From IMG/VR virus record IMGVR_UViG_3300005289_000052, positions 62,001-126,000 of that record: 64,000 nt of DNA; one strand, written 5' to 3'. This document shows, piece by piece, positions 1 to 64,000 of this stretch (its first letter is position 1; each line of letters opens with the position of its first letter). The position numbers and the translations under genes are program-made. This DNA is from a virus. The notes beneath the pieces are model-generated. The model was not told where the DNA came from, searched no databases, and saw only the letters and a program-made list of their open reading frames with translations.

Positions 1-6
1 TTTCGC

Positions 7-2187
7 TTATTGCTCTTGAGTGGCAACAACGATTTTGTTGGTAAGAACTTTATCCAACCCCTTCACTTTGATGATGGCCATGGCAGGGAGGTGGTTGATG
101 TGCAGGTTACGCGGTTGCACCATGGCTTCCGGGTAAGTACCGCCATCACGTTGAACCATCATGCTGGAAGCCAGCTCAGGAATCCACGCGTGCACACCGA
201 AGGTGAGCGGGTCGATGCCTTCGGATTGGCCCATGCGGGTCAGACCGATGATGATGGTGTCCTTCATACGGAAGTCGAAGGAGGACTCGATTTGGTATTC
301 TGGGAAAGCAATACCGAAGGTGCGGCTGTCGCCGACGACCATCAGGTGACGCTGGAGAACCACGTCGGTACCGATCAGCAGCTTCGGCTGTTGCGAGCCA
401 GTTACGGCAGCGTTCAGCGCAGGCTGGTAGCCGGTGTCGCGGTACATGCGGTAGGACACGTCACGGATGGCGTTAACCAGGATGGCGTTGATGTCTTGCG
501 CACGGTCCATGTCACGGATGGAGTTGATCTCTTGCTCCAGATCAATTTCCTTCTCTTCGAAGAAAGGCTTGATCAGGAAGCGACCAACACCTTCCACTTC
601 TGGGATGGTGTCTTGACGCTTGACGGCCTTGGCGTAGGCCTTCAGGGTTTCTGCGTAGTTCAACAGGCGGGTAACCGCGTTGTTGGTGTTACGCACGCGC
701 ACGGCGTTGATCAGCATTTCCAGGTCGCGAGCGTCGCGGTTCGAACCGGCCGGGGAAGGCGCGGAGATCGGAGCACCCAGCGGGATGTGGAAACGGAAGG
801 TGCGGTCGTTGGTGTCCAGCAGCAGACCACGAGTACGACGGTTGCTGTTGGTACGAGCAGCTTTCAGATCGTAAGCAACAACGGCAGCGCCTTTCAGCGA
901 AGCAACGATTGGAGCACCAGCGCCGGAGACCAGGCTGATTTCTTTACCGTCGGCACCGACGATGGAGTCAACAGTCACAGGGGAGCTGTACACACGGCCG
1001 TTACCGAGCTGAGTGTCGAAGTCGCCGTTCAGGTTGACAGCCAGGCGCACGGTCACGTTGGCAGCGGTGATGGCAGCCAGCAGAGTAGGTGCAACGCCAG
1101 CGGTGGTGAGGGTGTCTTTGTCCAGGACCAGGTCAGCGGTCTTGAAGTTCAGGTTCATCTCACGGTTGGCGCCTTCAACCGACTTCACGAAGTGGCTACG
1201 AGCCAGACGTGCAGTCACATACTTCACAGCTTCGCCGTCGGCGAGCTGGATGTAGATGTTTTCCAGACCGATCGAGTTGTCGATCGCGTCGGTGTGGTCG
1301 ATGATGCCAGCGCCGATCAGGCCAGGGTGTTGGGACAGACCCAGCAGGTTCAGCTCAACGTTGATTGCCAGCGGGGCAGTCGGTACGTCGATGTTGCTGA
1401 TGCGGCGAACAACTGGGGCTACCAGTGCTTCGTCGATGAACTTGTCTGCGTTGCCGCCGTTGGCGAGAACGACAGGAACCAGGCTGGTGGATTCGTCGGC
1501 CAGGATTTTGTGGTCCATGGCAGCTTCGACCAGGTTCTTACGGTTCCAGTCAGTCACCTTACCGGTGTTGCTGTGCTGGATGGCGTTGTGAACCAGGGTA
1601 CGACGAACGGTGATGTCCAGGCCGCCTTGCTCTGGCGGTACGACGGTGGTCGGGTACCACATCTCGGAGAAGCTGTCCTGTACGGCAGCTTTCACGTTGA
1701 AGACGATGGAGTAAGGCAGGAACTTGGCCAGCTCACGTTCGTCGAACGATTCCAGGGATGGGGTGTCACGGGTGTCAACGACACCAGCAGCGCCGCTCGA
1801 ACCGATGTCGACGACGTTGTCACCGGAAGCCTGGGAGCGCATGGCGACTTCGGCGTATTCGGCCGGGTTACCAGCAGCCATGGCAGCGATCGCACCGGCT
1901 TGCAGTTGGGTATCGGTCAGATCTTCTTCGCCGTCTTCACCAGCTTCACCATCTTCCAGGGAAGGGCGCAGCGATGCGAAAGCGTCTTTGATCTCACGGC
2001 CGATGTCTTTGGCGCGGCGATCCAGTTCTTGGAACTGGCCGTCGTCCAGCGACTCCATGGAGATCAGTTGACCGGTGATGTCTTTGGAAGCAACGTCGGT
2101 GCCTTGGGCCGCGATGGTTTGACGCAGGGCAGAGACGACGTTGTTCAGAGGCGAACCAGCAGAGCCTTTGAATTTCAGGAATGACAT
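7..2187 (-). CDS. Probable major capsid protein (phiKZ gp120-like)
   Basis: This 726-residue protein would form the shell of the head. The size matches the phiKZ major capsid protein (about 750 residues). Residues 70-140 are acidic and low in complexity, and residues 143-146 read PSLE, which fits the (S/A/G)-x-E site used by phiKZ-type prohead proteases. Cutting there would remove about 146 residues, close to the 163 removed in phiKZ. The rest is rich in beta structure and has no membrane segment or enzyme motif. An AAAAAGGA ribosome site lies before the start, with a small hairpin just upstream. It stands alone at the window edge, with its own long leader. The family call rests on size, architecture and the processing site, not on an alignment. 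Confidence 0.68.
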   Translation of the reverse strand: MSFLKFKGSAGSPLNNVVSALRQTIAAQGTDVASKDITGQLISMESLDDGQFQELDRRAKDIGREIKDAFASLRPSLEDGEAGEDGEEDLTDTQLQAGAIAAMAAGNPAEYAEVAMRSQASGDNVVDIGSSGAAGVVDTRDTPSLESFDERELAKFLPYSIVFNVKAAVQDSFSEMWYPTTVVPPEQGGLDITVRRTLVHNAIQHSNTGKVTDWNRKNLVEAAMDHKILADESTSLVPVVLANGGNADKFIDEALVAPVVRRISNIDVPTAPLAINVELNLLGLSQHPGLIGAGIIDHTDAIDNSIGLENIYIQLADGEAVKYVTARLARSHFVKSVEGANREMNLNFKTADLVLDKDTLTTAGVAPTLLAAITAANVTVRLAVNLNGDFDTQLGNGRVYSSPVTVDSIVGADGKEISLVSGAGAPIVASLKGAAVVAYDLKAARTNSNRRTRGLLLDTNDRTFRFHIPLGAPISAPSPAGSNRDARDLEMLINAVRVRNTNNAVTRLLNYAETLKAYAKAVKRQDTIPEVEGVGRFLIKPFFEEKEIDLEQEINSIRDMDRAQDINAILVNAIRDVSYRMYRDTGYQPALNAAVTGSQQPKLLIGTDVVLQRHLMVVGDSRTFGIAFPEYQIESSFDFRMKDTIIIGLTRMGQSEGIDPLTFGVHAWIPELASSMMVQRDGGTYPEAMVQPRNLHINHLPAMAIIKVKGLDKVLTNKIVVATQEQ

Positions 2188-2357
2188 ATCGATGTGTCCT
2201 TTTTACTTTCACGAAAGTACAAGTGGGGTGGAATCGGCACGCTGCCTTAACCAGTTGCGACAAAACAACGGTTCGGTTATAGCTGCTATATAATTAAACA
2301 TTTACAGCAAACCGATGTTGCAGAGTCATTGAAACATAAAATACGTATTTACGTACT
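2188..2357 (-). promoter_or_regulatory. Leader and likely late promoter region of the capsid gene
   Basis: This AT-rich gap precedes the capsid gene. It holds a perfect palindrome TATAGCTGCTATA (2278-2290) next to an AT run, and a second inverted repeat ACTTTC/GAAAGT (2205-2218) immediately before the ribosome site, which could be a stabilising 5' mRNA hairpin. No TATATTAC early motif is present, in keeping with late expression. Which base starts transcription cannot be read from the sequence. Confidence 0.4.
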
Positions 2358-2900
2358 TCAAGGTTTACCGAGAGAACTTAAGTACTCCCGGAAGAAGTCG
2401 GAGCGGGCGACGTTGGTCAATCCACAAGCGATAACCCAGCGGGTCATCAACTCGTCGAGGAAGGTCTCTCCGTTGACATAGGGAGATTCGCCCATCTGTC
2501 CTAAGATAGGTGTAATAACTAACGTATCAGATTCAACTGATTGCACACAAAGAGTGTACTCATCGTTAGTTGCATCGTCACGACCAAGCCATGCTTCATC
2601 AGCATTGAAGCCGTTGGCACCCTTGGCACGCAGGTAGTCAACGATCTGACTGATCTTGCGATACCTATCTTCTGAACCCTTCGGAGGGTCACACAGAAGC
2701 AAGGTGCAAGTCGACGGGAAGGTCTCCGCAAAGGCACGAGTGAACAGTGCTTCACGCTTCTCATTGAGCAGGACATATTTGGCTACATCCTCAGGGGATA
2801 GTATAGCCGTCAACTGGTGGAAGTCATTCACCGTTGCCAAATCGACTTTAGCGTATTCCAAGGCTCGCTTGAGCCAAAGGGGTACCAAGACTACTCTCAT
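2358..2900 (-). CDS. Hypothetical protein, 180 aa
   Basis: I do not recognise this protein. It is soluble, with a mixed alpha/beta look and no signal peptide. Its GGAG ribosome site is 9 bases before the ATG. It starts 30 bases from the start of the divergent helicase gene, so the two must share a very short control region. Its stop lies about 170 bases from the capsid gene, which points the same way. Confidence 0.8.
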   Translation of the reverse strand: MRVVLVPLWLKRALEYAKVDLATVNDFHQLTAILSPEDVAKYVLLNEKREALFTRAFAETFPSTCTLLLCDPPKGSEDRYRKISQIVDYLRAKGANGFNADEAWLGRDDATNDEYTLCVQSVESDTLVITPILGQMGESPYVNGETFLDELMTRWVIACGLTNVARSDFFREYLSSLGKP

Positions 2901-2930
2901 TTATACAGACTCCGCGTTAGGAAAACCGTG

Positions 2931-4481
2931 ATGGATGAAAAACTGCTATTGATACAGGTGATCACACTCCTGTATCGAGAAAGCCAACTAGAGACTCGGA
3001 ACTCAAACTCGAGCGAGCTGGCTGCCTCAGTTGTGGCCACTGTCCGTATCCCAGAAACGGCGATGGAGGCCGATCGCGGACGTGAATCTCTCAAGGCTTT
3101 GAAGAACACCGCATCAGCGATGATCTCTAATCCCCCGAGCCAGGATTATGACAGGACTATCCTGCTTCAAAAGATACGTGTAAACGTTGGGGACGAGGAC
3201 GAACTGTATCAGGCCTTCGAAGCTGCCACTCACCCCATTGACAATGAGGCTTGGCTCAAGAAAGCAATCTTAGAGTATCGTGCTGAACTGAACGCGTTCA
3301 TGAACCGTTTCCAGATCACCGACATTCTTAAGCAAGCTTATTCGGCTTCGACCTTTAACCCACATGGTGTTGACTGGAAGAATTTCGTCCACGATATCAT
3401 GGGTAGCCTCGAACCACTGGCTCAAACTCAGACGGTTGAACAGAACCCTGCAATTGTAGGCTCTGTAGACCTCGATGACGATGAAGCAGTGATGGCCCTG
3501 ATGAACCAGGCACAGGAAGAGCTATCGACCGCTGGTGTGCTTCGTACGGGCTGGCAGGGCGTTAACGCTATGTGTGGCGACCAAGACGGCTTCCGTCGTG
3601 GTGAGTTCATTCTGGTAGGTGCACTGCAACACAACTTTAAAACCGGCTTTACACTGAACCTGTTTAAACAGTTCGGCTTGTACAACCGACCGTACATGCG
3701 TGACCCGTCGAAGAAACCACTGCTCCTGCACATCTCCGCAGAGAACAACCTCATCGACAACGTTATGCAGCTCTACGTCTCTATTAAGGAGAACGAAACA
3801 GGCGAAGCAGTATCGATCCGTGGCGTGGATCAAGCAGAAGCTGCTGCGTACGTTAAGAGCCGCATGATGGGCAACGGGTACCACATCCGCATGCTGCGGG
3901 TAGACCCATCGATGTTCAGCTACCGCGACCTGTTCGACTTGATCACCAAGTACGAGTCGGAAGGTTACGAAGTACACGCTTGTGTGTTCGACTACCTGAA
4001 CATGATCTCGAAGAAGGGCTGCCAACAAGGTCCTCACGGCTTCGAGACTCGCGACCTCGTGCGTCGTGTGCGTAACTTCACTGCACCCCGTGGCATTACC
4101 TTCATTACTCCCCATCAGCTCTCCACGCAGGCTAAAGAGCTGGTACGGCAACAGATCGAGAACTTCGTTCAAGAGATTGCTAACAAAGGCTACTACGACT
4201 CCTGTCGGACTGTCGACCAAGAGGTGGACATGGAGATCTCGATCCACATCGAGAAATTCAACGGTGAGTCGTTCCTCACGATACAACGTGGTAAACACCG
4301 TAAGATCACAATCACCCCTGAGAAGGATCTGTACTGCGTCCTCAAGTTTGAGAAGATCGGTAACATCCCTGATGACTACGGTAAAGTGAACCGCACCTTG
4401 AGAAAGGTTGGTGGTCGGCCTGAGTCAGATGGTGGCAACGCCAATGTCTGGTGGGACTCGCAAGAAAAAGAAGCAGCATAG
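2931..4481 (+). CDS. DnaB-like replicative helicase
   Basis: This 516-residue protein probably unwinds DNA at the phage replication fork. The C-terminal half has a RecA/DnaB core: GEFILVGA followed by QHNFKTGF at the P-loop position, a Walker B-like segment HACVFDYLNMI, and a sensor-like PHQLSTQAKEL. The P-loop keeps Lys-Thr but lacks the usual Gly-Lys pair, as in other divergent phage helicases of this class. The N-terminal third is alpha-helical and could serve as the dimerisation domain. I chose ATG 2931, which has TTAGGA just upstream, over a more upstream start at 2817 that would run through the divergent gene. It is the only plus-strand gene in the first 18 kb. Confidence 0.75.
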   Translation: MDEKLLLIQVITLLYRESQLETRNSNSSELAASVVATVRIPETAMEADRGRESLKALKNTASAMISNPPSQDYDRTILLQKIRVNVGDEDELYQAFEAATHPIDNEAWLKKAILEYRAELNAFMNRFQITDILKQAYSASTFNPHGVDWKNFVHDIMGSLEPLAQTQTVEQNPAIVGSVDLDDDEAVMALMNQAQEELSTAGVLRTGWQGVNAMCGDQDGFRRGEFILVGALQHNFKTGFTLNLFKQFGLYNRPYMRDPSKKPLLLHISAENNLIDNVMQLYVSIKENETGEAVSIRGVDQAEAAAYVKSRMMGNGYHIRMLRVDPSMFSYRDLFDLITKYESEGYEVHACVFDYLNMISKKGCQQGPHGFETRDLVRRVRNFTAPRGITFITPHQLSTQAKELVRQQIENFVQEIANKGYYDSCRTVDQEVDMEISIHIEKFNGESFLTIQRGKHRKITITPEKDLYCVLKFEKIGNIPDDYGKVNRTLRKVGGRPESDGGNANVWWDSQEKEAA

Positions 4482-4492
4482 CCAAAACGAGC

Positions 4493-4550
4493 AAAAAAAA
4501 AGAGTCTAACGCGGACTCCAGAGTACAGAGACCCGAAGGTCTCTGTACTC
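4493..4550. terminator. Bidirectional terminator region between convergent genes
   Basis: Two hairpins lie between the helicase and the convergent gene. At 4521-4550 there is a perfect 13-bp stem with a CGAA loop (UUCG when read from the minus strand). At 4502-4518 a GAGTC/GACTC stem abuts an A-tract (4493-4501), which is a U-tract in minus-strand RNA. Confidence 0.8.
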
Positions 4551-4555
4551 ACCCT

Positions 4556-4897
4556 TTATGCCCCTTCTTTACCAAGCTTCATGTGCAGGGCGAAGTATGC
4601 CTGGCGCACAGCGTCTTCCAACGTGTGAGACCAGACCGTAACTTCTTCATCGTCGTCATTAATCGGCAGACAGGTGATCTGTACAATGCGATCGACTTCC
4701 AACATTGCCTGAGCCACGTCGTCGGAGATCCCAGCGATCGTTTGTAGATGCTCGATGGCATCTTCAATAGTCGTGTTGGGAGCATCACGGTACTCGTTAA
4801 CCAGGATGGTCAGAGAACCCGAGGTGAGATCCTGGATGTCAGCCAGCATCACTTCCAGAGAAAGCTCAGGCGCTTCTGGAGCGCTGTTGTCCATCAT
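4556..4897 (-). CDS. Hypothetical protein, 113 aa
   Basis: This small acidic, mostly helical protein is unknown to me. It is the last gene of a minus-strand run and overlaps the gene before it by 4 bases (ATGA), so the two are probably translated together. No motif or membrane segment is visible. Confidence 0.75.
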   Translation of the reverse strand: MMDNSAPEAPELSLEVMLADIQDLTSGSLTILVNEYRDAPNTTIEDAIEHLQTIAGISDDVAQAMLEVDRIVQITCLPINDDDEEVTVWSHTLEDAVRQAYFALHMKLGKEGA

Positions 4898-5259
4898 TCT
4901 TCAGCACTCGCTTGACGGACTACTGTCGGACGCATGAAGATTTCCTCGAGGTAGTCGTTGGTTTCCTCAGCTTCTTCCAGCGAACCGGAATTGCAGAGGT
5001 AGTCCAGAACGCGGAAGGTGACATGGAAGGTATCGCCACCAGGCTTACCCTTGACCACATAACCCATGCCTTGCAGCTTCTTGATCATGCGCCCGATGCT
5101 GACGTCACGGATGCTGTCGGTCTTGGTCAGACCCCGCAGTTCAGCACGAGTGAATTCCAGGGTGATGTCGTTGGTGACGCCGAGTTTGATCAGCAGTTCA
5201 AAACGATCACACATCTTTTTGTTAACGTGGTCAGCCAGTGCTTTGGTGCTAAGAGCCAT
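4894..5259 (-). CDS. Hypothetical protein, possible winged-helix fold
   Basis: The 121-residue protein has helix-rich N-terminal segments followed by IGRMIKKLQGMGYVVKGKPG, which looks like the recognition helix and wing of a small winged-helix DNA-binding domain. That reading is an inference from pattern only. The ribosome site AAGGA lies in a small palindrome TCCT-CAGA-AGGA upstream of the start. The stop overlaps the next start by 4 bases. Confidence 0.75.
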   Translation of the reverse strand: MALSTKALADHVNKKMCDRFELLIKLGVTNDITLEFTRAELRGLTKTDSIRDVSIGRMIKKLQGMGYVVKGKPGGDTFHVTFRVLDYLCNSGSLEEAEETNDYLEEIFMRPTVVRQASAEE

Positions 5260-5280
5260 TGTTACTTTCCTTCTGAGGAT

Positions 5281-5577
5281 TTACTTCTTCGGTTCAAGGA
5301 CAACGTATTCGCTGCCCCGTTTCTTTTTCAGGGTGTAGTTCCCTGGGATGAAACACAGGGCTTCGCTGGTGCTGATTGCTTTGCCCCGGCGAGGGACTGG
5401 CGTCGGTGTATCAGGGACAACCTCGAGGATCGCCGTGAACGTACGCATCATCGCCCCTTGAGGCAACAACATGTAGTAGGTTTCTCGAAGGGTGCCATGG
5501 CGCGGTGAGTGAGAGCTTTCGCTTTTCACCCATTCGTTACGAGGGAACTGTTCTTCCTCGTAAGTTTCACTGGACAT
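5281..5577 (-). CDS. Hypothetical protein, 98 aa
   Basis: This small soluble protein ends in a basic segment and has no motif I can name. Its start codon overlaps the stop region of the preceding gene by 1 base (shared position 5577), so it is the second gene of the unit that begins at the early-type promoter near 5920. Confidence 0.75.
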   Translation of the reverse strand: MSSETYEEEQFPRNEWVKSESSHSPRHGTLRETYYMLLPQGAMMRTFTAILEVVPDTPTPVPRRGKAISTSEALCFIPGNYTLKKKRGSEYVVLEPKK

Positions 5578-5849
5578 TACGGTTTGCCAGCAAAGTGTGG
5601 TTCCAGAATCCAGATTTCTTTTTCGTTCTCGGTGCCGATGTCGCCGTCTTTCACTTGACGGATCTTGACGTTCGGTACATAGACCATGCTTTCGCCGATG
5701 ATTGCTTTGTCACCGTGGACGCCGTGGTTGGCATACGTGGTGTTCTTGACGATGGCACCGTAGCCTGCGTCGATTGCTTCGACTTTACATTCGTCGTTTT
5801 TGGAAAGGACTTTCCAATGATGATTTGGATGATTAACTGGGTTTTGCAT
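5577..5849 (-). CDS. Hypothetical protein, first gene after an early promoter
   Basis: This 90-residue soluble protein is of unknown function. It is the first gene downstream of the TATATTAC-type promoter near 5920, so it is expected to be made early in infection. Its ribosome site GGAGG sits in the palindrome TCCT-A-AGGA at 5857-5865. Confidence 0.78.
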   Translation of the reverse strand: MQNPVNHPNHHWKVLSKNDECKVEAIDAGYGAIVKNTTYANHGVHGDKAIIGESMVYVPNVKIRQVKDGDIGTENEKEIWILEPHFAGKP

Positions 5850-5907
5850 ATTCGCCTCCTAAGGACTAAGTTTATAGAGAACAGTTTTAGATTAGTCTAA
5901 TCTGTTC

Positions 5908-5932
5908 ACCTAGGTAATATACACTTGAGATT
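5908..5932 (-). promoter_or_regulatory. Early-type phage promoter (TATATTAC)
   Basis: On the minus strand this site reads CTCAAGTG-TATATTAC-CTA. TATATTAC is the motif known from phiKZ early promoters, used by the virion RNA polymerase. It lies about 65 bases before the gene at 5849, and related sites occur near 18130, 26298, 29754, 37568 and 53777. Confidence 0.75.
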
Positions 5933-6494
5933 TATTTCATTCAGTATCTTTCTACTTTGTCCCTGTATGTCCAGAGTTTTGTAATTGCTTACATACCTGC
6001 GCTACTTTAATGAGAGCGATATGATATCGCCTCAGGGGAATAATAATCAACAACGCAACTAGGAAAACGTACCAATGGAAGCGCATAATGGCGAGTCCGG
6101 GGGAGCACGTCACCAAGGAGCAAGGTGGCGTCCATGGAATCTCGCATCGGTACATTAGCTGTAGATACACCCGCAACAAAAACTATAAACGCTGTATCGC
6201 CCCTAACGGGATGGCTTACTGATAGATTGGCTTTGGCGGTTGCAAGCTCATCAATGCTTCGACACCCCCTTCGCTACGTGGATCTGAAACACCGCGTCTG
6301 TGAACCAGCAACAGAAGATTGTCTCTTTGTCGAGTCGCCCATCGGGCACCACGAAGGAATCGTTCTGTCTATTCTGTCGGGTCCGTATCATCCGTTGCTA
6401 AGGCAAGTTTGTACAAATACCCGTAATTATGTGAGAGAGTTCCTCGAACTTTCACAACCGGTGTTCCCGTGGCCAATGGGCATAAAAGCCCAAA
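5933..6494. other. Intergenic island with no certain gene
   Basis: About 560 bases separate the early promoter at 5908-5932 from the terminator at 6495-6530. I find no tRNA cloverleaf here. Two weak reading frames are listed separately (5952-6086 minus and 6134-6502 plus). Codon use in the plus frame (ATA, AGA, AGG) differs from nearby genes, so this may instead be a leader, a small RNA or decayed sequence. Confidence 0.4.
5952..6086 (-). CDS. Possible 44-aa membrane peptide
   Basis: This frame encodes one strongly hydrophobic segment (YVFLVALLIII) followed by a basic tail, typical of small phage membrane peptides. The start at 6086 has only a weak GGA upstream, and the frame would end just short of the early promoter. 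It could equally be chance. Confidence 0.3.
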   Translation of the reverse strand: MRFHWYVFLVALLIIIPLRRYHIALIKVAQVCKQLQNSGHTGTK

Positions 6495-6502
6495 TGCACT
6501 AG
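6134..6502 (+). CDS. Doubtful plus-strand frame, 122 aa
   Basis: The frame is open for 122 codons and has AAGGAG 13 bases before this ATG (closer to a GTG at 6125). It runs against the direction of all nearby genes, uses codons that are rare in them, and its stop lies inside the hairpin at 6495-6530. I regard it as possible but unlikely. Confidence 0.25.
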   Translation: MESRIGTLAVDTPATKTINAVSPLTGWLTDRLALAVASSSMLRHPLRYVDLKHRVCEPATEDCLFVESPIGHHEGIVLSILSGPYHPLLRQVCTNTRNYVREFLELSQPVFPWPMGIKAQMH

Positions 6503-6530
6503 CATCCTTCTTCGGAGGGATGCTAGTGCA
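6495..6530. terminator. Strong hairpin with TTCG loop
   Basis: A 16-bp stem (one G-T pair) closes on a TTCG loop. It lies 12 bases beyond the stop of the minus-strand gene ending at 6542 and is followed on that strand by a T-rich stretch, so it should end that transcript. Confidence 0.75.
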
Positions 6531-6541
6531 GTCACGGTTCT

Positions 6542-6937
6542 TTATGCCGTCAGCTTCTTTTTAGGGATGCCAGCGTGTGGGAACAACCGCAGGGTAGTTG
6601 TGTACCCGTAAGTGTTACCACTGTAACCGTGGGTCTTTGGTAAATGTACCTCGAACACTGTAACACCGCACTCCTTGAACTTACGCTCCAAATAGGAGCC
6701 CAAGGAGACGATGAGGTCAATCTCTTTGTGTTCTGCGACCGAGTGTAGGTTGCCGTTCACCTCCATGTGGAAATATTGCTTCCGTGTTGCAAAACCATCA
6801 GCCTTCTGGTTATAGGAGAAAAACCCTACAGCGTCCATCCCCTGGTGATTGGGGGCTTCTGCTAACAGAATGATTTTGGTGTTGTCGGTTAAAGCCAGGC
6901 CTTCTCTACGCTCCACCGCTGCTTCAATGGTTGCCAT
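6542..6937 (-). CDS. Hypothetical protein, 131 aa
   Basis: This soluble protein has an alpha/beta pattern and no motif that I recognise. I chose the ATG at 6937 because it has GGAG 8 bases upstream; an ATG at 6967 has none. It is followed closely by a strong hairpin and seems to be the end of the unit that starts further upstream. Confidence 0.72.
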   Translation of the reverse strand: MATIEAAVERREGLALTDNTKIILLAEAPNHQGMDAVGFFSYNQKADGFATRKQYFHMEVNGNLHSVAEHKEIDLIVSLGSYLERKFKECGVTVFEVHLPKTHGYSGNTYGYTTTLRLFPHAGIPKKKLTA

Positions 6938-7079
6938 CTCTCGTACTCCATATCCCATTGATGACAAGAGAAACTCGGGGAGTTTTCTATTGTGTTAAGT
7001 GTTGGCAGTTACACCTCTGAAGTTTTGTTATTGGATGTTTCCTGCCGCGCGACGCTGAGCACGTCACACAATACGGGGT

Positions 7080-7574
7080 TTATGCCGTGAGTTGGCGCTG
7101 AGCCCACAACGACTCTTGTTCACGCTTTGCCGGATCGTTAGATGGCTCGGTGACATTGAAGGTGATCTGGTACAGCTTAACCGCGTTGTAGATGGTGTAT
7201 GCGGTCGTTTCAGGCACTTCGAGTACCTTCATAGCCTCAAGCAGAACCAGATCCGCCTGTGGCCTTGAGATACGTTTTGGCAAACCATCAACGGTAATCG
7301 ACAGATACTCACAGAGCATGTCGTGTACCACAGCAGCCTGACCATAAGCACCCCATGGTGGAATGATTGACCAGAAGGCACGAGGTACAGAAGCACCGTC
7401 CGTCAGATAGCCCGCAGGAACGTCGATCCATTGATTGCTACCCTTAGTCCCCAGGTAGTAACGAAACCCCTTCATAACGCGCCAGTAGTCCTTACCGAGG
7501 CGTTTGCTGGCTTCATGATCGTACGTCACCAACAGTTCAGCATCAAACTTTGTAAACCCTAGCAGTGTTGTCAT
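7080..7574 (-). CDS. DUF1353 family protein
   Basis: This 164-residue protein carries the DUF1353 signature: IDVPAGYLTDGASVPRAFW (residues 51-69), then a conserved VVHDMLCEYL. The family is common in tailed phages and some bacteria; its function is unknown, though the conserved His-Asp suggests metal or hydrolase chemistry. The start follows the stop of a 32-codon gene by one base, so translation is probably coupled. Confidence 0.75.
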   Translation of the reverse strand: MTTLLGFTKFDAELLVTYDHEASKRLGKDYWRVMKGFRYYLGTKGSNQWIDVPAGYLTDGASVPRAFWSIIPPWGAYGQAAVVHDMLCEYLSITVDGLPKRISRPQADLVLLEAMKVLEVPETTAYTIYNAVKLYQITFNVTEPSNDPAKREQESLWAQRQLTA

Positions 7575-7575
7575 G

Positions 7576-7674
7576 TTAGCCCCATGCTTTATATAGCTCG
7601 TACAGGCTCCAGCCCACTACGACAGTGATAAACAAACTATGTCCCCAATAGAAGCACAAGTCCCGTTTCGACAT
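7576..7674 (-). CDS. Small membrane peptide, 32 aa
   Basis: This short gene encodes a single hydrophobic segment (SLFITVVVGWSLY) after a basic N-terminus. GAGG lies upstream of the ATG at a normal distance, and its TAA is one base from the start of the DUF1353 gene, which argues that it is real. It is likely to be an inner-membrane peptide of unknown role. Confidence 0.65.
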   Translation of the reverse strand: MSKRDLCFYWGHSLFITVVVGWSLYELYKAWG

Positions 7675-7713
7675 GGAACTTACCTCAAGTAAATAAAGAC
7701 ATAAGAATGGGGC

Positions 7714-7743
7714 AAAAAAAAAGGGAGGCCGAAGCCCCCCTTT
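7714..7743 (-). terminator. Intrinsic terminator
   Basis: On the minus strand an AAAGGGGGGC/GCCTCCCTTT stem (one mismatch) with a TTCG loop runs into nine T residues. It directly follows the stop of the gene ending at 7746. Confidence 0.85.
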
Positions 7744-7745
7744 AG

Positions 7746-8135
7746 TCAATGTACCGTAGTCGGCGCGTAGAACACACGCTCACCCTGGCGATATTCCTGC
7801 AAGTGCAGGCGCTTCCATGGGATTACATTGCCAGCTTCCATAGCTTCCAGAAGCTCAGGGTTCGTGTTGTGCAAGGAGATCGGATTACCGTATGGCTTCA
7901 ATGCCTCGAGCAACGTCGGATCAGTCATGACCTCGAGGGATACCTTACGACGGTTTTTAACCTCACGTGAGGTTGTGATACGGTCGATCAATCCAATCTG
8001 CTGGAACTTGATGTTGAAGTACACATATCCACCGGACGCCTTTTTCACAGCCACGTATGGCAGGTTAGGGTCGAATGCACCGGTTTCAATACCTACGGGA
8101 ACTGCCACTTCACGGCGCAGACTAAGCAGGTTCAT
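7746..8135 (-). CDS. Hypothetical protein, 129 aa
   Basis: I cannot place this soluble protein in a family. It overlaps the end of the dihydrofolate reductase gene by 14 bases, so both belong to one transcript that ends at the terminator just downstream. Confidence 0.75.
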   Translation of the reverse strand: MNLLSLRREVAVPVGIETGAFDPNLPYVAVKKASGGYVYFNIKFQQIGLIDRITTSREVKNRRKVSLEVMTDPTLLEALKPYGNPISLHNTNPELLEAMEAGNVIPWKRLHLQEYRQGERVFYAPTTVH

Positions 8136-8706
8136 CTTTTATCACCTTTCGTTTCAATACGTTAATGTCGAATTTAGATTCCTGTTTGTGGGCAATGTTC
8201 ACCCACTCCAGGGGATTCCATTCGGGAAAATACGTATCGCACTGATGTGTATCGTGGAACTGGCTGAGTACCATTTCGTCAACCAGATCCTTTTCCAACA
8301 CTTCAGTGTATAGCTGTGCCCCTCCAATCACAACGGGATTACCTAAGGCAACCCCGCTTGCACGACTCCAATTTTCCCTTACGGCGTCAACGAGCTGGAA
8401 CGCATGTTCCAAATCGCGAGCCACATACAGCCCGAAGCGCAGGTAGTCCCTGACGTAGTCTTTCCTCGACAATACGATCAGGGCCCGGCCTGGTAGCAAC
8501 GGTTGTTGCTCACTGCTCCAAGATTGATCCTCGGGCAGCTTCTTGCGCTTGATCAGGGAGTCGACGGTTTTACTCCCAGCGATCAAGATTCTCCCATTGG
8601 TATATTGAAAGAAGGACTGCAAATCCTCCTTCGATTCCCACGGGAGATTATTATTGAGTCCGATGCCCCGTTCAGCATCCATCGCCGCTATCAGATTCAC
8701 TTTCAT
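8122..8706 (-). CDS. Dihydrofolate reductase
   Basis: The enzyme reduces dihydrofolate to tetrahydrofolate with NADPH and so recycles the cofactor used up by thymidylate synthase. The 194-residue chain has the expected motifs: GIGLNNNLPW (residues 14-23), the acidic catalytic residue at D28 (five residues after Trp, as D27 in E. coli), an RILIAGSKT strand and the late IGGAQLYTE motif. It is about 35 residues longer than the E. coli enzyme. Its start lies inside the end of the preceding gene (35-base overlap). The partner thymidylate synthase is at 34381-36069. Confidence 0.9.
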   Translation of the reverse strand: MKVNLIAAMDAERGIGLNNNLPWESKEDLQSFFQYTNGRILIAGSKTVDSLIKRKKLPEDQSWSSEQQPLLPGRALIVLSRKDYVRDYLRFGLYVARDLEHAFQLVDAVRENWSRASGVALGNPVVIGGAQLYTEVLEKDLVDEMVLSQFHDTHQCDTYFPEWNPLEWVNIAHKQESKFDINVLKRKVIKDEPA

Positions 8707-9373
8707 TCTTTAAAGCCTCAAGCTCCGCTACCTGGTTTGGAGGTGCGTAGTAAAATGTAGGAGTCTCACGGTCTTCGGAGACCAGCTCAGTCAGGAACAA
8801 TGGTTCGTCCTTCTTGAGTTCAAGACCCCAGTGTTTAGGGGCACCGCTAAAGCCATACTTGTGGAACATCAGAATGTCGGCTGTAACGATAACCGGTTCG
8901 TGACGAACCTTGATGCTGTGTTTGGTTGGATCGTCGGCCCATACTTCTATTTCATACGGCACGCGAATTTCTTTATACGCATCCCACAGAAGGCTACGGC
9001 AAATACCCGACCACAATTCTTCTTCGTTGTTACGAGCCCAGTGGTAGTCTTCCTCGGTTTCGTACCGCACAATTACCGGGATGACTTCTTCTTGGTTGAT
9101 TACCGCCATACCGCAGAACGCATCACGCTTACCAACCTCGGCAGCAGGCAGCGCGTAATACAAGTAGTCTTCGGCGATCAGGAACAATTCTTTCACAGAG
9201 TCCGCATGGGTTTTGCGGTCCATGATGGGTTTGAGGATAGCTCGCGCTACGATGCCCTCAGTTTGTTTCCGCTTGGCCATCTTCAAGGCTTTCTTCTGAA
9301 CTTCTTTGAAGCCATGATTTTTATTGACCAGAGCCAGGATCAACAGGGTGCTGAGATCGTCAAACTTTTCCAC
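8672..9373 (-). CDS. Hypothetical protein, 233 aa
   Basis: This soluble protein has a helical, basic N-terminal part and a beta-rich C-terminal part, and matches no family I know. It starts with GTG; AAGGT lies 9 bases upstream. Its end overlaps the dihydrofolate reductase gene by 35 bases. Confidence 0.75.
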   Translation of the reverse strand: MEKFDDLSTLLILALVNKNHGFKEVQKKALKMAKRKQTEGIVARAILKPIMDRKTHADSVKELFLIAEDYLYYALPAAEVGKRDAFCGMAVINQEEVIPVIVRYETEEDYHWARNNEEELWSGICRSLLWDAYKEIRVPYEIEVWADDPTKHSIKVRHEPVIVTADILMFHKYGFSGAPKHWGLELKKDEPLFLTELVSEDRETPTFYYAPPNQVAELEALKNESESDSGDGC

Positions 9374-9421
9374 GTTTACTACCTTAATATGTCTTAGCTC
9401 TTCTTAGAGCAGGGATTAGAA

Positions 9422-9439
9422 GGGGACCCGAAGGTCCCC
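9422..9439 (-). terminator. UUCG-loop hairpin
   Basis: GGGGACC/GGTCCCC closes on CGAA (TTCG on the minus strand). It follows the DHH phosphoesterase gene by a few bases. A smaller hairpin, GCTCT/AGAGC, lies close by at about 9397-9410. Confidence 0.7.
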
Positions 9440-9445
9440 ATGGAT

Positions 9446-10429
9446 TTAGATCTTTGCCAGCCAGTGATCACGAGGAACACGGACAGTCGCAGAATTGACA
9501 TGACCACCACCGCCGAACTCTTTTGCGATCAACTCGCAATCGAGTGCATCCGGGTTTTCTTTGGCCGAGTTGAAACGCAGCACACGAGCGTCAGGTGCAT
9601 CGAAGTAACTCACGACCACCGGATGGGTCCGGGTGAAACGATCGTTGAGTTCGCTGTACAACGGCTTCGGACAATTGAACGCCAAGACTTTACCTAGGTG
9701 GAAAGCCACGTCGTCATTCTCATCCAGGATCTCGGTGTTGAAGTCGATCTCCCGTTGAGTATTGTCCATCATCCAATCGAGCAGTGCCCGATCACCTTTC
9801 ATCAGGATTTTACCCATGGCGATCAGCTCATCGGCTGGCAACAGCGCCAGAGCTTCCCACTGGGCCAGATCCAGGGTGGTGTCGCCCACCAGGTATGAAC
9901 CCAGAGCACGATTGTACTGACGACTACCGGAGATCTGGAACTTCCACAGGTCGACATCCGCCGACATTGTGACCATGGTTGGTTCCGGCGTTGACGCGCC
10001 GTTGAAGAACTTCCAGGACAGTTGTGCACCCGACTCGTAGATGTCTACGTACAGCTTGAGGTTAGGTGGATACACTTCGTACGGCATCGCACCGAGGTAC
10101 GGTTCGTCGTACTCCTGTGCAATGTTGAACGCTTGCTGTGCCTTGCTCTGTTCGCTATTCAGAGCGGTGTACATTTTCTCGGTGGACTTGTGGTGGTCAA
10201 TGACGATCACCAGTTCAGCCACCTTACACAGATCACGCAGAACCGAGATCGGATAAGAGAAATCCAGAATGTACAGGATTTCACCACGTTCGATTTTCGG
10301 TGGAGCGTCGCCGTATTCAGCCGAGATGAAGGTTGCATGGGGGAGTCGCTGACTTGCAACCCATGCTGCCGTCATTCCGTCTACGCAGTTCCGGTGGTAG
10401 ACCACCGTTGTTTTTGCTGCTTCAGTCAT
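9446..10429 (-). CDS. DHH-family phosphoesterase (NrnB/RecJ-like)
   Basis: The protein (327 residues) belongs to the DHH/DHHA1 superfamily of metal-dependent nucleases and phosphodiesterases. Visible are YHRNCVDGMTAAW near the start (motif I), an Asp in YILDFSY, the signature VIDHHKS, and the C-terminal DHHA1 glycine motif EFGGGGHVNSA. Family members degrade nano-RNAs, single-stranded DNA or cyclic dinucleotides; which applies here cannot be told. I chose ATG 10429, which has a near-perfect AGGAGGGG site, over an upstream ATG at 10471. A cyclic-dinucleotide or short-RNA substrate would suit a role in countering host signalling or recycling nucleotides, but that is speculation. Confidence 0.8.
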   Translation of the reverse strand: MTEAAKTTVVYHRNCVDGMTAAWVASQRLPHATFISAEYGDAPPKIERGEILYILDFSYPISVLRDLCKVAELVIVIDHHKSTEKMYTALNSEQSKAQQAFNIAQEYDEPYLGAMPYEVYPPNLKLYVDIYESGAQLSWKFFNGASTPEPTMVTMSADVDLWKFQISGSRQYNRALGSYLVGDTTLDLAQWEALALLPADELIAMGKILMKGDRALLDWMMDNTQREIDFNTEILDENDDVAFHLGKVLAFNCPKPLYSELNDRFTRTHPVVVSYFDAPDARVLRFNSAKENPDALDCELIAKEFGGGGHVNSATVRVPRDHWLAKI

Positions 10430-10445
10430 ATCCCCTCCTAGGGAC

Positions 10446-10874
10446 TTAAAGATCGACGTCACGCCATTCACGCGTAATTCCCCCGATTTCGTGATCCTGG
10501 GTGACGTACATCACCGAGATGTCCGGTTTAGTCGGGTGATGAAACCCGAACACAAAGTACGGACTAATGCCCATATACAACAGCGTATCCCCATGTTGGC
10601 GAGTACGCTTTGCAACCTCAACGCCAATAATGCGTTCAGGCCACTGTTGGTGATGAAACTGACCGACTGTACAGTCCACGGCGTGTTGGCCCAACTCTGG
10701 GATAGCCGCTTGGTTCTGACAGTCAGCGAAGAACACAGGACGGTTGTCAGGTGTTACATAGCCGAATTCAATGTTGGGAATGGCCAAAGCTCCCGCCAAT
10801 GTATCTTGGGCTTCCTGAAAACTGTCGTGTACATCGCCGACTTGTCGGATTAAGCGCTTGGTTGTTGTTCGCAC
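10446..10874 (-). CDS. Hypothetical protein, 142 aa
   Basis: This soluble protein has no motif known to me. It overlaps the preceding gene by 25 bases and lies 16 bases before the DHH phosphoesterase start, so the three are probably co-transcribed. Confidence 0.72.
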   Translation of the reverse strand: MRTTTKRLIRQVGDVHDSFQEAQDTLAGALAIPNIEFGYVTPDNRPVFFADCQNQAAIPELGQHAVDCTVGQFHHQQWPERIIGVEVAKRTRQHGDTLLYMGISPYFVFGFHHPTKPDISVMYVTQDHEIGGITREWRDVDL

Positions 10875-11269
10875 AGGACTGCATGCTCCATCGGATAAGT
10901 CTCAATATAGGTAGTCAACAACCTGAGCCACAGCCAAGGGTTATCAAATCCAGGACTGTAGCCCGCACCACCCGGCGCAGGGAATTGGGTCTTGACCCTG
11001 AGGAATTCCTCGTACAGGTCTTTGCGGTACTCCAGGAAGATCGTCTTCGAAGCCCGGTGGAAATGTATCTCCAATCCGGTAGCCTCAATCCGCTTGAAGT
11101 ACAGCGTGTACGCTTTTCCATCCACCGTCACAGCGCCACTGTGCACGTGCTGGTCCCTGAAACGCGGGATCAAAAGTTTCTGGACAAGCTGCGAGAATAA
11201 GAACGACGTCGCTGCCGACAAAGTCTCAGTTGTTTGCATGGCACGTTCCATCAGGTATACGTTTGTCAT
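10850..11269 (-). CDS. Hypothetical protein, 139 aa
   Basis: The function is unknown. I chose ATG 11269, which has AAGGGG 9 bases upstream, over an ATG at 11317 with no such site. With this start it still overlaps the end of the upstream gene by 44 bases. Confidence 0.7.
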   Translation of the reverse strand: MTNVYLMERAMQTTETLSAATSFLFSQLVQKLLIPRFRDQHVHSGAVTVDGKAYTLYFKRIEATGLEIHFHRASKTIFLEYRKDLYEEFLRVKTQFPAPGGAGYSPGFDNPWLWLRLLTTYIETYPMEHAVLCEQQPSA

Positions 11270-11557
11270 TGTTCGGTTCCCCTTGCATGGCGGGGCGATC
11301 AAAGAAATCACCCCCAATGAATGGTACTACCGCTCCAGACAGCACGCCGTCCAGCAATTTCTTGTATGCTGGCAGGCGCTCCTTGAAGGTTCGAACTCGG
11401 GTAGCACCACCACTTCTTCCGATGTGGTAATCCGAAATCACTACCGTACCTGCCGGATCAAAGAAGTCAGCTTCGACATCAATGACCCGACTTTCCCTTG
11501 CAAACGGCATGGGTTGTCTATTACGACCACCCATGTAAACCTTTTTCTTCTTCATCA

Positions 11558-11558
<1 letters not shown>
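11226..11558 (-). CDS. Hypothetical protein, 110 aa
   Basis: A basic N-terminus (MMKKKK) leads into a soluble domain with VVISDYHIGRSG and IGGDFFD segments. The SDYHIG and GGDFFD strings faintly recall metallophosphatase motifs (D-x-H and G-D), but the rest of that fold is missing. It starts by TAATG overlap with the ligase stop. Confidence 0.7.
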
Positions 11559-13644
<2,086 letters not shown>

Positions 13645-13656
13645 AACCCCTGGGAC

Positions 13657-14832
13657 TTATTTGACCAGGTTGGCGCCACCGAGGTAATCAGCATCGAAGT
13701 CAGCGTTGCTGGCATCGAGTTTCAGACGGGTGACAGGTTCGAACAGAGTCGAGTGGAAGTACTGCGGTGTGGAACCGTAGGAGGTCAGTTGGATCGGCTC
13801 GAACGGATCGTACTTGTTGAACGACAGTTGCACAGCCAACAGGTCGCCTTTCGGTTGGTTGTTGCCACGGCCGCCGTAGCCGTAATCGCGTTCGTTGAAG
13901 TAGTTTTTGGTACCGACTTCGAGAACAACGATGTGCTCTTCTGGGTTCAGGATCGAACGCAGTACGGTACCACGCTTGATTTCTTCCAACGGCTGGGTCT
14001 GCGCCAGACGGTCTGCCAGTTCCAGAGTTGCTTCGAAGCCACTGGCTTTCTGGAACGCGTTGACCTTCTTCTCGACATCGGCGAAGTCGAATGGCTGGAG
14101 CAGGATACCGTTGAACCCAGCGTAACGCTCAGGCTGGTCTACGTCGTAAACGTCGTAGTGGAACGGGTGTGCGTGTTGCGGGAAGATCAGCCCGTTCTTC
14201 TGGTTCAGGTCGAAGGCTTTGGTAACTGCCTTGACGTCACCGTTCAGCCAAACCATCGCAGTCAGTTCGACGCCGAAGTAGCGTGCCCAACGAACCAACG
14301 ACTTGTTACGGCTGCCACCGGCGCAGTAGGTCTCGGCGGTCCAGTTCACATCCTTGGCTACCTGGATGGTGCGCAGAGCATCGAGGGACTGACCGAGCAG
14401 CACTTTAGCGGTTTCGACTTCGTGCAGCTTGTTCAATGCTTCGGTCTCGGCTTTCGGATTGATTTCGTTCAGAGCAGGCTTGGCGGTGTAGCCGCCCATT
14501 TCTGCACGGGACGGATGATGCAGCGCTGGGTTGAGTTCAGCCGAGTGCGGGTCTGCTGGCAGAGTCATTGCACCAGCCTGAGGACGCTTGGGCAGCACTT
14601 CGGACAGGGTAGGCGATTTCTCGCTGGCAGGTGCAGCAGCAGCAGCCTGACCAGTTTTCTTCAGCTTGTCGGCAGCGATTTGTTCAGGGGTGCGACGAGC
14701 TGCACGTGGTTTCTTTTCAGCAGCAGGTTTCGCTGCACTGGTTTTGGCCGCTGGTTTGGTAGCCGGTTTTGCAGCAGCTTTAGCGGCTGGTTTGGCGCCA
14801 GGGGTTTTAGCGGCAGTGGTATCTTTAGCCAT
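13657..14832 (-). CDS. Unknown protein with Lys/Ala/Pro-rich tail
   Basis: The first 60 or so of 391 residues are a repetitive Lys-Ala-Pro stretch, like the tails of histone H1-type or Alg-P-type proteins, and are likely disordered and able to bind DNA or RNA. Residues from about 110 on form a large soluble domain that I cannot assign. It ends in its own strong terminator, and the start at 14832 has AAGGA upstream and lies 13 bases after the preceding stop. High expression and a nucleic-acid-related or structural role would fit, but the function is unknown. Confidence 0.8.
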   Translation of the reverse strand: MAKDTTAAKTPGAKPAAKAAAKPATKPAAKTSAAKPAAEKKPRAARRTPEQIAADKLKKTGQAAAAAPASEKSPTLSEVLPKRPQAGAMTLPADPHSAELNPALHHPSRAEMGGYTAKPALNEINPKAETEALNKLHEVETAKVLLGQSLDALRTIQVAKDVNWTAETYCAGGSRNKSLVRWARYFGVELTAMVWLNGDVKAVTKAFDLNQKNGLIFPQHAHPFHYDVYDVDQPERYAGFNGILLQPFDFADVEKKVNAFQKASGFEATLELADRLAQTQPLEEIKRGTVLRSILNPEEHIVVLEVGTKNYFNERDYGYGGRGNNQPKGDLLAVQLSFNKYDPFEPIQLTSYGSTPQYFHSTLFEPVTRLKLDASNADFDADYLGGANLVK

Positions 14833-14845
14833 CTTAGGCAATTCC

Positions 14846-15097
14846 TTACTGATTGGTGTGGTGGTATTTGTTACGGACGACCGAAACACGATGTTTCAGT
14901 TCCATGGATAGGTATTGCTGGTGAACCATCTGATCGGCCTGTGCGAGCACCGCGAGGGCTTGACATGCTTCGGTTGCAGTATTCGGCGGGAACAGAATAA
15001 TCGGTCTCCCGTTTTTAGTTGTAAAGATTACATGCGGGTGAAGCTTAACCAACAAGTCAACCGCATTTTGGACTGTGTTGGTGTCAAGCATTGGCAT
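14846..15097 (-). CDS. Hypothetical protein, 83 aa
   Basis: This small soluble, helical protein is unknown to me. I chose ATG 15097 because AAGGAG lies 9 bases upstream, displayed in a hairpin loop CTCT-AAGG-AGAG (15105-15116). An ATG at 15151 would put this site inside the gene. Confidence 0.7.
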   Translation of the reverse strand: MPMLDTNTVQNAVDLLVKLHPHVIFTTKNGRPIILFPPNTATEACQALAVLAQADQMVHQQYLSMELKHRVSVVRNKYHHTNQ

Positions 15098-15203
15098 GGA
15101 TTTACTCTCCTTAGAGCAGATGCCGTAAGGATGGGAATAAAACGCCCCCATCCTTATTCTTTTTAAGAACAGGTTTATTTAGGCAATTGATAGCCCGGTG
15201 CTG

Positions 15204-15653
15204 TCAGGTTTTACTGAGGTAATCCCGATCGTTGTACTCATCGAGGGGTGCATAGTAGCGTTCCGTCTCTTGGTACGACTCGAGGCGATGAACGATACTG
15301 TGGACATCAGCACCCCACTTCCAAAGAGTATCCTCGTCTTGTGGTAGACGATTCAACAGTTTGGCGAGGTTGGAGAAGGCCGACATTGGAGTATCGCCTT
15401 CGGTGACTGGGAACCACTCGAACCTTTCTGCGACGAAACGCCAACCATCATCATCGCAGATCATCCGAGTCATTAACCACGGTTCATCCCGAGGTGCCAA
15501 GAAAGCCACATAGCCTCCGCCGTAGCGGGGACTGGTGACTACCAAGGTCATCCCGTGGCCGTTCTGTACTCCCTCTTTCTTAAAGCCGTGTGCACCCACC
15601 AAGAGGTTGAAGAGTTCGAGTTTCGTCTCAGCTTTCTTGAAGAGTTCGCTCAT
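15204..15653 (-). CDS. Hypothetical protein, 149 aa
   Basis: This is a soluble, acidic protein of unknown role. The start at 15653 overlaps the stop of the upstream gene as ATGA, the usual pattern in this window. Confidence 0.75.
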   Translation of the reverse strand: MSELFKKAETKLELFNLLVGAHGFKKEGVQNGHGMTLVVTSPRYGGGYVAFLAPRDEPWLMTRMICDDDGWRFVAERFEWFPVTEGDTPMSAFSNLAKLLNRLPQDEDTLWKWGADVHSIVHRLESYQETERYYAPLDEYNDRDYLSKT

Positions 15654-17341
15654 TTCGGGTTTCTCAGTTTCGGGTCCCATTGGGTTCCTTCCAGTAAGTA
15701 GTCAAGTTTCCCTTCTGCTGCTTCTTGCATAGCAGCTTCTTGGTCTGCAATTTCTTCAGGGGTAGGTTCTACAGGAGGCAACCCGACATCACTGGTGTCT
15801 TCCAGATCGCCGTGTTTCTCCCAGTGTTCCCGGAGAGGATTTGGTCGAGTGCGGGTAAACAATCCTAGTGCTTCATTGTGACCGCGTTCGTCTTCATGCT
15901 TGTTGTAGCCCGGAGGCATGGCTTGGCGTTCACGGATCTTCGCAAGCTCTGCCGAAGCGTCACCTACTTCCCCAGCCGTGAGGTCTGGTTTAGGTAGTAA
16001 TGACTTAGCTGCTGAGCGAGATTCTGCGATTTGTTCCTCCAACGCTTCCAGTCCCAGATGGTACTCGTGGTAGATAGCCATGGTTTCGTCACGACCGCGA
16101 CCTTGGGAGGTTTGCTTGGTGATCTCGTGGAATTGCTGGATCAAAGGCTTTGCCCCTGTTGCTGGCGGCAGTTTTGCGATGTGATCCAACTTGTAGCCAT
16201 CACCATGCTGGGAGACATGGGGTGGGAATTCGTAATCGTCAGGGATAACCCGTACTTCTACGCCTTTGTCCACGATCTGACGCTCAAGTGGTTTCTCTTT
16301 AGGTTCGCCCAGATGGTACTCGACATTTCCTTCACTATCCAGAGACTCACGGATCAGAATCCCGTAGTCCCGGCGGTTTGGGGTGTCGTCTACGCGAGTA
16401 CTAGGTGCGTCGTCGAGCACGCCTTCGATGGTTGGCTGCTCTCTGTTACCCAGCGCTATCCCCATGAAGTCGATATCCCGCAGATCACGCTTAACGCCAT
16501 CAGCACCCACAGCGTAAACACCCGTGACTTTGGGTAGGAACTCGCCTTCTGCACCCTTTTCATAAGGACTGGTCAGGGAGATGTTGAAACTAGGTTCGCT
16601 ACCTGGATCAACACCCAACAAAACAACGTGGCTGGGTTCACCATCTTTGAAGACAGGAGTCAGCGCAGGCAGTGCTGCGTCCAGTGCTGCTTGTTGTTCT
16701 GGGGTCATGCTGCTCTTCTTGATGGTGCGGTCCAGTGCACCTTCTTCGTAATGGCGAAGACGATCCATGGAACCTGGTGCGAAGAAGCGATGTTTGCCAG
16801 AATGGTGCTTGGTGTAGTCAATACCTGACTGAACCATGGGAACCCCACCGAACATCGGGACTTCACTATCAGGCGGAACTACATCGAGGTCTTCAATAGG
16901 GACCCGGAAAGCCTTGGTGAGATCCACGTTCCCATCTGCGGTAATGTAACCCTGAGCTTGCAGGCGTTTGAAATCGCGCTCAGAGAAGATATACGGACCG
17001 TCCTCGATAGTGTCAGGGATGGAGATCGATAAAAACCCAGAGGTTGGGCTTCCAAAGATATTGCTATCGATATCCCCACAGCGACCGCGCAACAGCGTGA
17101 CCTGATCGAGTTCACCTTGGCTAATGAGGCCTCGGTCAAAAAGATCTTGTAGCATCGGGTTGACTGGGGTTGTCTTACGAGCTTCGTCCAGTTGCGCTTC
17201 CAGCCACTGGAATTCTTGCCGCATGGCGTAATCGTTGTACCAGAAGTAGAATTCGTCGATTACCTGAGTCAGAATGTGATCTGGCAGACCAGTCATGTTG
17301 AACGGATCGAACTTTGGAATTTGGTGAGCACCGATTTTCAT
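15650..17341 (-). CDS. Large unknown protein, 563 aa
   Basis: No family is evident. Residues 11-28 carry FDPFNMTGLPDHILTQV, nearly repeated in the gene upstream (17370-17711). The middle is soluble and beta-rich; the last 120 residues are charged and probably disordered. The ribosome site lies in the hairpin GGTCT-AAGG-AGATC (17346-17359). Confidence 0.8.
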   Translation of the reverse strand: MKIGAHQIPKFDPFNMTGLPDHILTQVIDEFYFWYNDYAMRQEFQWLEAQLDEARKTTPVNPMLQDLFDRGLISQGELDQVTLLRGRCGDIDSNIFGSPTSGFLSISIPDTIEDGPYIFSERDFKRLQAQGYITADGNVDLTKAFRVPIEDLDVVPPDSEVPMFGGVPMVQSGIDYTKHHSGKHRFFAPGSMDRLRHYEEGALDRTIKKSSMTPEQQAALDAALPALTPVFKDGEPSHVVLLGVDPGSEPSFNISLTSPYEKGAEGEFLPKVTGVYAVGADGVKRDLRDIDFMGIALGNREQPTIEGVLDDAPSTRVDDTPNRRDYGILIRESLDSEGNVEYHLGEPKEKPLERQIVDKGVEVRVIPDDYEFPPHVSQHGDGYKLDHIAKLPPATGAKPLIQQFHEITKQTSQGRGRDETMAIYHEYHLGLEALEEQIAESRSAAKSLLPKPDLTAGEVGDASAELAKIRERQAMPPGYNKHEDERGHNEALGLFTRTRPNPLREHWEKHGDLEDTSDVGLPPVEPTPEEIADQEAAMQEAAEGKLDYLLEGTQWDPKLRNPK

Positions 17342-17369
17342 TATAGATCTCCTTAGACCTTGAGTTTAG

Positions 17370-17711
17370 TTAGCCGATGATAGCGCCGAAACGCACCTCA
17401 CCTTCTGGGGATTGGTTGACCCATGACTGGATGAACTCACGCTCCATAGCGGAGTAGTAGTCATGTACCACTTGTTTCTCGATATGTTCAGGTAAACCCG
17501 ATTGGTTGAACGGGTCAAACCCAACCATTACCACCCGTGATACTACATTTCGCAGGGGAAGAGCTTTCGGATGACGGAAGCGAACCGCTTTGATCTCGGG
17601 GAATTTTATTCCAGCTTCTCGGAACTCCTTGGCTTTACGTTCGAGGTAAGCTTTGTCTGGTGGGAAGCCTGGGTTGTATACACCATTTTTCCAGCCGCGC
17701 TCGTTAGCCAT
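17370..17711 (-). CDS. Hypothetical protein sharing the FDPFN motif
   Basis: This 113-residue protein contains GFDPFNQSGLPEHIEKQVV in its second half, matching the N-terminus of the next gene. The shared motif suggests that both bind the same partner or arose by duplication. The function is unknown. It overlaps the gene before it by 8 bases. Confidence 0.75.
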   Translation of the reverse strand: MANERGWKNGVYNPGFPPDKAYLERKAKEFREAGIKFPEIKAVRFRHPKALPLRNVVSRVVMVGFDPFNQSGLPEHIEKQVVHDYYSAMEREFIQSWVNQSPEGEVRFGAIIG

Positions 17712-18081
17712 TGAAAGTATCTCCTGGGTGGTCTACAGAAAGGGATGGGGTTATTGCGTAAGGTTGACCTTGGATCACAACCAAACCAGGAGTAGGTTTG
17801 GAATGGTGGAGTAAGGCCTCACGAACTTCCAGGACATCCGCGTCATCGTAAACGGAGTCAGGGAGTTCGAAGTCTTTCTTTAGTATGTTACCCAGACGCA
17901 CTACCTCGTCCAGGTCCATGTTACCGACACCGGCTTTGATCTGATCCATCACTCGACGCTGGACGCTCTCAGGGAATTGATCCCCGGCAGCCTTACGTAC
18001 CAGTTCGATGATGTGACACCGGGCGACGAACTCTACAACCGTACCCAGTGTGAAATTCTTGAAGTGCTTCATCGGGTCCAT
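17704..18081 (-). CDS. Hypothetical protein, first gene after an early promoter
   Basis: This 125-residue helical protein is unknown. It is the first gene downstream of the early-type promoter at 18118-18142. Its ribosome site GGAG lies in a perfect hairpin GATCT-ATGG-AGATC (18086-18099). Confidence 0.78.
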   Translation of the reverse strand: MDPMKHFKNFTLGTVVEFVARCHIIELVRKAAGDQFPESVQRRVMDQIKAGVGNMDLDEVVRLGNILKKDFELPDSVYDDADVLEVREALLHHSKPTPGLVVIQGQPYAITPSLSVDHPGDTFNG

Positions 18082-18117
18082 AATTGATCTCCATAGATCG
18101 AAAGGTTAGGTAGCTCA

Positions 18118-18142
18118 TTGGGGTAATATATACTTGAAATTC
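18118..18142 (-). promoter_or_regulatory. Early-type phage promoter (TATATTAC)
   Basis: The minus strand reads TTTCAAGTA-TATATTAC-CCC, very close to the site near 5920. It lies about 45 bases before the gene starting at 18081 and should drive the minus-strand run towards 13657. Confidence 0.75.
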
Positions 18143-18290
18143 AGTTGATTCCAGTCAGTCTAAAACTACATAGGTCCTGTCTCCTATGTCAGTTCCGCGT
18201 AGTGTTTTCAAACCCAGTTTTGAGAACCTAATGTTATAGTCACGGACAACTTAAAGTCCTTCGTACAGCCCAAAGTTCAAGGTTAGAACC
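18143..18290. promoter_or_regulatory. Divergent control region before ribonucleotide reductase
   Basis: Two inverted repeats lie here: ACATAGG/CCTATGT (18168-18189) and GTTTTCAAA/TTTGAGAAC (18204-18226, one G-T pair). They could be operators or leader hairpins for the plus-strand reductase genes. The plus-strand promoter itself is not obvious. Confidence 0.4.
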
Positions 18291-20798
18291 ATGATTCGAG
18301 AGATGATCAAATTCGACGGCACTCGTGAGCCGTTCATTGCAGAGAAACCTGCACGTTGGACGCAATGGGGTGCCAAGAAGCTCGGTAAACGCGTGGACTG
18401 GCCAAGTATCCTCGTGGAAGCAGTAAATGAATGTCCTCCTGTACTCTCCACTCTGGAGTTCCAGGAGAAGCTGGTAGATGTGACCCTTCGCGGTGAGTCG
18501 TGGGCGCACTACTTGATGGCCGGTCGCCTTTATGCCCCGCTCATCATGAAACAGACCTTCGGCGCCGAAGTACCAACCATCCGCGAGCTGCATGAAAAGC
18601 TGGCTCTGATGGGTTACATGTACCGTCTGGACTACTCGGAAGCAGAATACGCCGAGTGCCAGAAGCTGATCGATCACAAGAAAGACCAGACTTACCCACA
18701 CTTCCGCAGCGAATACATCTACAAGAAGTACGCGTTGCAGAATCGCATCGGCAAATCCAAGCAAGTCTTCGAAACGCCGCAGTTCGTTTACATGCGTATG
18801 GCGATGGCCCTCTCCGAAGAGCAGCCGCGTGAACGCCGCATGCGTGACGTAGCCAAGTTCTACGAGCACCTTTCCGACGCCCGCATCAATGCCCCGACTC
18901 CGAACTACGTGAACCTGGGTACTCCACTGCGTGGCTTCGCTTCTTGCTGCATCTACAGCAACGAAGACACCGCTGCCTCGATCGGCATCGGCCTGCACAT
19001 TGCTTACACCATGACCTACATGTCCGCAGGTTGTGGTACTCACCTGAACACGCGTTCGCTGGGTGAGCCTGTCCGTGGTGGCATGATCCGTCACCAGGGC
19101 AAACTACCGTACATCCGTGCTACCAAGGCCATGGTTGAAGCCAACCTGCAAAATGGTCGTGGTGGTGCTGACACGCTGACCTACAGCATGTTCGATCCTG
19201 AGAACGAAACCCTCCTGCAACTCCAGAACCCGATGTCGGTGGAAGAGAAGCAGATCCGTGGCATCGACTACTCGGTCACTGTCAGCAAGTTCATTGCGCG
19301 CTTCGCTGGCGCCAAAGGCAAACTGTTCAAGTTCAACAGCTTCACTGCTCCTGATCTGTACGATGCCTTCTACTCGGCTGACTTTGCCAAGTTCGAAGAA
19401 CTGTACGCCAAGTACGAAGCAGACCCGCTGTTCGTCAAGGACTACTTCAACGCTCGTGAGCTGGTGCTGGTAGCTCTGACCGAAGCCTTGGAAACTGGTC
19501 GCTACTACCTGACCTGGGCTGACGAGATGAATCGTCACACCCCGTTCTACGACGAGATCTTCGCATCCAACCTGTGCCAAGAAATCATGCTGCCTCAGCG
19601 TGGTTACAAACACATGCTGGATCTGTACTCGGAAAGTGCGGTCGGTTACATCCGCCTGACCACTACCGATGGCAATCGCATGGAACTCGAAGCACCTCAG
19701 AAGGTGTGGGTAGACCGTGAGCTGCCGATGCACATGCCAGTGGGGCGCATTGCTCGACCAGCCATTGCGGCTATCGAACTGCAACCAGGTGAAAGCTTCC
19801 GTACTGTGAAGGACGGTCTGACTTACACTGTGGCTACCGTCGATGAGATCAAGAAAGAACCGGAAGTTGCCATGTGCAACATTGGCGGTATCGTTCCTGC
19901 GAACATCGAGAACGATGCTCAGTACGCCGAAGTGGCTTACTACACCCTGCTGATGATCGACATCTGCATTCACAAAGCCGAATACGAGTTGCCACACATT
20001 GGCTTCACGTCCAAGGCTCGGATGAACGCTGGTGTAGGTCTGATGGGTGTCGCTACCTGGATGGCGAAGAACAACCTGAAGTACTCCAGTCAGGAAGGCA
20101 AGAACGCTCTGTTCCACCTTGACGAAACCCACATGTACCACTTGATCACTCAGTCGATCCAGTTGGGCAAAGAGCGTGGCAATGCTCCGTGGATGCACCG
20201 TACCAAGTGGCCAGAAGGTTACCTGCCGCAAGACACTGCCAACCAGAACGTTCTGGAACTGGTAACGGTTGCTCCTGCTCGTGACTGGGCACCAGTGCGG
20301 CAAGCGTTGATCGACAACGAAGGCATGCGCTTCTCCTGCGTCAACTCCCACATGCCAGGTGAGTCCAGCTCGAAAGCTGCTGGTCAACCAAACGGTCGCT
20401 ACCCTGTTCGTGACACCGTCATGACCAAAACCGACAACGGCATCGTGTCGCGTTGGGCTGCACCGGAAGGCGACATCTGGGGTGATCGCTACGAGATTGC
20501 GTGGGACTTGGATTACACCCACCAGATCGACAGCTACGCCGTAGGCCAGTACTGGACTGACCAAGGTCAATCCGTAGACCAATGGCGCCGCCTGCCACCA
20601 GGTGAAACTGTAGGTTCTGCTGAGTTGCTGCAAGGCTTCTTCCGCATGACCAAGTACGGCCTGAAATCGCGCTACTACTACAACACGCTGACCACCGCAC
20701 CGAAGCGGATGGAGAACGGCGAGATCGTGATGGTCGAAGTGCGCAACACCGACAAAGCACCCGAAGCTGACTGCGGGGCCGGTGGCTGCAAGATGTAA
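18291..20798 (+). CDS. nrdA: Ribonucleotide reductase, large subunit (class Ia)
   Basis: The catalytic subunit reduces ribonucleoside diphosphates to deoxy forms for phage DNA synthesis. The 835-residue chain shows the redox-active cysteine in FASCC (C219/C220), the radical-site motif NLCQE near residue 430, and a C-terminal C-x4-C pair (C828, C833) that passes electrons from thioredoxin or glutaredoxin. The N-terminus is short and resembles only part of an ATP cone, so allosteric control may be reduced. AAGG lies 9 bases before the ATG. It is followed by the small subunit gene after a hairpin. Confidence 0.93.
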   Translation: MIREMIKFDGTREPFIAEKPARWTQWGAKKLGKRVDWPSILVEAVNECPPVLSTLEFQEKLVDVTLRGESWAHYLMAGRLYAPLIMKQTFGAEVPTIRELHEKLALMGYMYRLDYSEAEYAECQKLIDHKKDQTYPHFRSEYIYKKYALQNRIGKSKQVFETPQFVYMRMAMALSEEQPRERRMRDVAKFYEHLSDARINAPTPNYVNLGTPLRGFASCCIYSNEDTAASIGIGLHIAYTMTYMSAGCGTHLNTRSLGEPVRGGMIRHQGKLPYIRATKAMVEANLQNGRGGADTLTYSMFDPENETLLQLQNPMSVEEKQIRGIDYSVTVSKFIARFAGAKGKLFKFNSFTAPDLYDAFYSADFAKFEELYAKYEADPLFVKDYFNARELVLVALTEALETGRYYLTWADEMNRHTPFYDEIFASNLCQEIMLPQRGYKHMLDLYSESAVGYIRLTTTDGNRMELEAPQKVWVDRELPMHMPVGRIARPAIAAIELQPGESFRTVKDGLTYTVATVDEIKKEPEVAMCNIGGIVPANIENDAQYAEVAYYTLLMIDICIHKAEYELPHIGFTSKARMNAGVGLMGVATWMAKNNLKYSSQEGKNALFHLDETHMYHLITQSIQLGKERGNAPWMHRTKWPEGYLPQDTANQNVLELVTVAPARDWAPVRQALIDNEGMRFSCVNSHMPGESSSKAAGQPNGRYPVRDTVMTKTDNGIVSRWAAPEGDIWGDRYEIAWDLDYTHQIDSYAVGQYWTDQGQSVDQWRRLPPGETVGSAELLQGFFRMTKYGLKSRYYYNTLTTAPKRMENGEIVMVEVRNTDKAPEADCGAGGCKM

Positions 20799-20804
20799 TT
20801 GATA

Positions 20805-20824
20805 GGGGCTCCTTCGGGAGCCCC
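20805..20824 (+). terminator. Hairpin with TTCG loop between nrdA and nrdB
   Basis: GGGGCTCC-TTCG-GGAGCCCC is a perfect stem with a stable tetraloop and no T-tract. It may stabilise or partly end the nrdA message rather than stop transcription fully. Confidence 0.6.
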
Positions 20825-20854
20825 GACACTTAACGAACATTAGGGTAAAGGCCA

Positions 20855-22024
20855 GTGTCTAAACCAATCATGCTGGAGTTGGGGTTTCCAACTACTCCGC
20901 CGGTAATCGACGAAGCAATTTTCAACATCTACAAGAAAGACTATCAGAACACCAGCCTGTGGCTTGGGGAAGCCCCTGGGTTGTTCGATACGGTCAATAA
21001 GCAATTCCCAGACGTCTGGAAAGCTTACAAAACCATGAAGTCGCTGGACTGGGACGAGAACGAAATTCCGTTCTCTTCCTGCAATGCTGAGTTCAAGAAC
21101 CCACTGCTGCGTACCAAAGCGCAGAAGATGATCAAGTCGTTGGCTTGGCAATGGGAAGCAGACTCGGTAGCGTCCCGCAGCATCTCGCACATCGTCAGTC
21201 TGTTCAACCCAGCTCCTGAGCTGTGGGCAGCCTGGCAGCGTATTTCGGACAACGAGGTGGTTCACGCCGCTACGTACTCCGAGATCGTTCGCGCCTCGTT
21301 CGATAACCCACGTGAAGTCATCGGTAAGATCCTTGCGATCACCGAAGCCATGCAACGTCTTGAGACGGTAGCACGGGAATTCAAGTGGATTCGTGAGCGT
21401 GGCCTGCGATTCCAACTGGGTGAAGTACCAAACGACCAGGAAACCTACAACGCCACGTTCATGTTCTCGTTCGTGATGTTGGTCTTGGAACGTCTCCAGT
21501 TCATGGCGTCCTTCGCAGTAACATTCGCCCTGGCACACGAAGACCTGTTCATCCCAATCGGGAAGATGGTCCAGAAGATCGCCCAGGACGAATACGAGGT
21601 TCACACCGGCCTCGACTTCACCGTCCTTTATATGGAGATGCAGACCGAGCGTGGGCAGATCGCCTACCAGCAACTGCGTCCTCGTATGAATGCAATCCTC
21701 AACGAAGTGATTGCTACCGAAATGAACTGGTCGGACTTCGTCTTCCTGGACGACGAGACCGGCGAATACGTCGAAGACCTCAAACACTGCAACCGCAAGC
21801 AGCTCAAAGACTTCGTACTGTTCAACGCCACGTTCATCGCGCGCTCCATGCGCCTGGACATGGAATACCCACAAATCGAAAACCTGCCGCTCCATTACAT
21901 GAAGACCTGGATGGACATGGGCGATACTCAGCCTTCTCCACAAGAGCAAGCCAACGCTCAGTACAAGGTCAACGTGGTTGTGCGTGACGATGCGGACGTG
22001 GAGTTCGATGTCTCCGGCTTCTGA
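20855..22024 (+). CDS. nrdB: Ribonucleotide reductase, small subunit (class Ia)
   Basis: The small subunit houses the di-iron centre and tyrosyl radical. Metal ligands are visible: Asp in EADSVASRS, Glu and His in DNEVVHAATY, and Glu and His in QDEYEVHTG. The radical tyrosine is four residues after the first of these histidines, as Y122 in E. coli. The 389-residue length is normal. It follows nrdA by 56 bases and should act with it as an alpha2-beta2 enzyme. Confidence 0.93.
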   Translation: MSKPIMLELGFPTTPPVIDEAIFNIYKKDYQNTSLWLGEAPGLFDTVNKQFPDVWKAYKTMKSLDWDENEIPFSSCNAEFKNPLLRTKAQKMIKSLAWQWEADSVASRSISHIVSLFNPAPELWAAWQRISDNEVVHAATYSEIVRASFDNPREVIGKILAITEAMQRLETVAREFKWIRERGLRFQLGEVPNDQETYNATFMFSFVMLVLERLQFMASFAVTFALAHEDLFIPIGKMVQKIAQDEYEVHTGLDFTVLYMEMQTERGQIAYQQLRPRMNAILNEVIATEMNWSDFVFLDDETGEYVEDLKHCNRKQLKDFVLFNATFIARSMRLDMEYPQIENLPLHYMKTWMDMGDTQPSPQEQANAQYKVNVVVRDDADVEFDVSGF

Positions 22025-22034
22025 GGTTCAGCTC

Positions 22035-22157
22035 ATGGAAGACTTAGCTAGATTGTCGCTGTTGGCTCTTGCGGTAGGTAGTTCGATCTTCCTCGCGGCT
22101 TTGTGGTTGTTCTTCCGCGACGTAAAGACACAAGGTAGAAAGAATGGAACATCATGA
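22035..22157 (+). CDS. Small membrane peptide, 40 aa
   Basis: One hydrophobic segment (LALAVGSSIFLAALWLFF) is flanked by charged ends. GAGG is 8 bases before the ATG, which lies only 10 bases after nrdB. The end overlaps the next small gene. The role is unknown. Confidence 0.65.
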   Translation: MEDLARLSLLALAVGSSIFLAALWLFFRDVKTQGRKNGTS

Positions 22158-22248
22158 GTTCGGCGTGGCACACTACATCCTCGTTGTAATGATCGTGTGT
22201 ATTGTGCTCCTGAAGATCTCTGACTTTTGGAAAGGACGTAAAGAATGA
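22144..22248 (+). CDS. Small membrane peptide, 34 aa
   Basis: This peptide has one hydrophobic segment (YILVVMIVCIVLLKI) and a basic tail. AAGG precedes the ATG, and its TGA overlaps the next ATG as ATGA. Two membrane peptides in a row after nrdB suggest a small membrane module, but no function is apparent. Confidence 0.62.
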   Translation: MEHHEFGVAHYILVVMIVCIVLLKISDFWKGRKE

Positions 22249-22514
22249 AAATCGGTGAGAACTCATTCGACATCATTCGTGGTCTTCGCATCATCTACGA
22301 GTGTGGTCATTACCCCATTCGTCCTGAACACCGTGATGGCGTCGTAACTTTTGAAGACGGTACGATGCGTTACTTCAAAATCATCAACTCTTTGTGTATC
22401 CCTGAGGATGTCAGCAAATTGTTTAACGTCCACGGTATTGGTCAGGCTATCGTAGCCCGCACCAAAGATGCTAAGAACCTGACTTTCTATTCTGAGAACA
22501 ACGGGTTCTGCTAA
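22245..22514 (+). CDS. Hypothetical protein, 89 aa
   Basis: This soluble small protein has an alternating beta pattern and is unknown to me. AAAGGA lies upstream. It is the last gene of the reductase unit, before a shared terminator. Confidence 0.75.
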   Translation: MKIGENSFDIIRGLRIIYECGHYPIRPEHRDGVVTFEDGTMRYFKIINSLCIPEDVSKLFNVHGIGQAIVARTKDAKNLTFYSENNGFC

Positions 22515-22521
22515 CCAATAG

Positions 22522-22556
22522 CAAAAAAAAAAGAAGGGGTGCGAGCCCCTTCTTTT
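22522..22556. terminator. Bidirectional intrinsic terminator
   Basis: AAGAAGGGG/CCCCTTCTT is flanked by an A-tract on one side and a T-tract on the other, so it works in both directions between the convergent genes ending at 22514 and 22569. Confidence 0.88.
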
Positions 22557-22568
22557 TATGCCGCCTGT

Positions 22569-23198
22569 TTAGGACGGCATCAGTTGACAACGGTGAGACA
22601 GGTAGTAGAGGTTCGGATCTCGATTTGGATGTTCGCCACGCAGGGCGATATTGAACCGCACACCTTCCACCCGCTCGATCTTGTAGGTGTGTCGCATGGC
22701 TTTCTGGAGACAGAGGATCAGGTTGAAGCAATCCTGTTTGTCCGAAGGCAGGCGAGAGAAGCCACGATCAATGTCGAGGAACTTCGCTAGGTGCGCAGCA
22801 GCCCAGTGACGAATGGTGGAGTCGTACTCCATGTCAGCGATTTCTGGGCGATCGGCACACAGGTAATCATAACCGTGATTCACGGCATCCCACGTAGCGC
22901 GACGAGGGAGCATTACGATGTGGTGATCGAAGTCGTCCTGGGCGTGGAAGAACGCACCACGAATGTGGATATTGCGGTTGGAGAGGCAGGTGGGGTAGCG
23001 ACGAATGTGGTTCGCCAACTCTTCTTCTACACGGGCCTGAACCCGATCAAAGGTGGTGACATTATGTACACGGGCCTCGGGCCGAGCCAACTTGTTGTAG
23101 TGACTGTGTAGTTCTGCTAAACGAGCCAGATCTATTTCGTTCAGGATGTCACCACCGTCAACAGACAGGGTGATGTCAACACGGTTAAAACCAGCCAT
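22569..23198 (-). CDS. Hypothetical protein, 209 aa
   Basis: This is a soluble protein of unknown family and the last gene of the 31-kb minus-strand run. A DDFDHHIVML segment is metal-binding in look, but no fold could be assigned. The ribosome site is in the loop of CCCT-AAGG-AGGG (23205-23216). Confidence 0.78.
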   Translation of the reverse strand: MAGFNRVDITLSVDGGDILNEIDLARLAELHSHYNKLARPEARVHNVTTFDRVQARVEEELANHIRRYPTCLSNRNIHIRGAFFHAQDDFDHHIVMLPRRATWDAVNHGYDYLCADRPEIADMEYDSTIRHWAAAHLAKFLDIDRGFSRLPSDKQDCFNLILCLQKAMRHTYKIERVEGVRFNIALRGEHPNRDPNLYYLSHRCQLMPS

Positions 23199-23722
23199 TA
23201 TTTACCCTCCTTAGGGCATTGCATGAATTGAACGTCAGCGTGACCACCAGCGGTCACAGTCGGCACGATGTAGTACATGGTGTGGTGCTTGATGATCGCG
23301 TAAGACTGACCCACGTTAGCCCGCATCTGGTGATACAACGAGTCGGTCAACTTGATGCGATACTTGCGGGAACCGATCAACAACAGGGAAGTAGCACCTG
23401 CACCCAACTTCTCGTCTTCGATCTTGTCGTCCATCAGGTAGCCGCCGTAAACCACAGTCGCCGGATAGAGACCGACTGTCTTACGGTTGGTGCGCGACAT
23501 CACCATCGCCTGGAACTCACCCACGATTTTATCGTTAGGGTGTGCTTGGACGTCAATAACGCCTTCCTCGGGTTCTGGCTTTGGTGTCCCGGCACGCTTC
23601 TCGTCCAGAACCTTTTGAAGCATTGCGATCTGCTCTTCGAGAGCTTTCTCGGTCCAGTCTTTGTAATCGTGTCCACAACGACACGGAGTATCCCAGCATT
23701 TAACGCAGTCAGACATTCCCAT
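23198..23722 (-). CDS. Hypothetical protein with N-terminal Cys cluster
   Basis: The first 20 of 174 residues hold C-x2-C-x4-C-x-C followed by His, a likely zinc-binding knuckle. Residues 25-45 are helical and a soluble beta domain follows. The role is unknown. It overlaps the genes on both sides. Confidence 0.75.
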   Translation of the reverse strand: MGMSDCVKCWDTPCRCGHDYKDWTEKALEEQIAMLQKVLDEKRAGTPKPEPEEGVIDVQAHPNDKIVGEFQAMVMSRTNRKTVGLYPATVVYGGYLMDDKIEDEKLGAGATSLLLIGSRKYRIKLTDSLYHQMRANVGQSYAIIKHHTMYYIVPTVTAGGHADVQFMQCPKEGK

Positions 23723-24452
23723 CGGTGGGTTCCTTTTTAATGGTCACCATAACGGTGAAAGATTTGATATCCCGATCCTCAGAAGAGAACGAGATGCGCC
23801 ATTGTCCCAGCGCTTGCCGGAAACGAATGGATGACTTGTTAACCGTGGCGTAGAACTCCACACCACCGTTCTTGTACGTGCGGGCTTCCCGCAGATTCAT
23901 CTTGATGCGTTGTTCCATGGTCCGATGAGCACGACCATCGTGTCTGGTTATTTCAACCAGCGTAACGTTCAACACTTCACACCCAGGGAACTCGGCGTTG
24001 ATGTTGACGTTGTCGTTACGGGGTACAGTTACCCGCTTGACTTTGAGGTATTCTTTCTTGGTTGTACGTTTTCCTTCTTTCTTACGTAAGGGTTGCATCC
24101 AGCGACCTTGTGCCTTGAGCAACTGCTCTTGGTTGAGGATCACGGGAAGTCCGAGGGTTGGCCATTCGTAGTCAGTAGCGTTGCACTGCTTAAACGTAGC
24201 CTTAGTGTCCTCGAGGAAGTTTGCTTTTTCAGGACCAGACCAACGAGCCAATACCTGAGGACAGGAACCGAAACGTCGGAAGAACATTACTTGGGTGTTG
24301 GGATGGTGGTCGTAGCCCTTGTGGTAGGTGCGCATTACCACAAAGATGCTACCGCGACCAACCAGCCATGCGTTGATCTTTGCCTTAGCCTCCACGTGGA
24401 GTGCTCGTGGTTGGGCGAAGTAACGGCGGATGTTGGGATGTTGAGGGATCAT
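23709..24452 (-). CDS. Hypothetical basic protein, 247 aa
   Basis: This soluble, strongly basic protein has no family that I know. The basic stretch LRKKEGKRTTKKEYLKVKR suggests nucleic-acid contact, by inference. It is joined to the next gene by a TAATG stop/start overlap at 24450-24454. Confidence 0.75.
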   Translation of the reverse strand: MIPQHPNIRRYFAQPRALHVEAKAKINAWLVGRGSIFVVMRTYHKGYDHHPNTQVMFFRRFGSCPQVLARWSGPEKANFLEDTKATFKQCNATDYEWPTLGLPVILNQEQLLKAQGRWMQPLRKKEGKRTTKKEYLKVKRVTVPRNDNVNINAEFPGCEVLNVTLVEITRHDGRAHRTMEQRIKMNLREARTYKNGGVEFYATVNKSSIRFRQALGQWRISFSSEDRDIKSFTVMVTIKKEPTDGNV

Positions 24453-24790
24453 TAGGCACCTTTACTACGCTGGGTCAGGAGTTGGATTTCACGAGGGATC
24501 GAACGGGCAGACGGAATAACCGCCATGTAGTAAGTGCCCCCGAAGAGAGTAACCTTAACCACTGTACCCGGAACCAATTTCCACGCCTCAGCATGTTTCG
24601 CTTTGACGTAGTACAGACGACCGTTCAACATCACGATTGCCGTCTCTTGGAACTTGCTGACCTTGATACCTGAAATCTCACCGCGATCAACTTCACGAGC
24701 CCCACGCTGACGAACCAAATCCATAGGGATGTTCATCTCTGCTTCACGTGGATCGTTTACAACAGTGTTACGACCATACTTCGAGGACAT
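24452..24790 (-). CDS. Hypothetical protein, 112 aa
   Basis: This small soluble protein has a beta-rich core that resembles an SH3 or OB barrel in pattern only. I chose ATG 24790, with AAGGAA 9 bases upstream, over a frame extending to 25015 that would overlap the upstream gene heavily. Confidence 0.72.
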   Translation of the reverse strand: MSSKYGRNTVVNDPREAEMNIPMDLVRQRGAREVDRGEISGIKVSKFQETAIVMLNGRLYYVKAKHAEAWKLVPGTVVKVTLFGGTYYMAVIPSARSIPREIQLLTQRSKGA

Positions 24791-24815
24791 CTTAACTATT
24801 CCTTGTAAAAGACTT

Positions 24816-25331
24816 TTACTTTCCCTTCTGAGGGAATCGTTTATGCAGCTCTTCGATAATTGCAGGGATCGACAGGATATGAACCGGTGCCGGACCTTCG
24901 CGCAATGTATCTTTAGCCAGACAGGTTGCTTTGCGGATGTCATCATCGTGAACATCCATCGCGGCGTACAGTACTTCTTCGGTTTCCACGTAGTTACCGC
25001 GAATACCCACCACACCCTGACCCCACGGAATTACCCGCTTGGCCAAGCTTGCTTTCTTCCCAACCGATGACTCAGCCCGAGTCCACTCTTCAATGCGACC
25101 GGAGTGGGTAATCAGCCAGCCACGCAGCGCGCCTTCACCACAGTTCTCGAAGGAAGTATCACCATCGAGGTAAGCGATCAGGTTGAAGGCGTTAGCAGCC
25201 AACGGAACCAGAAAGCCATGCGGTGTGTACAGTGCATCAACAGACAACTTCATGCGCAGTCCGTTTACGCGGTAGAGATCCGAGATGAATGCGATCTCGT
25301 TACCGTTCATCAGGATAAAGTTGTCGTTCAT
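24816..25331 (-). CDS. Hypothetical protein, 171 aa
   Basis: The family of this soluble protein is unknown. It starts by ATGA overlap with the gene upstream, which looks like an Ntn hydrolase. Alternating strands early on and a helical end are all that can be said. Confidence 0.75.
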   Translation of the reverse strand: MNDNFILMNGNEIAFISDLYRVNGLRMKLSVDALYTPHGFLVPLAANAFNLIAYLDGDTSFENCGEGALRGWLITHSGRIEEWTRAESSVGKKASLAKRVIPWGQGVVGIRGNYVETEEVLYAAMDVHDDDIRKATCLAKDTLREGPAPVHILSIPAIIEELHKRFPQKGK

Positions 25332-25912
25332 TTGCGAACCCTAGTTTTCTTCTGGGTGGGTACGGTGCGAGGAAACTTCTTCAAGTCAGCCAGGTTGTAG
25401 AAATCACAACCCATCCCACACGTTGCTGTTTGCTTGCCCAAGCGATTAATGATCTCAACCGCACCCAGGCCTGCCTTGTGGTAGGTGTTGGCGAAGTTGA
25501 TCTCAGAACCGGTGCAGTGGAACCGATTGATGTCCTCGGCTCGAACGTTCAGTGCTTTCTCGTCTTTGTCCCACGAGATGAACCAGCAGTTCTCAGCGGT
25601 GACTAAATACAGACGCCTTGCGTTCCCGACGGCATAACCGGTCAGAATCATGGCTTCCTCATCGGTGAACTCCAATGGGTTGCCTTCGTCGTAGCCCAAA
25701 TAAAAAGCAGTGAGTCTGGTCGAGAGCAGGGTCTTAATCAGCGCCACGTCAGTCTTGTGGGGATCGGAACCCACGACACCAATGACGAAACGTTTCTCGT
25801 CTTCGATGTGCAACTTGTCACCGATCTCGCGATACTCAACACGAGTACCACAGTTGACCAGCATTTGTTTATCGGCGGCAATAACGCCATCCTTTATTAC
25901 GACCATCGACAT
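25328..25912 (-). CDS. Possible proteasome/HslV-like Ntn hydrolase
   Basis: The first 60 of 194 residues read like the start of a proteasome beta or HslV subunit: a short strand, GVIAADKQM in place of the usual G-x-A-D motif, a later GDKLHI, and RFVIGVVGSDPHKTD in place of the conserved IG-x-AG segment. The usual N-terminal catalytic Thr is not present after Met; Ser2 could replace it only if the initiator Met is removed. It could therefore be a peptidase or an inactive homologue. The ribosome site is in the loop of ACTC-AAGG-GAGT (25920-25931). Confidence 0.5.
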   Translation of the reverse strand: MSMVVIKDGVIAADKQMLVNCGTRVEYREIGDKLHIEDEKRFVIGVVGSDPHKTDVALIKTLLSTRLTAFYLGYDEGNPLEFTDEEAMILTGYAVGNARRLYLVTAENCWFISWDKDEKALNVRAEDINRFHCTGSEINFANTYHKAGLGAVEIINRLGKQTATCGMGCDFYNLADLKKFPRTVPTQKKTRVRK

Positions 25913-25980
25913 CTACTTGACTCCCTTGAGTAACGGCATAGAGAGTGAGGCTACGTGGGCCTCACTCCTTTGAGCCTAGC

Positions 25981-26241
25981 TTAGGCCTGGACGCGTTCTT
26001 CCAGGCAGCCACTGCGCGGTGCCTTCTTGGCAGGCGCGTAGCTTGGGTGTTCCGAATCTTTCAGGCTACCGTCAGCCAGGAAGTTCAGCTTGGTGCCGAC
26101 CACGGTATCTTTCGGCAGTTGACCGTCGCCGATTTCCAGCTCGATCAGTTCGTTCGAAGGGTTCATGACGGTGAGCTTGGTACCAGCGACTTTAACGAAA
26201 GTCAGGACGGTGTCTTTTTCCAGCGCTTGGGACAATTTCAT
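25981..26241 (-). CDS. Hypothetical protein, first gene after an early promoter
   Basis: This 86-residue, beta-rich soluble protein is unknown. I chose ATG 26241, with AAGGA upstream in a CCTTT/AAAGG hairpin, because the early promoter at 26286-26310 would lie across a start at 26286. Confidence 0.75.
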   Translation of the reverse strand: MKLSQALEKDTVLTFVKVAGTKLTVMNPSNELIELEIGDGQLPKDTVVGTKLNFLADGSLKDSEHPSYAPAKKAPRSGCLEERVQA

Positions 26242-26285
26242 GAACAGCTTTCCTTTTCTTAAAGGTTTTAGGTTGAGGTATTGCA

Positions 26286-26310
26286 CTAAGGTAATATGTA
26301 CCTCAGATTC
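26286..26310 (-). promoter_or_regulatory. Early-type phage promoter (variant CATATTAC)
   Basis: The minus strand reads CTGAGGTA-CATATTAC-CTTA, one base away from TATATTAC and with the same flanks as the other sites. It lies about 50 bases before the gene at 26241. Confidence 0.65.
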
Positions 26311-26312
26311 TT

Positions 26313-27167
26313 TTAATTCGAGCTGACCGGATCTTCCTTCGCCAGATCTGGACGGTAGTTCCTTTGGATCAACTTGAACTTGAGGATACGACGAATCCCT
26401 TTCACTTCACCATTAGGATAGACCATCATCCCGGTACGCTCTGGATCGGTGTAACGGATGAACACCACGGGATGCTCATTACCTTCCTGAATCAAATCAC
26501 CTTCTTTGAAGTGGTCTGCTTTCAGGTACTCGTTGTATTCCCGAATGAGCTTCTCTTCCCGCTCTTCTCGGAAAGACTTGTAATATGGATCAGGCTCCCA
26601 ACTGGCGGACACGTTCGGGATGATACCGGCTGTCCCGTAGATTGCGTAATAGGTGTAGGCGTAGTAGTGATTTACGTCACGTGCCTGTTGATGCAACCCA
26701 ATGATCTTGAACGGCAGCTCTGGCCAACCCTTGTCTTCGGAGTGTCGCAGTTTATGGAACACCCCGGTGGTGGTCAGATAGATAGGATTGTTGGAGCGAG
26801 CACAGTGACCCAAGAACAAACGCTTACCACGGTACTCTTCCCGGTCTTTATCCATCCGGTGAAAGTTATCCGCCAGCTTACGATTGAACTCATGGTTGTG
26901 CAGGATCAGGTCGTGATTACCTGCGTCTATAAACTCTACCCGTGCCTTGGAAGGAATCTCAGTGGCAAAGTTACCCTCTCGATCCGGCATGAAGTAGTGC
27001 ATTCGATTTTCTTTGAAGTCGAACTGTGTAACGTAGTAGATCTGATCACCACCCAGTTCGGTAATGTCTTGGTGTACCCGAATGCGGACAAAGCTTCCAC
27101 ACTCTTTCAATTCACGTGCAGCTCGCCGCAAATCGTTCTTGAACAGTTGGTCCCACAGAGAGCGCAT
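26313..27167 (-). CDS. Hypothetical protein, 284 aa
   Basis: This large soluble protein, rich in Tyr, His and Phe, is unknown. A palindrome TCCTTAAGGA (27177-27186) contains its ribosome site. It is the last gene of the unit upstream of the promoter near 26298. Confidence 0.78.
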   Translation of the reverse strand: MRSLWDQLFKNDLRRAARELKECGSFVRIRVHQDITELGGDQIYYVTQFDFKENRMHYFMPDREGNFATEIPSKARVEFIDAGNHDLILHNHEFNRKLADNFHRMDKDREEYRGKRLFLGHCARSNNPIYLTTTGVFHKLRHSEDKGWPELPFKIIGLHQQARDVNHYYAYTYYAIYGTAGIIPNVSASWEPDPYYKSFREEREEKLIREYNEYLKADHFKEGDLIQEGNEHPVVFIRYTDPERTGMMVYPNGEVKGIRRILKFKLIQRNYRPDLAKEDPVSSN

Positions 27168-27188
27168 AAGTTTCCTTCCTTAAGGAGT

Positions 27189-27207
27189 GGCGGGGGAATC
27201 CCCCGCC
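27189..27207 (-). terminator. GC-rich hairpin at gene end
   Basis: GGCGGGGG/CCCCCGCC with a 3-base loop follows the gene ending at 27213. No T-tract is present, so it may be a processing or stabilising structure. Confidence 0.55.
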
Positions 27208-27212
27208 TGAGT

Positions 27213-27803
27213 TTAGAAGATATGGTAGCGAACACCGTCGATGTCCTTGTAGCACGCGTCTACGAGATCATCGAGAATATTCCGAGCCTTTACCAGCGAG
27301 TCTCGCTGTTCGGCTTCTATTAACACCGGGATGTAAGTGTACCGCAACCTGTTTCCAAAACGTCCCGTAACGTAATTTTCACAGATCCACTTCGGGGCAT
27401 ACTTCTTCATGTCCAAGTGTTGTCCGATCCCACTCCACCACGTAGGGTCATTAAACACTTTGGGGTCTACATCCACAACCACTTCAATCTTGGGGATTCC
27501 ACGATCCATCTCGATTGGAGCACGGGTCACTCGCTTACAACTTAAGGGGAGCATTTTCTCTCCGTTATAAGTGTAGTGAGGTCTGTAAAAGTAGACTCCA
27601 TTTTGGAACTGAGTCAGTGGCAGGTCACCGTTGCTAAATATCTCCGGGTCCTCACAATCGAACTCGAATTTATAGATAGCTTCGTTAACCTTGGGTTTGA
27701 CGTGGTTATGATAGCGGTACAACGTAAGCTGGGCGTAGTTCCCAAACTCATAGTCGTCGTCAATCACCGCCATCATGTTGAGGGCGCCAAAGAGAGTGAG
27801 CAT
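27213..27803 (-). CDS. Hypothetical protein, paralogue of the next gene upstream
   Basis: This 196-residue protein shares its C-terminal half with the product of 27812-28435 (WW about 15 residues before KYAPKWICENY, then YTYIPVLIEA against KPKWVCKGY and DYVPVAINES). The pair arose by tandem duplication. The function is unknown. GAGGTG precedes the start. Confidence 0.78.
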   Translation of the reverse strand: MLTLFGALNMMAVIDDDYEFGNYAQLTLYRYHNHVKPKVNEAIYKFEFDCEDPEIFSNGDLPLTQFQNGVYFYRPHYTYNGEKMLPLSCKRVTRAPIEMDRGIPKIEVVVDVDPKVFNDPTWWSGIGQHLDMKKYAPKWICENYVTGRFGNRLRYTYIPVLIEAEQRDSLVKARNILDDLVDACYKDIDGVRYHIF

Positions 27804-27811
27804 ATGTCACC

Positions 27812-28435
27812 TCAGATGTCGAGCAGATCGAGTTCCTGGTTGGTACCGTGGTCATCGAAAACGCCTTCCAGTTGATCACCCACACGAGACAACCCTTCGA
27901 TCAGGTCTTTGATGACGTTGGTCAAAGCGCTCTCGTTGATGGCTACCGGAACGTAGTCGATCCGAACTTTGTCGCTACCCACGATGCTGTGGAGATAACC
28001 TTTGCAAACCCACTTGGGTTTGAAGCGATCAACCAGGCTGGTGATCTCTTTAGAGTTCCACCAATACTCGCTGTTGAGCAACTCTTTGTTCTCAACCACA
28101 GCGACCACAGTTACACGCGGGATCTTCGGATCATCCATGTTCGCTGGAGTCACCGTGCGGATCTCTTTGATCAGCGTGGGATCGCCCTTGAAGTAGTAAT
28201 GGCCGATGCCCTGCTTATAAAAGCCAGGCTCGTAGTCGTCGAGGACTTTGTCTTTCGGCGGCTCTTTGACGTCTTCCTTCTTGAGGTTAAATTGGAGTTC
28301 AACAACCTTCTCGTCCAGTTGTTGGTACTTGCGGCAGTCTTTGGCGTTATCACGCAGACGCAAGACCAACTCGGACTTGGTGAAGATGTGTTTCAGCTCA
28401 TTGAACTGATTGATGCACAGATAGGCCTTGATCAT
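27812..28435 (-). CDS. Hypothetical protein, tandem paralogue
   Basis: This 207-residue protein is the paralogue of 27213-27803. The first 60 residues are helical and differ between the two; the last 110 align. It overlaps the gene before it (28432-28435) as ATGA and has a strong AGGAGG site inside that gene. Confidence 0.78.
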   Translation of the reverse strand: MIKAYLCINQFNELKHIFTKSELVLRLRDNAKDCRKYQQLDEKVVELQFNLKKEDVKEPPKDKVLDDYEPGFYKQGIGHYYFKGDPTLIKEIRTVTPANMDDPKIPRVTVVAVVENKELLNSEYWWNSKEITSLVDRFKPKWVCKGYLHSIVGSDKVRIDYVPVAINESALTNVIKDLIEGLSRVGDQLEGVFDDHGTNQELDLLDI

Positions 28436-28995
28436 GTTGCCTCCTGCTCCTTGTAGGTCCAGCCGTTGTTATGGCGGGAGTGGTTTTGGTCAAGATACGT
28501 GTGCCACTCGCCCCGTTGGTCGAAACGAATTTGACGTATCTCATCGTCAAACACAACTGCCGAGTTGCTGAGCAAGAAGATGGTCTTCTCAGGGATCTTG
28601 TACTTGCGCAGCAGTTTGGCTAACGGGTTGTTACGAGCGTTGTCTCGAGCGCGACGCAAAGTATCACCGACCGATTCGCCCGTGACGTGTTCAGGTACTG
28701 GTCGAGGCTGGGTGAACCAAGCCTTCAATTCCGCCGACTCTTCATCGGTAGGAATCAACACGAAGGTTTGTGTTTCATCCCGACGCTCACGCACCTTGTT
28801 CATCAAAGTAGCCGTGCGAGCATCCATCTCGATGCCGATCGGCAGACCTTCCTCGACGTCCCGCCAGAGGTAGTCGATCGGATAGCTACGACCCAGCGGT
28901 AGCAGTTGCTGCCAACGCGCCCAGTTCGATTCGCAATCAGCGATCACGAGGTTGATAGGAGCGTAGCCTGGAACAGTAGTCGCTTGCATGGACAT
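28432..28995 (-). CDS. Hypothetical protein, 187 aa
   Basis: This soluble, mixed alpha/beta protein is unknown. A basic RRARDNARNN stretch lies in the middle. It sits 4 bases after the stop of the preceding gene. Confidence 0.75.
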   Translation of the reverse strand: MSMQATTVPGYAPINLVIADCESNWARWQQLLPLGRSYPIDYLWRDVEEGLPIGIEMDARTATLMNKVRERRDETQTFVLIPTDEESAELKAWFTQPRPVPEHVTGESVGDTLRRARDNARNNPLAKLLRKYKIPEKTIFLLSNSAVVFDDEIRQIRFDQRGEWHTYLDQNHSRHNNGWTYKEQEAT

Positions 28996-28999
28996 AGCG

Positions 29000-29557
29000 T
29001 TACTCCGGCATGATCAGGTTGTTACGAGGAACCAGCAGGTACATATCACGGCCCCAGCTTTCAGGGTTCATGGCAAAGCCGACGTGTTCTGGTTGACGGA
29101 TCACTTTACCAACCAACGACTTGTCCACAGAGAACGACTTGGTTTGTGGGGCTTCACCTTTCTCGCCGTAGCGATAGTCAATAACCTGTTGAGCCTGGAA
29201 CACGCCGAGGTATTCGAAGCCTGCGCGAGACAGTACGATCATTACCGCAGCAGTGATCTCGGCACTGTAGTTACGCAGGTCCATCTGGTTCATGATGGCA
29301 GAACGAGACTCCGGGTAGCCGAAGTAACAGTTCATGCCTTCCTTCTTGAACACCGCCAGATTGGTCGCACCCTGCGGATAACTGATCGCTTGCAGGAAGC
29401 CACGATCGAACGCACGGAAGAACACGTCATCCGCTGCCCAATCCAGAATCACATTGTTGATGAACTGGTTGGGGTCGAACGGCTCCATTCCTTTATAGTC
29501 ACGGTAGTCACCATGCATCTGGGCCAGTTCAACTACTTTTTGGCTGAGCTTCTTCAT
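29000..29557 (-). CDS. Hypothetical protein, 185 aa
   Basis: This soluble protein has no family known to me. Its start overlaps the end of the 62-residue gene upstream by 29 bases; GGAG is 10 bases before the ATG. Confidence 0.76.
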   Translation of the reverse strand: MKKLSQKVVELAQMHGDYRDYKGMEPFDPNQFINNVILDWAADDVFFRAFDRGFLQAISYPQGATNLAVFKKEGMNCYFGYPESRSAIMNQMDLRNYSAEITAAVMIVLSRAGFEYLGVFQAQQVIDYRYGEKGEAPQTKSFSVDKSLVGKVIRQPEHVGFAMNPESWGRDMYLLVPRNNLIMPE

Positions 29558-29717
29558 TTACTTCTGCTCCATCTTTGGATTGAGGGGTTTGATCGCCCAA
29601 GATAACTTGACGCCTTCTGTCAACCAGACCAGCAGCATCAATGATTTCTCGAACGAGACTCCGGGTAGACTGGTAGTTTTTACGCCAGTGTTCCAAACGC
29701 TCTTCAAGAGTAGCCAT
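29529..29717 (-). CDS. Small helical protein, first gene after an early promoter
   Basis: This 62-residue protein has a helical start and a charged, disordered end. It lies about 25 bases after the promoter at 29742-29766. The function is unknown. Confidence 0.65.
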   Translation of the reverse strand: MATLEERLEHWRKNYQSTRSLVREIIDAAGLVDRRRQVILGDQTPQSKDGAEVNEEAQPKSS

Positions 29718-29741
29718 GGTACTAGCCTCGATAAGTTGCCA

Positions 29742-29766
29742 GTAGATGATATATCTCTGAATTAAG
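29742..29766 (-). promoter_or_regulatory. Early-type promoter, TATATCATCTA form
   Basis: The minus strand reads TTCAGAGA-TATATCAT-CTA. The same version occurs near 37568, and both share the flanks of the TATATTAC sites. Confidence 0.55.
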
Positions 29767-29778
29767 GTTCAATCGAGC

Positions 29779-29808
29779 AAAAAAAAAGAGGGGTGTTAGC
29801 CCCTCTTT
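29779..29808 (-). terminator. Intrinsic terminator
   Basis: An AAAGAGGGG/CCCCTCTTT stem is followed on the minus strand by a T-tract. It ends the transcript of the gene finishing at 29818. Confidence 0.87.
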
Positions 29809-29817
29809 CTTATGCCG

Positions 29818-30435
29818 TCAATCCAGGATGTCACCGATCGCATCACCAATGTCACCCAACACCGAACTGTTGGATTGATTACTGGGTTTGCGATTCCAAC
29901 GGAACCAATTCTTGAAACGTTGCCAACGACTGAGAGGTTTTGGTGGCGGTTCATGCTTCTTCACGAAATCATCCCACAAGATCAATAATTGGTCCCCTTT
30001 CAAGAACCGACAATCAATGTGACTAACAGTCAACATCGGAATGTGTGCCATCCCACTGAACGCAATCGTTACGGTTGACCCATAGCGATCCTCGTCTTCT
30101 ACCATCACCAACATCTTCCACCCAGTGACATCGATGTAAGACATGGCTTGGAATTCAACTGGATGTTCAAAGTCCCATTTCCAGTCGCCCGCTTTCAAAG
30201 CAGGGTAGTGGTCAGGGAATTGCTTATAGATGCCAAGGAGTGTCCAGACGACACGCATGACATCTACTTGCTTGAGATAGTACACACCGACGCGTTCGTA
30301 TTGGTGAGTAAGTTCCCTCACTGTCTTTGTGTGGCGGATCTTGATCTTTGTCAATGTACGATCCCCGGTCTTTGTGTGAAGTTGCACATCCAGATTAACC
30401 AGAGGCACATCTCCGCGATTCCAAGACTTAACCAA
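29818..30435 (-). CDS. Hypothetical protein, 205 aa
   Basis: This soluble protein has a basic, Trp-rich segment (RWQRFKNWFRW) near its end that could bind membranes or nucleic acid. The rest is unknown. It overlaps the membrane gene upstream by 85 bases, an unusually long overlap. Confidence 0.72.
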   Translation of the reverse strand: MVKSWNRGDVPLVNLDVQLHTKTGDRTLTKIKIRHTKTVRELTHQYERVGVYYLKQVDVMRVVWTLLGIYKQFPDHYPALKAGDWKWDFEHPVEFQAMSYIDVTGWKMLVMVEDEDRYGSTVTIAFSGMAHIPMLTVSHIDCRFLKGDQLLILWDDFVKKHEPPPKPLSRWQRFKNWFRWNRKPSNQSNSSVLGDIGDAIGDILD

Positions 30436-30557
30436 AGCCCCATGTAGTGCTCAAAACGTCGCATGACGTGTTGTACGAGGCCTTCATCTTTAGGACGACG
30501 AATCGACCATGCCAAAGAAAGGACAACGTTAAAGAGGGCTAGGTAAAAGATTTCCAT
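30351..30557 (-). CDS. Small membrane protein, two TM segments
   Basis: This 68-residue protein has two hydrophobic segments (FYLALFNVVLSLAW and LWLSLGIAEMCLWLIW). The start at ATG 30557 is uncertain; a TTG at 30584 is an alternative, and AAGGAG lies 15 bases before the ATG. The function is unknown. Confidence 0.55.
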   Translation of the reverse strand: MEIFYLALFNVVLSLAWSIRRPKDEGLVQHVMRRFEHYMGLWLSLGIAEMCLWLIWMCNFTQRPGIVH

Positions 30558-30589
30558 AGGTTCAGTCTCAGGCTCCTTAGCCAATTAGA

Positions 30590-30724
30590 TTACGCGAATG
30601 CTTGCTTCACCGCATAGCCGACGCATGTAAGGATAAACAAAAGGTTGGCAGCAACAAAGGCCGCGTTACGTTGACGATCCCGACGACGGGCGTGAATGCG
30701 GGTGACCAGAGGATTGGCGAGCAT
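30590..30724 (-). CDS. Small membrane peptide, 44 aa
   Basis: A basic N-terminal half (HARRRDRQRN) leads into one hydrophobic segment (FVAANLLFILTCVGYAV). GAGG is 8 bases before the ATG, which begins 2 bases after the previous stop codon. The function is unknown. Confidence 0.62.
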   Translation of the reverse strand: MLANPLVTRIHARRRDRQRNAAFVAANLLFILTCVGYAVKQAFA

Positions 30725-30726
30725 GG

Positions 30727-30987
30727 TTAAGACCTCGTCTTAGCACAGACAATTTCACGGGTCATCCTGCCGGTGTAACCCGACCCACCGCCACTAGACC
30801 CCACTGACGCGCTCACGGTGGTGATGAAGGTGTCGTTCTTTTCGGTTACGTCGTTACCCAACACCTGACGGGCGTAGGCGTGACATTCCTTCATCGAGTA
30901 CATCGGGATGTGTTCTTGTGATACTGCGTTACCAGCCCCATTAAAAATGAAGATGGTGGAGATTGCAAATACGTTTGGGATTGCCAT
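30727..30987 (-). CDS. Small exported protein, 86 aa
   Basis: An N-terminal hydrophobic stretch (VFAISTIFIFNGAGNAVS) looks like a signal peptide without a strong basic start. The mature part has two Cys and a Gly/Ser-rich loop, and could sit in the periplasm. The ribosome site lies in TCCTT-CAGA-AAGGA (30998-31011). Confidence 0.65.
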   Translation of the reverse strand: MAIPNVFAISTIFIFNGAGNAVSQEHIPMYSMKECHAYARQVLGNDVTEKNDTFITTVSASVGSSGGGSGYTGRMTREIVCAKTRS

Positions 30988-31018
30988 TTTGTTTCTTTCC
31001 TTTCTGAAGGATATAAAA

Positions 31019-31038
31019 GGCCGCCCCGAAGGACGGCC
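31019..31038 (-). terminator. UUCG-loop hairpin
   Basis: GGCCGTCC-TTCG-GGGCGGCC on the minus strand, with one G-T pair, follows the gene ending at 31045. Confidence 0.7.
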
Positions 31039-31044
31039 AGAGGG

Positions 31045-32094
31045 TTATTCGTCGTCGTGACCGAGAGAGTTCTCGCGTTTGCCGCCTTTGGAAACATCGC
31101 AAGAAACGCTTTCGCCGTAGTAGCCGTTGGAAGAACCCATCCAGCGAACCACGACCATACCTTTCAAACCACCGAAGCGGTAAAAGGTCCAAGTCTCGGA
31201 ACCGTAGTAATCTTTCGGCAGTTCCACACCATCATCAGTGTTCGGAGAGTGTGAGGCTTGTTCTGCAATGATCAGAGGACGTCCAATCAAATCCATGAGG
31301 TCGCCCTCAATGTCTTCGATGAAGACCGACTCACAGCAATCCTGGTGATGCTGGAACATTGCGTTGGTGCCGTCGGACATTACGAACAACAGTCGGTCGA
31401 AGGTGATAGACTTGAGGTCTGGTTGGAGAACCTTGCCATCTGCCGAAGCCATACGGTCTGGGAAGCAGATCGCTTTTTCGTCAGAGTCGCTAGGGTACAG
31501 AACGATCTGGGTGACCGTGGCACCTTTGAGTAGCTCTTCGATCTTGGTGTACTCAACATCGTTGGCTTTCGCCACCCGGATGCCTTTCCAGTGCTCGGCG
31601 CTCTTCTCTTCCTCTTCTTCCTCTACCAGCTCTCCTTCCAATGCCTGCTCAACAACCGCTGGCACTTGAGGAGCTTCGTTAATCACTGGCTTTGGCTCAC
31701 CGCCGTTGTCAACGATGAAGCGAACAGCATGACGGAACACAGCCAACTTGCGACGCACTTCGTCAGGGATCGCCAGCAGGTCGCATGGAGTAATCACACC
31801 GTACTTGGCCAGGATGCGTTCGAGTGCAGCTTCCATCTCGATATCCCAACGGCTGGCCATAACCAGAATGATAACTTCGAAGGGTGTCGACAGGCCGAAA
31901 GCTTCTGCCACTGTGGGTTCACAACGGCACTCAACCCGGTAGGCGTTTTCGTCTTGGATAATCGCCATACCTTCATGGCGCATTTCCTTGATGCCTTTGC
32001 GTGCCAGTACACCCAGCAACTCAGAAGCAATTTCTTCACCAACCTTTTGGGTCAGTTCGTGGTCACGCATTCTTGCAATCAACTGCCGGTCCAT
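31045..32094 (-). CDS. Protein with C-terminal DUF7448-like domain
   Basis: The last 110 of 349 residues carry HQDCCESVFIEDIEGDL, then DLIGRPLI, ETWTFYRF and RWMGSSNGYYGESV, which I know as the DUF7448 pattern found in phages and some bacteria; its function is unknown. The first 150 residues are helical, and residues 155-165 are an acidic run. The domain fusion is unusual, since DUF7448 proteins are generally short. The start has AGGAGTCCT upstream. Confidence 0.72.
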   Translation of the reverse strand: MDRQLIARMRDHELTQKVGEEIASELLGVLARKGIKEMRHEGMAIIQDENAYRVECRCEPTVAEAFGLSTPFEVIILVMASRWDIEMEAALERILAKYGVITPCDLLAIPDEVRRKLAVFRHAVRFIVDNGGEPKPVINEAPQVPAVVEQALEGELVEEEEEEKSAEHWKGIRVAKANDVEYTKIEELLKGATVTQIVLYPSDSDEKAICFPDRMASADGKVLQPDLKSITFDRLLFVMSDGTNAMFQHHQDCCESVFIEDIEGDLMDLIGRPLIIAEQASHSPNTDDGVELPKDYYGSETWTFYRFGGLKGMVVVRWMGSSNGYYGESVSCDVSKGGKRENSLGHDDE

Positions 32095-32121
32095 CTGAGG
32101 ACTCCTAATAAAGGCATAGCC

Positions 32122-32139
32122 GGGCTCCCGAAGGAGCCC
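32122..32139 (-). terminator. UUCG-loop hairpin
   Basis: GGGCTCC-TTCG-GGAGCCC on the minus strand lies just after the gene ending at 32147. Confidence 0.7.
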
Positions 32140-32146
32140 AAGCTAC

Positions 32147-33466
32147 TTAAACGATGATGTGAGGGATGAAGCGTTCGTTCTTCCACGACAGAGTCGGGGA
32201 TTCGAACTCGCGGATACACAGGGTAGCCGCAGTCGAGTCGAGCATGTCATCACGGTCTTCCACGGCGTCAGGCACCATGAACATACCGATGATGAAGTTG
32301 TTGCGCCCTTCGACTTGACCCGGTGGACAGTACGCCTGATACACACAGTCATCGGTGTACGGACCTTCGGATTCGTGAACCAGTTCGTTCTCGTCACCGA
32401 ACACCTTGACGTTGGACGACATGCGACCAACCTTAGGCTTCTGCACGTACGACATACCCGAGTTGATGAACGGCTCAGCCGAGACGTAGGTAGCCAAGGT
32501 AGGAACATCGTCCCACTGGCAACCGTAGCCTGCTGGATCGCTTTCACGGAGGTAAGTGATGTACGCCCAGATGCCTTTGTTCGAGGCAAACCAACGCCAC
32601 GCAGGTTCGAGGAACGTTACGTTGTTGGCCCAGTACTGCCACTCTTTGTAGCCTTGCGGGAAGTTTTCAACCATCTCTTCCCACGGCGACAGAGCAAACA
32701 CCACGTCCAGACGCCGATCACCGATCAACCATGGTTTCTCACGGCAAGCGTGGTCGTAGTCGATGTCGGAGAAGTCAGCGAACAGGGTGGTATTGTTCTG
32801 ACCCAGGATCTGAGCCAGCGTTTCCGAAGTTGCCATGTCTTCGAAACTGTCCTTCTCGAACAGCACGCCGACGTAACCCGGAACCTTGCCCATTTCTTCG
32901 AGTTCGTGGATCAGCGTGTGCCAGAACATGTTGAGCTGGTCTTCCTCACCACCGGTGAACTGTTTACACAGCTCGGTTTGGAGGTTGACCGATTCGAACA
33001 ACATGGTCGGGGTATCGCCGTTGAACTCGTAGATACCTTTGACGGTTTCAGTCGCAGGATCAAACGCCGCATCGAAACGACCGTAGAGCGACTGGCGCGC
33101 CGAGGTGTGCGTACGGAAGGTGTGCTTCGCGTAGTCGATGAAGTACGGGTGTTTACGCAGGAAGTCGCAGCCCATGAACTCCATGATGGTGCTCTGGCTT
33201 TCATTGAACAGACGACCTACGGCGTCAACCAGTTGAGCGTAAGCACGCTCGAACGTGGTTTCCAGTGGAGCACACGACTCTTGACGGATCGTGTAAAACG
33301 GCAGCGCGGCCTGGTTGTCGAGGAAGTAACGGAAATAATCAGTTACATCTTCTTTGAACGTGGCATCGGCGATTTCGCCTTCACGATAAAAACCTTGGGA
33401 CCACGGCAGCTCTTCAACCATGATTTTGTTCAGGTTGAAGTTGATAGGTTTCAGGATGCACTTCAT
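32147..33466 (-). CDS. Glutathionylspermidine synthase-like ATP-grasp (YgiC-like)
   Basis: This 439-residue protein resembles the GSP_synth family, which in E. coli includes the synthetase half of GspSA and the stand-alone YgiC. It keeps GIYEFNGDTPTMLFE (family pattern E-x-N-x-D-x-P-T), FLEPAWRWFASNKGIW (EP-x-W-x-x-L-x-NK) and a late TYVSAEPFINSG (family: EPF). Family members form peptide-like bonds to glutathione or similar substrates with ATP. The true substrate is unknown. It follows a YgiB-like lipoprotein gene by 2 bases, the same pairing as E. coli ygiB-ygiC. Confidence 0.82.
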   Translation of the reverse strand: MKCILKPINFNLNKIMVEELPWSQGFYREGEIADATFKEDVTDYFRYFLDNQAALPFYTIRQESCAPLETTFERAYAQLVDAVGRLFNESQSTIMEFMGCDFLRKHPYFIDYAKHTFRTHTSARQSLYGRFDAAFDPATETVKGIYEFNGDTPTMLFESVNLQTELCKQFTGGEEDQLNMFWHTLIHELEEMGKVPGYVGVLFEKDSFEDMATSETLAQILGQNNTTLFADFSDIDYDHACREKPWLIGDRRLDVVFALSPWEEMVENFPQGYKEWQYWANNVTFLEPAWRWFASNKGIWAYITYLRESDPAGYGCQWDDVPTLATYVSAEPFINSGMSYVQKPKVGRMSSNVKVFGDENELVHESEGPYTDDCVYQAYCPPGQVEGRNNFIIGMFMVPDAVEDRDDMLDSTAATLCIREFESPTLSWKNERFIPHIIV

Positions 33467-33468
33467 GT

Positions 33469-34074
33469 TTAGCTACTCGCCGATCCGTGAGAAGACGCAC
33501 GTGCACTGCTCCCCGACATGACACCGGTGGAGCGAGAGGACATGACGGTCGAAGACATCTTCGACTGGAAGTTAGGAGACGAACGAACCGAGGAACGAGC
33601 CTGGTTCATCATCATGGTGCTGTTTGCCGAAGTGGCAGTGTTCATGCGACGACGACGTTCGTCTTCGGCGTACGTACTGCGACCAACCGGCTGGTATTGC
33701 TTCGAGTAGTTGTTCATACCACCCATGCTGTTCATGGCCGAAGCCAACATGTAACCGGCAGCCATACCACCGAGCAGTGGCCAGACCGTGTCGGAGTTTT
33801 GACCGTCAGCGGTTTCCTTCACGATGTGGACCTGCTTTTCACCCTTTTCGTTGTAGGTGAAGTACACGTCTTTTACAGCGGGGTCTTTCGATTGGAGTTC
33901 AGCGAGGGTTTTCTTACGATCTTCCTCGTCGGACGCCAGAGTTTGACGGACCTGCTTTTGCGCTTCGTCTTCAACAAAGGCACGCTCTTCGTCAGCAGAA
34001 GGTTGTGCTGGTTCGCAACCGACCAAAGCGGTGGCGGCAGCAATTGCCAACAATGAGAGTTTAGTTTTATCCAT
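33469..34074 (-). CDS. Lipoprotein, YgiB/DUF1190-like
   Basis: The first 20 of 201 residues form a lipoprotein signal ending in the lipobox ALVGC (C20); Glu at +2 predicts the outer membrane in the host. A VWPLLGGMAAGYMLASAM segment and a Ser/Arg-rich disordered tail recall E. coli YgiB. I chose ATG 34074 because it gives a good signal peptide and has AAGG upstream. It comes directly before the YgiC-like gene, so the two likely act together in the envelope. Confidence 0.7.
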   Translation of the reverse strand: MDKTKLSLLAIAAATALVGCEPAQPSADEERAFVEDEAQKQVRQTLASDEEDRKKTLAELQSKDPAVKDVYFTYNEKGEKQVHIVKETADGQNSDTVWPLLGGMAAGYMLASAMNSMGGMNNYSKQYQPVGRSTYAEDERRRRMNTATSANSTMMMNQARSSVRSSPNFQSKMSSTVMSSRSTGVMSGSSARASSHGSASS

Positions 34075-34105
34075 GATGTAGCCTTGAGAGAAAATAAAAG
34101 GGAAA

Positions 34106-34127
34106 GGGGAGAGCCGAAGCCCTCCCC
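34106..34127 (-). terminator. UUCG-loop terminator
   Basis: GGGGAGGGC-TTCG-GCTCTCCCC (one mismatch) is followed on the minus strand by a T-rich tail (TTTCCCTTTTATTTTC). It separates the thymidylate synthase unit from the lipoprotein gene. Confidence 0.78.
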
Positions 34128-34135
34128 ACGCAGAA

Positions 34136-34381
34136 TCAAGTAGCCATCGGAGAGATTGAGTCAATGACGATTACTGCTTGTCCTGGCTCTTTCAACTTTT
34201 GGCGATAGACTCGAAGAAAAGCTTCGGCGTCAAATGGTGGTTGGTTCGCAAACCGTTGGCTCATACGTTCCAGTACCTCAGCAGTGTGCTGTGGCGTGGT
34301 GTCGTAGAAACCAGCAGTGATATCCACCTGCACTTGATTCTTGCGCCCAGTATTTTGAAACAGATCGATGACCTTCGACAT
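34136..34381 (-). CDS. Hypothetical protein, 81 aa
   Basis: This small soluble protein is unknown. It starts by TGATG overlap with the thymidylate synthase stop and ends just before a terminator, so it is the last gene of that unit. Confidence 0.75.
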   Translation of the reverse strand: MSKVIDLFQNTGRKNQVQVDITAGFYDTTPQHTAEVLERMSQRFANQPPFDAEAFLRVYRQKLKEPGQAVIVIDSISPMAT

Positions 34382-36069
34382 CAGACGGCTGCCTTGGGGA
34401 ACTCGATTTTTCCAGAATGCTTATACCCAACGATCTCGATGTCTTCCATTTTGAAATCGAAGATGTTCTTGATGTTGGGGTTCAAACGGATGGTTGGACG
34501 GGAATCTTCCACAGGCTCCTGATCCAACCACTTGAGTACCGCAGGCCACTGGTTCTCGTAGATGTGGCAATCGCCGCCGGTCCAAGTGAAGGTATCGGCG
34601 GCGTGACCAGTTACTTGAGCAACCATGTGAGTCAGCATTGCGTATTGTACAACGTTGAACGGATGACCCAGCGGTACATCGTTACTGCGCATGTACAGAT
34701 GCGACGACAGCTTGCGGGTCGGGACCTTGGCATCGTCCAAGAACTGGAAGACTTCAGGATGACGCTGGAACTCGTGTTCGTGACGACGATCATCGTGCAT
34801 CACGGCCATGTTCAACACTTCTTCGGACATATGCTCGAAGCCAGCAGGCTTGTACGTACCCAGCCACTCCAGTCGCTCACGCACCGACATCGGCTTGGAG
34901 AAGAACTGACAGAAGGTGTGGCAAGGACGCAGCGCCATCTCTTCCAGCTCAGCCACGTTCCATGCGGTCAGGATGATACCCCGATCGTCAGGATTGTTGA
35001 TGAGTTGGTCGATGATCTTCTTCACCTGGTCGATCTCGCGACTCACGACGTAGGTTTTACCCTTACCATGAGTTTCGATGTAATCGCTGGAGATCTCACC
35101 GTGGAAGTCATACCCATGTTCAGACAACACGCGGTATTCTTCCTCGCTCACCAAACGAGTGTCATTCCAGTAGCGCCACTGATGCTGGTAGATCTTCGGC
35201 AGTTCGCCAGCAGTGATGGTCTGCGTAGCGATGTCCTTGGACTCCGCGAAACGGTAGAACAGTTCGAACAGCGGAGAGTCTTCAGGCAGCGTTTTCACGA
35301 TGGCTTCAAACAACGGGAGCAGCCACTTGTTGTTGGTGGAGCGCTCGTCGGCCAACAACTCACGGATAGCCGCCGCTGACTTCCAGCGAGTATCTTCGAC
35401 AAAGACCATGACGAAGTCGCGCAACAGGTTTGCCTGAGCAAACGCGTTGAGCAATTCACCCCAGGTGAGGTGACGCCATTCGGCAGTCGTCGCCTTGACC
35501 CACGAATCCCAAATACCGATGTTGTGCTTCTTGAGGAAGCGAACGTTGGTATCGCCCGACAGCATCCAGAGCAACTCGCCCTTGATGCCGAAGTTCCAGT
35601 TGAACTTGGTGGAGATCGACGGCAGTTGACCCATGGAGATGTCCACGGTGTAAGACTGCGAGTTGATCGCACGGGAACGCACCCCGGTACGAGTCTCACT
35701 GTCCACACCCTGCTCCATGATCTTGAGCACCAGCTCGCGGACGTGGTAATCCACGTTGTACGAACTAGGGTCTGGCAAACCAATGATGGCTTTCCCTGGA
35801 GACCACTGGCGCTTCATGCGCTGTTCCAAACGCCACAGCTTGGCCGAAACCTCAGGACGGAACTCGAAAGGAATCCGAGCGTTGTCCAGAGCGCAGATAG
35901 CGTCACCTACCTGCATCGGGTCGTTCAAGTCAGCTAAACACGCTTGGTAGTTACCCGACTCGGCCAGTAACGACATACGCTGGGAGAAGGAATAGAAGTT
36001 CAGCGAGCTGTTGTCGTGATCTTCAATCAGCTTGCGCGCAGTGCGCATACGTTCGTTCAAGTCTTTCAT
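34381..36069 (-). CDS. thyA: Thymidylate synthase, extended form
   Basis: The enzyme methylates dUMP to dTMP with methylene-tetrahydrofolate. Conserved motifs include TRTGVRS, IYQHQWRYW, ALRPCHTFCQFF with the catalytic Cys (C383), SNDVPLGHPFN and GGDCHIYEN. At 562 residues it is about twice the usual length: about 110 extra residues precede the core, and an insertion of roughly 100 lies between the NIGIWDSW segment and IYQHQW. In the Arg pair that normally binds phosphate (RR in E. coli), the second residue is Gly (NPDDRG, R363-G364). The core otherwise appears intact. A hairpin CTGT-AAGG-ACAG holds the ribosome site. Confidence 0.88.
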   Translation of the reverse strand: MKDLNERMRTARKLIEDHDNSSLNFYSFSQRMSLLAESGNYQACLADLNDPMQVGDAICALDNARIPFEFRPEVSAKLWRLEQRMKRQWSPGKAIIGLPDPSSYNVDYHVRELVLKIMEQGVDSETRTGVRSRAINSQSYTVDISMGQLPSISTKFNWNFGIKGELLWMLSGDTNVRFLKKHNIGIWDSWVKATTAEWRHLTWGELLNAFAQANLLRDFVMVFVEDTRWKSAAAIRELLADERSTNNKWLLPLFEAIVKTLPEDSPLFELFYRFAESKDIATQTITAGELPKIYQHQWRYWNDTRLVSEEEYRVLSEHGYDFHGEISSDYIETHGKGKTYVVSREIDQVKKIIDQLINNPDDRGIILTAWNVAELEEMALRPCHTFCQFFSKPMSVRERLEWLGTYKPAGFEHMSEEVLNMAVMHDDRRHEHEFQRHPEVFQFLDDAKVPTRKLSSHLYMRSNDVPLGHPFNVVQYAMLTHMVAQVTGHAADTFTWTGGDCHIYENQWPAVLKWLDQEPVEDSRPTIRLNPNIKNIFDFKMEDIEIVGYKHSGKIEFPKAAV

Positions 36070-36077
36070 ATCTGTCC

Positions 36078-36281
36078 TTACAGAACTTTCACGGCGGTGG
36101 TGTCACGAATGATCGTGCGGCCACGGCTAGGGATGTTGTTGTGGTCCATGGCTTTCACCAAGGCTTGTTCGTAGGTGTACCCGTCGTTCTCGTACGCCTG
36201 TACTTCTTGCCGCCAGTTCGCTTGCTGCTTGAAGAGCTGGATACGTTCTTGCAGGGACAGCTTGCGATGTTTAGGCAGCAT
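36078..36281 (-). CDS. Hypothetical protein, 67 aa
   Basis: This small, basic, helical protein is unknown. The ATG at 36281 has GGAGAAG upstream and overlaps the previous gene by 11 bases. It lies 9 bases before thymidylate synthase. Confidence 0.7.
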   Translation of the reverse strand: MLPKHRKLSLQERIQLFKQQANWRQEVQAYENDGYTYEQALVKAMDHNNIPSRGRTIIRDTTAVKVL

Positions 36282-37077
36282 ATTTCTTCTCCACGTGACC
36301 ATAAAGGAAGTTAAGGGCTTCAAAGAACACCATACCGAGATCGGCGTACTGGAAGTTTGTGCGTGGAACGTCGTCGGAAGAACCGATTACCAGTTCCCAC
36401 TCTTGATTGACTTCATCCCACTCAAGAGAATGGGACAGTCGCAGTTCTCGAGTGAGTTTGTGAACTTCTTTGTAGAAGTCGCCAAAGGCTGGGTGACTCG
36501 GACCATCCATTTTTGGCAAGTGGTCAGGTTTGGCCAAGTTCCAACGACGGGCGTGCAGCCAGACGTCAGGACGTGGTTCAACACTACCGGTCCAGCCGAT
36601 GGTGAAAGGATCGCTGACCTTCAAGCCCAACTTACCAGCCAATTCGCCCATGGCGTCAGCCGGTTTAGCGGCCTTCATGTTTGAGAAGCAGGACATCATG
36701 TCGACGGCCTGTTCGTGACCTGCGTCGATGTCGTCGTAGATGTAGGCGTTCTGGAGAGCGTCTACCAATTGTTCCAAACGACCGATGTGGTCGACACCTT
36801 CTTCGAGGGTGATGATCCCGACCAAGCACGGTTTGCAGTCACGCTCGTTGGAGTAGTGACCCAGCAGCGAGTTCAGTACTGTCAGATGGAACATCAACAT
36901 CCGGCCAGCGAAGTTATCGGTGTAGCAAGTCACCACCCGTACTGGGTAGGGATTGCCTTTGGAGTCTACCAGCGCTTCTTCACCCAAACGATTCGTCTGC
37001 CATTTGAAACCTGCCAGACGCTCGTCCGATGGAAGACGGGACAGGACACCTGGGATAACGGTTGCGATTTGTTTCAT
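36271..37077 (-). CDS. Hypothetical protein, 268 aa
   Basis: This soluble protein is unknown to me. It shares a pattern with the gene upstream (LVDALQNAYIYDD against FVDALQVCFIYES), so the two are distant paralogues. I chose ATG 37077, with AAGGTG 9 bases upstream; a GTG at 37089 would leave it without one. Confidence 0.75.
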   Translation of the reverse strand: MKQIATVIPGVLSRLPSDERLAGFKWQTNRLGEEALVDSKGNPYPVRVVTCYTDNFAGRMLMFHLTVLNSLLGHYSNERDCKPCLVGIITLEEGVDHIGRLEQLVDALQNAYIYDDIDAGHEQAVDMMSCFSNMKAAKPADAMGELAGKLGLKVSDPFTIGWTGSVEPRPDVWLHARRWNLAKPDHLPKMDGPSHPAFGDFYKEVHKLTRELRLSHSLEWDEVNQEWELVIGSSDDVPRTNFQYADLGMVFFEALNFLYGHVEKKYAA

Positions 37078-37098
37078 GTTTGCATACACCTTCTGAGG

Positions 37099-37515
37099 TT
37101 ATAGAACGAAATGAGCGATGGGATTACCCAACAGATAATCCATCATGGACTCTTTGTGCACGAATACGTCTTTACCGCTTTCGTAAATGAAACACACTTG
37201 GAGCGCATCTACGAAACTTTCCAGCAGACTGCTAATCTGACCTACGTGTTGATACGTAGCGATATAGACAGCCGATTCCCAACCCTCGGGGATCAGTTGA
37301 TCTTTGAGTATCGGGGAGTAACGACCGACTGTCGCCACAATCAGGCCGGTGTTCTTCACGCGAGTTACTGAGATAGCAATCTCATTTGTGCGCCCTGTTT
37401 CCCCATCAGTCAATTCCAGGTTCGCACCAAGTGGTTGCACTTGACGGAAACCTTCGATGTTCTGCATGTGGTAACGAAGTAATTGAGGGCTAAGGATACA
37501 TTCTACTTTTAACAC
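37099..37515 (-). CDS. Hypothetical protein, first gene after an early promoter
   Basis: This 138-residue soluble protein is a distant paralogue of the next gene. I chose the GTG at 37515, with AAGGTGG upstream. An ATG at 37548 lies almost on the promoter (37558-37580) and has no ribosome site, so it is probably untranscribed or unusable. Confidence 0.7.
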   Translation of the reverse strand: MLKVECILSPQLLRYHMQNIEGFRQVQPLGANLELTDGETGRTNEIAISVTRVKNTGLIVATVGRYSPILKDQLIPEGWESAVYIATYQHVGQISSLLESFVDALQVCFIYESGKDVFVHKESMMDYLLGNPIAHFVL

Positions 37516-37557
37516 TTCTCCACCTTCTGAGGGAAAATTGAACGGCATTACTTCAGC

Positions 37558-37580
37558 TAGATGATATACGTCTGTAATAC
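37558..37580 (-). promoter_or_regulatory. Early-type promoter, TATATCATCTA form
   Basis: The minus strand reads CAGACG-TATATCAT-CTA, very like the site near 29754. It would start transcription close to 37550, before the gene at 37515. Confidence 0.55.
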
Positions 37581-37603
37581 ATTTAAATCAGGGCATAAAG
37601 GCA

Positions 37604-37615
37604 GGCCCGAAGGCC
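37604..37615 (-). terminator. Short UUCG-loop hairpin
   Basis: GGCC-TTCG-GGCC on the minus strand follows the gene ending at 37632. The stem is short but the loop matches the other hairpins. Confidence 0.5.
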
Positions 37616-37631
37616 CACCCCTATTTAACGC

Positions 37632-39344
37632 TTAGTCGCTGGACGACGAACCGCCATCGGAGCTACCACCGGAGTCATTACCACCGCCGTAACCGCTGTC
37701 ATCGCGAGCATCACGATGTGGCGCTGGGTCGTAACGGAATGGAGCTTCGTCAACGTGAGCGAACTCAGGACGCTGGCCACGAGCGTAGACTTTGTCGCCC
37801 GCAACGTTGTCACCGGAACCCGAGTGGGACTGCTGGATGTTGCGCTCGTGTGCAGCTTCGGCTCGAGCTTGCAGTTCCGGGTTCAGTTCGATGGGACGAG
37901 ACAGCCCACGACCGATTTCCGGGTTGTCACCGTAGTTGACGTTCAGACCACCGTCAGCACGACGCTCTACAGATTCTGGCAGGCGGACTTCTTCACCGAA
38001 GGGTTGACCCGTGCGGATCTCTTCGGCAACTTCGTCACCCATACGCCCAGCTTCTTCTTCATCGTCCAGGTCATCCGGCAGATCGCCGTCTTCTTCCTGC
38101 TCGAGTTCCAGACCATTGCCGTCATCGAGCGGTTCTTCGGGCACTGGATCGCCTTTCAGGGCGTCCCAGCCTTCCAGCACCGATGCCTTGATGGCAGCGA
38201 TGGTTTGGTCAGGTGCAGGATCGTGTGGATCGATAGCGATCACCAGAGCCTTCTTGCCTTCCATCGGATGGTCGATGAAACCGTCGAAGAACGCTTGACC
38301 TGCACGTTCAACAACCGCCTCGCCTTCCTGGAGTTTCCAGCTCAACAGATCGAAGTCGCTGGATTCGAGGTAAGCGTTGGCCACTTCGAGCGACAGGACT
38401 TCGGCAGGCAGTTGAGCAATGCGCTCAGCTTCGGCACGGGCGTCAGACGCACGTTGTGCTTCGGCTTCATCGAACTGCGCTTGTTCTTCGGCCTTGGCTT
38501 TGTCGTCAGCGATCAGACGCTTGTAGGCGTCAGCCAGGATGTACGACCAGCGCTCGAGGTTGAACCCCGACGCAGGGTCGGTGATTTCGTCCAGGGTGTA
38601 GAAGCCGCAGGTGATCAGCTCTTCTTCTTTGCAGGTGACTTCGATGTGTGGCGGAATGCCGACCGAATACACCAGACCCAGGTGTTGTTTGCCGACGTCG
38701 TTGGCGTCGTCACGGATGAAGCCTTCGTGACTGAAAGTGGTCGGGCAGTTCTGAATCAGTTCCTGGAAGGTCATGCCGGAGAAGTCCAGCTCTTCGTCCA
38801 TTTCCTCGATCAGGCTGGCGACCATGGCGTCGCGAGCATTGAGGGTCCAGTTCGGGTAGAAGCGCATCGACTGAGCTTCTGGATGACCGGCCGCACCGAT
38901 GGAGTGGTTGCCCGCCAGCTTTTCTTCGCCGACCTTCTTGCTGCGCTGGAAGATGAAGAACTCGATCTGGTTCTTGGCTTCGTTGTGACGATGGATCATC
39001 ACGTACGGGATCGGGTGACGGAACAGCGGACTTTCTTCCAGACGGCGGCGACGAGTCATCACCATGTCCAGCTTGATGCGGTCGAAACGCTCGGACATTA
39101 CGTCCTTGAGTGGATCGGCGGTGTACTCGAGACCTTGTACAGTGAACTCGGCGTCGATGGCGTCACGCCAGTAGCCGATCACCAGGCGGTCTTTCGAGTC
39201 GACTGCTTCATCACCCGGTTGTACGGTGGGAGCAGCGAGGCCAGCTTCGGACGGGTGCACGTTACCCAGCTCAGCTACAGCTTCGCCAACAGGCAGAGCC
39301 TGGTCTTGAGCCAATTCTTCCGACGGTTGTTGTTGCAGATCCAT
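37632..39344 (-). CDS. NUDIX-like protein with long acidic tail
   Basis: Residues 105-190 of 570 resemble a NUDIX hydrolase: strands around PYVMIHRH, then NHSIGAAGHPE and, after an insertion, ASLIEEMDEELDF, in place of the G-x5-E-x7-RE-x-x-EE box. Such enzymes cleave nucleoside diphosphates linked to another group, such as NADH, ADP-ribose or RNA caps. The box is imperfect, so an inactive or distant form is possible. The C-terminal half is acidic and disordered (long Glu/Asp runs, then Gly/Ser). A palindrome (39344-39360) contains the ribosome site. It lies near the NAD salvage pair. Confidence 0.6.
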   Translation of the reverse strand: MDLQQQPSEELAQDQALPVGEAVAELGNVHPSEAGLAAPTVQPGDEAVDSKDRLVIGYWRDAIDAEFTVQGLEYTADPLKDVMSERFDRIKLDMVMTRRRRLEESPLFRHPIPYVMIHRHNEAKNQIEFFIFQRSKKVGEEKLAGNHSIGAAGHPEAQSMRFYPNWTLNARDAMVASLIEEMDEELDFSGMTFQELIQNCPTTFSHEGFIRDDANDVGKQHLGLVYSVGIPPHIEVTCKEEELITCGFYTLDEITDPASGFNLERWSYILADAYKRLIADDKAKAEEQAQFDEAEAQRASDARAEAERIAQLPAEVLSLEVANAYLESSDFDLLSWKLQEGEAVVERAGQAFFDGFIDHPMEGKKALVIAIDPHDPAPDQTIAAIKASVLEGWDALKGDPVPEEPLDDGNGLELEQEEDGDLPDDLDDEEEAGRMGDEVAEEIRTGQPFGEEVRLPESVERRADGGLNVNYGDNPEIGRGLSRPIELNPELQARAEAAHERNIQQSHSGSGDNVAGDKVYARGQRPEFAHVDEAPFRYDPAPHRDARDDSGYGGGNDSGGSSDGGSSSSD

Positions 39345-39404
39345 GAAAAGGTCCTTTTCAGGTTAACGGTTATTCAACACAGGATCACTCGTCCCTGTTA
39401 GAAA

Positions 39405-39905
39405 TTACGTGCGGTTACGACGAGCCTCAGCAACTCTGGCTTGGATGCTGTCGAAGAATGCCGTCATTTCTTCATCAGAGACTTCTGGGGTATAACCACA
39501 CATGTCTTTGGCGTAGCGGAACATGCCCCCGATCAGTTCTCGCATCTTGCGTTCGAGATCAGACGGGAAGCCACCACGGTATTCAGACGGTGTGTTCAAC
39601 GACCACTCAACAGGTTTGTTCGGGTCGTCGTAGTCGTGGATGGTGATAGTCCAGCGATGGTTACTAAACTCATCACCCACTTTAAAGAAGAACACTACGT
39701 TGTTGCAGTCAGCATCGCCGTAGTAGTTGTAGTCGTGGAAGGGTTCGTAATACTTGCGATCACGGAAATTGGTAGTCCGCAATTGCAACTCGCCCCACGA
39801 CGTAGGAACAGACCAAACCAAGTCACGAGGTAACTTGACTTTCTTGAGTCGGTCCAGTTGCTGAGCGTAAAAATGAAGTGCTGCACTGCCTTCTGAGAAA
39901 GCCAT
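39405..39905 (-). CDS. Hypothetical protein, 166 aa
   Basis: This soluble protein, rich in Tyr and Asp in the middle (FHDYNYYGDAD), is unknown. ATG 39905 has GGAGG just upstream. Confidence 0.75.
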   Translation of the reverse strand: MAFSEGSAALHFYAQQLDRLKKVKLPRDLVWSVPTSWGELQLRTTNFRDRKYYEPFHDYNYYGDADCNNVVFFFKVGDEFSNHRWTITIHDYDDPNKPVEWSLNTPSEYRGGFPSDLERKMRELIGGMFRYAKDMCGYTPEVSDEEMTAFFDSIQARVAEARRNRT

Positions 39906-39924
39906 AGAACCTCCGAACATAAAA

Positions 39925-39942
39925 GGCAGGCCGAAGCCTGCC
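39925..39942 (-). terminator. UUCG-loop hairpin after nadV
   Basis: GGCAGGC-TTCG-GCCTGCC on the minus strand lies 13 bases after the nadV stop and is followed by TTTTATG. Confidence 0.72.
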
Positions 39943-39955
39943 TCTATGCTGTTAC

Positions 39956-41914
39956 TTAGTAGGTGGCACCGCCGAGACGCTCACGGATTTCACCGAGAGT
40001 GGTACGGTTGGTGAAGTGACTGTTCTTGAACACGGAACGCAGTTCGCCCGACGAAGTAGCCAGGGTATCGAACGACATGTCCTGTTCTTGAGACAGTACG
40101 TAGTCATCTTCTACCAGGTCTACACGCAGGAAGCCTTTCGCAGACTTCTTGGCAGTTTCGCCTTCGGTGGCTGGCGCTTTGTACAGGTCGATGAGAGTAT
40201 CTTCGATCTGGATCGCAGTGCCTTTGATAGCCTGGCCGAAAGTGTCGCGAGTGATGTACTGGTAGGTGTAGCTACCGATACCGAGTACCACGTTGCCCGA
40301 AGCGAAGGCTTTCTTCGCCAGACGACGCATGATCTCTTCGGTGCGTTGAACAGTGATGCTGTCACCGTAGATCAGACCGATGTGTTCGTCCAGCAGACGG
40401 TAGCCTTCCATGGTGGTGGTGCCACCGAAGGTTTCCCACAGGCATTCCACAGCGCCTTTCTCTTCTGGGGTCAGCACGTGCTCCACGATGTGGTAGCCAC
40501 ACTGGTAACGACCGGTCAGATCGTATTCCAGCTCGATCTCCAGCGACTTGAGGAAGCCGTAGATCATTGGCTTCACTGGGTCGTGGACTTCGGTCGGCAG
40601 ACGCTCAGGCGACAGATGACGAGTAGCAGCAGTCATGCCCTGGAAGGAGTCGACCACAGTACGACCAGCACGCTCGAGGATCGCCGCATCCAGTTCAGCC
40701 CACGAACGGTTACGATTGCGATTGATCGAATCGGTAGCACGCCACAGCTTGTGTTCGCGATCACGGAAGTAGATGTGCTTGCGACGACCGTCAGCAGGAC
40801 CACGACGGTACATCATTTGCTCAGCTTCTTCTTGGGTGAAGATCTCAGCACCACAGATGATCTCAACCGGATCACCCGAGTCAGGACGGATCACGACTTT
40901 GGCCAGACCGAGGCTGTCTTTCGGACGCGACAGGATCACGTCTTTCAGTTCAGGAACGATCTTGGTGACGACGCCCCAGAAGTCAAACGAGTCCGACACC
41001 AGAGCCACAGCACCGTTCGGGTAGACCTCGGTGATCAGACGCTTGAAGAAGCGCTTCTCGGCTTCCAGGCGCATGCGCTTGTAGCCTTCCTCGTCGACCT
41101 TCTGGTTTTTCTCTTGAAGCTGTTCGAGTTCGAAGTGCAGCTCGGAGAGGATGTTGGCCGTAGCAACGGCGTGTTCGGTAGCCGGAATCGAGCAGGCCAC
41201 GAACTCCTTCTCTACGTTCGCGCCGTAGTAGTCTTCGGCGTAGTCGATCGCAGGGATGGTGTCGGTACCGCAGAAGCTCAGCAGGTGACCGAAGGAACCA
41301 CGCACGTCTTCCAGACCGATGCCACGGAACGAGAAGTCGTGACCCTGGACGTCAACGAACTCTTTCGGAGTACCGGTGACTTGAGCCCAGTGTTTCAGGA
41401 CACGACGGTATTCGAAAGCGATGGTCGAACAGGTGACGATTTTCCAGATCAACGCCGACATCGAGGTTTCGAGGTAGTTCGTGAACCAGTAGAAGTCAGG
41501 GTGCGTGTTGTAGATGGTGTACAACGGCACGTTCATGTTGACACGTGCACCTTCCGGCAGCGCCAGTACTTCGATCGGCAGGTAGCCCAGGTCGTGCAGA
41601 CGCTCGAAACCATCAACTGGAACCTTGCCTTCGCCGAGGTAGTAGTCCATGCGGCGCTTGTAGCGCTTGATGACTTCATCTTTCGGCTTGGAGAAGAAGC
41701 TGCGCTGCCACAGCTCGTTCAGTTCTTGCAGGATACCTTGCAGACCAGCCCAGACCACCTTGTGATCCCAGAACTGCGACTTCGATACGGAACGCTCGAA
41801 CAGGCGATCAGCACGCGCCGTCAGGTTCCCGTAGGTGAAGTTGGAGCCTTTCGGGAACATTGGGCGGTGGCCGACTTTGTAACCGTCACAAACGTTGGGG
41901 GCAAACAGGTTCAT
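39956..41914 (-). CDS. nadV: Nicotinamide phosphoribosyltransferase
   Basis: The enzyme joins nicotinamide and PRPP to give nicotinamide mononucleotide, the key step of NAD+ salvage. Motifs fit the NAMPT/NadV family: DGYKVGHRPMFP near the start, QGHDFSFRG with the catalytic His, FCGTDTIPA, VSDSFDFWG, VIRPDSGDP, and GLIYGDS near the end. At 652 residues it is longer than usual (about 490) because of insertions and a longer C-terminus. It overlaps the PRPP synthetase gene by 4 bases (ATGA), so the enzyme is coupled to its own substrate supply. Confidence 0.9.
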   Translation of the reverse strand: MNLFAPNVCDGYKVGHRPMFPKGSNFTYGNLTARADRLFERSVSKSQFWDHKVVWAGLQGILQELNELWQRSFFSKPKDEVIKRYKRRMDYYLGEGKVPVDGFERLHDLGYLPIEVLALPEGARVNMNVPLYTIYNTHPDFYWFTNYLETSMSALIWKIVTCSTIAFEYRRVLKHWAQVTGTPKEFVDVQGHDFSFRGIGLEDVRGSFGHLLSFCGTDTIPAIDYAEDYYGANVEKEFVACSIPATEHAVATANILSELHFELEQLQEKNQKVDEEGYKRMRLEAEKRFFKRLITEVYPNGAVALVSDSFDFWGVVTKIVPELKDVILSRPKDSLGLAKVVIRPDSGDPVEIICGAEIFTQEEAEQMMYRRGPADGRRKHIYFRDREHKLWRATDSINRNRNRSWAELDAAILERAGRTVVDSFQGMTAATRHLSPERLPTEVHDPVKPMIYGFLKSLEIELEYDLTGRYQCGYHIVEHVLTPEEKGAVECLWETFGGTTTMEGYRLLDEHIGLIYGDSITVQRTEEIMRRLAKKAFASGNVVLGIGSYTYQYITRDTFGQAIKGTAIQIEDTLIDLYKAPATEGETAKKSAKGFLRVDLVEDDYVLSQEQDMSFDTLATSSGELRSVFKNSHFTNRTTLGEIRERLGGATY

Positions 41915-42822
41915 GCCAGAAGTCCTTGTACAGGGTGCCAGTAGATTTTGTCGTCATTGACTTCGTCAGGACGCTTGTTGTACGACGCGTTCGGGTGCCA
42001 CGAGTTGGTGGTGCGAATCTGGTCGTAGTGTTTGGTCAGTAGAGCGTAGCCTTTGGTGAACAGACCGTGAGTGACGAACAGCTCGAGAGAGCAGTAGTCA
42101 TTATCGCCGCTCACACGCATGTAGTCCGCCTCGAAAGGCTGGAGCTTCTCACGCAGAGCTTTGGCCAGCTCGATGAAGGTGAAGCCACCGTCGCAGATGT
42201 CGTCAACAACCAACCAGGTCAAACGAGGGGTTGGCTCAAACGGGATGTCGACACTGGTGCCAACGATCTTGCCGGTTTCGACGTCACGGTGTTTGGAACC
42301 GTAAGCGATACGAGTAACACCAACCAGGCGGGCCAGTTCTTCAACCTTCTTCACCGCCCCAGCGTCAGGGGCTACCAGTACAACGCGTTCCCAGGCGTGA
42401 CGACCGAGCTTAGCAACGATCTGCGGTAGGGTGATGTGGGTCAGGCGATCCAACAGAGCAGCACCGACGTCACTGTGAATGTCCAGGACCGTCACGGTGT
42501 TGTAGCGCTGGAGGTTGATGATGTCGCAGAACGGCTTGATGGTCAGCGACTCACCTGGACGTGGCACGCGGTCTTGGCGAGCGTACGGCAGGTAAGGCAT
42601 GTACAGGTGGATCTCGAGGGCTGGGTTCAGCCGACGGATCGCATCAGTGACCATGACGAGGTCCATGATGTCCACTGCGTTCTTGAGGTGAGCGGTCAGG
42701 TTGACAGCTTTCCAGCTCGCTACAGCGGGGTCGACGTACGGATGCACTTCACCGCCCGGCAACACTTTCGAGTTAGCGGGAAACGAGATGTTAACGTCCC
42801 CACGATTGCTAATCAAAATCAT
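41911..42822 (-). CDS. prs: Ribose-phosphate pyrophosphokinase (PRPP synthetase)
   Basis: The enzyme makes PRPP from ribose 5-phosphate and ATP. It has PYLPYARQDR, a catalytic-type LDIHSD, APDAGAVKK and the PRPP-binding loop VVDDICDGGFT (the usual T after D is G here). At 303 residues it is of normal length. Its stop overlaps the nadV start by 4 bases. With NadV it supplies NMN; PRPP could also serve nucleotide synthesis. Confidence 0.9.
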   Translation of the reverse strand: MILISNRGDVNISFPANSKVLPGGEVHPYVDPAVASWKAVNLTAHLKNAVDIMDLVMVTDAIRRLNPALEIHLYMPYLPYARQDRVPRPGESLTIKPFCDIINLQRYNTVTVLDIHSDVGAALLDRLTHITLPQIVAKLGRHAWERVVLVAPDAGAVKKVEELARLVGVTRIAYGSKHRDVETGKIVGTSVDIPFEPTPRLTWLVVDDICDGGFTFIELAKALREKLQPFEADYMRVSGDNDYCSLELFVTHGLFTKGYALLTKHYDQIRTTNSWHPNASYNKRPDEVNDDKIYWHPVQGLLA

Positions 42823-42887
42823 GTGGCTTCCTTTTCTTTATTGCATACGGGTTACTCTCACCCAATACCACCACTATGTAAGAAAAA

Positions 42888-42912
42888 AAAGAGGGGACCG
42901 AAGCCCCCTCTT
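42888..42912 (-). terminator. Intrinsic terminator
   Basis: An AAGAGGGGGC/GTCCCCTCTT stem with a TTCG loop and a T-tract on the minus strand ends the unit finishing at 42915, just upstream of prs. Confidence 0.85.
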
Positions 42913-42914
42913 GA

Positions 42915-43160
42915 TTAACCGAAGACCCTCTGCATCAGCGATCGTTTCTTCGGCGCAGGCCGGGAAGCGACAGCTAATACAGCAAGCACCGCCAGGCCAG
43001 CAATTGCTACGTTGGCTTGGGCATTGGTGTTGTTACGTTCTGTCTTCTGTTCTTCGACCTTCAATTCCAAACGGGCAAGTTCAGCTTTCCGTTCAGCAAT
43101 CTGGAGTTCGACCGAAGCCAGCTCAGTTTCTTGCGCGGTGATCAGTTGTTGCTCGCTCAT
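42915..43160 (-). CDS. Coiled-coil membrane protein, 81 aa
   Basis: The first 45 residues form a charged coiled coil (LQIAERKAELARLELKVEEQ) and residues 50-65 a membrane segment (VAIAGLAVLAVLAVA) with a basic tail. This is typical of small phage holin-, spanin- or anchor-like proteins, but none can be named. It starts by ATGA overlap. Confidence 0.68.
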   Translation of the reverse strand: MSEQQLITAQETELASVELQIAERKAELARLELKVEEQKTERNNTNAQANVAIAGLAVLAVLAVASRPAPKKRSLMQRVFG

Positions 43161-43324
43161 TTCGACCCCTTGGGCGGACGCCCTTCCATCTTGCGCCAAG
43201 TTTCATCAAGCTTCTTCATGTGCTTGGCGAGTTCTTCGTGTTTCCCTGCTTGATGTAACTCCAAGGCTTCTGAGCCCGGCATCATCAGGGTACCGTCGGA
43301 ATAACGGACTGCTTTACTGCTCAT
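43157..43324 (-). CDS. Hypothetical protein, 55 aa
   Basis: This short helical protein, rich in His, Lys and Glu, is unknown. It overlaps both neighbours (ATGA at its end, 11 bases at its start), which supports a real gene. Confidence 0.68.
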   Translation of the reverse strand: MSSKAVRYSDGTLMMPGSEALELHQAGKHEELAKHMKKLDETWRKMEGRPPKGSK

Positions 43325-43736
43325 TCATTGGGTCCTCTTCATAGATCACGATGCCCAGTTGCTGACGCTCCCAATTGAGCATAGCGACCTTCGAGAAGTC
43401 TTTGCTGGGATACATAGCCGTAGCCATGTTCTCACAAGCCTCGATCACCTCAGGGTTCATCTGCTCACCTTTAGCAGCAAACCCGCGCCCTTCCTTCAAA
43501 CAGTTCTTGGCGAAGTCACGCTTCTTCGTCATGTACTGCTCTTCCAGATACGTAGCATCGATCTGGTGGCGCTCACCTTCGGCCTTCATTTGCTGAGCAC
43601 CGTAGAACCCACCACAAACCACCACCAACATGCCCAGCGCAATAGCAAAGTTGTTGGACTGTTTACGGAGCCACTGACCGAAGGTAGCGAACAGAAGAAC
43701 CACTACGTACAACACAGCCTCACCACCCTTCTTCAT
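43314..43736 (-). CDS. Membrane protein, two TM segments
   Basis: Two hydrophobic segments (LYVVVLLFATFG and IALGMLVVVCGGFYG) occupy the first 50 of 140 residues; a soluble domain with two Cys follows. The function is unknown. It starts by ATGA overlap with the DUF4262-like gene. Confidence 0.72.
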   Translation of the reverse strand: MKKGGEAVLYVVVLLFATFGQWLRKQSNNFAIALGMLVVVCGGFYGAQQMKAEGERHQIDATYLEEQYMTKKRDFAKNCLKEGRGFAAKGEQMNPEVIEACENMATAMYPSKDFSKVAMLNWERQQLGIVIYEEDPMNEQ

Positions 43737-44233
43737 CGGGTCACCGCCGGAGCCTGACGCGGCTGCATGTAGCGAGTGTCGTAGCCTTCTTCACCCGGCA
43801 GCAGGTTTTGTGGATCAGGGTACAGCATCTGCCAAATACGCAGATCGTTACCACCGCGCTGTTTCAACTCAGAGCAGTACAAGTTCAGCATCTGAAAAAC
43901 GTTGCACGGGAACATCGCACTGCGCATCGGGGTAGGGTCGCCATCCGAACGCTTAACGATGTCGGTACGGACACCTTCTTCTGCCTTGCCTTCCTTGATC
44001 CAAGCCTGCGCTTGGTTCTTCAACATGTTGCCCAGGATGCGGTTATCAATCACCCCGCAGATGAACAGCTCTGGCATACCGAGGCGCGACAGACCTACGG
44101 TGTACGAGTAGTTCAACCCGTTGCCACCAGCGTGCTGCGGCACACCGGAAACGCTCAGGATCGCAAACTTGTTAGCAGCGATCGAACGCTTGATGTGACG
44201 CTTCACTTGTTTCTTGGTGTCTGCAACTTTCAT
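43733..44233 (-). CDS. DUF4262-like protein
   Basis: This 166-residue protein resembles DUF4262: an N-terminal FAILSVSGVP strand, then YSYTVGLSRLGMPELFICG (residues 43-61), the signature of that family, and a helical NMLKNQAQAWIKEG. DUF4262 proteins occur in bacteria and phages; the function is not known. The match is by pattern. Confidence 0.55.
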   Translation of the reverse strand: MKVADTKKQVKRHIKRSIAANKFAILSVSGVPQHAGGNGLNYSYTVGLSRLGMPELFICGVIDNRILGNMLKNQAQAWIKEGKAEEGVRTDIVKRSDGDPTPMRSAMFPCNVFQMLNLYCSELKQRGGNDLRIWQMLYPDPQNLLPGEEGYDTRYMQPRQAPAVTR

Positions 44234-44234
44234 G

Positions 44235-44747
44235 TTACTTCCTTTTAATAGGGGTTACTGTGGCGCGAGGTGCACCAAGGCGATGAGGGATCGGACCCTT
44301 GCCTTTTGGGATTTTCATCAGTTTAGCGCGACGCTTGCGAATCGCTTCGGGAACGTACATGAACAGCGCTGGCGCAGAGAAGTCAGGTTTGCCCTGCTTG
44401 ATCTGTACCAGTACCGCCATCATTTCTTCTTTGGGAGGATTCGACCAATCCATCTCGATCGTACTCGCCCCGTTCCAACGCACGCAGTTATTGGGATTAC
44501 CATCAATGAAGTTGGCGATACCCTGGCTCTTGATCGTACGTTTGATTGCAGCAGCGGTACTGTTCATCGGACCGTCCACGTTGCGGGTGGCGTAGAAACA
44601 GTAGTTGTTCAGGTCCTGACCGGAGGCAATCTCGTAATACGAGAGGTGCTCCTCGATCGGGATAGTCAACAAGAAGCAACGAGTGCCTACAAACGCATGG
44701 CTGCGGTTGGTGTGATACTCTTTCAGTCGACGAACGATCAGTGACAT
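44235..44747 (-). CDS. Hypothetical protein, 170 aa
   Basis: This soluble protein is unknown to me. The tail is basic (IRKRRAKLMKIPKGKG). I chose ATG 44747, which begins 1 base after the upstream stop and has AAGG upstream. Confidence 0.73.
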   Translation of the reverse strand: MSLIVRRLKEYHTNRSHAFVGTRCFLLTIPIEEHLSYYEIASGQDLNNYCFYATRNVDGPMNSTAAAIKRTIKSQGIANFIDGNPNNCVRWNGASTIEMDWSNPPKEEMMAVLVQIKQGKPDFSAPALFMYVPEAIRKRRAKLMKIPKGKGPIPHRLGAPRATVTPIKRK

Positions 44748-44748
44748 G

Positions 44749-45147
44749 TCAGCCTTCTTTCTTTTCGTAAGCGTTGAGGATGGTGCGACATTCAACTTCG
44801 GTAGGTTGACGTGGTGGATCGTTTTCGAACATCAGCCACATGCCCTCAGTGCGACCACGGGACTTATACCAACCCACCCACAGACAAGTCGGTTGGGCGT
44901 TCATGAAGCCCTTGTCGTTTTCACGAGGAAGAGTGTCAATGTCCAACAGGCTGACGGTAGCGAAGTGTTGGTTCTCTTCGCACTGGTGGTTAATGCGGTA
45001 GTCGCCTTCACGCTCAGCCAGATCACGAATTTCGTTAGCCGTTGCGCAGTTCCAGTTATCCCCGGTGAACGGACCTTCGCGGAACCCACATTTCGGGTCA
45101 GCACCGTTCCAAGTTTTACCACGAGTCTTACAAGCTTGACATTCCAT
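44749..45147 (-). CDS. Cys-rich hypothetical protein, 132 aa
   Basis: The start has CQAC and more Cys at about residues 20, 34 and 56, suggesting a zinc-binding site. The rest is unknown. It ends 1 base before the next start. Confidence 0.73.
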   Translation of the reverse strand: MECQACKTRGKTWNGADPKCGFREGPFTGDNWNCATANEIRDLAEREGDYRINHQCEENQHFATVSLLDIDTLPRENDKGFMNAQPTCLWVGWYKSRGRTEGMWLMFENDPPRQPTEVECRTILNAYEKKEG

Positions 45148-45744
45148 CTACGCTGCCCTTTTCAATTCATTTCCATAGACGTCAACCAGAGCTTGTGCTT
45201 TGGCTCGTCCTTCATCGGTGTAAAGGTTGATTCGTTTCGGGATACCAGCACGGATCGCCATCTGTAGCGCCATATTGGTTCCACCTTTAACCGTCTCAGT
45301 TTTACCAGCGGGTTTGGCCCAGTAGATAATAGCCTTAACTGGATCATTCAACGTGTCACCCAGAATCTGGAACACGTTACGAGTGTGCATGGCTTTTGCC
45401 CCACGCTTACACTTATCCCACGCAGGATGAACTTCTGATGCCATGCTGTGCGCCGTCTCCCAAGTAGGAAACTTTGTAGCATCGTAAAAGAAGTTCTTAG
45501 GGTCATGATAACGATCCCACACCCCATCCCACGCTAAGTAGATCCTGGCCTGCAAATCGTAGTACCAACGACTTTGTAACGCACCGTCATAGAAAGCACG
45601 ATCAGCGCCCTCAGCGTCACCACTACTTAAGGCATACCCTTGTGCATACAACGCTAAACTAATTTGTCGCATCAACGCCAGAATGTCCTCCGGCGTCTCA
45701 CGACTCCCCACTCCCGCAAACCACCCTCGGAAAATTGGTGGCAT
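45148..45744 (-). CDS. SLOG-like (DprA/YpsA-type) nucleotide-binding protein
   Basis: The first 60 of 198 residues read WFAGVGSRETPEDILALM, then YALSSGDAEGADRAF, matching the Rossmann-like start of SLOG/YpsA-type domains (GSR near the start, SGGA-x-GAD after the second strand; here SGDAEGAD). SLOG domains bind nucleotides or nucleotide-derived signals such as ADP-ribose products. A YWAKPAGKTETVKGGT segment later in the chain recalls the family C-terminal pattern with GGT. The phage role is unknown. Confidence 0.62.
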   Translation of the reverse strand: MPPIFRGWFAGVGSRETPEDILALMRQISLALYAQGYALSSGDAEGADRAFYDGALQSRWYYDLQARIYLAWDGVWDRYHDPKNFFYDATKFPTWETAHSMASEVHPAWDKCKRGAKAMHTRNVFQILGDTLNDPVKAIIYWAKPAGKTETVKGGTNMALQMAIRAGIPKRINLYTDEGRAKAQALVDVYGNELKRAA

Positions 45745-45748
45745 GGGA

Positions 45749-46048
45749 TCAGTCCTCGACTTTGTATTCCAGATACTGACTCGACGGGATCGGGCCGGTA
45801 ATCTTGAATGCAGACCAATAGTCCTTGTTGTAACGCAAGGTCACATGGTAGTAGTCGTTCACCCGACGCAACTCAATCTTTTTCAAAGACTGTCCCGGCA
45901 GGTAGTAATTGGCGCTGTCTTTGAAGAACTCGATAACTTCCGAGAACTCTTCAAAGTGAAACCGAGTATTCGGCTCCAGTGGCGAGAACTCTTGACCATC
46001 TTGTTTCAGATGGATGAGTCCAAAGGGGGGATATTGTTCAGGTCGCAT
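45749..46048 (-). CDS. Hypothetical protein, 99 aa
   Basis: This soluble small protein is unknown. It overlaps the next gene upstream by 43 bases and lies 4 bases before the SLOG-like gene. Confidence 0.72.
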   Translation of the reverse strand: MRPEQYPPFGLIHLKQDGQEFSPLEPNTRFHFEEFSEVIEFFKDSANYYLPGQSLKKIELRRVNDYYHVTLRYNKDYWSAFKITGPIPSSQYLEYKVED

Positions 46049-46464
46049 GGTTCTATCTCGTCCATTTCTAGATTGATCAGGAGGTTGTTGTGGATGACTT
46101 CCATATGCTCCACTGAGTACGCCAAGTAACGGCCGCCCTCAAGGTACGGAACCACATAGCGATAGATTTGATTGTACAACTCTGAGACGAAGTCTACGAA
46201 CATGTGCGTTTCATAAACGGACAGGTTTAGCAGGATATCCCCAATCGCATCTTTCTCTTCGCCGTCCACTTCTTCATCATGATTCTCGTACATCATATCT
46301 AAATACAGATGGAAAAGCTGAGCCACCTGAGTACGAGTCTTGGGCGAGGGATCTTGCAAAGCGTAGGTGCAGACGAAATCCACACAGTACCAGATGTTCT
46401 TCTCGATAGCACCTGAGGCACGTTGGATCATATCACCGCAGGGAATTAAGAACCGAGCTTCCAT
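46006..46464 (-). CDS. Hypothetical protein, 152 aa
   Basis: This acidic, helical, soluble protein is unknown. A palindrome AGGTACCT, which carries the ribosome site, lies just before its ATG. Confidence 0.74.
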   Translation of the reverse strand: MEARFLIPCGDMIQRASGAIEKNIWYCVDFVCTYALQDPSPKTRTQVAQLFHLYLDMMYENHDEEVDGEEKDAIGDILLNLSVYETHMFVDFVSELYNQIYRYVVPYLEGGRYLAYSVEHMEVIHNNLLINLEMDEIEPCDLNNIPPLDSSI

Positions 46465-46471
46465 AGGTACC

Positions 46472-46708
46472 TCACGACACGATGACGTCTCGAATAAACG
46501 GGATGTGGAAGACCATGCTGAAAATTAACGCCATTATCCACAAGACGAACTTGCAGAACATGATGTTACCCAGCTCGTGACGGAACGACCAGCGAACAGC
46601 ATGCCAGAACTCCGACCAGTCATCCTGACAGCGAGCATACGCACCGAGGTAGAAACCGCAGTTGAGAGCGATAAAGATGATAAGGAACGTCAGGAGGAAA
46701 CCGATCAT
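46472..46708 (-). CDS. Small membrane protein, two TM segments
   Basis: The two hydrophobic segments (IGFLLTFLIIFIALNCGFYL and FCKFVLWIMALIFSMVF) fill most of this 78-residue protein. ATG 46708 overlaps the upstream stop as ATGA; AGGAGG is upstream. The function is unknown. Confidence 0.7.
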   Translation of the reverse strand: MIGFLLTFLIIFIALNCGFYLGAYARCQDDWSEFWHAVRWSFRHELGNIMFCKFVLWIMALIFSMVFHIPFIRDVIVS

Positions 46709-46950
46709 GGGAAGAACTTCGTGTAGTTGATATAAAGGAGGACCAGCAGGAACGGAACGTGGAGTACGACAATGCACATCCACAGGCGAACAATACTGAA
46801 CCCACGATTTTGATGCCACAACATTTCGATCTGTGCTTTCCACTCAGGCCAATCAAAGCCTAAGTCAACGTGGAAAATACGGAACGAGGCAAACAGAAAC
46901 ACAACAGACCACAACAACAGCAGGACATACGTTGGGATTTCACCAGCCAT
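46705..46950 (-). CDS. Small membrane protein, two TM segments
   Basis: This 81-residue protein has two hydrophobic segments (VLLLLWSVVFLFASF and LWMCIVVLHVPFLLVLLYI). ATG 46950 has GAGGAAG upstream. It forms a pair with the following membrane gene. Confidence 0.68.
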   Translation of the reverse strand: MAGEIPTYVLLLLWSVVFLFASFRIFHVDLGFDWPEWKAQIEMLWHQNRGFSIVRLWMCIVVLHVPFLLVLLYINYTKFFP

Positions 46951-46976
46951 TTTCTTTTGCTTCCTCAAGCATAGAA

Positions 46977-46994
46977 GGGCTCCCGCAGGAGCCC
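46977..46994 (-). terminator. Hairpin at gene end
   Basis: A GGGCTCC/GGAGCCC stem with a 4-base loop (CGCA on the plus strand) follows the gene ending at 47001. Confidence 0.65.
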
Positions 46995-47000
46995 GAAAGG

Positions 47001-47480
47001 TTATTTGACCAGAGGGTCGAAGATACCAATCCAGTACCAGAACACACCAAGGAAGATACTGACGGCGTAGAAGGTGGCGTACGCCTTACGGTCTGCCTTT
47101 TTCAGTTCATCGATGTGTTCACGCACCGCCCAGAACTGTTTCCAGTGAGCACGTGGTTGATAGCCCACACCTTGTCTACGTGCAACCGCGTAACGGTAGA
47201 GCATGGTGATCGCGATGTAACACACAAGGATGAACACCGCAGCGTACTTCAACGCACCACTAGACAAAACCATCCCGATTAACAGTCCGTAGGAACCGAA
47301 CCACATCGCCATCTCCACCAACGGTTTCTTCAACCGCCGATCACGCAGGATAGGAGCCAGGCCTTTAAGCAGTTCCTTCGGACGAAAGCCAATCTCTTGT
47401 ACTCCACAGTACAGAGCAATACCTGCGCTAAGTAGCACAGCACACAACACACCAAACAGAGCACCGTATACAGCAGTCAT
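47001..47480 (-). CDS. Membrane protein, about four TM segments
   Basis: This 159-residue protein has hydrophobic segments near residues 5-25, 60-75, 80-95 and 140-155, with charged stretches between. I cannot name a family. Its ATG starts at the base where the previous stop codon begins (47480), another coupled pair. Confidence 0.74.
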   Translation of the reverse strand: MTAVYGALFGVLCAVLLSAGIALYCGVQEIGFRPKELLKGLAPILRDRRLKKPLVEMAMWFGSYGLLIGMVLSSGALKYAAVFILVCYIAITMLYRYAVARRQGVGYQPRAHWKQFWAVREHIDELKKADRKAYATFYAVSIFLGVFWYWIGIFDPLVK

Positions 47481-48418
47481 TAGCGATTTCCTTTATTGTC
47501 GCCCGGTTCTTCAAATTCGTCCACCAAATGCGGACAGTCGTCGTAGCTGAACTCTTCTTGTGGCTCAGGAGGGAGTTCATCCTCATCACCATCCATAAAC
47601 AACGGGTACTCCTCGTCAATCAAAACCTCTGGGTTCCTGTCGAGGTGAGCAGCCACGTGTAGGTGACGGTACAACGGAGGCAAGAAGCGAGCGTAACGTT
47701 TGACAATCTCATCGCCCATATAGCGACGGAAGTTCCACGTGAACAGGTAGTGTGCCAATTTCCTAACTGACTCAACTCCCGCTTCTTTAAAGCTTATACT
47801 CTTGGCTCTGTTCAGATGGAGCACTTCCCGCCAGAACAGACCAAAGGCTAGGTGATACTCTTCCCAACTCATCTTGCGAGGATAGTGATCTACCCCTGCT
47901 TGGATGTGTTCGTTATTGTAATCCTTCAACAAATCTTCCAACGCATGTAAGCACGCGGTGTTCTCATTGAAGAAGTAGTTACGACCAAACTCAGCACCCA
48001 TCAGCCCGTAGTGTCCGGGTGCAGTGCGAGCCAACACATCTTTACGGGCCTTCTCTTCCTGCTGTTGCTCCATCAATTTCTCATGGACCTTGCGAGCTTC
48101 CAGAACATCTTTGATTTGATGTTCCTTCACAATGCAAGACTTGGTGATGTCAGCAGGCCCAGGCCACCCTAGGGCTTGATAGACCAACGACGAAGCATCA
48201 TCGTAGTCAACCTTAAGGTCTCGCCAAACGTGGTGTAGCAAGCGCCCAAGGAGCGTTGCCGAGATGTATTTCCTACTACGGATTTTGTCCAGTACCTCTT
48301 CTACCGCAGCCTTGTCGATGTGGGGCTCTAACACGACGTTGCGGAACTTGGATTTCTTTACTACGTGCGACTTGCCGGGACGCAGATAAAATACAGGTTG
48401 GTTCTTCTTTGAGCCCAT
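47480..48418 (-). CDS. Hypothetical protein, 312 aa
   Basis: This soluble, helical protein has a basic start and an acidic, proline-rich end. No family is evident. Confidence 0.77.
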   Translation of the reverse strand: MGSKKNQPVFYLRPGKSHVVKKSKFRNVVLEPHIDKAAVEEVLDKIRSRKYISATLLGRLLHHVWRDLKVDYDDASSLVYQALGWPGPADITKSCIVKEHQIKDVLEARKVHEKLMEQQQEEKARKDVLARTAPGHYGLMGAEFGRNYFFNENTACLHALEDLLKDYNNEHIQAGVDHYPRKMSWEEYHLAFGLFWREVLHLNRAKSISFKEAGVESVRKLAHYLFTWNFRRYMGDEIVKRYARFLPPLYRHLHVAAHLDRNPEVLIDEEYPLFMDGDEDELPPEPQEEFSYDDCPHLVDEFEEPGDNKGNR

Positions 48419-48441
48419 GATGTTCCATTCCAGATAGATGC

Positions 48442-48459
48442 GGGTCTCCGAAGAGACCC
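48442..48459 (-). terminator. UUCG-loop hairpin
   Basis: GGGTCTC-TTCG-GAGACCC on the minus strand lies after the gene ending at 48467. Confidence 0.7.
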
Positions 48460-48466
48460 TAGAGAA

Positions 48467-49117
48467 TCATTGTTTGGTCAGCACAGCTTTACGAGCATCT
48501 CGCTCTTTCATTTGGCGGTCGATTTGTGCATGGAAGTGATCTGCCATGAACTTACCTTCCTCGAGACGCATCATCCGATTCCAAATCTCTTGGGCTACAG
48601 TACCCTCGAAATCTTCTTCGATGTTGAAGAAGGAACCGATGGAGTACAGCAGGTGCTTGTACACCTTCACCATCATACCCACTTCTTTACGCAGGATATC
48701 GGCCACCTTGTCAATAACGAAGTGGTCAATGTCTTCGATCATCTTGGCCAGACGACCGGTTGCGTAAACGCCTTCACGAACACAACGCTGGAGACTCCAC
48801 GTGTCATCACGCTCCCAGCATTCTTCTGCACGGATGTTCATCGTGTTGAACATAGACAGGCTAACCAACAACCCATCCAGACAACGACGATAGATAAACG
48901 CTACCGTAGCATCCCAATCACGCGAACGAGCATTGACAGCCTCTTCGGAATTATTGGCAAGATCCAGCAGGTAGATCGTTTCCATCAACTGTGCACTGTA
49001 CTTGACGTGGTGTAAAGTCAAGTGCTCCAACCGACGATGACGACCCAGCTTATAGATGTCATCGTGGAAGTATTGATCGTGTAGTTCTTGGCGGAATTGC
49101 AGACGATTGAGATCCAT
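48467..49117 (-). CDS. Hypothetical all-helical protein, 216 aa
   Basis: The chain looks almost wholly alpha-helical, with several Glu and Asp on helices, faintly like all-alpha NTP pyrophosphatases (MazG or dimeric dUTPase). The metal motif E-x-x-E/E-x-x-D is not clear, so I leave it unnamed. It lies just downstream of the dCTP deaminase. Confidence 0.74.
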   Translation of the reverse strand: MDLNRLQFRQELHDQYFHDDIYKLGRHRRLEHLTLHHVKYSAQLMETIYLLDLANNSEEAVNARSRDWDATVAFIYRRCLDGLLVSLSMFNTMNIRAEECWERDDTWSLQRCVREGVYATGRLAKMIEDIDHFVIDKVADILRKEVGMMVKVYKHLLYSIGSFFNIEEDFEGTVAQEIWNRMMRLEEGKFMADHFHAQIDRQMKERDARKAVLTKQ

Positions 49118-49119
49118 CG

Positions 49120-49941
49120 TTACATCCTCGGGACAACAACCCCTGTTTGACCTTGGTACTTGCCCCCACGGTCTTTATACGAGGTTTCACACGCCTCGTC
49201 AGACTCGAGGAACAACATTTGTGCAACGCCTTCGTTGGCGTAGATCTTGGCCGGTAGGTTGGTAGTGTTGGAGAACTCCAGCGTCACGTGCCCTTCCCAC
49301 TCAGGTTCCAACGGGGTCACGTTAACGATGATGCCGCAACGAGCGTAGGTCGACTTACCCAGGCAGATGGTCAAGACGTTCCGTGGAATGCGGAAGTACT
49401 CAACCGTACGGGCCAGTGCAAAGCTGTTCGGTGGGATAATGCAAACGTCGGACTTGATGTCCACGAATGCCTTCTCATCGAAGTTCTTCGGATCGACAGT
49501 TGCCGAGTTGATGTTGGTAAACACCTTGAACTCGTCAGCACAACGCACGTCGTAACCGTAGGAGGAAGTGCCGTAGGAGATCTTGACTTCTTCCATCCAC
49601 AGCTCGCCGTCGCGGGCTACGACACGATAACCTGCTGCTGGTTCGAGGACACCTTCGTGGAACGCATCGCACTCTTGGCGAGACAGCTTACGAGGTCCAC
49701 CACCACGGACCTGACCGTATTCGAACGGCTCGATCATTGGCTTGAACTTGTCGAAGACCTGATCGTTTTCCTGCAAGCGCCATGCCCAGAAGCTGTTCTC
49801 CAGCGAACGCAGTTGATCTGCGGTGTGTGTGATACCTTCCCACGCCAGCTCTTTCATTTCACTGGAGCCCGGTCGGACATACAGCGCATGGGTTGGTGGT
49901 GTGGACATACGACGAATCCACTTGTCCGATTTGATGCTCAT
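49120..49941 (-). CDS. dcd: dCTP deaminase with two insertions
   Basis: The enzyme turns dCTP into dUTP, the source of dUMP for thymidylate synthase. The start [12 protein letters not shown], the segment [28 protein letters not shown] and a late KYQGQTGV are, as far as I recall, nearly identical to the Pseudomonas Dcd. That host enzyme is about 188 residues; this one is 273, because about 55 residues (13-68) and about 38 residues (82-120) replace two short loops. The catalytic Glu in HVTLEFSN is kept. This looks like a host gene taken up and then remodelled. Confidence 0.9.
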
Positions 49942-50546
49942 TGAAAGAGTTCCTTGACCGCATTTTCGAGGGTGAGGGATGGAGTTACGAAAGCCACGAT
50001 ACCTTCTTTCTTGGCGAAAGTCAGTAGGGTTTCTTTAATTTGTGGCAGGGGTTCTTCCGGGTGGAAGCTCAAGAGCACAACAGACGAATTGTGGTCGTCG
50101 AGGATCTCACCGATCAGATCCGCGTCGTGTTCCAGCTCTTCGAATACACCCTCGGTATTAGCGTGCACTTGTTCGATGTCTTCGAAGGTGATATACACCG
50201 CCGTGGTATCTTTGGTGTCGAGCGCACGTTTATACGCATCGAGCAACAAACCCTGTTGTACAGTTTTCATGACGGTGCTCCGGTGGTTGAGGTAGTCGTA
50301 CGTCTCTTCTTCAATCGGCCACAAGGCAGACTTCGGGAAAGGGTAAGCGCTGCCATCAGGAAGCTTGGTGATGTAGAGACCAGACTTCAAAAGCTGGGTG
50401 ACCAGCAGATCCTGACCAATGAAAGGACGAGCGTCAGGGTCGATGCCGTGATCACCACCGCCACCCATGTTGTACCGCTTACCGATTTCCAACGGGTTGC
50501 CACGAAACAGTCGCTCCTGCTCGCGGCTCATAGATAGCTTAGCCAT
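49938..50546 (-). CDS. Hypothetical protein, 202 aa
   Basis: This soluble protein has a glycine run near residue 30 (GGGGDHG) and is otherwise unknown. It overlaps the dCTP deaminase start by 4 bases (ATGA). Confidence 0.75.
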
Positions 50547-50931
50547 GTTCTTTATTACCCTCAGTCAGCTTTTCGTAAAGCTCTTTCAGATCAGTGTACA
50601 AGATTTGAGTCTTGTAACCGGTGGCGCGGAACATCTCTTTCACCGTTTCGACCAGTTCTTCAACCGTGGTTTCACTCCCCAAGGAGACGGCACGATAGTA
50701 GACTTGGTGGCGGGAGAAGCTGTGGTGCATGTCGCGAGGATTGATGCCTTCGTGATGACAGGCCGAATCAACACGTTCCTTGAAAGGAATAACGGCGTCT
50801 TCCTTGTTCAGCGTCAGGAAGATTACGCTAGCGAAGTTGGCATCATTGGCAGTCGTTATCGACTGGCGCAAACCGCCAAAGTGGACCACGATCGGGAAGT
50901 CGAAATCTTTTACTGGGGAGGTTGTGAACAT
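50539..50931 (-). CDS. Hypothetical protein, 130 aa
   Basis: This soluble, alpha/beta protein is unknown. It overlaps both neighbours (by 8 and 22 bases). Confidence 0.74.
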   Translation of the reverse strand: MFTTSPVKDFDFPIVVHFGGLRQSITTANDANFASVIFLTLNKEDAVIPFKERVDSACHHEGINPRDMHHSFSRHQVYYRAVSLGSETTVEELVETVKEMFRATGYKTQILYTDLKELYEKLTEGNKEHG

Positions 50932-51338
50932 TGAGGCCTCGGTGCGTAACCAATGTTGTCGAACATACCGGCGACATTAAGATCGTCGGTGAAGAAGTAC
51001 ACGTCGTTGTCGGGGAAACGTTCACCCCATTGCTGCATACCAATGAAGGTCATGGTCGGACCGTCATTAACCACACCACCACCATCGAACTCCTGATTGG
51101 TCCAAGCTCGACCAAAGCTGATGTTGTTCTCAGCGGTGAAGGTATCCCAGTCGATACAGTTCTCTTCCCGCACAATCTCGATGGACTTCTCCCAGCGTTC
51201 GTCAAGCGTATTGGAGGTATCCAGACCCGTCACAAACTTACAGCCTCCACCCACAGGTGGATTGTGAATAATGAATTGCATCATCTCCACTACAGTTCCC
51301 TTGTACAGCTTTACGTTTTCAGGCAAGGTCCGTTTCAT
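50910..51338 (-). CDS. Hypothetical protein, 142 aa
   Basis: The family of this soluble protein is unknown. A glycine-rich segment (NPPVGGGCKF) lies near residue 30. It overlaps the next gene by 22 bases. Confidence 0.74.
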   Translation of the reverse strand: MKRTLPENVKLYKGTVVEMMQFIIHNPPVGGGCKFVTGLDTSNTLDERWEKSIEIVREENCIDWDTFTAENNISFGRAWTNQEFDGGGVVNDGPTMTFIGMQQWGERFPDNDVYFFTDDLNVAGMFDNIGYAPRPQCSQPPQ

Positions 51339-51362
51339 TTATAACTCCGGGCATAAAAGGAA

Positions 51363-51382
51363 GAGGGGACCGGAGTCCCCTC
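51363..51382 (-). terminator. Hairpin at gene end
   Basis: A GAGGGGAC/GTCCCCTC stem with a 4-base loop (CGGA on the plus strand) is followed on the minus strand by TTCCTTTTATG. It closes the unit ending at 51386. Confidence 0.75.
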
Positions 51383-51385
51383 GGG

Positions 51386-51643
51386 TTAACAGCACTTGTG
51401 GGTCAGAGCCACCCAGGCGCCATTGCGTGCAGCTTGAAGCAGGTATAACTGGTAACGCAAGCACTGGGTATGCGTGCCCTTAAAGATTGCCGAGTACTCA
51501 CTCGTCGCACCTTTAGGTCGCACTTGCCAGCGTTTCCAGATCCAGCTCTTCGGACGACGCTCTACCACGTAATCGACTTGCTCATGAGCAGCCCAATACC
51601 GTGGGTCTTCCAAAGGGTTGTCGTAAACATCGGGAGGTTTCAT
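51386..51643 (-). CDS. Hypothetical protein, 85 aa
   Basis: This small, basic, Trp-rich protein is unknown. It overlaps the next gene by 4 bases and ends at a terminator. Confidence 0.72.
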   Translation of the reverse strand: MKPPDVYDNPLEDPRYWAAHEQVDYVVERRPKSWIWKRWQVRPKGATSEYSAIFKGTHTQCLRYQLYLLQAARNGAWVALTHKCC

Positions 51644-51900
51644 CGACGATAACTCGTGACTGCGCCGTGGGAAGTTTCGCAGACAATGAAGTTCACATCG
51701 AGGTTAGTTTTGAGTTTGTAGACCTTACAGTCATCAACCTCAGCAACCAGCTCGTAGTTGGTCTTGGGGTTCTTCTTTACGACCTCGAGGGCTTCGAGTC
51801 TCTCGTACTTAGCAGAGACCGCAGGAATCACCACCATGATGAACAACATTAACGCGTATAGCCACCACCACGTGCGCAGGTGGAATTTCAGCCGCAGCAT
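51640..51900 (-). CDS. Small exported or membrane-anchored protein, 86 aa
   Basis: A hydrophobic N-terminus (WWWLYALMLFIMVVIPAVSA) could be a signal peptide or an anchor. Behind it are two Cys about 20 residues apart (DDCKVYKL and FIVCETSHG), which could pair in the periplasm. It starts by TAATG overlap with the TAXI gene, so the two may act together. Confidence 0.7.
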   Translation of the reverse strand: MLRLKFHLRTWWWLYALMLFIMVVIPAVSAKYERLEALEVVKKNPKTNYELVAEVDDCKVYKLKTNLDVNFIVCETSHGAVTSYRR

Positions 51901-52784
51901 TACTGACGAACGGCTTTCAGGTTGCTGTTGATAGCCTTGGCTACAGCGCGTTTGACGTTGCGGCCTTCTTTGGTGTCGAGGTTGGCGTGCCACGAGTTGT
52001 TGTAGACCACTTGAGCCGACATGCAGTAGGTGCTGATGTTGGTCCAGGAGTTGTCCGACGGAATGCCCGAGTCGCCGTTCTTGTCGATCTTGCAGGAAAC
52101 GTACAGAGGGTTCTCGTTGCGATCTTTGGCTTTGCCGAAGGCCGAAGCTTTGATCTCGCCGATGGACAGGGTGTCTTTGAAGTCGTCAGTGATGTCGTTG
52201 GAGATCAGACCTGGACGACCCACGTAGATCATACCGCCCACTTCGATACGCACACCACTTTTCATGGTGAAGCCTTGGTTCACAGCTTCGGCAGCAGCAT
52301 ACCAGTCATCGAACTCGACAGTCTTGACCTTCTTGAAGTCTTCGGACACCGCACCGAAGTTACGCACGGTTACTTCTGCACCGGAACCTGCGACGTAGGC
52401 AACAGCACGGACGAGGTTTTCCTCTTCCTTCATGTCGTCGAAGTTCTTGACGCCAGTCTTACCGTGAATCCAGAAGACCGCTTCGGTATGGGCGTTGGTC
52501 ACCGAGATGTCACGAGGCAGGCCCAGGGAGGTTACAGCGTCAGCCTGCATGATGGCCATGACGCAGTCGCCTTCCTTCATCATCTGGGCGTTCTCGACAG
52601 AACCACCAGTGTTGATGACGTCCAGCGTGGCACCGGTCTTGCGAGCGATCTCGCCGCCGATAGTTTGGCCGAGGGCTTCATACGCACCAGTAGCACCGCC
52701 GGTGCAGAAGGTCAGTTCGGCTGGGGTGGCGAATACGGCGCTGGAAGCGATGGCGAGCAGGGCGCCGATCAGAAAACGTTTCAT
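51900..52784 (-). CDS. TAXI-family periplasmic solute-binding protein
   Basis: The 294-residue protein begins with a good signal peptide (cleavage likely after A19, in AVFA-TPAE). The mature part starts TFCTGGATGAYEALGQTIG, the hallmark of TAXI/NMT1-type binding proteins of TRAP transporters, and continues with TGGSVENAQMM. Such proteins bind small organic acids in the periplasm. A phage copy could change host uptake, act as a decoy or receptor, or serve in the virion; none can be shown. It shares a TAATG overlap with a second exported protein. Confidence 0.78.
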   Translation of the reverse strand: MKRFLIGALLAIASSAVFATPAELTFCTGGATGAYEALGQTIGGEIARKTGATLDVINTGGSVENAQMMKEGDCVMAIMQADAVTSLGLPRDISVTNAHTEAVFWIHGKTGVKNFDDMKEEENLVRAVAYVAGSGAEVTVRNFGAVSEDFKKVKTVEFDDWYAAAEAVNQGFTMKSGVRIEVGGMIYVGRPGLISNDITDDFKDTLSIGEIKASAFGKAKDRNENPLYVSCKIDKNGDSGIPSDNSWTNISTYCMSAQVVYNNSWHANLDTKEGRNVKRAVAKAINSNLKAVRQ

Positions 52785-53590
52785 GCTTTTACTCCGGTCA
52801 GTTTTTGATTGTTGTCGATCAGGGTGATAGGCATTTCTTTGAGGAACCCATCAGCACGCAACTCTGGTGCGTGGAGGGACTCTTGATGCGCTTGGTCTTT
52901 GTCTTGCGACACAACCTTAACGCCGCTGAACCCGTGCTCCAGGAGAGTACGACGAATCAGCTCGAGGATGCGCGACTTACCGATGTGAGGACGGCTGCCA
53001 CGGATCTCGATTTCCAGTTCAGGCTCTGGCCTGATTGATACGCTAGTTGCTGTGATCACTTCTTCTGTCCTTGGGGGTTTATTGGAGGGTGGGGCGATCA
53101 GGTCAAACGTCACCAAGTTGTTCAGTGCTCGTTCAGGCCACTTAGTCACTTTGGTAAAACCACGCAAACCGAAGTGCAACTCGGCTTCTGGATCACGCAG
53201 CATTTCACGGACAACATCACCATAGGGACCCATCGGTTTGAAGCGACCGATCATGTAGTTTTCATCTTCACCCATTGGGTAGCAGAGAACTCCACAGACG
53301 CGGTCTTCATGGATGGTCATGATGTCTTCGATTGCTTGTTGGGCGGAGAACTCCACCACAGCGCCTTCGATTTTGTTGCCTTGAGCGTCAAGACGGATAC
53401 GACTACGTCCACGCGGACTACCGTACTCAACATACATCTCGCGACCAGAACGCACACGGTCACGAAATGCTTTACGAACCGATTCAGGATCGTATTGCAG
53501 ACCATCGCGGAACGGATTGCCGAAAGAACCCAGCACCACCTCGTAGGTTCCATCAGGTAGGACTTTGATGTCCTTTACTTTGTTGGTCAC
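52781..53590 (-). CDS. Hypothetical protein, 269 aa
   Basis: The N-terminal 170 residues have the layout of a prohead protease (GRSRIRLD, IHEDRVCGVL, LHFGLRGF), but the Ser of the usual S-x-RG motif is replaced, so I do not name it. It starts with GTG, overlapping the upstream stop (GTGA), and overlaps the TAXI gene by 4 bases. Confidence 0.72.
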   Translation of the reverse strand: MTNKVKDIKVLPDGTYEVVLGSFGNPFRDGLQYDPESVRKAFRDRVRSGREMYVEYGSPRGRSRIRLDAQGNKIEGAVVEFSAQQAIEDIMTIHEDRVCGVLCYPMGEDENYMIGRFKPMGPYGDVVREMLRDPEAELHFGLRGFTKVTKWPERALNNLVTFDLIAPPSNKPPRTEEVITATSVSIRPEPELEIEIRGSRPHIGKSRILELIRRTLLEHGFSGVKVVSQDKDQAHQESLHAPELRADGFLKEMPITLIDNNQKLTGVKA

Positions 53591-53745
53591 AACACACCTC
53601 GGGCAGCAGCCATCTTTTTGTACTTCTCGATCATGGGAAAGAGATTGTTTTTGTGACGCAAACCCAAACGTTCACAACGCTTGACTTTTGCCTCTTCTTT
53701 CTTGATAGCTTTCTGAAGCTTTTCCAATTCGTCATCGCCACCCAT
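53587..53745 (-). CDS. Small helical protein, 52 aa
   Basis: This charged, helical peptide (GDDELEKLQKAIKKEEAK) is unknown. It is the first gene of the 31-kb minus-strand run, with a strong AAGGAG, right after an early-type promoter. Confidence 0.7.
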   Translation of the reverse strand: MGGDDELEKLQKAIKKEEAKVKRCERLGLRHKNNLFPMIEKYKKMAAARGVL

Positions 53746-53764
53746 TAGAATCTCCTTGGTATTG

Positions 53765-53790
53765 CTAGTCTATAATTTACATCTGAGATA
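53765..53790 (-). promoter_or_regulatory. Possible early-type promoter (divergent copy)
   Basis: The minus strand reads CTCAGATG-TAAATTATAG-ACTAG, close in flanks to the other early sites but with a looser core. It lies at the head of the long minus-strand run. Confidence 0.45.
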
Positions 53791-53888
53791 TTTTTTATTA
53801 CCGCCCTCTAAGCGAGTGTAAGAAATTATCGTATTGTATGTTGGACCCGATAGCGTCCACTCGTTACGTCCCTTCGAAGAGAGCGATC

Positions 53889-54422
53889 ATGACTGACTTA
53901 ACCAAAGCCCCCGATCAGGTCATTATCGACCTTATCAATGCTGACAACACTCCGCTGGCCCTGACCGCCGAACTGGTAACCTTCGGTGTTCCGAACGCTG
54001 CCGCCGGTGAGAACCCAACCAAGAACACTGAACTGACCGTCACTGCTGCCGAAGGTAGTGGTTACTCTGGTTCGGTGGTTGTCACGTACAACCGTGTCAA
54101 CTTGGCGACTATTCCGACCATCGCTGCTGCACCGGCCGAGTTCCCCCTGGGTAACGCGACCACCCTCAAGGATTTGATCCCCGAATTCAATGCCAAGTAC
54201 GGCGTCAATCTGACCGACGACGATTTCGTCGACGCTCCGATCCCAGAATTCACTGGTGGCCTGAACGAAGAACACACCATCCAGCTCGTTGCCAAAGCCG
54301 ACTCGCTGATCTACATCGGCTCCGTCGACATCGTGGTACAGGGTGAAGACATTCCGCTGGGCTCCGTCGTAACCAACACCGCTCTGAACGGTCTGGTTTA
54401 CGAAGCGCCAGTGGCTCCGTAA
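53889..54422 (+). CDS. Tail-array protein 1, two-domain form
   Basis: This 177-residue protein opens an array of paralogues. It has two similar halves, each with a strand pattern like GYSGSVVVTYNRVNL; the second ends in YIGSVDIVVQ. It lacks the C-terminal domain of its relatives. The ATG at 53889 is preceded by GAGAG. These are likely tail or fibre proteins, as phiKZ has a set of paralogous fibre genes not far from its capsid gene. Confidence 0.6.
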   Translation: MTDLTKAPDQVIIDLINADNTPLALTAELVTFGVPNAAAGENPTKNTELTVTAAEGSGYSGSVVVTYNRVNLATIPTIAAAPAEFPLGNATTLKDLIPEFNAKYGVNLTDDDFVDAPIPEFTGGLNEEHTIQLVAKADSLIYIGSVDIVVQGEDIPLGSVVTNTALNGLVYEAPVAP

Positions 54423-54440
54423 GAAACCCTGACGCTGAGC

Positions 54441-54466
54441 GGAGGAGGGGCTTCGGCCTCTCCTCC
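54441..54466 (+). terminator. TTCG-loop hairpin
   Basis: GGAGGAGGGGC-TTCG-GCCTCTCCTCC (one mismatch) is followed by a T-rich stretch. It may limit reading from the first tail-array gene into the rest. Confidence 0.72.
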
Positions 54467-54509
54467 GTTTCTGCTGTTTTCAAGCACTTCGACTTCCAGG
54501 AGTTACACA

Positions 54510-55307
54510 ATGAACCTCTTACCGGGATCGTCCGAAGCTGCGCTGCTCGAACTCGTCAATCAGGCCAACAGTCTGGCTCAACCCCTCGTGGAAGGGGATT
54601 TGTACTTTGGCAAAGTCAAAGCTTTGTCGGGCGGGCTGGTTGAGATCCCTGCTGTAACGATGTATGACAGCGCGTATGAGGGCTACGTTAAGTTCCGCTA
54701 CCAGCGCCTAAGTCTCAGCAAAGCGTTCGGCAGTATTCGTCCGTCTCTGCGTGATATCGGTTATCCCACTCTCCACCAACTGTTACCCGTCATCAACAAA
54801 CAGCTTGGGGTTAATCTCCAGCCAATAGATGTGGTCGATGTTCAATTCGACTGGTTGGGTAACAACGAACAACTGAACATTCAGATTACAGCAGCAACGG
54901 AATCACTCGGTTACGAAGGCTCGTTCATCATCACCTTCACTCGTGTTCGTCCAATGCTGAACAAGGTAGTGACCGCTACTACTTTGGATGTTCTAGAACA
55001 CCATACAGCGCCGGTAGATGGTAAGTTATCATTACCAATGGCGATGTACTCGTTGGACCTCTCTGGCAATGATGACGCACTGCGCATCTATACCCCGTAT
55101 CGATACTGGTACAACCCAGGCTTATTGAGGACACTGATGGCCGGGTACGGTTTCCCTAACTGGCCGCATCGAATCGGTAGTTTGCAGTGGGGTGCAACCA
55201 AGGATTTCCCGGAGTCCAACCAAGCTTTCACAAACGTCATCGTGGATAAAGCCCCCAACATTGCGGGGTACACTGGTGACGCATACTTCCATTACAACCG
55301 ATCCTAA
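54510..55307 (+). CDS. Tail-array protein 2
   Basis: This 265-residue paralogue has two repeated halves, with a GYEGSFIITFTR strand in the second, and a C-terminal domain that ends GYTGDAYFHYNRS. AGGAG lies upstream. No enzyme motif is seen; a structural role is likely. Confidence 0.62.
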   Translation: MNLLPGSSEAALLELVNQANSLAQPLVEGDLYFGKVKALSGGLVEIPAVTMYDSAYEGYVKFRYQRLSLSKAFGSIRPSLRDIGYPTLHQLLPVINKQLGVNLQPIDVVDVQFDWLGNNEQLNIQITAATESLGYEGSFIITFTRVRPMLNKVVTATTLDVLEHHTAPVDGKLSLPMAMYSLDLSGNDDALRIYTPYRYWYNPGLLRTLMAGYGFPNWPHRIGSLQWGATKDFPESNQAFTNVIVDKAPNIAGYTGDAYFHYNRS

Positions 55308-55320
55308 ATGAGGTGTCGAT

Positions 55321-56154
55321 ATGGCTCTTTATAAGACACCGAAGGCTGCGATCATTGGTGCGATCAAAGCATTAAACGGTGGCGTGACTCTGGTTGAGTC
55401 CGAATACGTCTTCGGTAATCCGGTTACTGTAGAACCTGCCAGTGACGGAACCAACACCACTATCACCATTACTGCCAAAGATTCCGCCAGTACCTTTGAT
55501 GGATCGGTGACTGTTCGCTACACTCGTTTGGCCCTGCCTGACTTGCTTAAGTTGGTCCCATCCACGTTGAGCATTCCGCCCGTCACCACAGTTGCTGGTT
55601 TCGCCCAAGCGTTTAACCAGGTCTACGGTACGGCCTTCGAACCCGCCGACTTGATTGATGGTCCGATCGCTTTACAAGACGGTGCCGGACAAGTCACCCT
55701 GAAAGCACAACCGACCTCTTTAGGTTGGACTGGCGAGGTGGTCTTCAATATCCTGCCGGGACGTGTACAGATTGCAGATGTGATCACTGTCACCACCCTG
55801 CCTGGCTTGAACTTCCCTGACCCGTATGAGGGCAAACCATTTGGTTGGGCCTACAGTTACTGGCGTAGCTTCTCTCCAGTCGAACCTCAGCTCACCAGTA
55901 TCGTGACTGAATCGGTCGATTGGAACACCGTAGCCCAAGCATTGACCACCATGACCAACGATACGTGGGTTGTGTCTGGTCAGAATCGTTTCTCCTTAGG
56001 TGGGGCGACCATGGAGTACAACGGGTTGACCTCAGAAACTGAACAAGCCAACTCGGATTACGAGAGCGTGATGATCATCCGCTTGGGTGCCGACTGCTTG
56101 GGTTATAGTGGTCGTCTTTTCCTTCACTACACTCCAGTCGACACTGACATCTAA
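55321..56154 (+). CDS. Tail-array protein 3
   Basis: This 277-residue paralogue has a FDGSVTVRYTRLAL strand in its first half and a LGWTGEVVF strand in its second, then a C-terminal domain ending GYSGRLFLHYTPV. It follows the previous gene by 13 bases. Confidence 0.62.
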   Translation: MALYKTPKAAIIGAIKALNGGVTLVESEYVFGNPVTVEPASDGTNTTITITAKDSASTFDGSVTVRYTRLALPDLLKLVPSTLSIPPVTTVAGFAQAFNQVYGTAFEPADLIDGPIALQDGAGQVTLKAQPTSLGWTGEVVFNILPGRVQIADVITVTTLPGLNFPDPYEGKPFGWAYSYWRSFSPVEPQLTSIVTESVDWNTVAQALTTMTNDTWVVSGQNRFSLGGATMEYNGLTSETEQANSDYESVMIIRLGADCLGYSGRLFLHYTPVDTDI

Positions 56155-56164
56155 GAGGTGATCT

Positions 56165-56941
56165 ATGGATTCCAAAGAGAAACTCTTGGATCTGATCAAC
56201 GACCTCAACCAACCACGCAAAGAACTTAATAACATCAACGTTAAGTTCACTGGAATTGTACCTGCTAACGAGACGGGTGAAACCATCTTGACCGTGGCAG
56301 GTGTTCCAGGACGTGGCTATAGCGGTAGTGTTGATTTGACGTACAACCGTTTGAACCTCACTGAGATTCTTGACGGCAAAACCGTACGTAGTCCAGATCC
56401 GTTGACTCCCGATTCTTTCTTGGAGTTGGTCAACAATGCTTACAACCTCTTCCTGACAGCACTTGATGTTGGAGAGATCACCATCCCAGAGTTGGGTGAG
56501 GGTGAATTTGCACAGTTGACTCTTGAGGCTAATGAAGACTCGTTGGGCTTCATTGGTGGGGCAACGCTGCGGTTAGAGTTTGGTCGTTCGTGGTTGGATC
56601 AGGTCATCGGTAACAAGACCCTGAATGAACTGAAACATCCGATCAAGGTCGAGTACAAAAAGTCGTCACGCATGGTAACGTGGAACAAAGATTTCACGTG
56701 TGTGCGGGATGCTATCGCGCCGACTAAAAAGAACGAATATACCGATTGGGCCGCCCTACAGGCTGCATGTGCTGCTTACGGTATTCCGGCTTGGAGTCCT
56801 AATCGGATCGTAGATCAACCAACCTCCGCCGTGCCGGATGCTAACCCTGCGTTTGATCGCGTGGTAATTCAATCCAGCGTACTGAGCGCTAGTCTCGACG
56901 GTCCTATTTACCTCCACTACAACGTCCTCGAAGAGATCTAG
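56165..56941 (+). CDS. Tail-array protein 4
   Basis: This 258-residue paralogue has GYSGSVDLTYNRLNL in the first half, SLGFIGGATLRLEFG in the second, and an end LDGPIYLHYNVLEEI. It follows the previous gene by 10 bases. Confidence 0.62.
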   Translation: MDSKEKLLDLINDLNQPRKELNNINVKFTGIVPANETGETILTVAGVPGRGYSGSVDLTYNRLNLTEILDGKTVRSPDPLTPDSFLELVNNAYNLFLTALDVGEITIPELGEGEFAQLTLEANEDSLGFIGGATLRLEFGRSWLDQVIGNKTLNELKHPIKVEYKKSSRMVTWNKDFTCVRDAIAPTKKNEYTDWAALQAACAAYGIPAWSPNRIVDQPTSAVPDANPAFDRVVIQSSVLSASLDGPIYLHYNVLEEI

Positions 56942-56943
56942 TA

Positions 56944-57900
56944 ATGGCCATTTATAAGTTTCCTCCGAAGCAAGAGGTTTACGACCTCATCAACCAGGCC
57001 AACCCTGGTCTGACTAAACCGTTGGCAGCCGCTAACTGCGTTCTTTCCAACCCCACCGTCATTGTTGGTGCGGTGTACCCTGCATCGAACTCTTCGATCG
57101 TAGTGGCCCCAGCTCCAGGTAACAACGATTACATCGGCAAACAAACGCTGAAATACAATCGTCGCGACCTCAGTAAGATGTTCCGAGGAATCACGGTACT
57201 GGTGAAGAAGTTTGCCTCGCGCAACATGCCGACTGCTGGGTATCTCGCATTCACCATTTACGAGTTGCTGCCAGATATCAACCGGTTGTACGGTTTGAAC
57301 TTGACCGAGGATGATGTCAACACCGGTAACATCCTGCGCGGCAGCACTCTGGAAAACGGACAGTACACCACCACTGTAACCGTGACCACCAAAGCAACTT
57401 CGATGGCTTATGTGGGTAGCTTCTCTCTGAAGTGGTTGAACACGCCGCAGAGTCTGGTCGACATGATTACCAGTCTGGATCTGGATGGTCGTAAATACCC
57501 AGGTGGCAACCTGTTCGACGAAACCCACCTGCCGATCCTCACTGGTGAATCTTACCGTCTGGACAGCACGGCAACCATTCAGACAGTGATGGCTGTCCCT
57601 AACCCATTCGCTAAAGGTAACATCAGTTGGTCTGCGGGTTGGATCAATACCTACGCGGCATTGATGAATTTGGTGAACAGTAGTTCAGGCGGTCGGACTA
57701 ACCTCCGTAGTTACGTCGGTGGCGAGAACTACAAAACTAACCCAGGTAGCATTGTTGGCATGCAACACCAAGGGGTGGCTCTTCCTAGCGCTGAGTTCCC
57801 TGAACTGAACAGTCGCTTCTATAACCGCGCGCTGATCATCTTCGTGCCGGAAGACTGCCCATGGGCCTGTGGTCACCTGATTTTCCACTACAACGCCTGA
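56944..57900 (+). CDS. Tail-array protein 5
   Basis: This 318-residue paralogue is longer, with an extra stretch between the halves. It carries IGKQTLKYNRRDL early on and ends ACGHLIFHYNA. The start follows the preceding stop by 2 bases. Confidence 0.62.
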   Translation: MAIYKFPPKQEVYDLINQANPGLTKPLAAANCVLSNPTVIVGAVYPASNSSIVVAPAPGNNDYIGKQTLKYNRRDLSKMFRGITVLVKKFASRNMPTAGYLAFTIYELLPDINRLYGLNLTEDDVNTGNILRGSTLENGQYTTTVTVTTKATSMAYVGSFSLKWLNTPQSLVDMITSLDLDGRKYPGGNLFDETHLPILTGESYRLDSTATIQTVMAVPNPFAKGNISWSAGWINTYAALMNLVNSSSGGRTNLRSYVGGENYKTNPGSIVGMQHQGVALPSAEFPELNSRFYNRALIIFVPEDCPWACGHLIFHYNA

Positions 57901-57910
57901 GGACTGAGTC

Positions 57911-58792
57911 ATGCCAGGATACATGCAGGAATCGAAACTTAACCTCCTCAACCACATCAATGCCAAGAACGCCACCACGTTCGCCCTGACCGATTTGGAC
58001 TTCAGTGCACCTTCGGTTATCAACGGTACGTGGCGTGGGGTGGCTAATCCACACAACACCGCTGTGCGTTTGACAGCCTCAGCGACCAGTATCTTCCAAG
58101 GTACTGTAGTGATCACGTACGACCGGCTTGAACTCAAAGAGATCATCAAGATCCCTGGGTTCACCTTACGTGCCGACCACCCAGCCACCGCCTACGAGTT
58201 GCTTGATACTCTCGCCAACTACAATGGTTTGAACTTCACCACTGACGATATCGAAGACAGTCCGGTGACTGATAACGGCGACGGGACCTACACCGTAACG
58301 TTGACCGCCAAGCCAGGTTCGTACGGTTGGGTGGGTAGTGTGACGATCTCGAACTTCGGACAAGGTGGTGCGCCACTGGACCGCGTGCTTTCGGGTAACG
58401 ACATGCCAGGTCTGAACTACCCGACTTCATCTGATGGCGACGTTTACGGTGCGCTGTATCTGTACCCGTACGACTTCACCGGCTCTTACGATCTGCTACT
58501 GGATCTCGAAGAAGGGGTTCCGTTGACCGCCCAACAAGCGGGTGATTTGGCTAACGCCATTAATCTGTTGGATGTGTCCACTGGCGCTGGTGCTTGGAAC
58601 GCTTCGGCTGAACAAGCTGAGTGGTCTCTAGAAGGTGCGGTCCCGTATCACAACGGACTCAACACCCCTGAGCTGTTGACCAACTCCAGTTACAAATACG
58701 CCCTGTTGTTGGATCTGCGTCCAGGCGTCACCTTACCGAAAGGTCGGATGGCTCTGCACTACAACGATCCGATCGATAGCGGTTCTGTCTGA
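57911..58792 (+). CDS. Tail-array protein 6
   Basis: This 293-residue paralogue has FQGTVVITYDRLEL and GWVGSVTISNF in its two halves, then a C-terminal domain ending PKGRMALHYN. It is the closest full-length match to the split pair at 60867-61713. Confidence 0.62.
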   Translation: MPGYMQESKLNLLNHINAKNATTFALTDLDFSAPSVINGTWRGVANPHNTAVRLTASATSIFQGTVVITYDRLELKEIIKIPGFTLRADHPATAYELLDTLANYNGLNFTTDDIEDSPVTDNGDGTYTVTLTAKPGSYGWVGSVTISNFGQGGAPLDRVLSGNDMPGLNYPTSSDGDVYGALYLYPYDFTGSYDLLLDLEEGVPLTAQQAGDLANAINLLDVSTGAGAWNASAEQAEWSLEGAVPYHNGLNTPELLTNSSYKYALLLDLRPGVTLPKGRMALHYNDPIDSGSV

Positions 58793-58797
58793 CGCAA

Positions 58798-58811
58798 GGG
58801 CCTACGGGCCC
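58798..58811 (+). terminator. Small GC-rich hairpin
   Basis: GGGCC-TACG-GGCCC follows tail-array protein 6. It is short and has no T-tract, so it may only pause or process the transcript. Confidence 0.45.
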
Positions 58812-58826
58812 AATTAGGAGATCCCT

Positions 58827-59855
58827 ATGTTAAGGGCTGCTATTGGTTTTGAACACTGCGCCAGAAACGTGGTGGATACGTGGATGGCACAGTCTGGGTT
58901 GGCAATTTCTCGCCATCCAACTTACCCAACTTACGGTAAGGGCCTCATTGTCGACAGCAATGGTTGGCTCTCTGTACCAGAGGGAGCCTCCCCGGCGAGC
59001 GATTCATTTGTGTTCATGGACCTTCGTCCATTCATGGATACTTCTGGTCGAGCTACCATGATTTGTTTTGGGTACCGGGCCAAGTTGGTCAAAGCGGGCG
59101 TTGCTGGGCTCAGTAACCTTTCTCTGTGGATGGCACACGGTAGTACTCGTGCATCTCACGCTGTGGCAACCTTTGCAAACATGTTTCCCGCAGGCTCCCC
59201 TGAGGGGACTGAGTGTTTGGTAGAGATTGTCCTAGATTTAAATGCAGGACAGCGTTACACCTACGTCAATGGTGTAATGTTGGGGGCGACGGCTTATGCT
59301 GGTTTGGCCAGCGCTTCACTGAAGACCGGTGACTTTGCTGTCTTCATGAGTCCTTGTGTGTCTAACACCTCTGCTGTAGTGGCGACTCGTGATTTCTGGA
59401 TCACCGATGACCTGCCAGGTGATGGTATGATTGGTCGTTTGGGTGATATGAAAGTGCGACCTTTAACACTGGCGTCTGCTTTTGGCAATGGTTGGTCTGC
59501 CTCCGATGGTGGGACTTTGATAGCGGCCTTATCGGCACCTTCAGATAAAGTTAACCCGGCCGTTGTGAATTCTGCAATCGGTGCTGGGACCTTAGACCTG
59601 AGGTTCTCCTCGGCGCTCCCAAGTGAAGAAGCCGTGGCTGCCGTACAATTCTTCCTTAACGGTAAGGGTAGTACCATGACTGCTGTTGCCGATGTGTCCA
59701 TGGAACGCGGCGGTGTTAAGTCGCCTAAACAACGTCTCCAATTAGACACTGTACAGAAGGCTCGTGCCCTGCGGCCTTGGCCTTTGGCTCCAGATGGAAG
59801 CCCTTGGTCAAACGTTAAGTTGGCCGAGACCACGATCAAAATCACTCCTGAGTAA
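58827..59855 (+). CDS. Second tail-protein type, copy 1
   Basis: This 342-residue protein differs from the array family. It has a beta-rich body like a lectin (concanavalin-type) fold by pattern (FVFMDLRPF, LVEIVLDL, RYTYVNG), and a C-terminal domain shared with 61716-62771 and 62782-63885. The C-termini end in TTIKITP, LKLKP or LVVTP. It may bind sugars on the cell or belong to a fibre tip, by inference. Confidence 0.58.
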   Translation: MLRAAIGFEHCARNVVDTWMAQSGLAISRHPTYPTYGKGLIVDSNGWLSVPEGASPASDSFVFMDLRPFMDTSGRATMICFGYRAKLVKAGVAGLSNLSLWMAHGSTRASHAVATFANMFPAGSPEGTECLVEIVLDLNAGQRYTYVNGVMLGATAYAGLASASLKTGDFAVFMSPCVSNTSAVVATRDFWITDDLPGDGMIGRLGDMKVRPLTLASAFGNGWSASDGGTLIAALSAPSDKVNPAVVNSAIGAGTLDLRFSSALPSEEAVAAVQFFLNGKGSTMTAVADVSMERGGVKSPKQRLQLDTVQKARALRPWPLAPDGSPWSNVKLAETTIKITPE

Positions 59856-59861
59856 TTGTCG

Positions 59862-60863
59862 ATGACCACTATCCGTAGCTTCCCAGCATACGCGATGAGT
59901 CGGTCTACTGGACGGACGCAGGCACGTAGTGTCCTTGGGTATGCTCTCTTAGATGCCAATGGAAACCCACTGCGTCCAGCCGGTGACACTGACTACCGCA
60001 AACCTGAGCAGGAGTTGCTCAAAGAACTGATCGTGCGTGCTAACCCTGAGGCATTCACGAACATTGACCCTAATCAAATTGCCTACGAATCCCCGGTTGC
60101 AGATCCGTACACCCGAGGTTACGAGGCAAACACCACCATCATTGCCAAAGCAGCCCCCAACGCATTGGACGTGATCGGTCGACAAACCTTGCGCTATCGG
60201 CGCATTGATCTGTCTAAGCTGTTCCGCTACCAGACCATCGAGTTGACTCGCTACAGTAACACTAACTCGTTGCCTTGGGCTGAGGTCAAAGAGCTTCTGT
60301 TGAAGCAACACGGTATCAACGTTGCCGATAACACGTTTACAGCTCGCGCGTTATCTCCAGACCTTGGGGTTACGTTAACTGCTCTAGCGGGATCTCTTTG
60401 CTACACCGGTTCTATCACAGTTGTCTGGCGTAAGGGCAAACGTGAGATTAGCGAGATGTTCCCAACGCCAGTGTTGGATGGACGAGTCTGGCCTGAGGGC
60501 TTGATTCAATTTGGCGACAACTACAAACCGCAAGGTGAGTACTTCGCCTACGACACCGATTTCACCGACACCATGGCCTCTTCGTTTAACTCATGGGGTG
60601 TGAATCAGATGGCGACCGGGGTTGCTGAGCTGAATAAGTTGGCTGGGGTGCTGAACAACATTCTCCCCGAGTACAACTGGAACAGCGAAGATTCTAACTC
60701 CGTCAAAGGCGGGTTGGCTAACCTGATGTTGTATCGTTACGCCTTACCCAACGCCGCCGTTCCAGAAGCCAACAGCAGTATGTTCAACCGAGTCATGGTG
60801 ATGCAAGCCGCAAGCGATTCGTGTTGGTTTTACGGTAAACTGTTGTTCCACTACAGGGCTTAA
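59862..60863 (+). CDS. Tail-array protein 7 with N-terminal extension
   Basis: About 50 extra residues (FPAYAMS and onwards) precede the usual two halves and C-terminal domain; the end is WFYGKLLFHYRA. I chose ATG 59862; a TTG at 59856 is possible. The 333 residues make this the longest array member. Confidence 0.6.
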   Translation: MTTIRSFPAYAMSRSTGRTQARSVLGYALLDANGNPLRPAGDTDYRKPEQELLKELIVRANPEAFTNIDPNQIAYESPVADPYTRGYEANTTIIAKAAPNALDVIGRQTLRYRRIDLSKLFRYQTIELTRYSNTNSLPWAEVKELLLKQHGINVADNTFTARALSPDLGVTLTALAGSLCYTGSITVVWRKGKREISEMFPTPVLDGRVWPEGLIQFGDNYKPQGEYFAYDTDFTDTMASSFNSWGVNQMATGVAELNKLAGVLNNILPEYNWNSEDSNSVKGGLANLMLYRYALPNAAVPEANSSMFNRVMVMQAASDSCWFYGKLLFHYRA

Positions 60864-60866
60864 CTC

Positions 60867-61358
60867 ATGTCTATCTATATTGATGCAAGGTTAGACGTGC
60901 TGGCGTGGGTCAACAGAAAGGCAGGTACCAAGTTAGGTATCAATGATGTGATCTTCAGTAAACCCATTGTTAACCCTGATGTTGGGGCTACAAAGAACTC
61001 GAAGATTCGTCTGACTATGCGTCCAGAAGCCGCAGGCTTTAAAGGGACCGTGGTTCTGTCTTACGACCGACTCAGCCTAGCGAATCTTGCCAATTACCCA
61101 AAACCCAAGTACCCTCCTCAAGCAAGTGTGGGTGCTTCGGTATATACGTTACTGACTAAGCTTCGTAGTTCTTACGGGGTTTGGTTGACCCAGGATGATC
61201 TTGAAGAAACATTCGTTACCGATAACGGCGCCTACGGTCAAGTGATCCTTAAAGCAAAGGCTGAGTCGGTGGGTTGGGTCGGTGAGTACGTGTTGGTGTT
61301 GTCTGACAAAGTGCCACTGGCAGCACTGTTCAAAACTGTTTCTATTAACTGGAGTTAA
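60867..61358 (+). CDS. Split tail-array protein, N-terminal part
   Basis: This 163-residue protein equals the two repeat halves of a full-length member: FKGTVVLSYDRLSL in the first, GWVGEYVLVL in the second. The domain that normally follows is encoded by the next gene, 4 bases on. It may be a true separate protein or the product of gene splitting. Confidence 0.6.
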   Translation: MSIYIDARLDVLAWVNRKAGTKLGINDVIFSKPIVNPDVGATKNSKIRLTMRPEAAGFKGTVVLSYDRLSLANLANYPKPKYPPQASVGASVYTLLTKLRSSYGVWLTQDDLEETFVTDNGAYGQVILKAKAESVGWVGEYVLVLSDKVPLAALFKTVSINWS

Positions 61359-61362
61359 GACC

Positions 61363-61713
61363 ATGCCTATCGTTGACGCATACTGGGCTACGTATTTCTT
61401 CCGTCTGGCTCTGACTGGTTACGACGATATCCTCGCCGATTTCAAAACCGGCGACATCATCACACCAGAAAGTGGCGAACTGCTCGCCATGGCTCTGAAC
61501 GAGAAGGACAAGAAGGAAGGTAAAGGTCTGTGGCACAGCGAAGTCGAGTTACCTGAATGGTCTCTCAACGGTTGCTTTGTGTTCTTCCACGGTGATAACA
61601 ACACCGGCTTACCGACCAAAGGTAACATGCAAAAAGTTCTGATCCTTGACTTCCCTGAGGATTCTGTTAAACCCGTAGGTCGGATCTTTCTGACCTACAA
61701 CGTCGGGGGTTGA
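61363..61713 (+). CDS. Split tail-array protein, C-terminal part
   Basis: This 116-residue protein matches the C-terminal domain of tail-array protein 6: EVELPEWSLNGCFVFFHG here against EQAEWSLEGAVPYHNG there, and an end PVGRIFLTYNVGG against PKGRMALHYN. The ATG at 61363 is the first in frame after the upstream stop. Confidence 0.6.
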   Translation: MPIVDAYWATYFFRLALTGYDDILADFKTGDIITPESGELLAMALNEKDKKEGKGLWHSEVELPEWSLNGCFVFFHGDNNTGLPTKGNMQKVLILDFPEDSVKPVGRIFLTYNVGG

Positions 61714-61715
61714 TC

Positions 61716-62771
61716 ATGGCACTTCGAGCTATTGAACCTTTCCAGAATCTGTCTCACCCTTACAGTGGGACTTTCCACGCCTACGGTCCGATTCTATCGG
61801 GGTGGAGCCTTCCTTATCTGGGTTACTCCGGTGATACCAACAATTATCCACGTGTACTCGATATCAGCAAAGTGGACGATTGGCTGTTACTGAGCAGCAC
61901 TGGATCTGTTTCCGGTGGTCGTCAAGTTGGGTTGGGTCGTAAGTTTGTTGATTTCGACGTTAACATCAAAGCTGACTCAGTCATCTATGGTGGCGTGCGG
62001 ATGAAATTCGCACGTAGCATTCCAAACGTGTTGGTTTACACTTCTGGGTCTGGTGCTCAAGCTATCGTTTCTTCTTCCCAAGTTCCAGGCGGGGTTGTGG
62101 CGGGAGTTGAGTATTACATCGAATGGTGCATTGACATGCCTAACGGAATGTACAGAGCGCGTATTGATGGTGTAGAGGTGACACCCGTTGCGATTGGTGC
62201 TAGCGTTAAGACCTACCTGCTCCAGGGCGTTCAGTATTTGATGTACGGTAGCTGGAATACGACCGTCAGCGCAGCAGTCGACATCTATCTTCGAGATGGT
62301 TACGTTCTCGAGAAAACACCCGACGGATTGATGAGTAGTTGGTTGGGTCCACAGCGTGTTCGTCGTCTTCCAGTAGCGGAGTTTGTAGCTCCTTGGGCAG
62401 CCAGCAATGGTGCGGAACCCAAAGATGTTCTGAACACCCCAGTCACGACTGCTGCTAACCGCTTAACTCCGGTGGTTATTTCGGACAGCGACGTGACAGA
62501 AGCAATCGTAAAGTTTGACACCTCTGTCATTCAAGGGAAAATCAATGGGGTGTCGATCAACACCTCTGCCACCAAACCAGGCGGTAAAGTTGGCAACGTG
62601 GAGCTAGTTTTGTCTTCGGCTGGAGTAGACGGTGCTAAGACCACTATCGTCCCAACCACTGAGATGTTGATGTTCAGTCGCATCGGTCTTTCATCCAAGG
62701 CACCAAACGGTAGTGCGTGGACTGCTGAGAACCTTGCCGCCGCCACTCTAAAACTCAAACCGGTAAACTAA
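61716..62771 (+). CDS. Second tail-protein type, copy 2
   Basis: This 351-residue paralogue of 58827-59855 and 62782-63885 has a beta-rich body and a C-terminal domain with RVRRLPVAEFVAPWA and EPKDVLN. The ATG at 61716 is preceded by GGGGG; a TTG at 61710 is an alternative. Confidence 0.58.
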   Translation: MALRAIEPFQNLSHPYSGTFHAYGPILSGWSLPYLGYSGDTNNYPRVLDISKVDDWLLLSSTGSVSGGRQVGLGRKFVDFDVNIKADSVIYGGVRMKFARSIPNVLVYTSGSGAQAIVSSSQVPGGVVAGVEYYIEWCIDMPNGMYRARIDGVEVTPVAIGASVKTYLLQGVQYLMYGSWNTTVSAAVDIYLRDGYVLEKTPDGLMSSWLGPQRVRRLPVAEFVAPWAASNGAEPKDVLNTPVTTAANRLTPVVISDSDVTEAIVKFDTSVIQGKINGVSINTSATKPGGKVGNVELVLSSAGVDGAKTTIVPTTEMLMFSRIGLSSKAPNGSAWTAENLAAATLKLKPVN

Positions 62772-62781
62772 GGGGTTTATA

Positions 62782-63885
62782 ATGAAAGACCTTAAACCCA
62801 TTGGGGTTGAGCATTTACAAAACGGTCAATCGGTTGCTAGTTTACAGACTGGGCGAGGTTTGTTCGCTATCTGGGACATGGATACCATCAAGACCAACAG
62901 CGCATACATGCCACTGGGTTTGTTCGTTCAAGGTAACCAGGTGCGCTACGGTTTAGGGAATGATGCGACTGGTGGTTCTGCCAATGGGATGGTGCAGATT
63001 GGTAACTTGGGTATGTGGGGAGACCGTTCCGACTTCCGGGTCTGTGTTTTTGGTTTCCGCTATAAACCTGGCAACAAATCCGGCATCGCCCAATTCGGCG
63101 TTAGGTTGGCACGGTTAACCGCTGACCAATCGGCAAACCCAGACAACATACTGCTCAGTATCCCAGCGAATTCGCCAGAAGGCTATTACGAAATCGTAAT
63201 TCGCCCTTACCTTAACACTGGTACGACTTACGGGGCGTCGGTCTACAAGGACGGTGATCTGATCAGTACGCCTGGTATTGTTTATACGCTTAATGCGTCC
63301 AGCTTTAAAAACGCATTCTTCTGCATCGGGTCTGCGGTCACTACTATGATGTCTTCAGCCAGCGCGTTGGCTGGCGACTACACATTCTCGATGGAAGACA
63401 TGTATACTGCATGGTCGAACGTCGGCGATGAAGATATTCGTCTGGGTCCAATCCGAATCAAACGCATTCCGTATGTATCGGTAGATCCTAGTGCCTGGAC
63501 TGCTGTGGGTGGTAAAACACCGAAAGATATTCTGAACTTGTCGGGTAATGGTGGTGCCCTTCGCACGGACTATCTGACTAACGACCCGGCCAATAGTTCG
63601 ATCAAATGTAAACTGGACGTCAGTGTACTTAAAGATATTGATCGTGTGGTAGCGTTAGGAGTCTCCTCTTCCGCTTGGCGGGATGGCGGGACGGTAGGTA
63701 GTCTGGGGGTTAAATGGAAACACCCTGATGGCGAAACTCTCCCTACTACCCATTCCCCGACTACTGGAATTTACCGTACTCAATTCGATGTCCTCAATCC
63801 GACGTTGATCACTACTCCGGGTGGGGCGGCTCTGACGAAGACTTCATTGGCTGCGTTGGAGTTGGTGGTCACCCCAAGCGCGTAG
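62782..63885 (+). CDS. Second tail-protein type, copy 3
   Basis: This 367-residue paralogue has RIKRIPYVSVDPSAW and TPKDILN in its C-terminal part. It follows copy 2 by 10 bases, so these two arose by tandem duplication. A structural role is likely. Confidence 0.58.
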   Translation: MKDLKPIGVEHLQNGQSVASLQTGRGLFAIWDMDTIKTNSAYMPLGLFVQGNQVRYGLGNDATGGSANGMVQIGNLGMWGDRSDFRVCVFGFRYKPGNKSGIAQFGVRLARLTADQSANPDNILLSIPANSPEGYYEIVIRPYLNTGTTYGASVYKDGDLISTPGIVYTLNASSFKNAFFCIGSAVTTMMSSASALAGDYTFSMEDMYTAWSNVGDEDIRLGPIRIKRIPYVSVDPSAWTAVGGKTPKDILNLSGNGGALRTDYLTNDPANSSIKCKLDVSVLKDIDRVVALGVSSSAWRDGGTVGSLGVKWKHPDGETLPTTHSPTTGIYRTQFDVLNPTLITTPGGAALTKTSLAALELVVTPSA

Positions 63886-63892
63886 GTGAACT

Positions 63893-64000
63893 ATGTCATT
63901 CAATCTTCGTAATGCTCCGACATACGCGGTCACCACAGAGCCTCAGCGCATTAACCTGCGCAACGCACCTGTGTACGCAGTTACCAAAGATGCTCCTGGG
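63893..64000 (+). CDS. Start of a protein with short N-terminal repeats (partial)
   Basis: Only 36 codons lie in the window. NLRNAPTYAVT and NLRNAPVYAVT occur 17 residues apart, a direct repeat in the first residues. The rest is beyond the window edge. It follows the previous gene by 7 bases and belongs to the same array. Confidence 0.6.
   Translation, partial: MSFNLRNAPTYAVTTEPQRINLRNAPVYAVTKDAPG

Follow-up and report, generated by a model that had tools for sequence, protein, structure and literature searches.

Hairpins at the ribosome-binding sites of a jumbo phage

At position 15105 of the DNA analysed here, the Shine–Dalgarno (SD) core AAGG of a minus-strand gene lies in the loop of a short stem, and the initial annotation listed comparable stems before other minus-strand starts. 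Are these hairpins selected as RNA structures, and what would they do to the genes that carry them? The window, meaning the whole stretch of 64,000 nucleotides under analysis, comprises bases 62001-126000 of G000, a viral record of 243,669 bp. Its genes include a phiKZ-type major head protein, a DnaB-like helicase and an NAD-dependent ligase, and elsewhere in the record, at 182010-183725, there is a homolog of chimallin (phiKZ gp54, E = 5e-37), the criterion for Chimalliviridae. Because it encodes chimallin together with phiKZ-type genes, G000 is probably a nucleus-forming jumbo phage of this family; the building of a nucleus is established for other chimallin-encoding phages.

The IMG/VR relatives were ordered by capsid protein identity: 97% for G006 and G007, about 80% for G002, G003, G004 and G005, 66% for G009 and G010, and 60% over a partial match for G013; more distant relatives lie at 45-53% and 33%. 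The records are metagenomic throughout, this clade being found only in that form. The related genomes are not independent, and replicates were counted as three lineages (the G000, G002 and G009 groups). Genes were called with a purpose-written codon-usage model, which missed the true site at 15105.

Hairpins around the SD exceed chance

The six main sites of the initial annotation are all present on the minus strand (Table 1); the one given at 36072 is real, with a stem one pair longer than noted. Among the close variants it proposed, that at 27177 belongs with the main sites (class A, defined below), and those at 26252, 30998 and 37088 are hairpins with NAGA loops (class B) and not class A. 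The variant at 5857 is a 3-bp remnant in G000, its G006 and G007 orthologs having 5 bp. The one at 39344 falls in neither class: it is another palindrome, with the SD in its 5' arm. Our survey added the sites at 5268, 29568 and 46958, as well as an upstream UAANCU element.

Table 1. Hairpins and associated elements in the window (window coordinates)
Feature	Sequence	Position	Strand	Context and orthologs
Class B hairpin	TCCT-CAGA-AGGA	5268..5279	-	gene 4894-5259; G002 ortholog class A, CCTTA-ATGG-TAAGG
Putative early-promoter element	ATATTAC	5914..5920	-	
Class A hairpin, 4 bp	CTCT-AAGG-AGAG	15105..15116	-	before ATG at about 15096; same in G006, G007 orthologs; GCTCT-RAGG-AGAGC in G002, G003, G004, G005 orthologs
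Class A hairpin, 5 bp including one G.U	GGTCT-AAGG-AGATC	17346..17359	-	gene 15650-17341; G006 counterpart AGTCT-AAGG-AGACT
Upstream element	TAAACT	17363..17368	-	3 nt 5' of the 17346 hairpin
Class A hairpin	GATCT-ATGG-AGATC	18086..18099	-	gene 17704-18081; GATCT-NNGG-AGATC also precedes similarly placed genes in relatives
Upstream element	TAACCT	18103..18108	-	3 nt 5' of the 18086 hairpin
Putative early-promoter element	ATATTAC (in AGTATATATTACC)	18123..18129	-	upstream of the 18086 hairpin
Class A hairpin	CCCT-AAGG-AGGG	23205..23216	-	gene 22569-23198; orthologs GAACT-AAGG-AGTTC (G002), TGAACT-TTGG-AGTTCA (G003)
Class A hairpin	ACTC-AAGG-GAGT	25920..25931	-	gene 25328-25912 (HslV-like, PHROG 1040); compensatory orthologs GCTC-AAGG-GAGC in G002, G003, G005
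Class B hairpin	CCTTT-AAGA-AAAGG	26252..26265	-	gene 25981-26241; TAGA loop in G006, G007
Putative early-promoter element	ATATTAC	26291..26297	-	upstream of the 26252 hairpin
Class A hairpin	TCCTT-AAGG-AAGGA	27173..27186	-	gene 26313-27167
Class B hairpin	TCCA-AAGA-TGGA	29568..29579	-	gene 29000-29557; class A TGCT-ATGG-AGCA in G002, G003, G005 orthologs
Class B hairpin	TCCTT-CAGA-AAGGA	30998..31011	-	gene 30727-30987
Class A hairpin	TCTGT-AAGG-ACAGA	36071..36084	-	gene 34381-36069 (thymidylate synthase); G005 CCTCT-AAGG-AGAGG
Class B hairpin	ACCT-CAGA-AGGT	37088..37099	-	gene 36271-37077; conserved in G006, G007
Palindrome, neither class	GAAAAGG-A-CCTTTTC	about 39345-39360	-	directly before ATG of gene 37632-39344
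Class A hairpin	TGCTT-GAGG-AAGCA	46958..46971	-	gene 46705-46950; same in G006, G007

Across 229 leaders of G000, 7 of the 94 AAGG cores occupy an exact tetraloop closed by at least 4 Watson–Crick pairs, against 0.40 expected when the flanks were permuted between leaders (p < 0.0002); with at least 3 pairs, the same permutation gave 1.8 expected and 11 were observed. Shuffled leaders do not match this count either, since shuffling within leaders produced a mean of 0.49 such tetraloops and a maximum of 4 in 2000 shuffles. Of the AAGG cores in leaders, 7.4% lie in such a tetraloop, compared with 0.54% of AAGG elsewhere in the G000 genome. For NNGG loops on stems of at least 5 bp, 12 were found in the G000 leaders versus about 0.5 expected, a rate some 25-fold that of the rest of the genome. 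The excess persisted when starts were called without any SD information (8 versus 0.34 expected, Poisson p about 3e-9), which rules out an artefact of SD-guided start calls. The arms of class A hairpins are diverse, with 10 distinct arms in 12 hairpins of G000, 14 in 18 of G002 and 7 in 15 of G009, and a single repeated sequence copied around the genome is thereby ruled out.

When all pairings in SD-aligned leaders were scanned without bias, the register described in the initial annotation ranked first. No excess was observed in leaders for AGGA or GGAG as the hairpin loop, for loop sizes of 3 and 5-10, or for loops without G at position 3; tetraloops alone were enriched.

Two classes of hairpin with covarying arms

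In class A, a 5-bp stem carries an NNGG loop and the SD spans the loop and the 3' arm. The scan of all leader tetraloops revealed class B, a 4-bp stem with an NAGA loop, typically TCCT-NAGA-AGGA, in which the SD core lies within the 3' arm. The loop has exactly 4 nt, with G at position 3 and variable positions 1-2. The chance of a Watson–Crick pair in class A is 0.61, 0.71 and 0.74 at pairs 3, 4 and 5 and 0.28 at pair 6, and in class B it is 0.53 and 0.56 at pairs 3 and 4 and 0.22 at pair 5. Such sharp stem limits would not be expected from a purely thermodynamic effect. The G009 group has NNGA loops as a minor class (4 versus 1.2 expected in G009, none of them NAGA).

The initial annotation had remarked that pairing is kept in stems of different sequence, as if structure were selected. 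This is borne out by the permutation statistics, by recurrence in two further lineages and by compensatory changes between orthologs. Among 15 ortholog pairs of G000 and G002 whose arms are not identical, 7 retain the hairpin with altered arms, compared with a base rate of 16%. Ortholog pairs show double compensatory changes (for example, ATGCT-CAGG-AGCAT to GTCCT-ATGG-AGGAC), and classes A and B replace each other, as at 5268 (Table 1). Few G000-G009 orthologs carry hairpins (9), and none of these retained the hairpin. We take the covarying, non-consensus arms as the main argument for pairing at the RNA level.

An upstream element is coupled to the hairpin

The sequence TAANCT was found in 31.6% of hairpin leaders versus 5.6% of the others (G000, G002, G003, G005 and G006 pooled), so that the exact UAANCU is present in only about a third of hairpin leaders. 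In the G000 and G002 groups, some 3-4 nt separate it from the stem downstream; its place is taken in the G009 group by a C-rich stretch. The element starts at −14/−15 from the loop in classes A and B alike, and the SD registers of the two classes differ by 3 nt. Its distance to other landmarks shifts between the classes, from a mode of −16 to −19 when measured from the SD GG and from a mean of −27.5 to −30.3 when measured from the AUG. The constant spacing to the loop indicates that element and hairpin form one unit.

The hairpin is restricted to one clade

The count of NNGG hairpins with at least 5 bp exceeds expectation in the relatives as well: 18 versus 0.50 in G002, 13 versus 0.32 in G006, 14 versus 0.34 in G005, 11 versus 0.40 in G007, 9 versus 0.28 in G003 and 15 versus 0.62 in G009. 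In total, the excess occurs in seven related records; it recurs at 66-97% capsid identity and is absent below about 55%. Nine other jumbo phages (G008, LucasX, SNUABM_54, FLC9, Goslar, phiKZ, G011, G012 and G015), most of them sampled in part and several over about half their length, gave no excess, SNUABM_54 being borderline at the 4-bp level (4 versus 1.8 expected). The hairpin as a feature of all chimallin-encoding phages is ruled out by these nine, over the parts sampled.

The hairpin genes appear to be early and accessory

In G000, 35 of 244 leaders score, about one in seven, some of them by chance and these mostly 4-bp ones; the minus strand holds 32 of the 35 genes. Only 4 of the 35 hairpin genes had homologs in the distant jumbo phages sampled, versus 102 of the 209 others (p = 3e-5), and searches of the hairpin genes against Pfam and PHROGs gave few matches. 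An ATATTAC element, which we take to resemble the phiKZ early promoter, lies upstream of 15-20% of hairpin genes versus 2-6% of other genes. The scarcity of distant homologs, the strand bias and this early-promoter-like element suggest that the hairpin genes are early, accessory and host-directed. Longer alignments gave AATCTCAGATAcATATTACYnnnGTGAATAG as the likely early-promoter consensus (examples in Table 1). The hairpin module is also present at genes inside operons where no promoter is visible. A role as a promoter or transcript 5'-end element is disfavoured by these genes and by the position of the putative early promoter, which is further upstream.

What the hairpin may be for

The initial annotation offered two readings of the hairpin, the first being that the loop displays the SD for ribosome capture. 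As a common principle this does not hold: the SD GG has a predicted pairing of 0.40 in class A leaders, 0.86 in those of class B and 0.75 where there is no hairpin, and yet class B replaces class A between orthologs. Because classes of opposite SD exposure share UAANCU and interchange, exposure is unlikely to be the shared function, and class B rules out the SD in the loop as the sole principle. The second reading, in which an RNA-binding protein or endonuclease that controls translation targets the hairpin, agrees with its exact geometry and with the element upstream.

The geometry is fixed, specific to the clade and anchored to itself and not to the SD or the AUG, which suggests a specific RNA-binding partner. 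We therefore consider it probable, on balance, that the hairpin belongs to a cis-acting RNA module under selection in early-type genes and that a clade-specific factor reads it, which would control these genes together; the frequency of such hairpins over the SD, far beyond chance, points to an unrecognised switch on this set of phage genes. In one clade of jumbo phages that encode chimallin, the module is present in about 30-35 early-type leaders of each genome, as a hairpin overlapping the SD (5 bp with NNGG, or 4 bp with NAGA), to which the G000 and G002 groups add the single-stranded UAANCU. The computation itself shows that the module exists beyond chance, covaries, has this geometry, is coupled to UAANCU, has a limited phylogenetic range and is biased towards accessory genes. 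A phage-encoded RNA-binding factor, either a translational repressor or a leader endonuclease, would read it; a repressor bound at the hairpin would block the ribosome-binding site, and a cut there would destroy it. We infer a negative effect because the partner would compete with the ribosome, and an early timing from the promoters and the gene content. A set of early proteins would thereby be controlled together and most likely switched off, as with RegA or RegB in T4. More tentatively, these leaders may represent a previously undescribed phage-wide post-transcriptional regulon, in which dozens of early mRNAs bear a composite tag (UAANCU and a hairpin over the SD) that a new family of RNA-binding proteins or RNases would read, controlling translation after exit from the early vesicle or the phage nucleus.

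The hairpin could also tune translation with no trans-acting factor, either by insulating the SD from longer pairings or by slowing and metering initiation through its own folding. The lower predicted pairing of the SD G's in class A than in leaders without a hairpin agrees with insulation, and isolated hairpins are weak enough for the ribosome to open them (mean about −2.3 kcal/mol, formed about half the time in predicted ensembles); in addition, local structure helps initiation at T4 genes 25 and 38 (PMC3014915). However, the SD is buried in class B, which nevertheless takes the place of class A in orthologs, selection is seen only for 4-nt loops and for exactly 4 or 5 bp, and intrinsic tuning gives no reason for the coupled UAANCU or for the restriction to a single clade. 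For this reason, we regard it as rather unlikely.

The endonuclease form of the preferred explanation is a branch of it, and the two probabilities overlap. Here, an RNase of the RelE/YoeB/RegB fold would cut G-R-A-G at the apex, where the first three bases are loose and the fourth is paired, and would inactivate early mRNAs. The class A apex has the corresponding arrangement, with GG in the loop, A forming the U-A pair that closes it (87%) and G pairing with a C (69%), and class B offers GAAG in the same frame. T4 RegB likewise targets the SDs of early genes, where it cuts GGAG, and its best S1-independent substrate, with GGA unpaired and the fourth G partly constrained, is similar to class A (PMC3014915). 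RNA structure, on the other hand, usually shields a site from RegB, and the enzyme needs GGAG, a motif that many of the present hairpins do not contain: class A includes GGAA, GGAC and GGGA, and class B presents GAAG/AGGA. Moreover, a cut in class B would leave the SD intact, and the RegB profile (PF10715), which a diverged RelE-fold enzyme could escape, matched in none of six genomes at E <= 1. We judge a RegB-like site unlikely, and slightly more so than intrinsic tuning.

It is improbable that the signal acts at the DNA level, as dyad-symmetric sites bound as a duplex by a phage repressor or transcription factor. In the inner stem, G.U shows no excess and at pairs 3 and 4 is below expectation, as such sites would have it, and the commonest arm pair, GTTCT-N4-AGAAC, is frequent notably in G009 (7 of 15); but G.U does occur at the terminal pair, the arms vary widely and covary, which a homodimer half-site does not require, and the sites lie at the SD even inside promoterless operons. 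Chance with selective reading by the initial annotation, which the SD would assist by itself supplying the closing T-A and often the next pair, is practically negligible and already refuted, the permutation, shuffle and genome-background controls all being exceeded 10- to 40-fold in three lineages.

Comparison with known systems and search for the factor

We regard these leaders as a variant of putative phage translational operators. The operators of MS2 coat, T4/RB69 gp43 and T4 gp32 are likewise structured sites at or near the SD that are read by a phage protein, but they are single and mostly autoregulatory, unlike this genome-wide set with variable stems. CsrA/RsmA sites are also small hairpins with the SD GGA near the apex, and CsrA sites keep ANGGA in a hexaloop; the GGA is exposed in their loop, whereas class B pairs it in the stem. 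The lambda nut site consists of a short single-stranded boxA followed by the 5-bp boxB hairpin, an order of elements also found here, but it serves antitermination at operon heads and has a pentaloop, in contrast to a tetraloop at the SD of each gene. T4 RegA offers a similar phage-encoded control: it represses some 30 early mRNAs by acting where their translation is initiated (PMC3014915). Its selected RNAs are A+U-rich and require no hairpin, unlike the precise hairpin with UAANCU described here.

Neither RegA (PF01818) nor a CsrA homolog was matched in any of six phage genomes; a CsrA could also be supplied by the host. Of the protein families present in both the G000 and the G002 groups, 83 lack a match among the sampled outgroups, and the G009 group has 26 of these as well. 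Two small basic proteins were folded as candidates, G000_202 and G000_172, giving low-confidence models (pLDDT of 62 and 67) and no significant PDB matches. Clade-specific basic proteins, likely first candidates for the factor, are encoded at L008 18244-18540, L007 8708-9067 and L009 12315-12713. Rfam gave no match above the gathering score within the window, and searches of the open-access literature turned up no account of such leaders in jumbo phages. The consulted passages of the reviews PMC12908238 and PMC13282480 describe no cis-acting translation signal for chimalliviruses.

Chimalliviruses separate transcription from translation, and the signal provides a testable entry to the choice, timing and shut-off of cytoplasmic mRNAs. 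Common to some 30 leaders per genome, with covarying stems and a defined geometry, it could also be used as bait in the search for the factor. In addition, it is a further example of a regulatory structure built around the SD, here in two interchangeable registers.

Other observations on the genome

Chimallin is preceded by a small, basic, clade-specific hairpin gene (L008 18244-18540, minus strand; locus L008:15986-18540, record about 181986-184540). This upstream gene has a 7-bp class A hairpin, TTCAACT-TAGG-AGTTGAA, and the chimallin leader itself is without one. In the window, the thymidylate synthase (34381-36069, minus strand, 562 aa) and a nicotinamide phosphoribosyltransferase (39956-41914, minus strand, 652 aa) are both much longer than their PHROG profiles, which suggests an intein or a large insert in each. 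The window also contains a glutathionylspermidine synthase-like gene (32147-33466, minus strand), here in a phage.

On the plus strand at L003:12345-19366 (record 32345-39366), genes for four radical-SAM-like proteins, two of them with a Pfam match, surround a gene for a Gly/Ala/Asn-rich protein of 177 aa (L003 13402-13935). The G002 and G009 groups retain them all, the other jumbo phages sampled gave no match, and together they may constitute a phage-borne cluster for peptide or protein modification.
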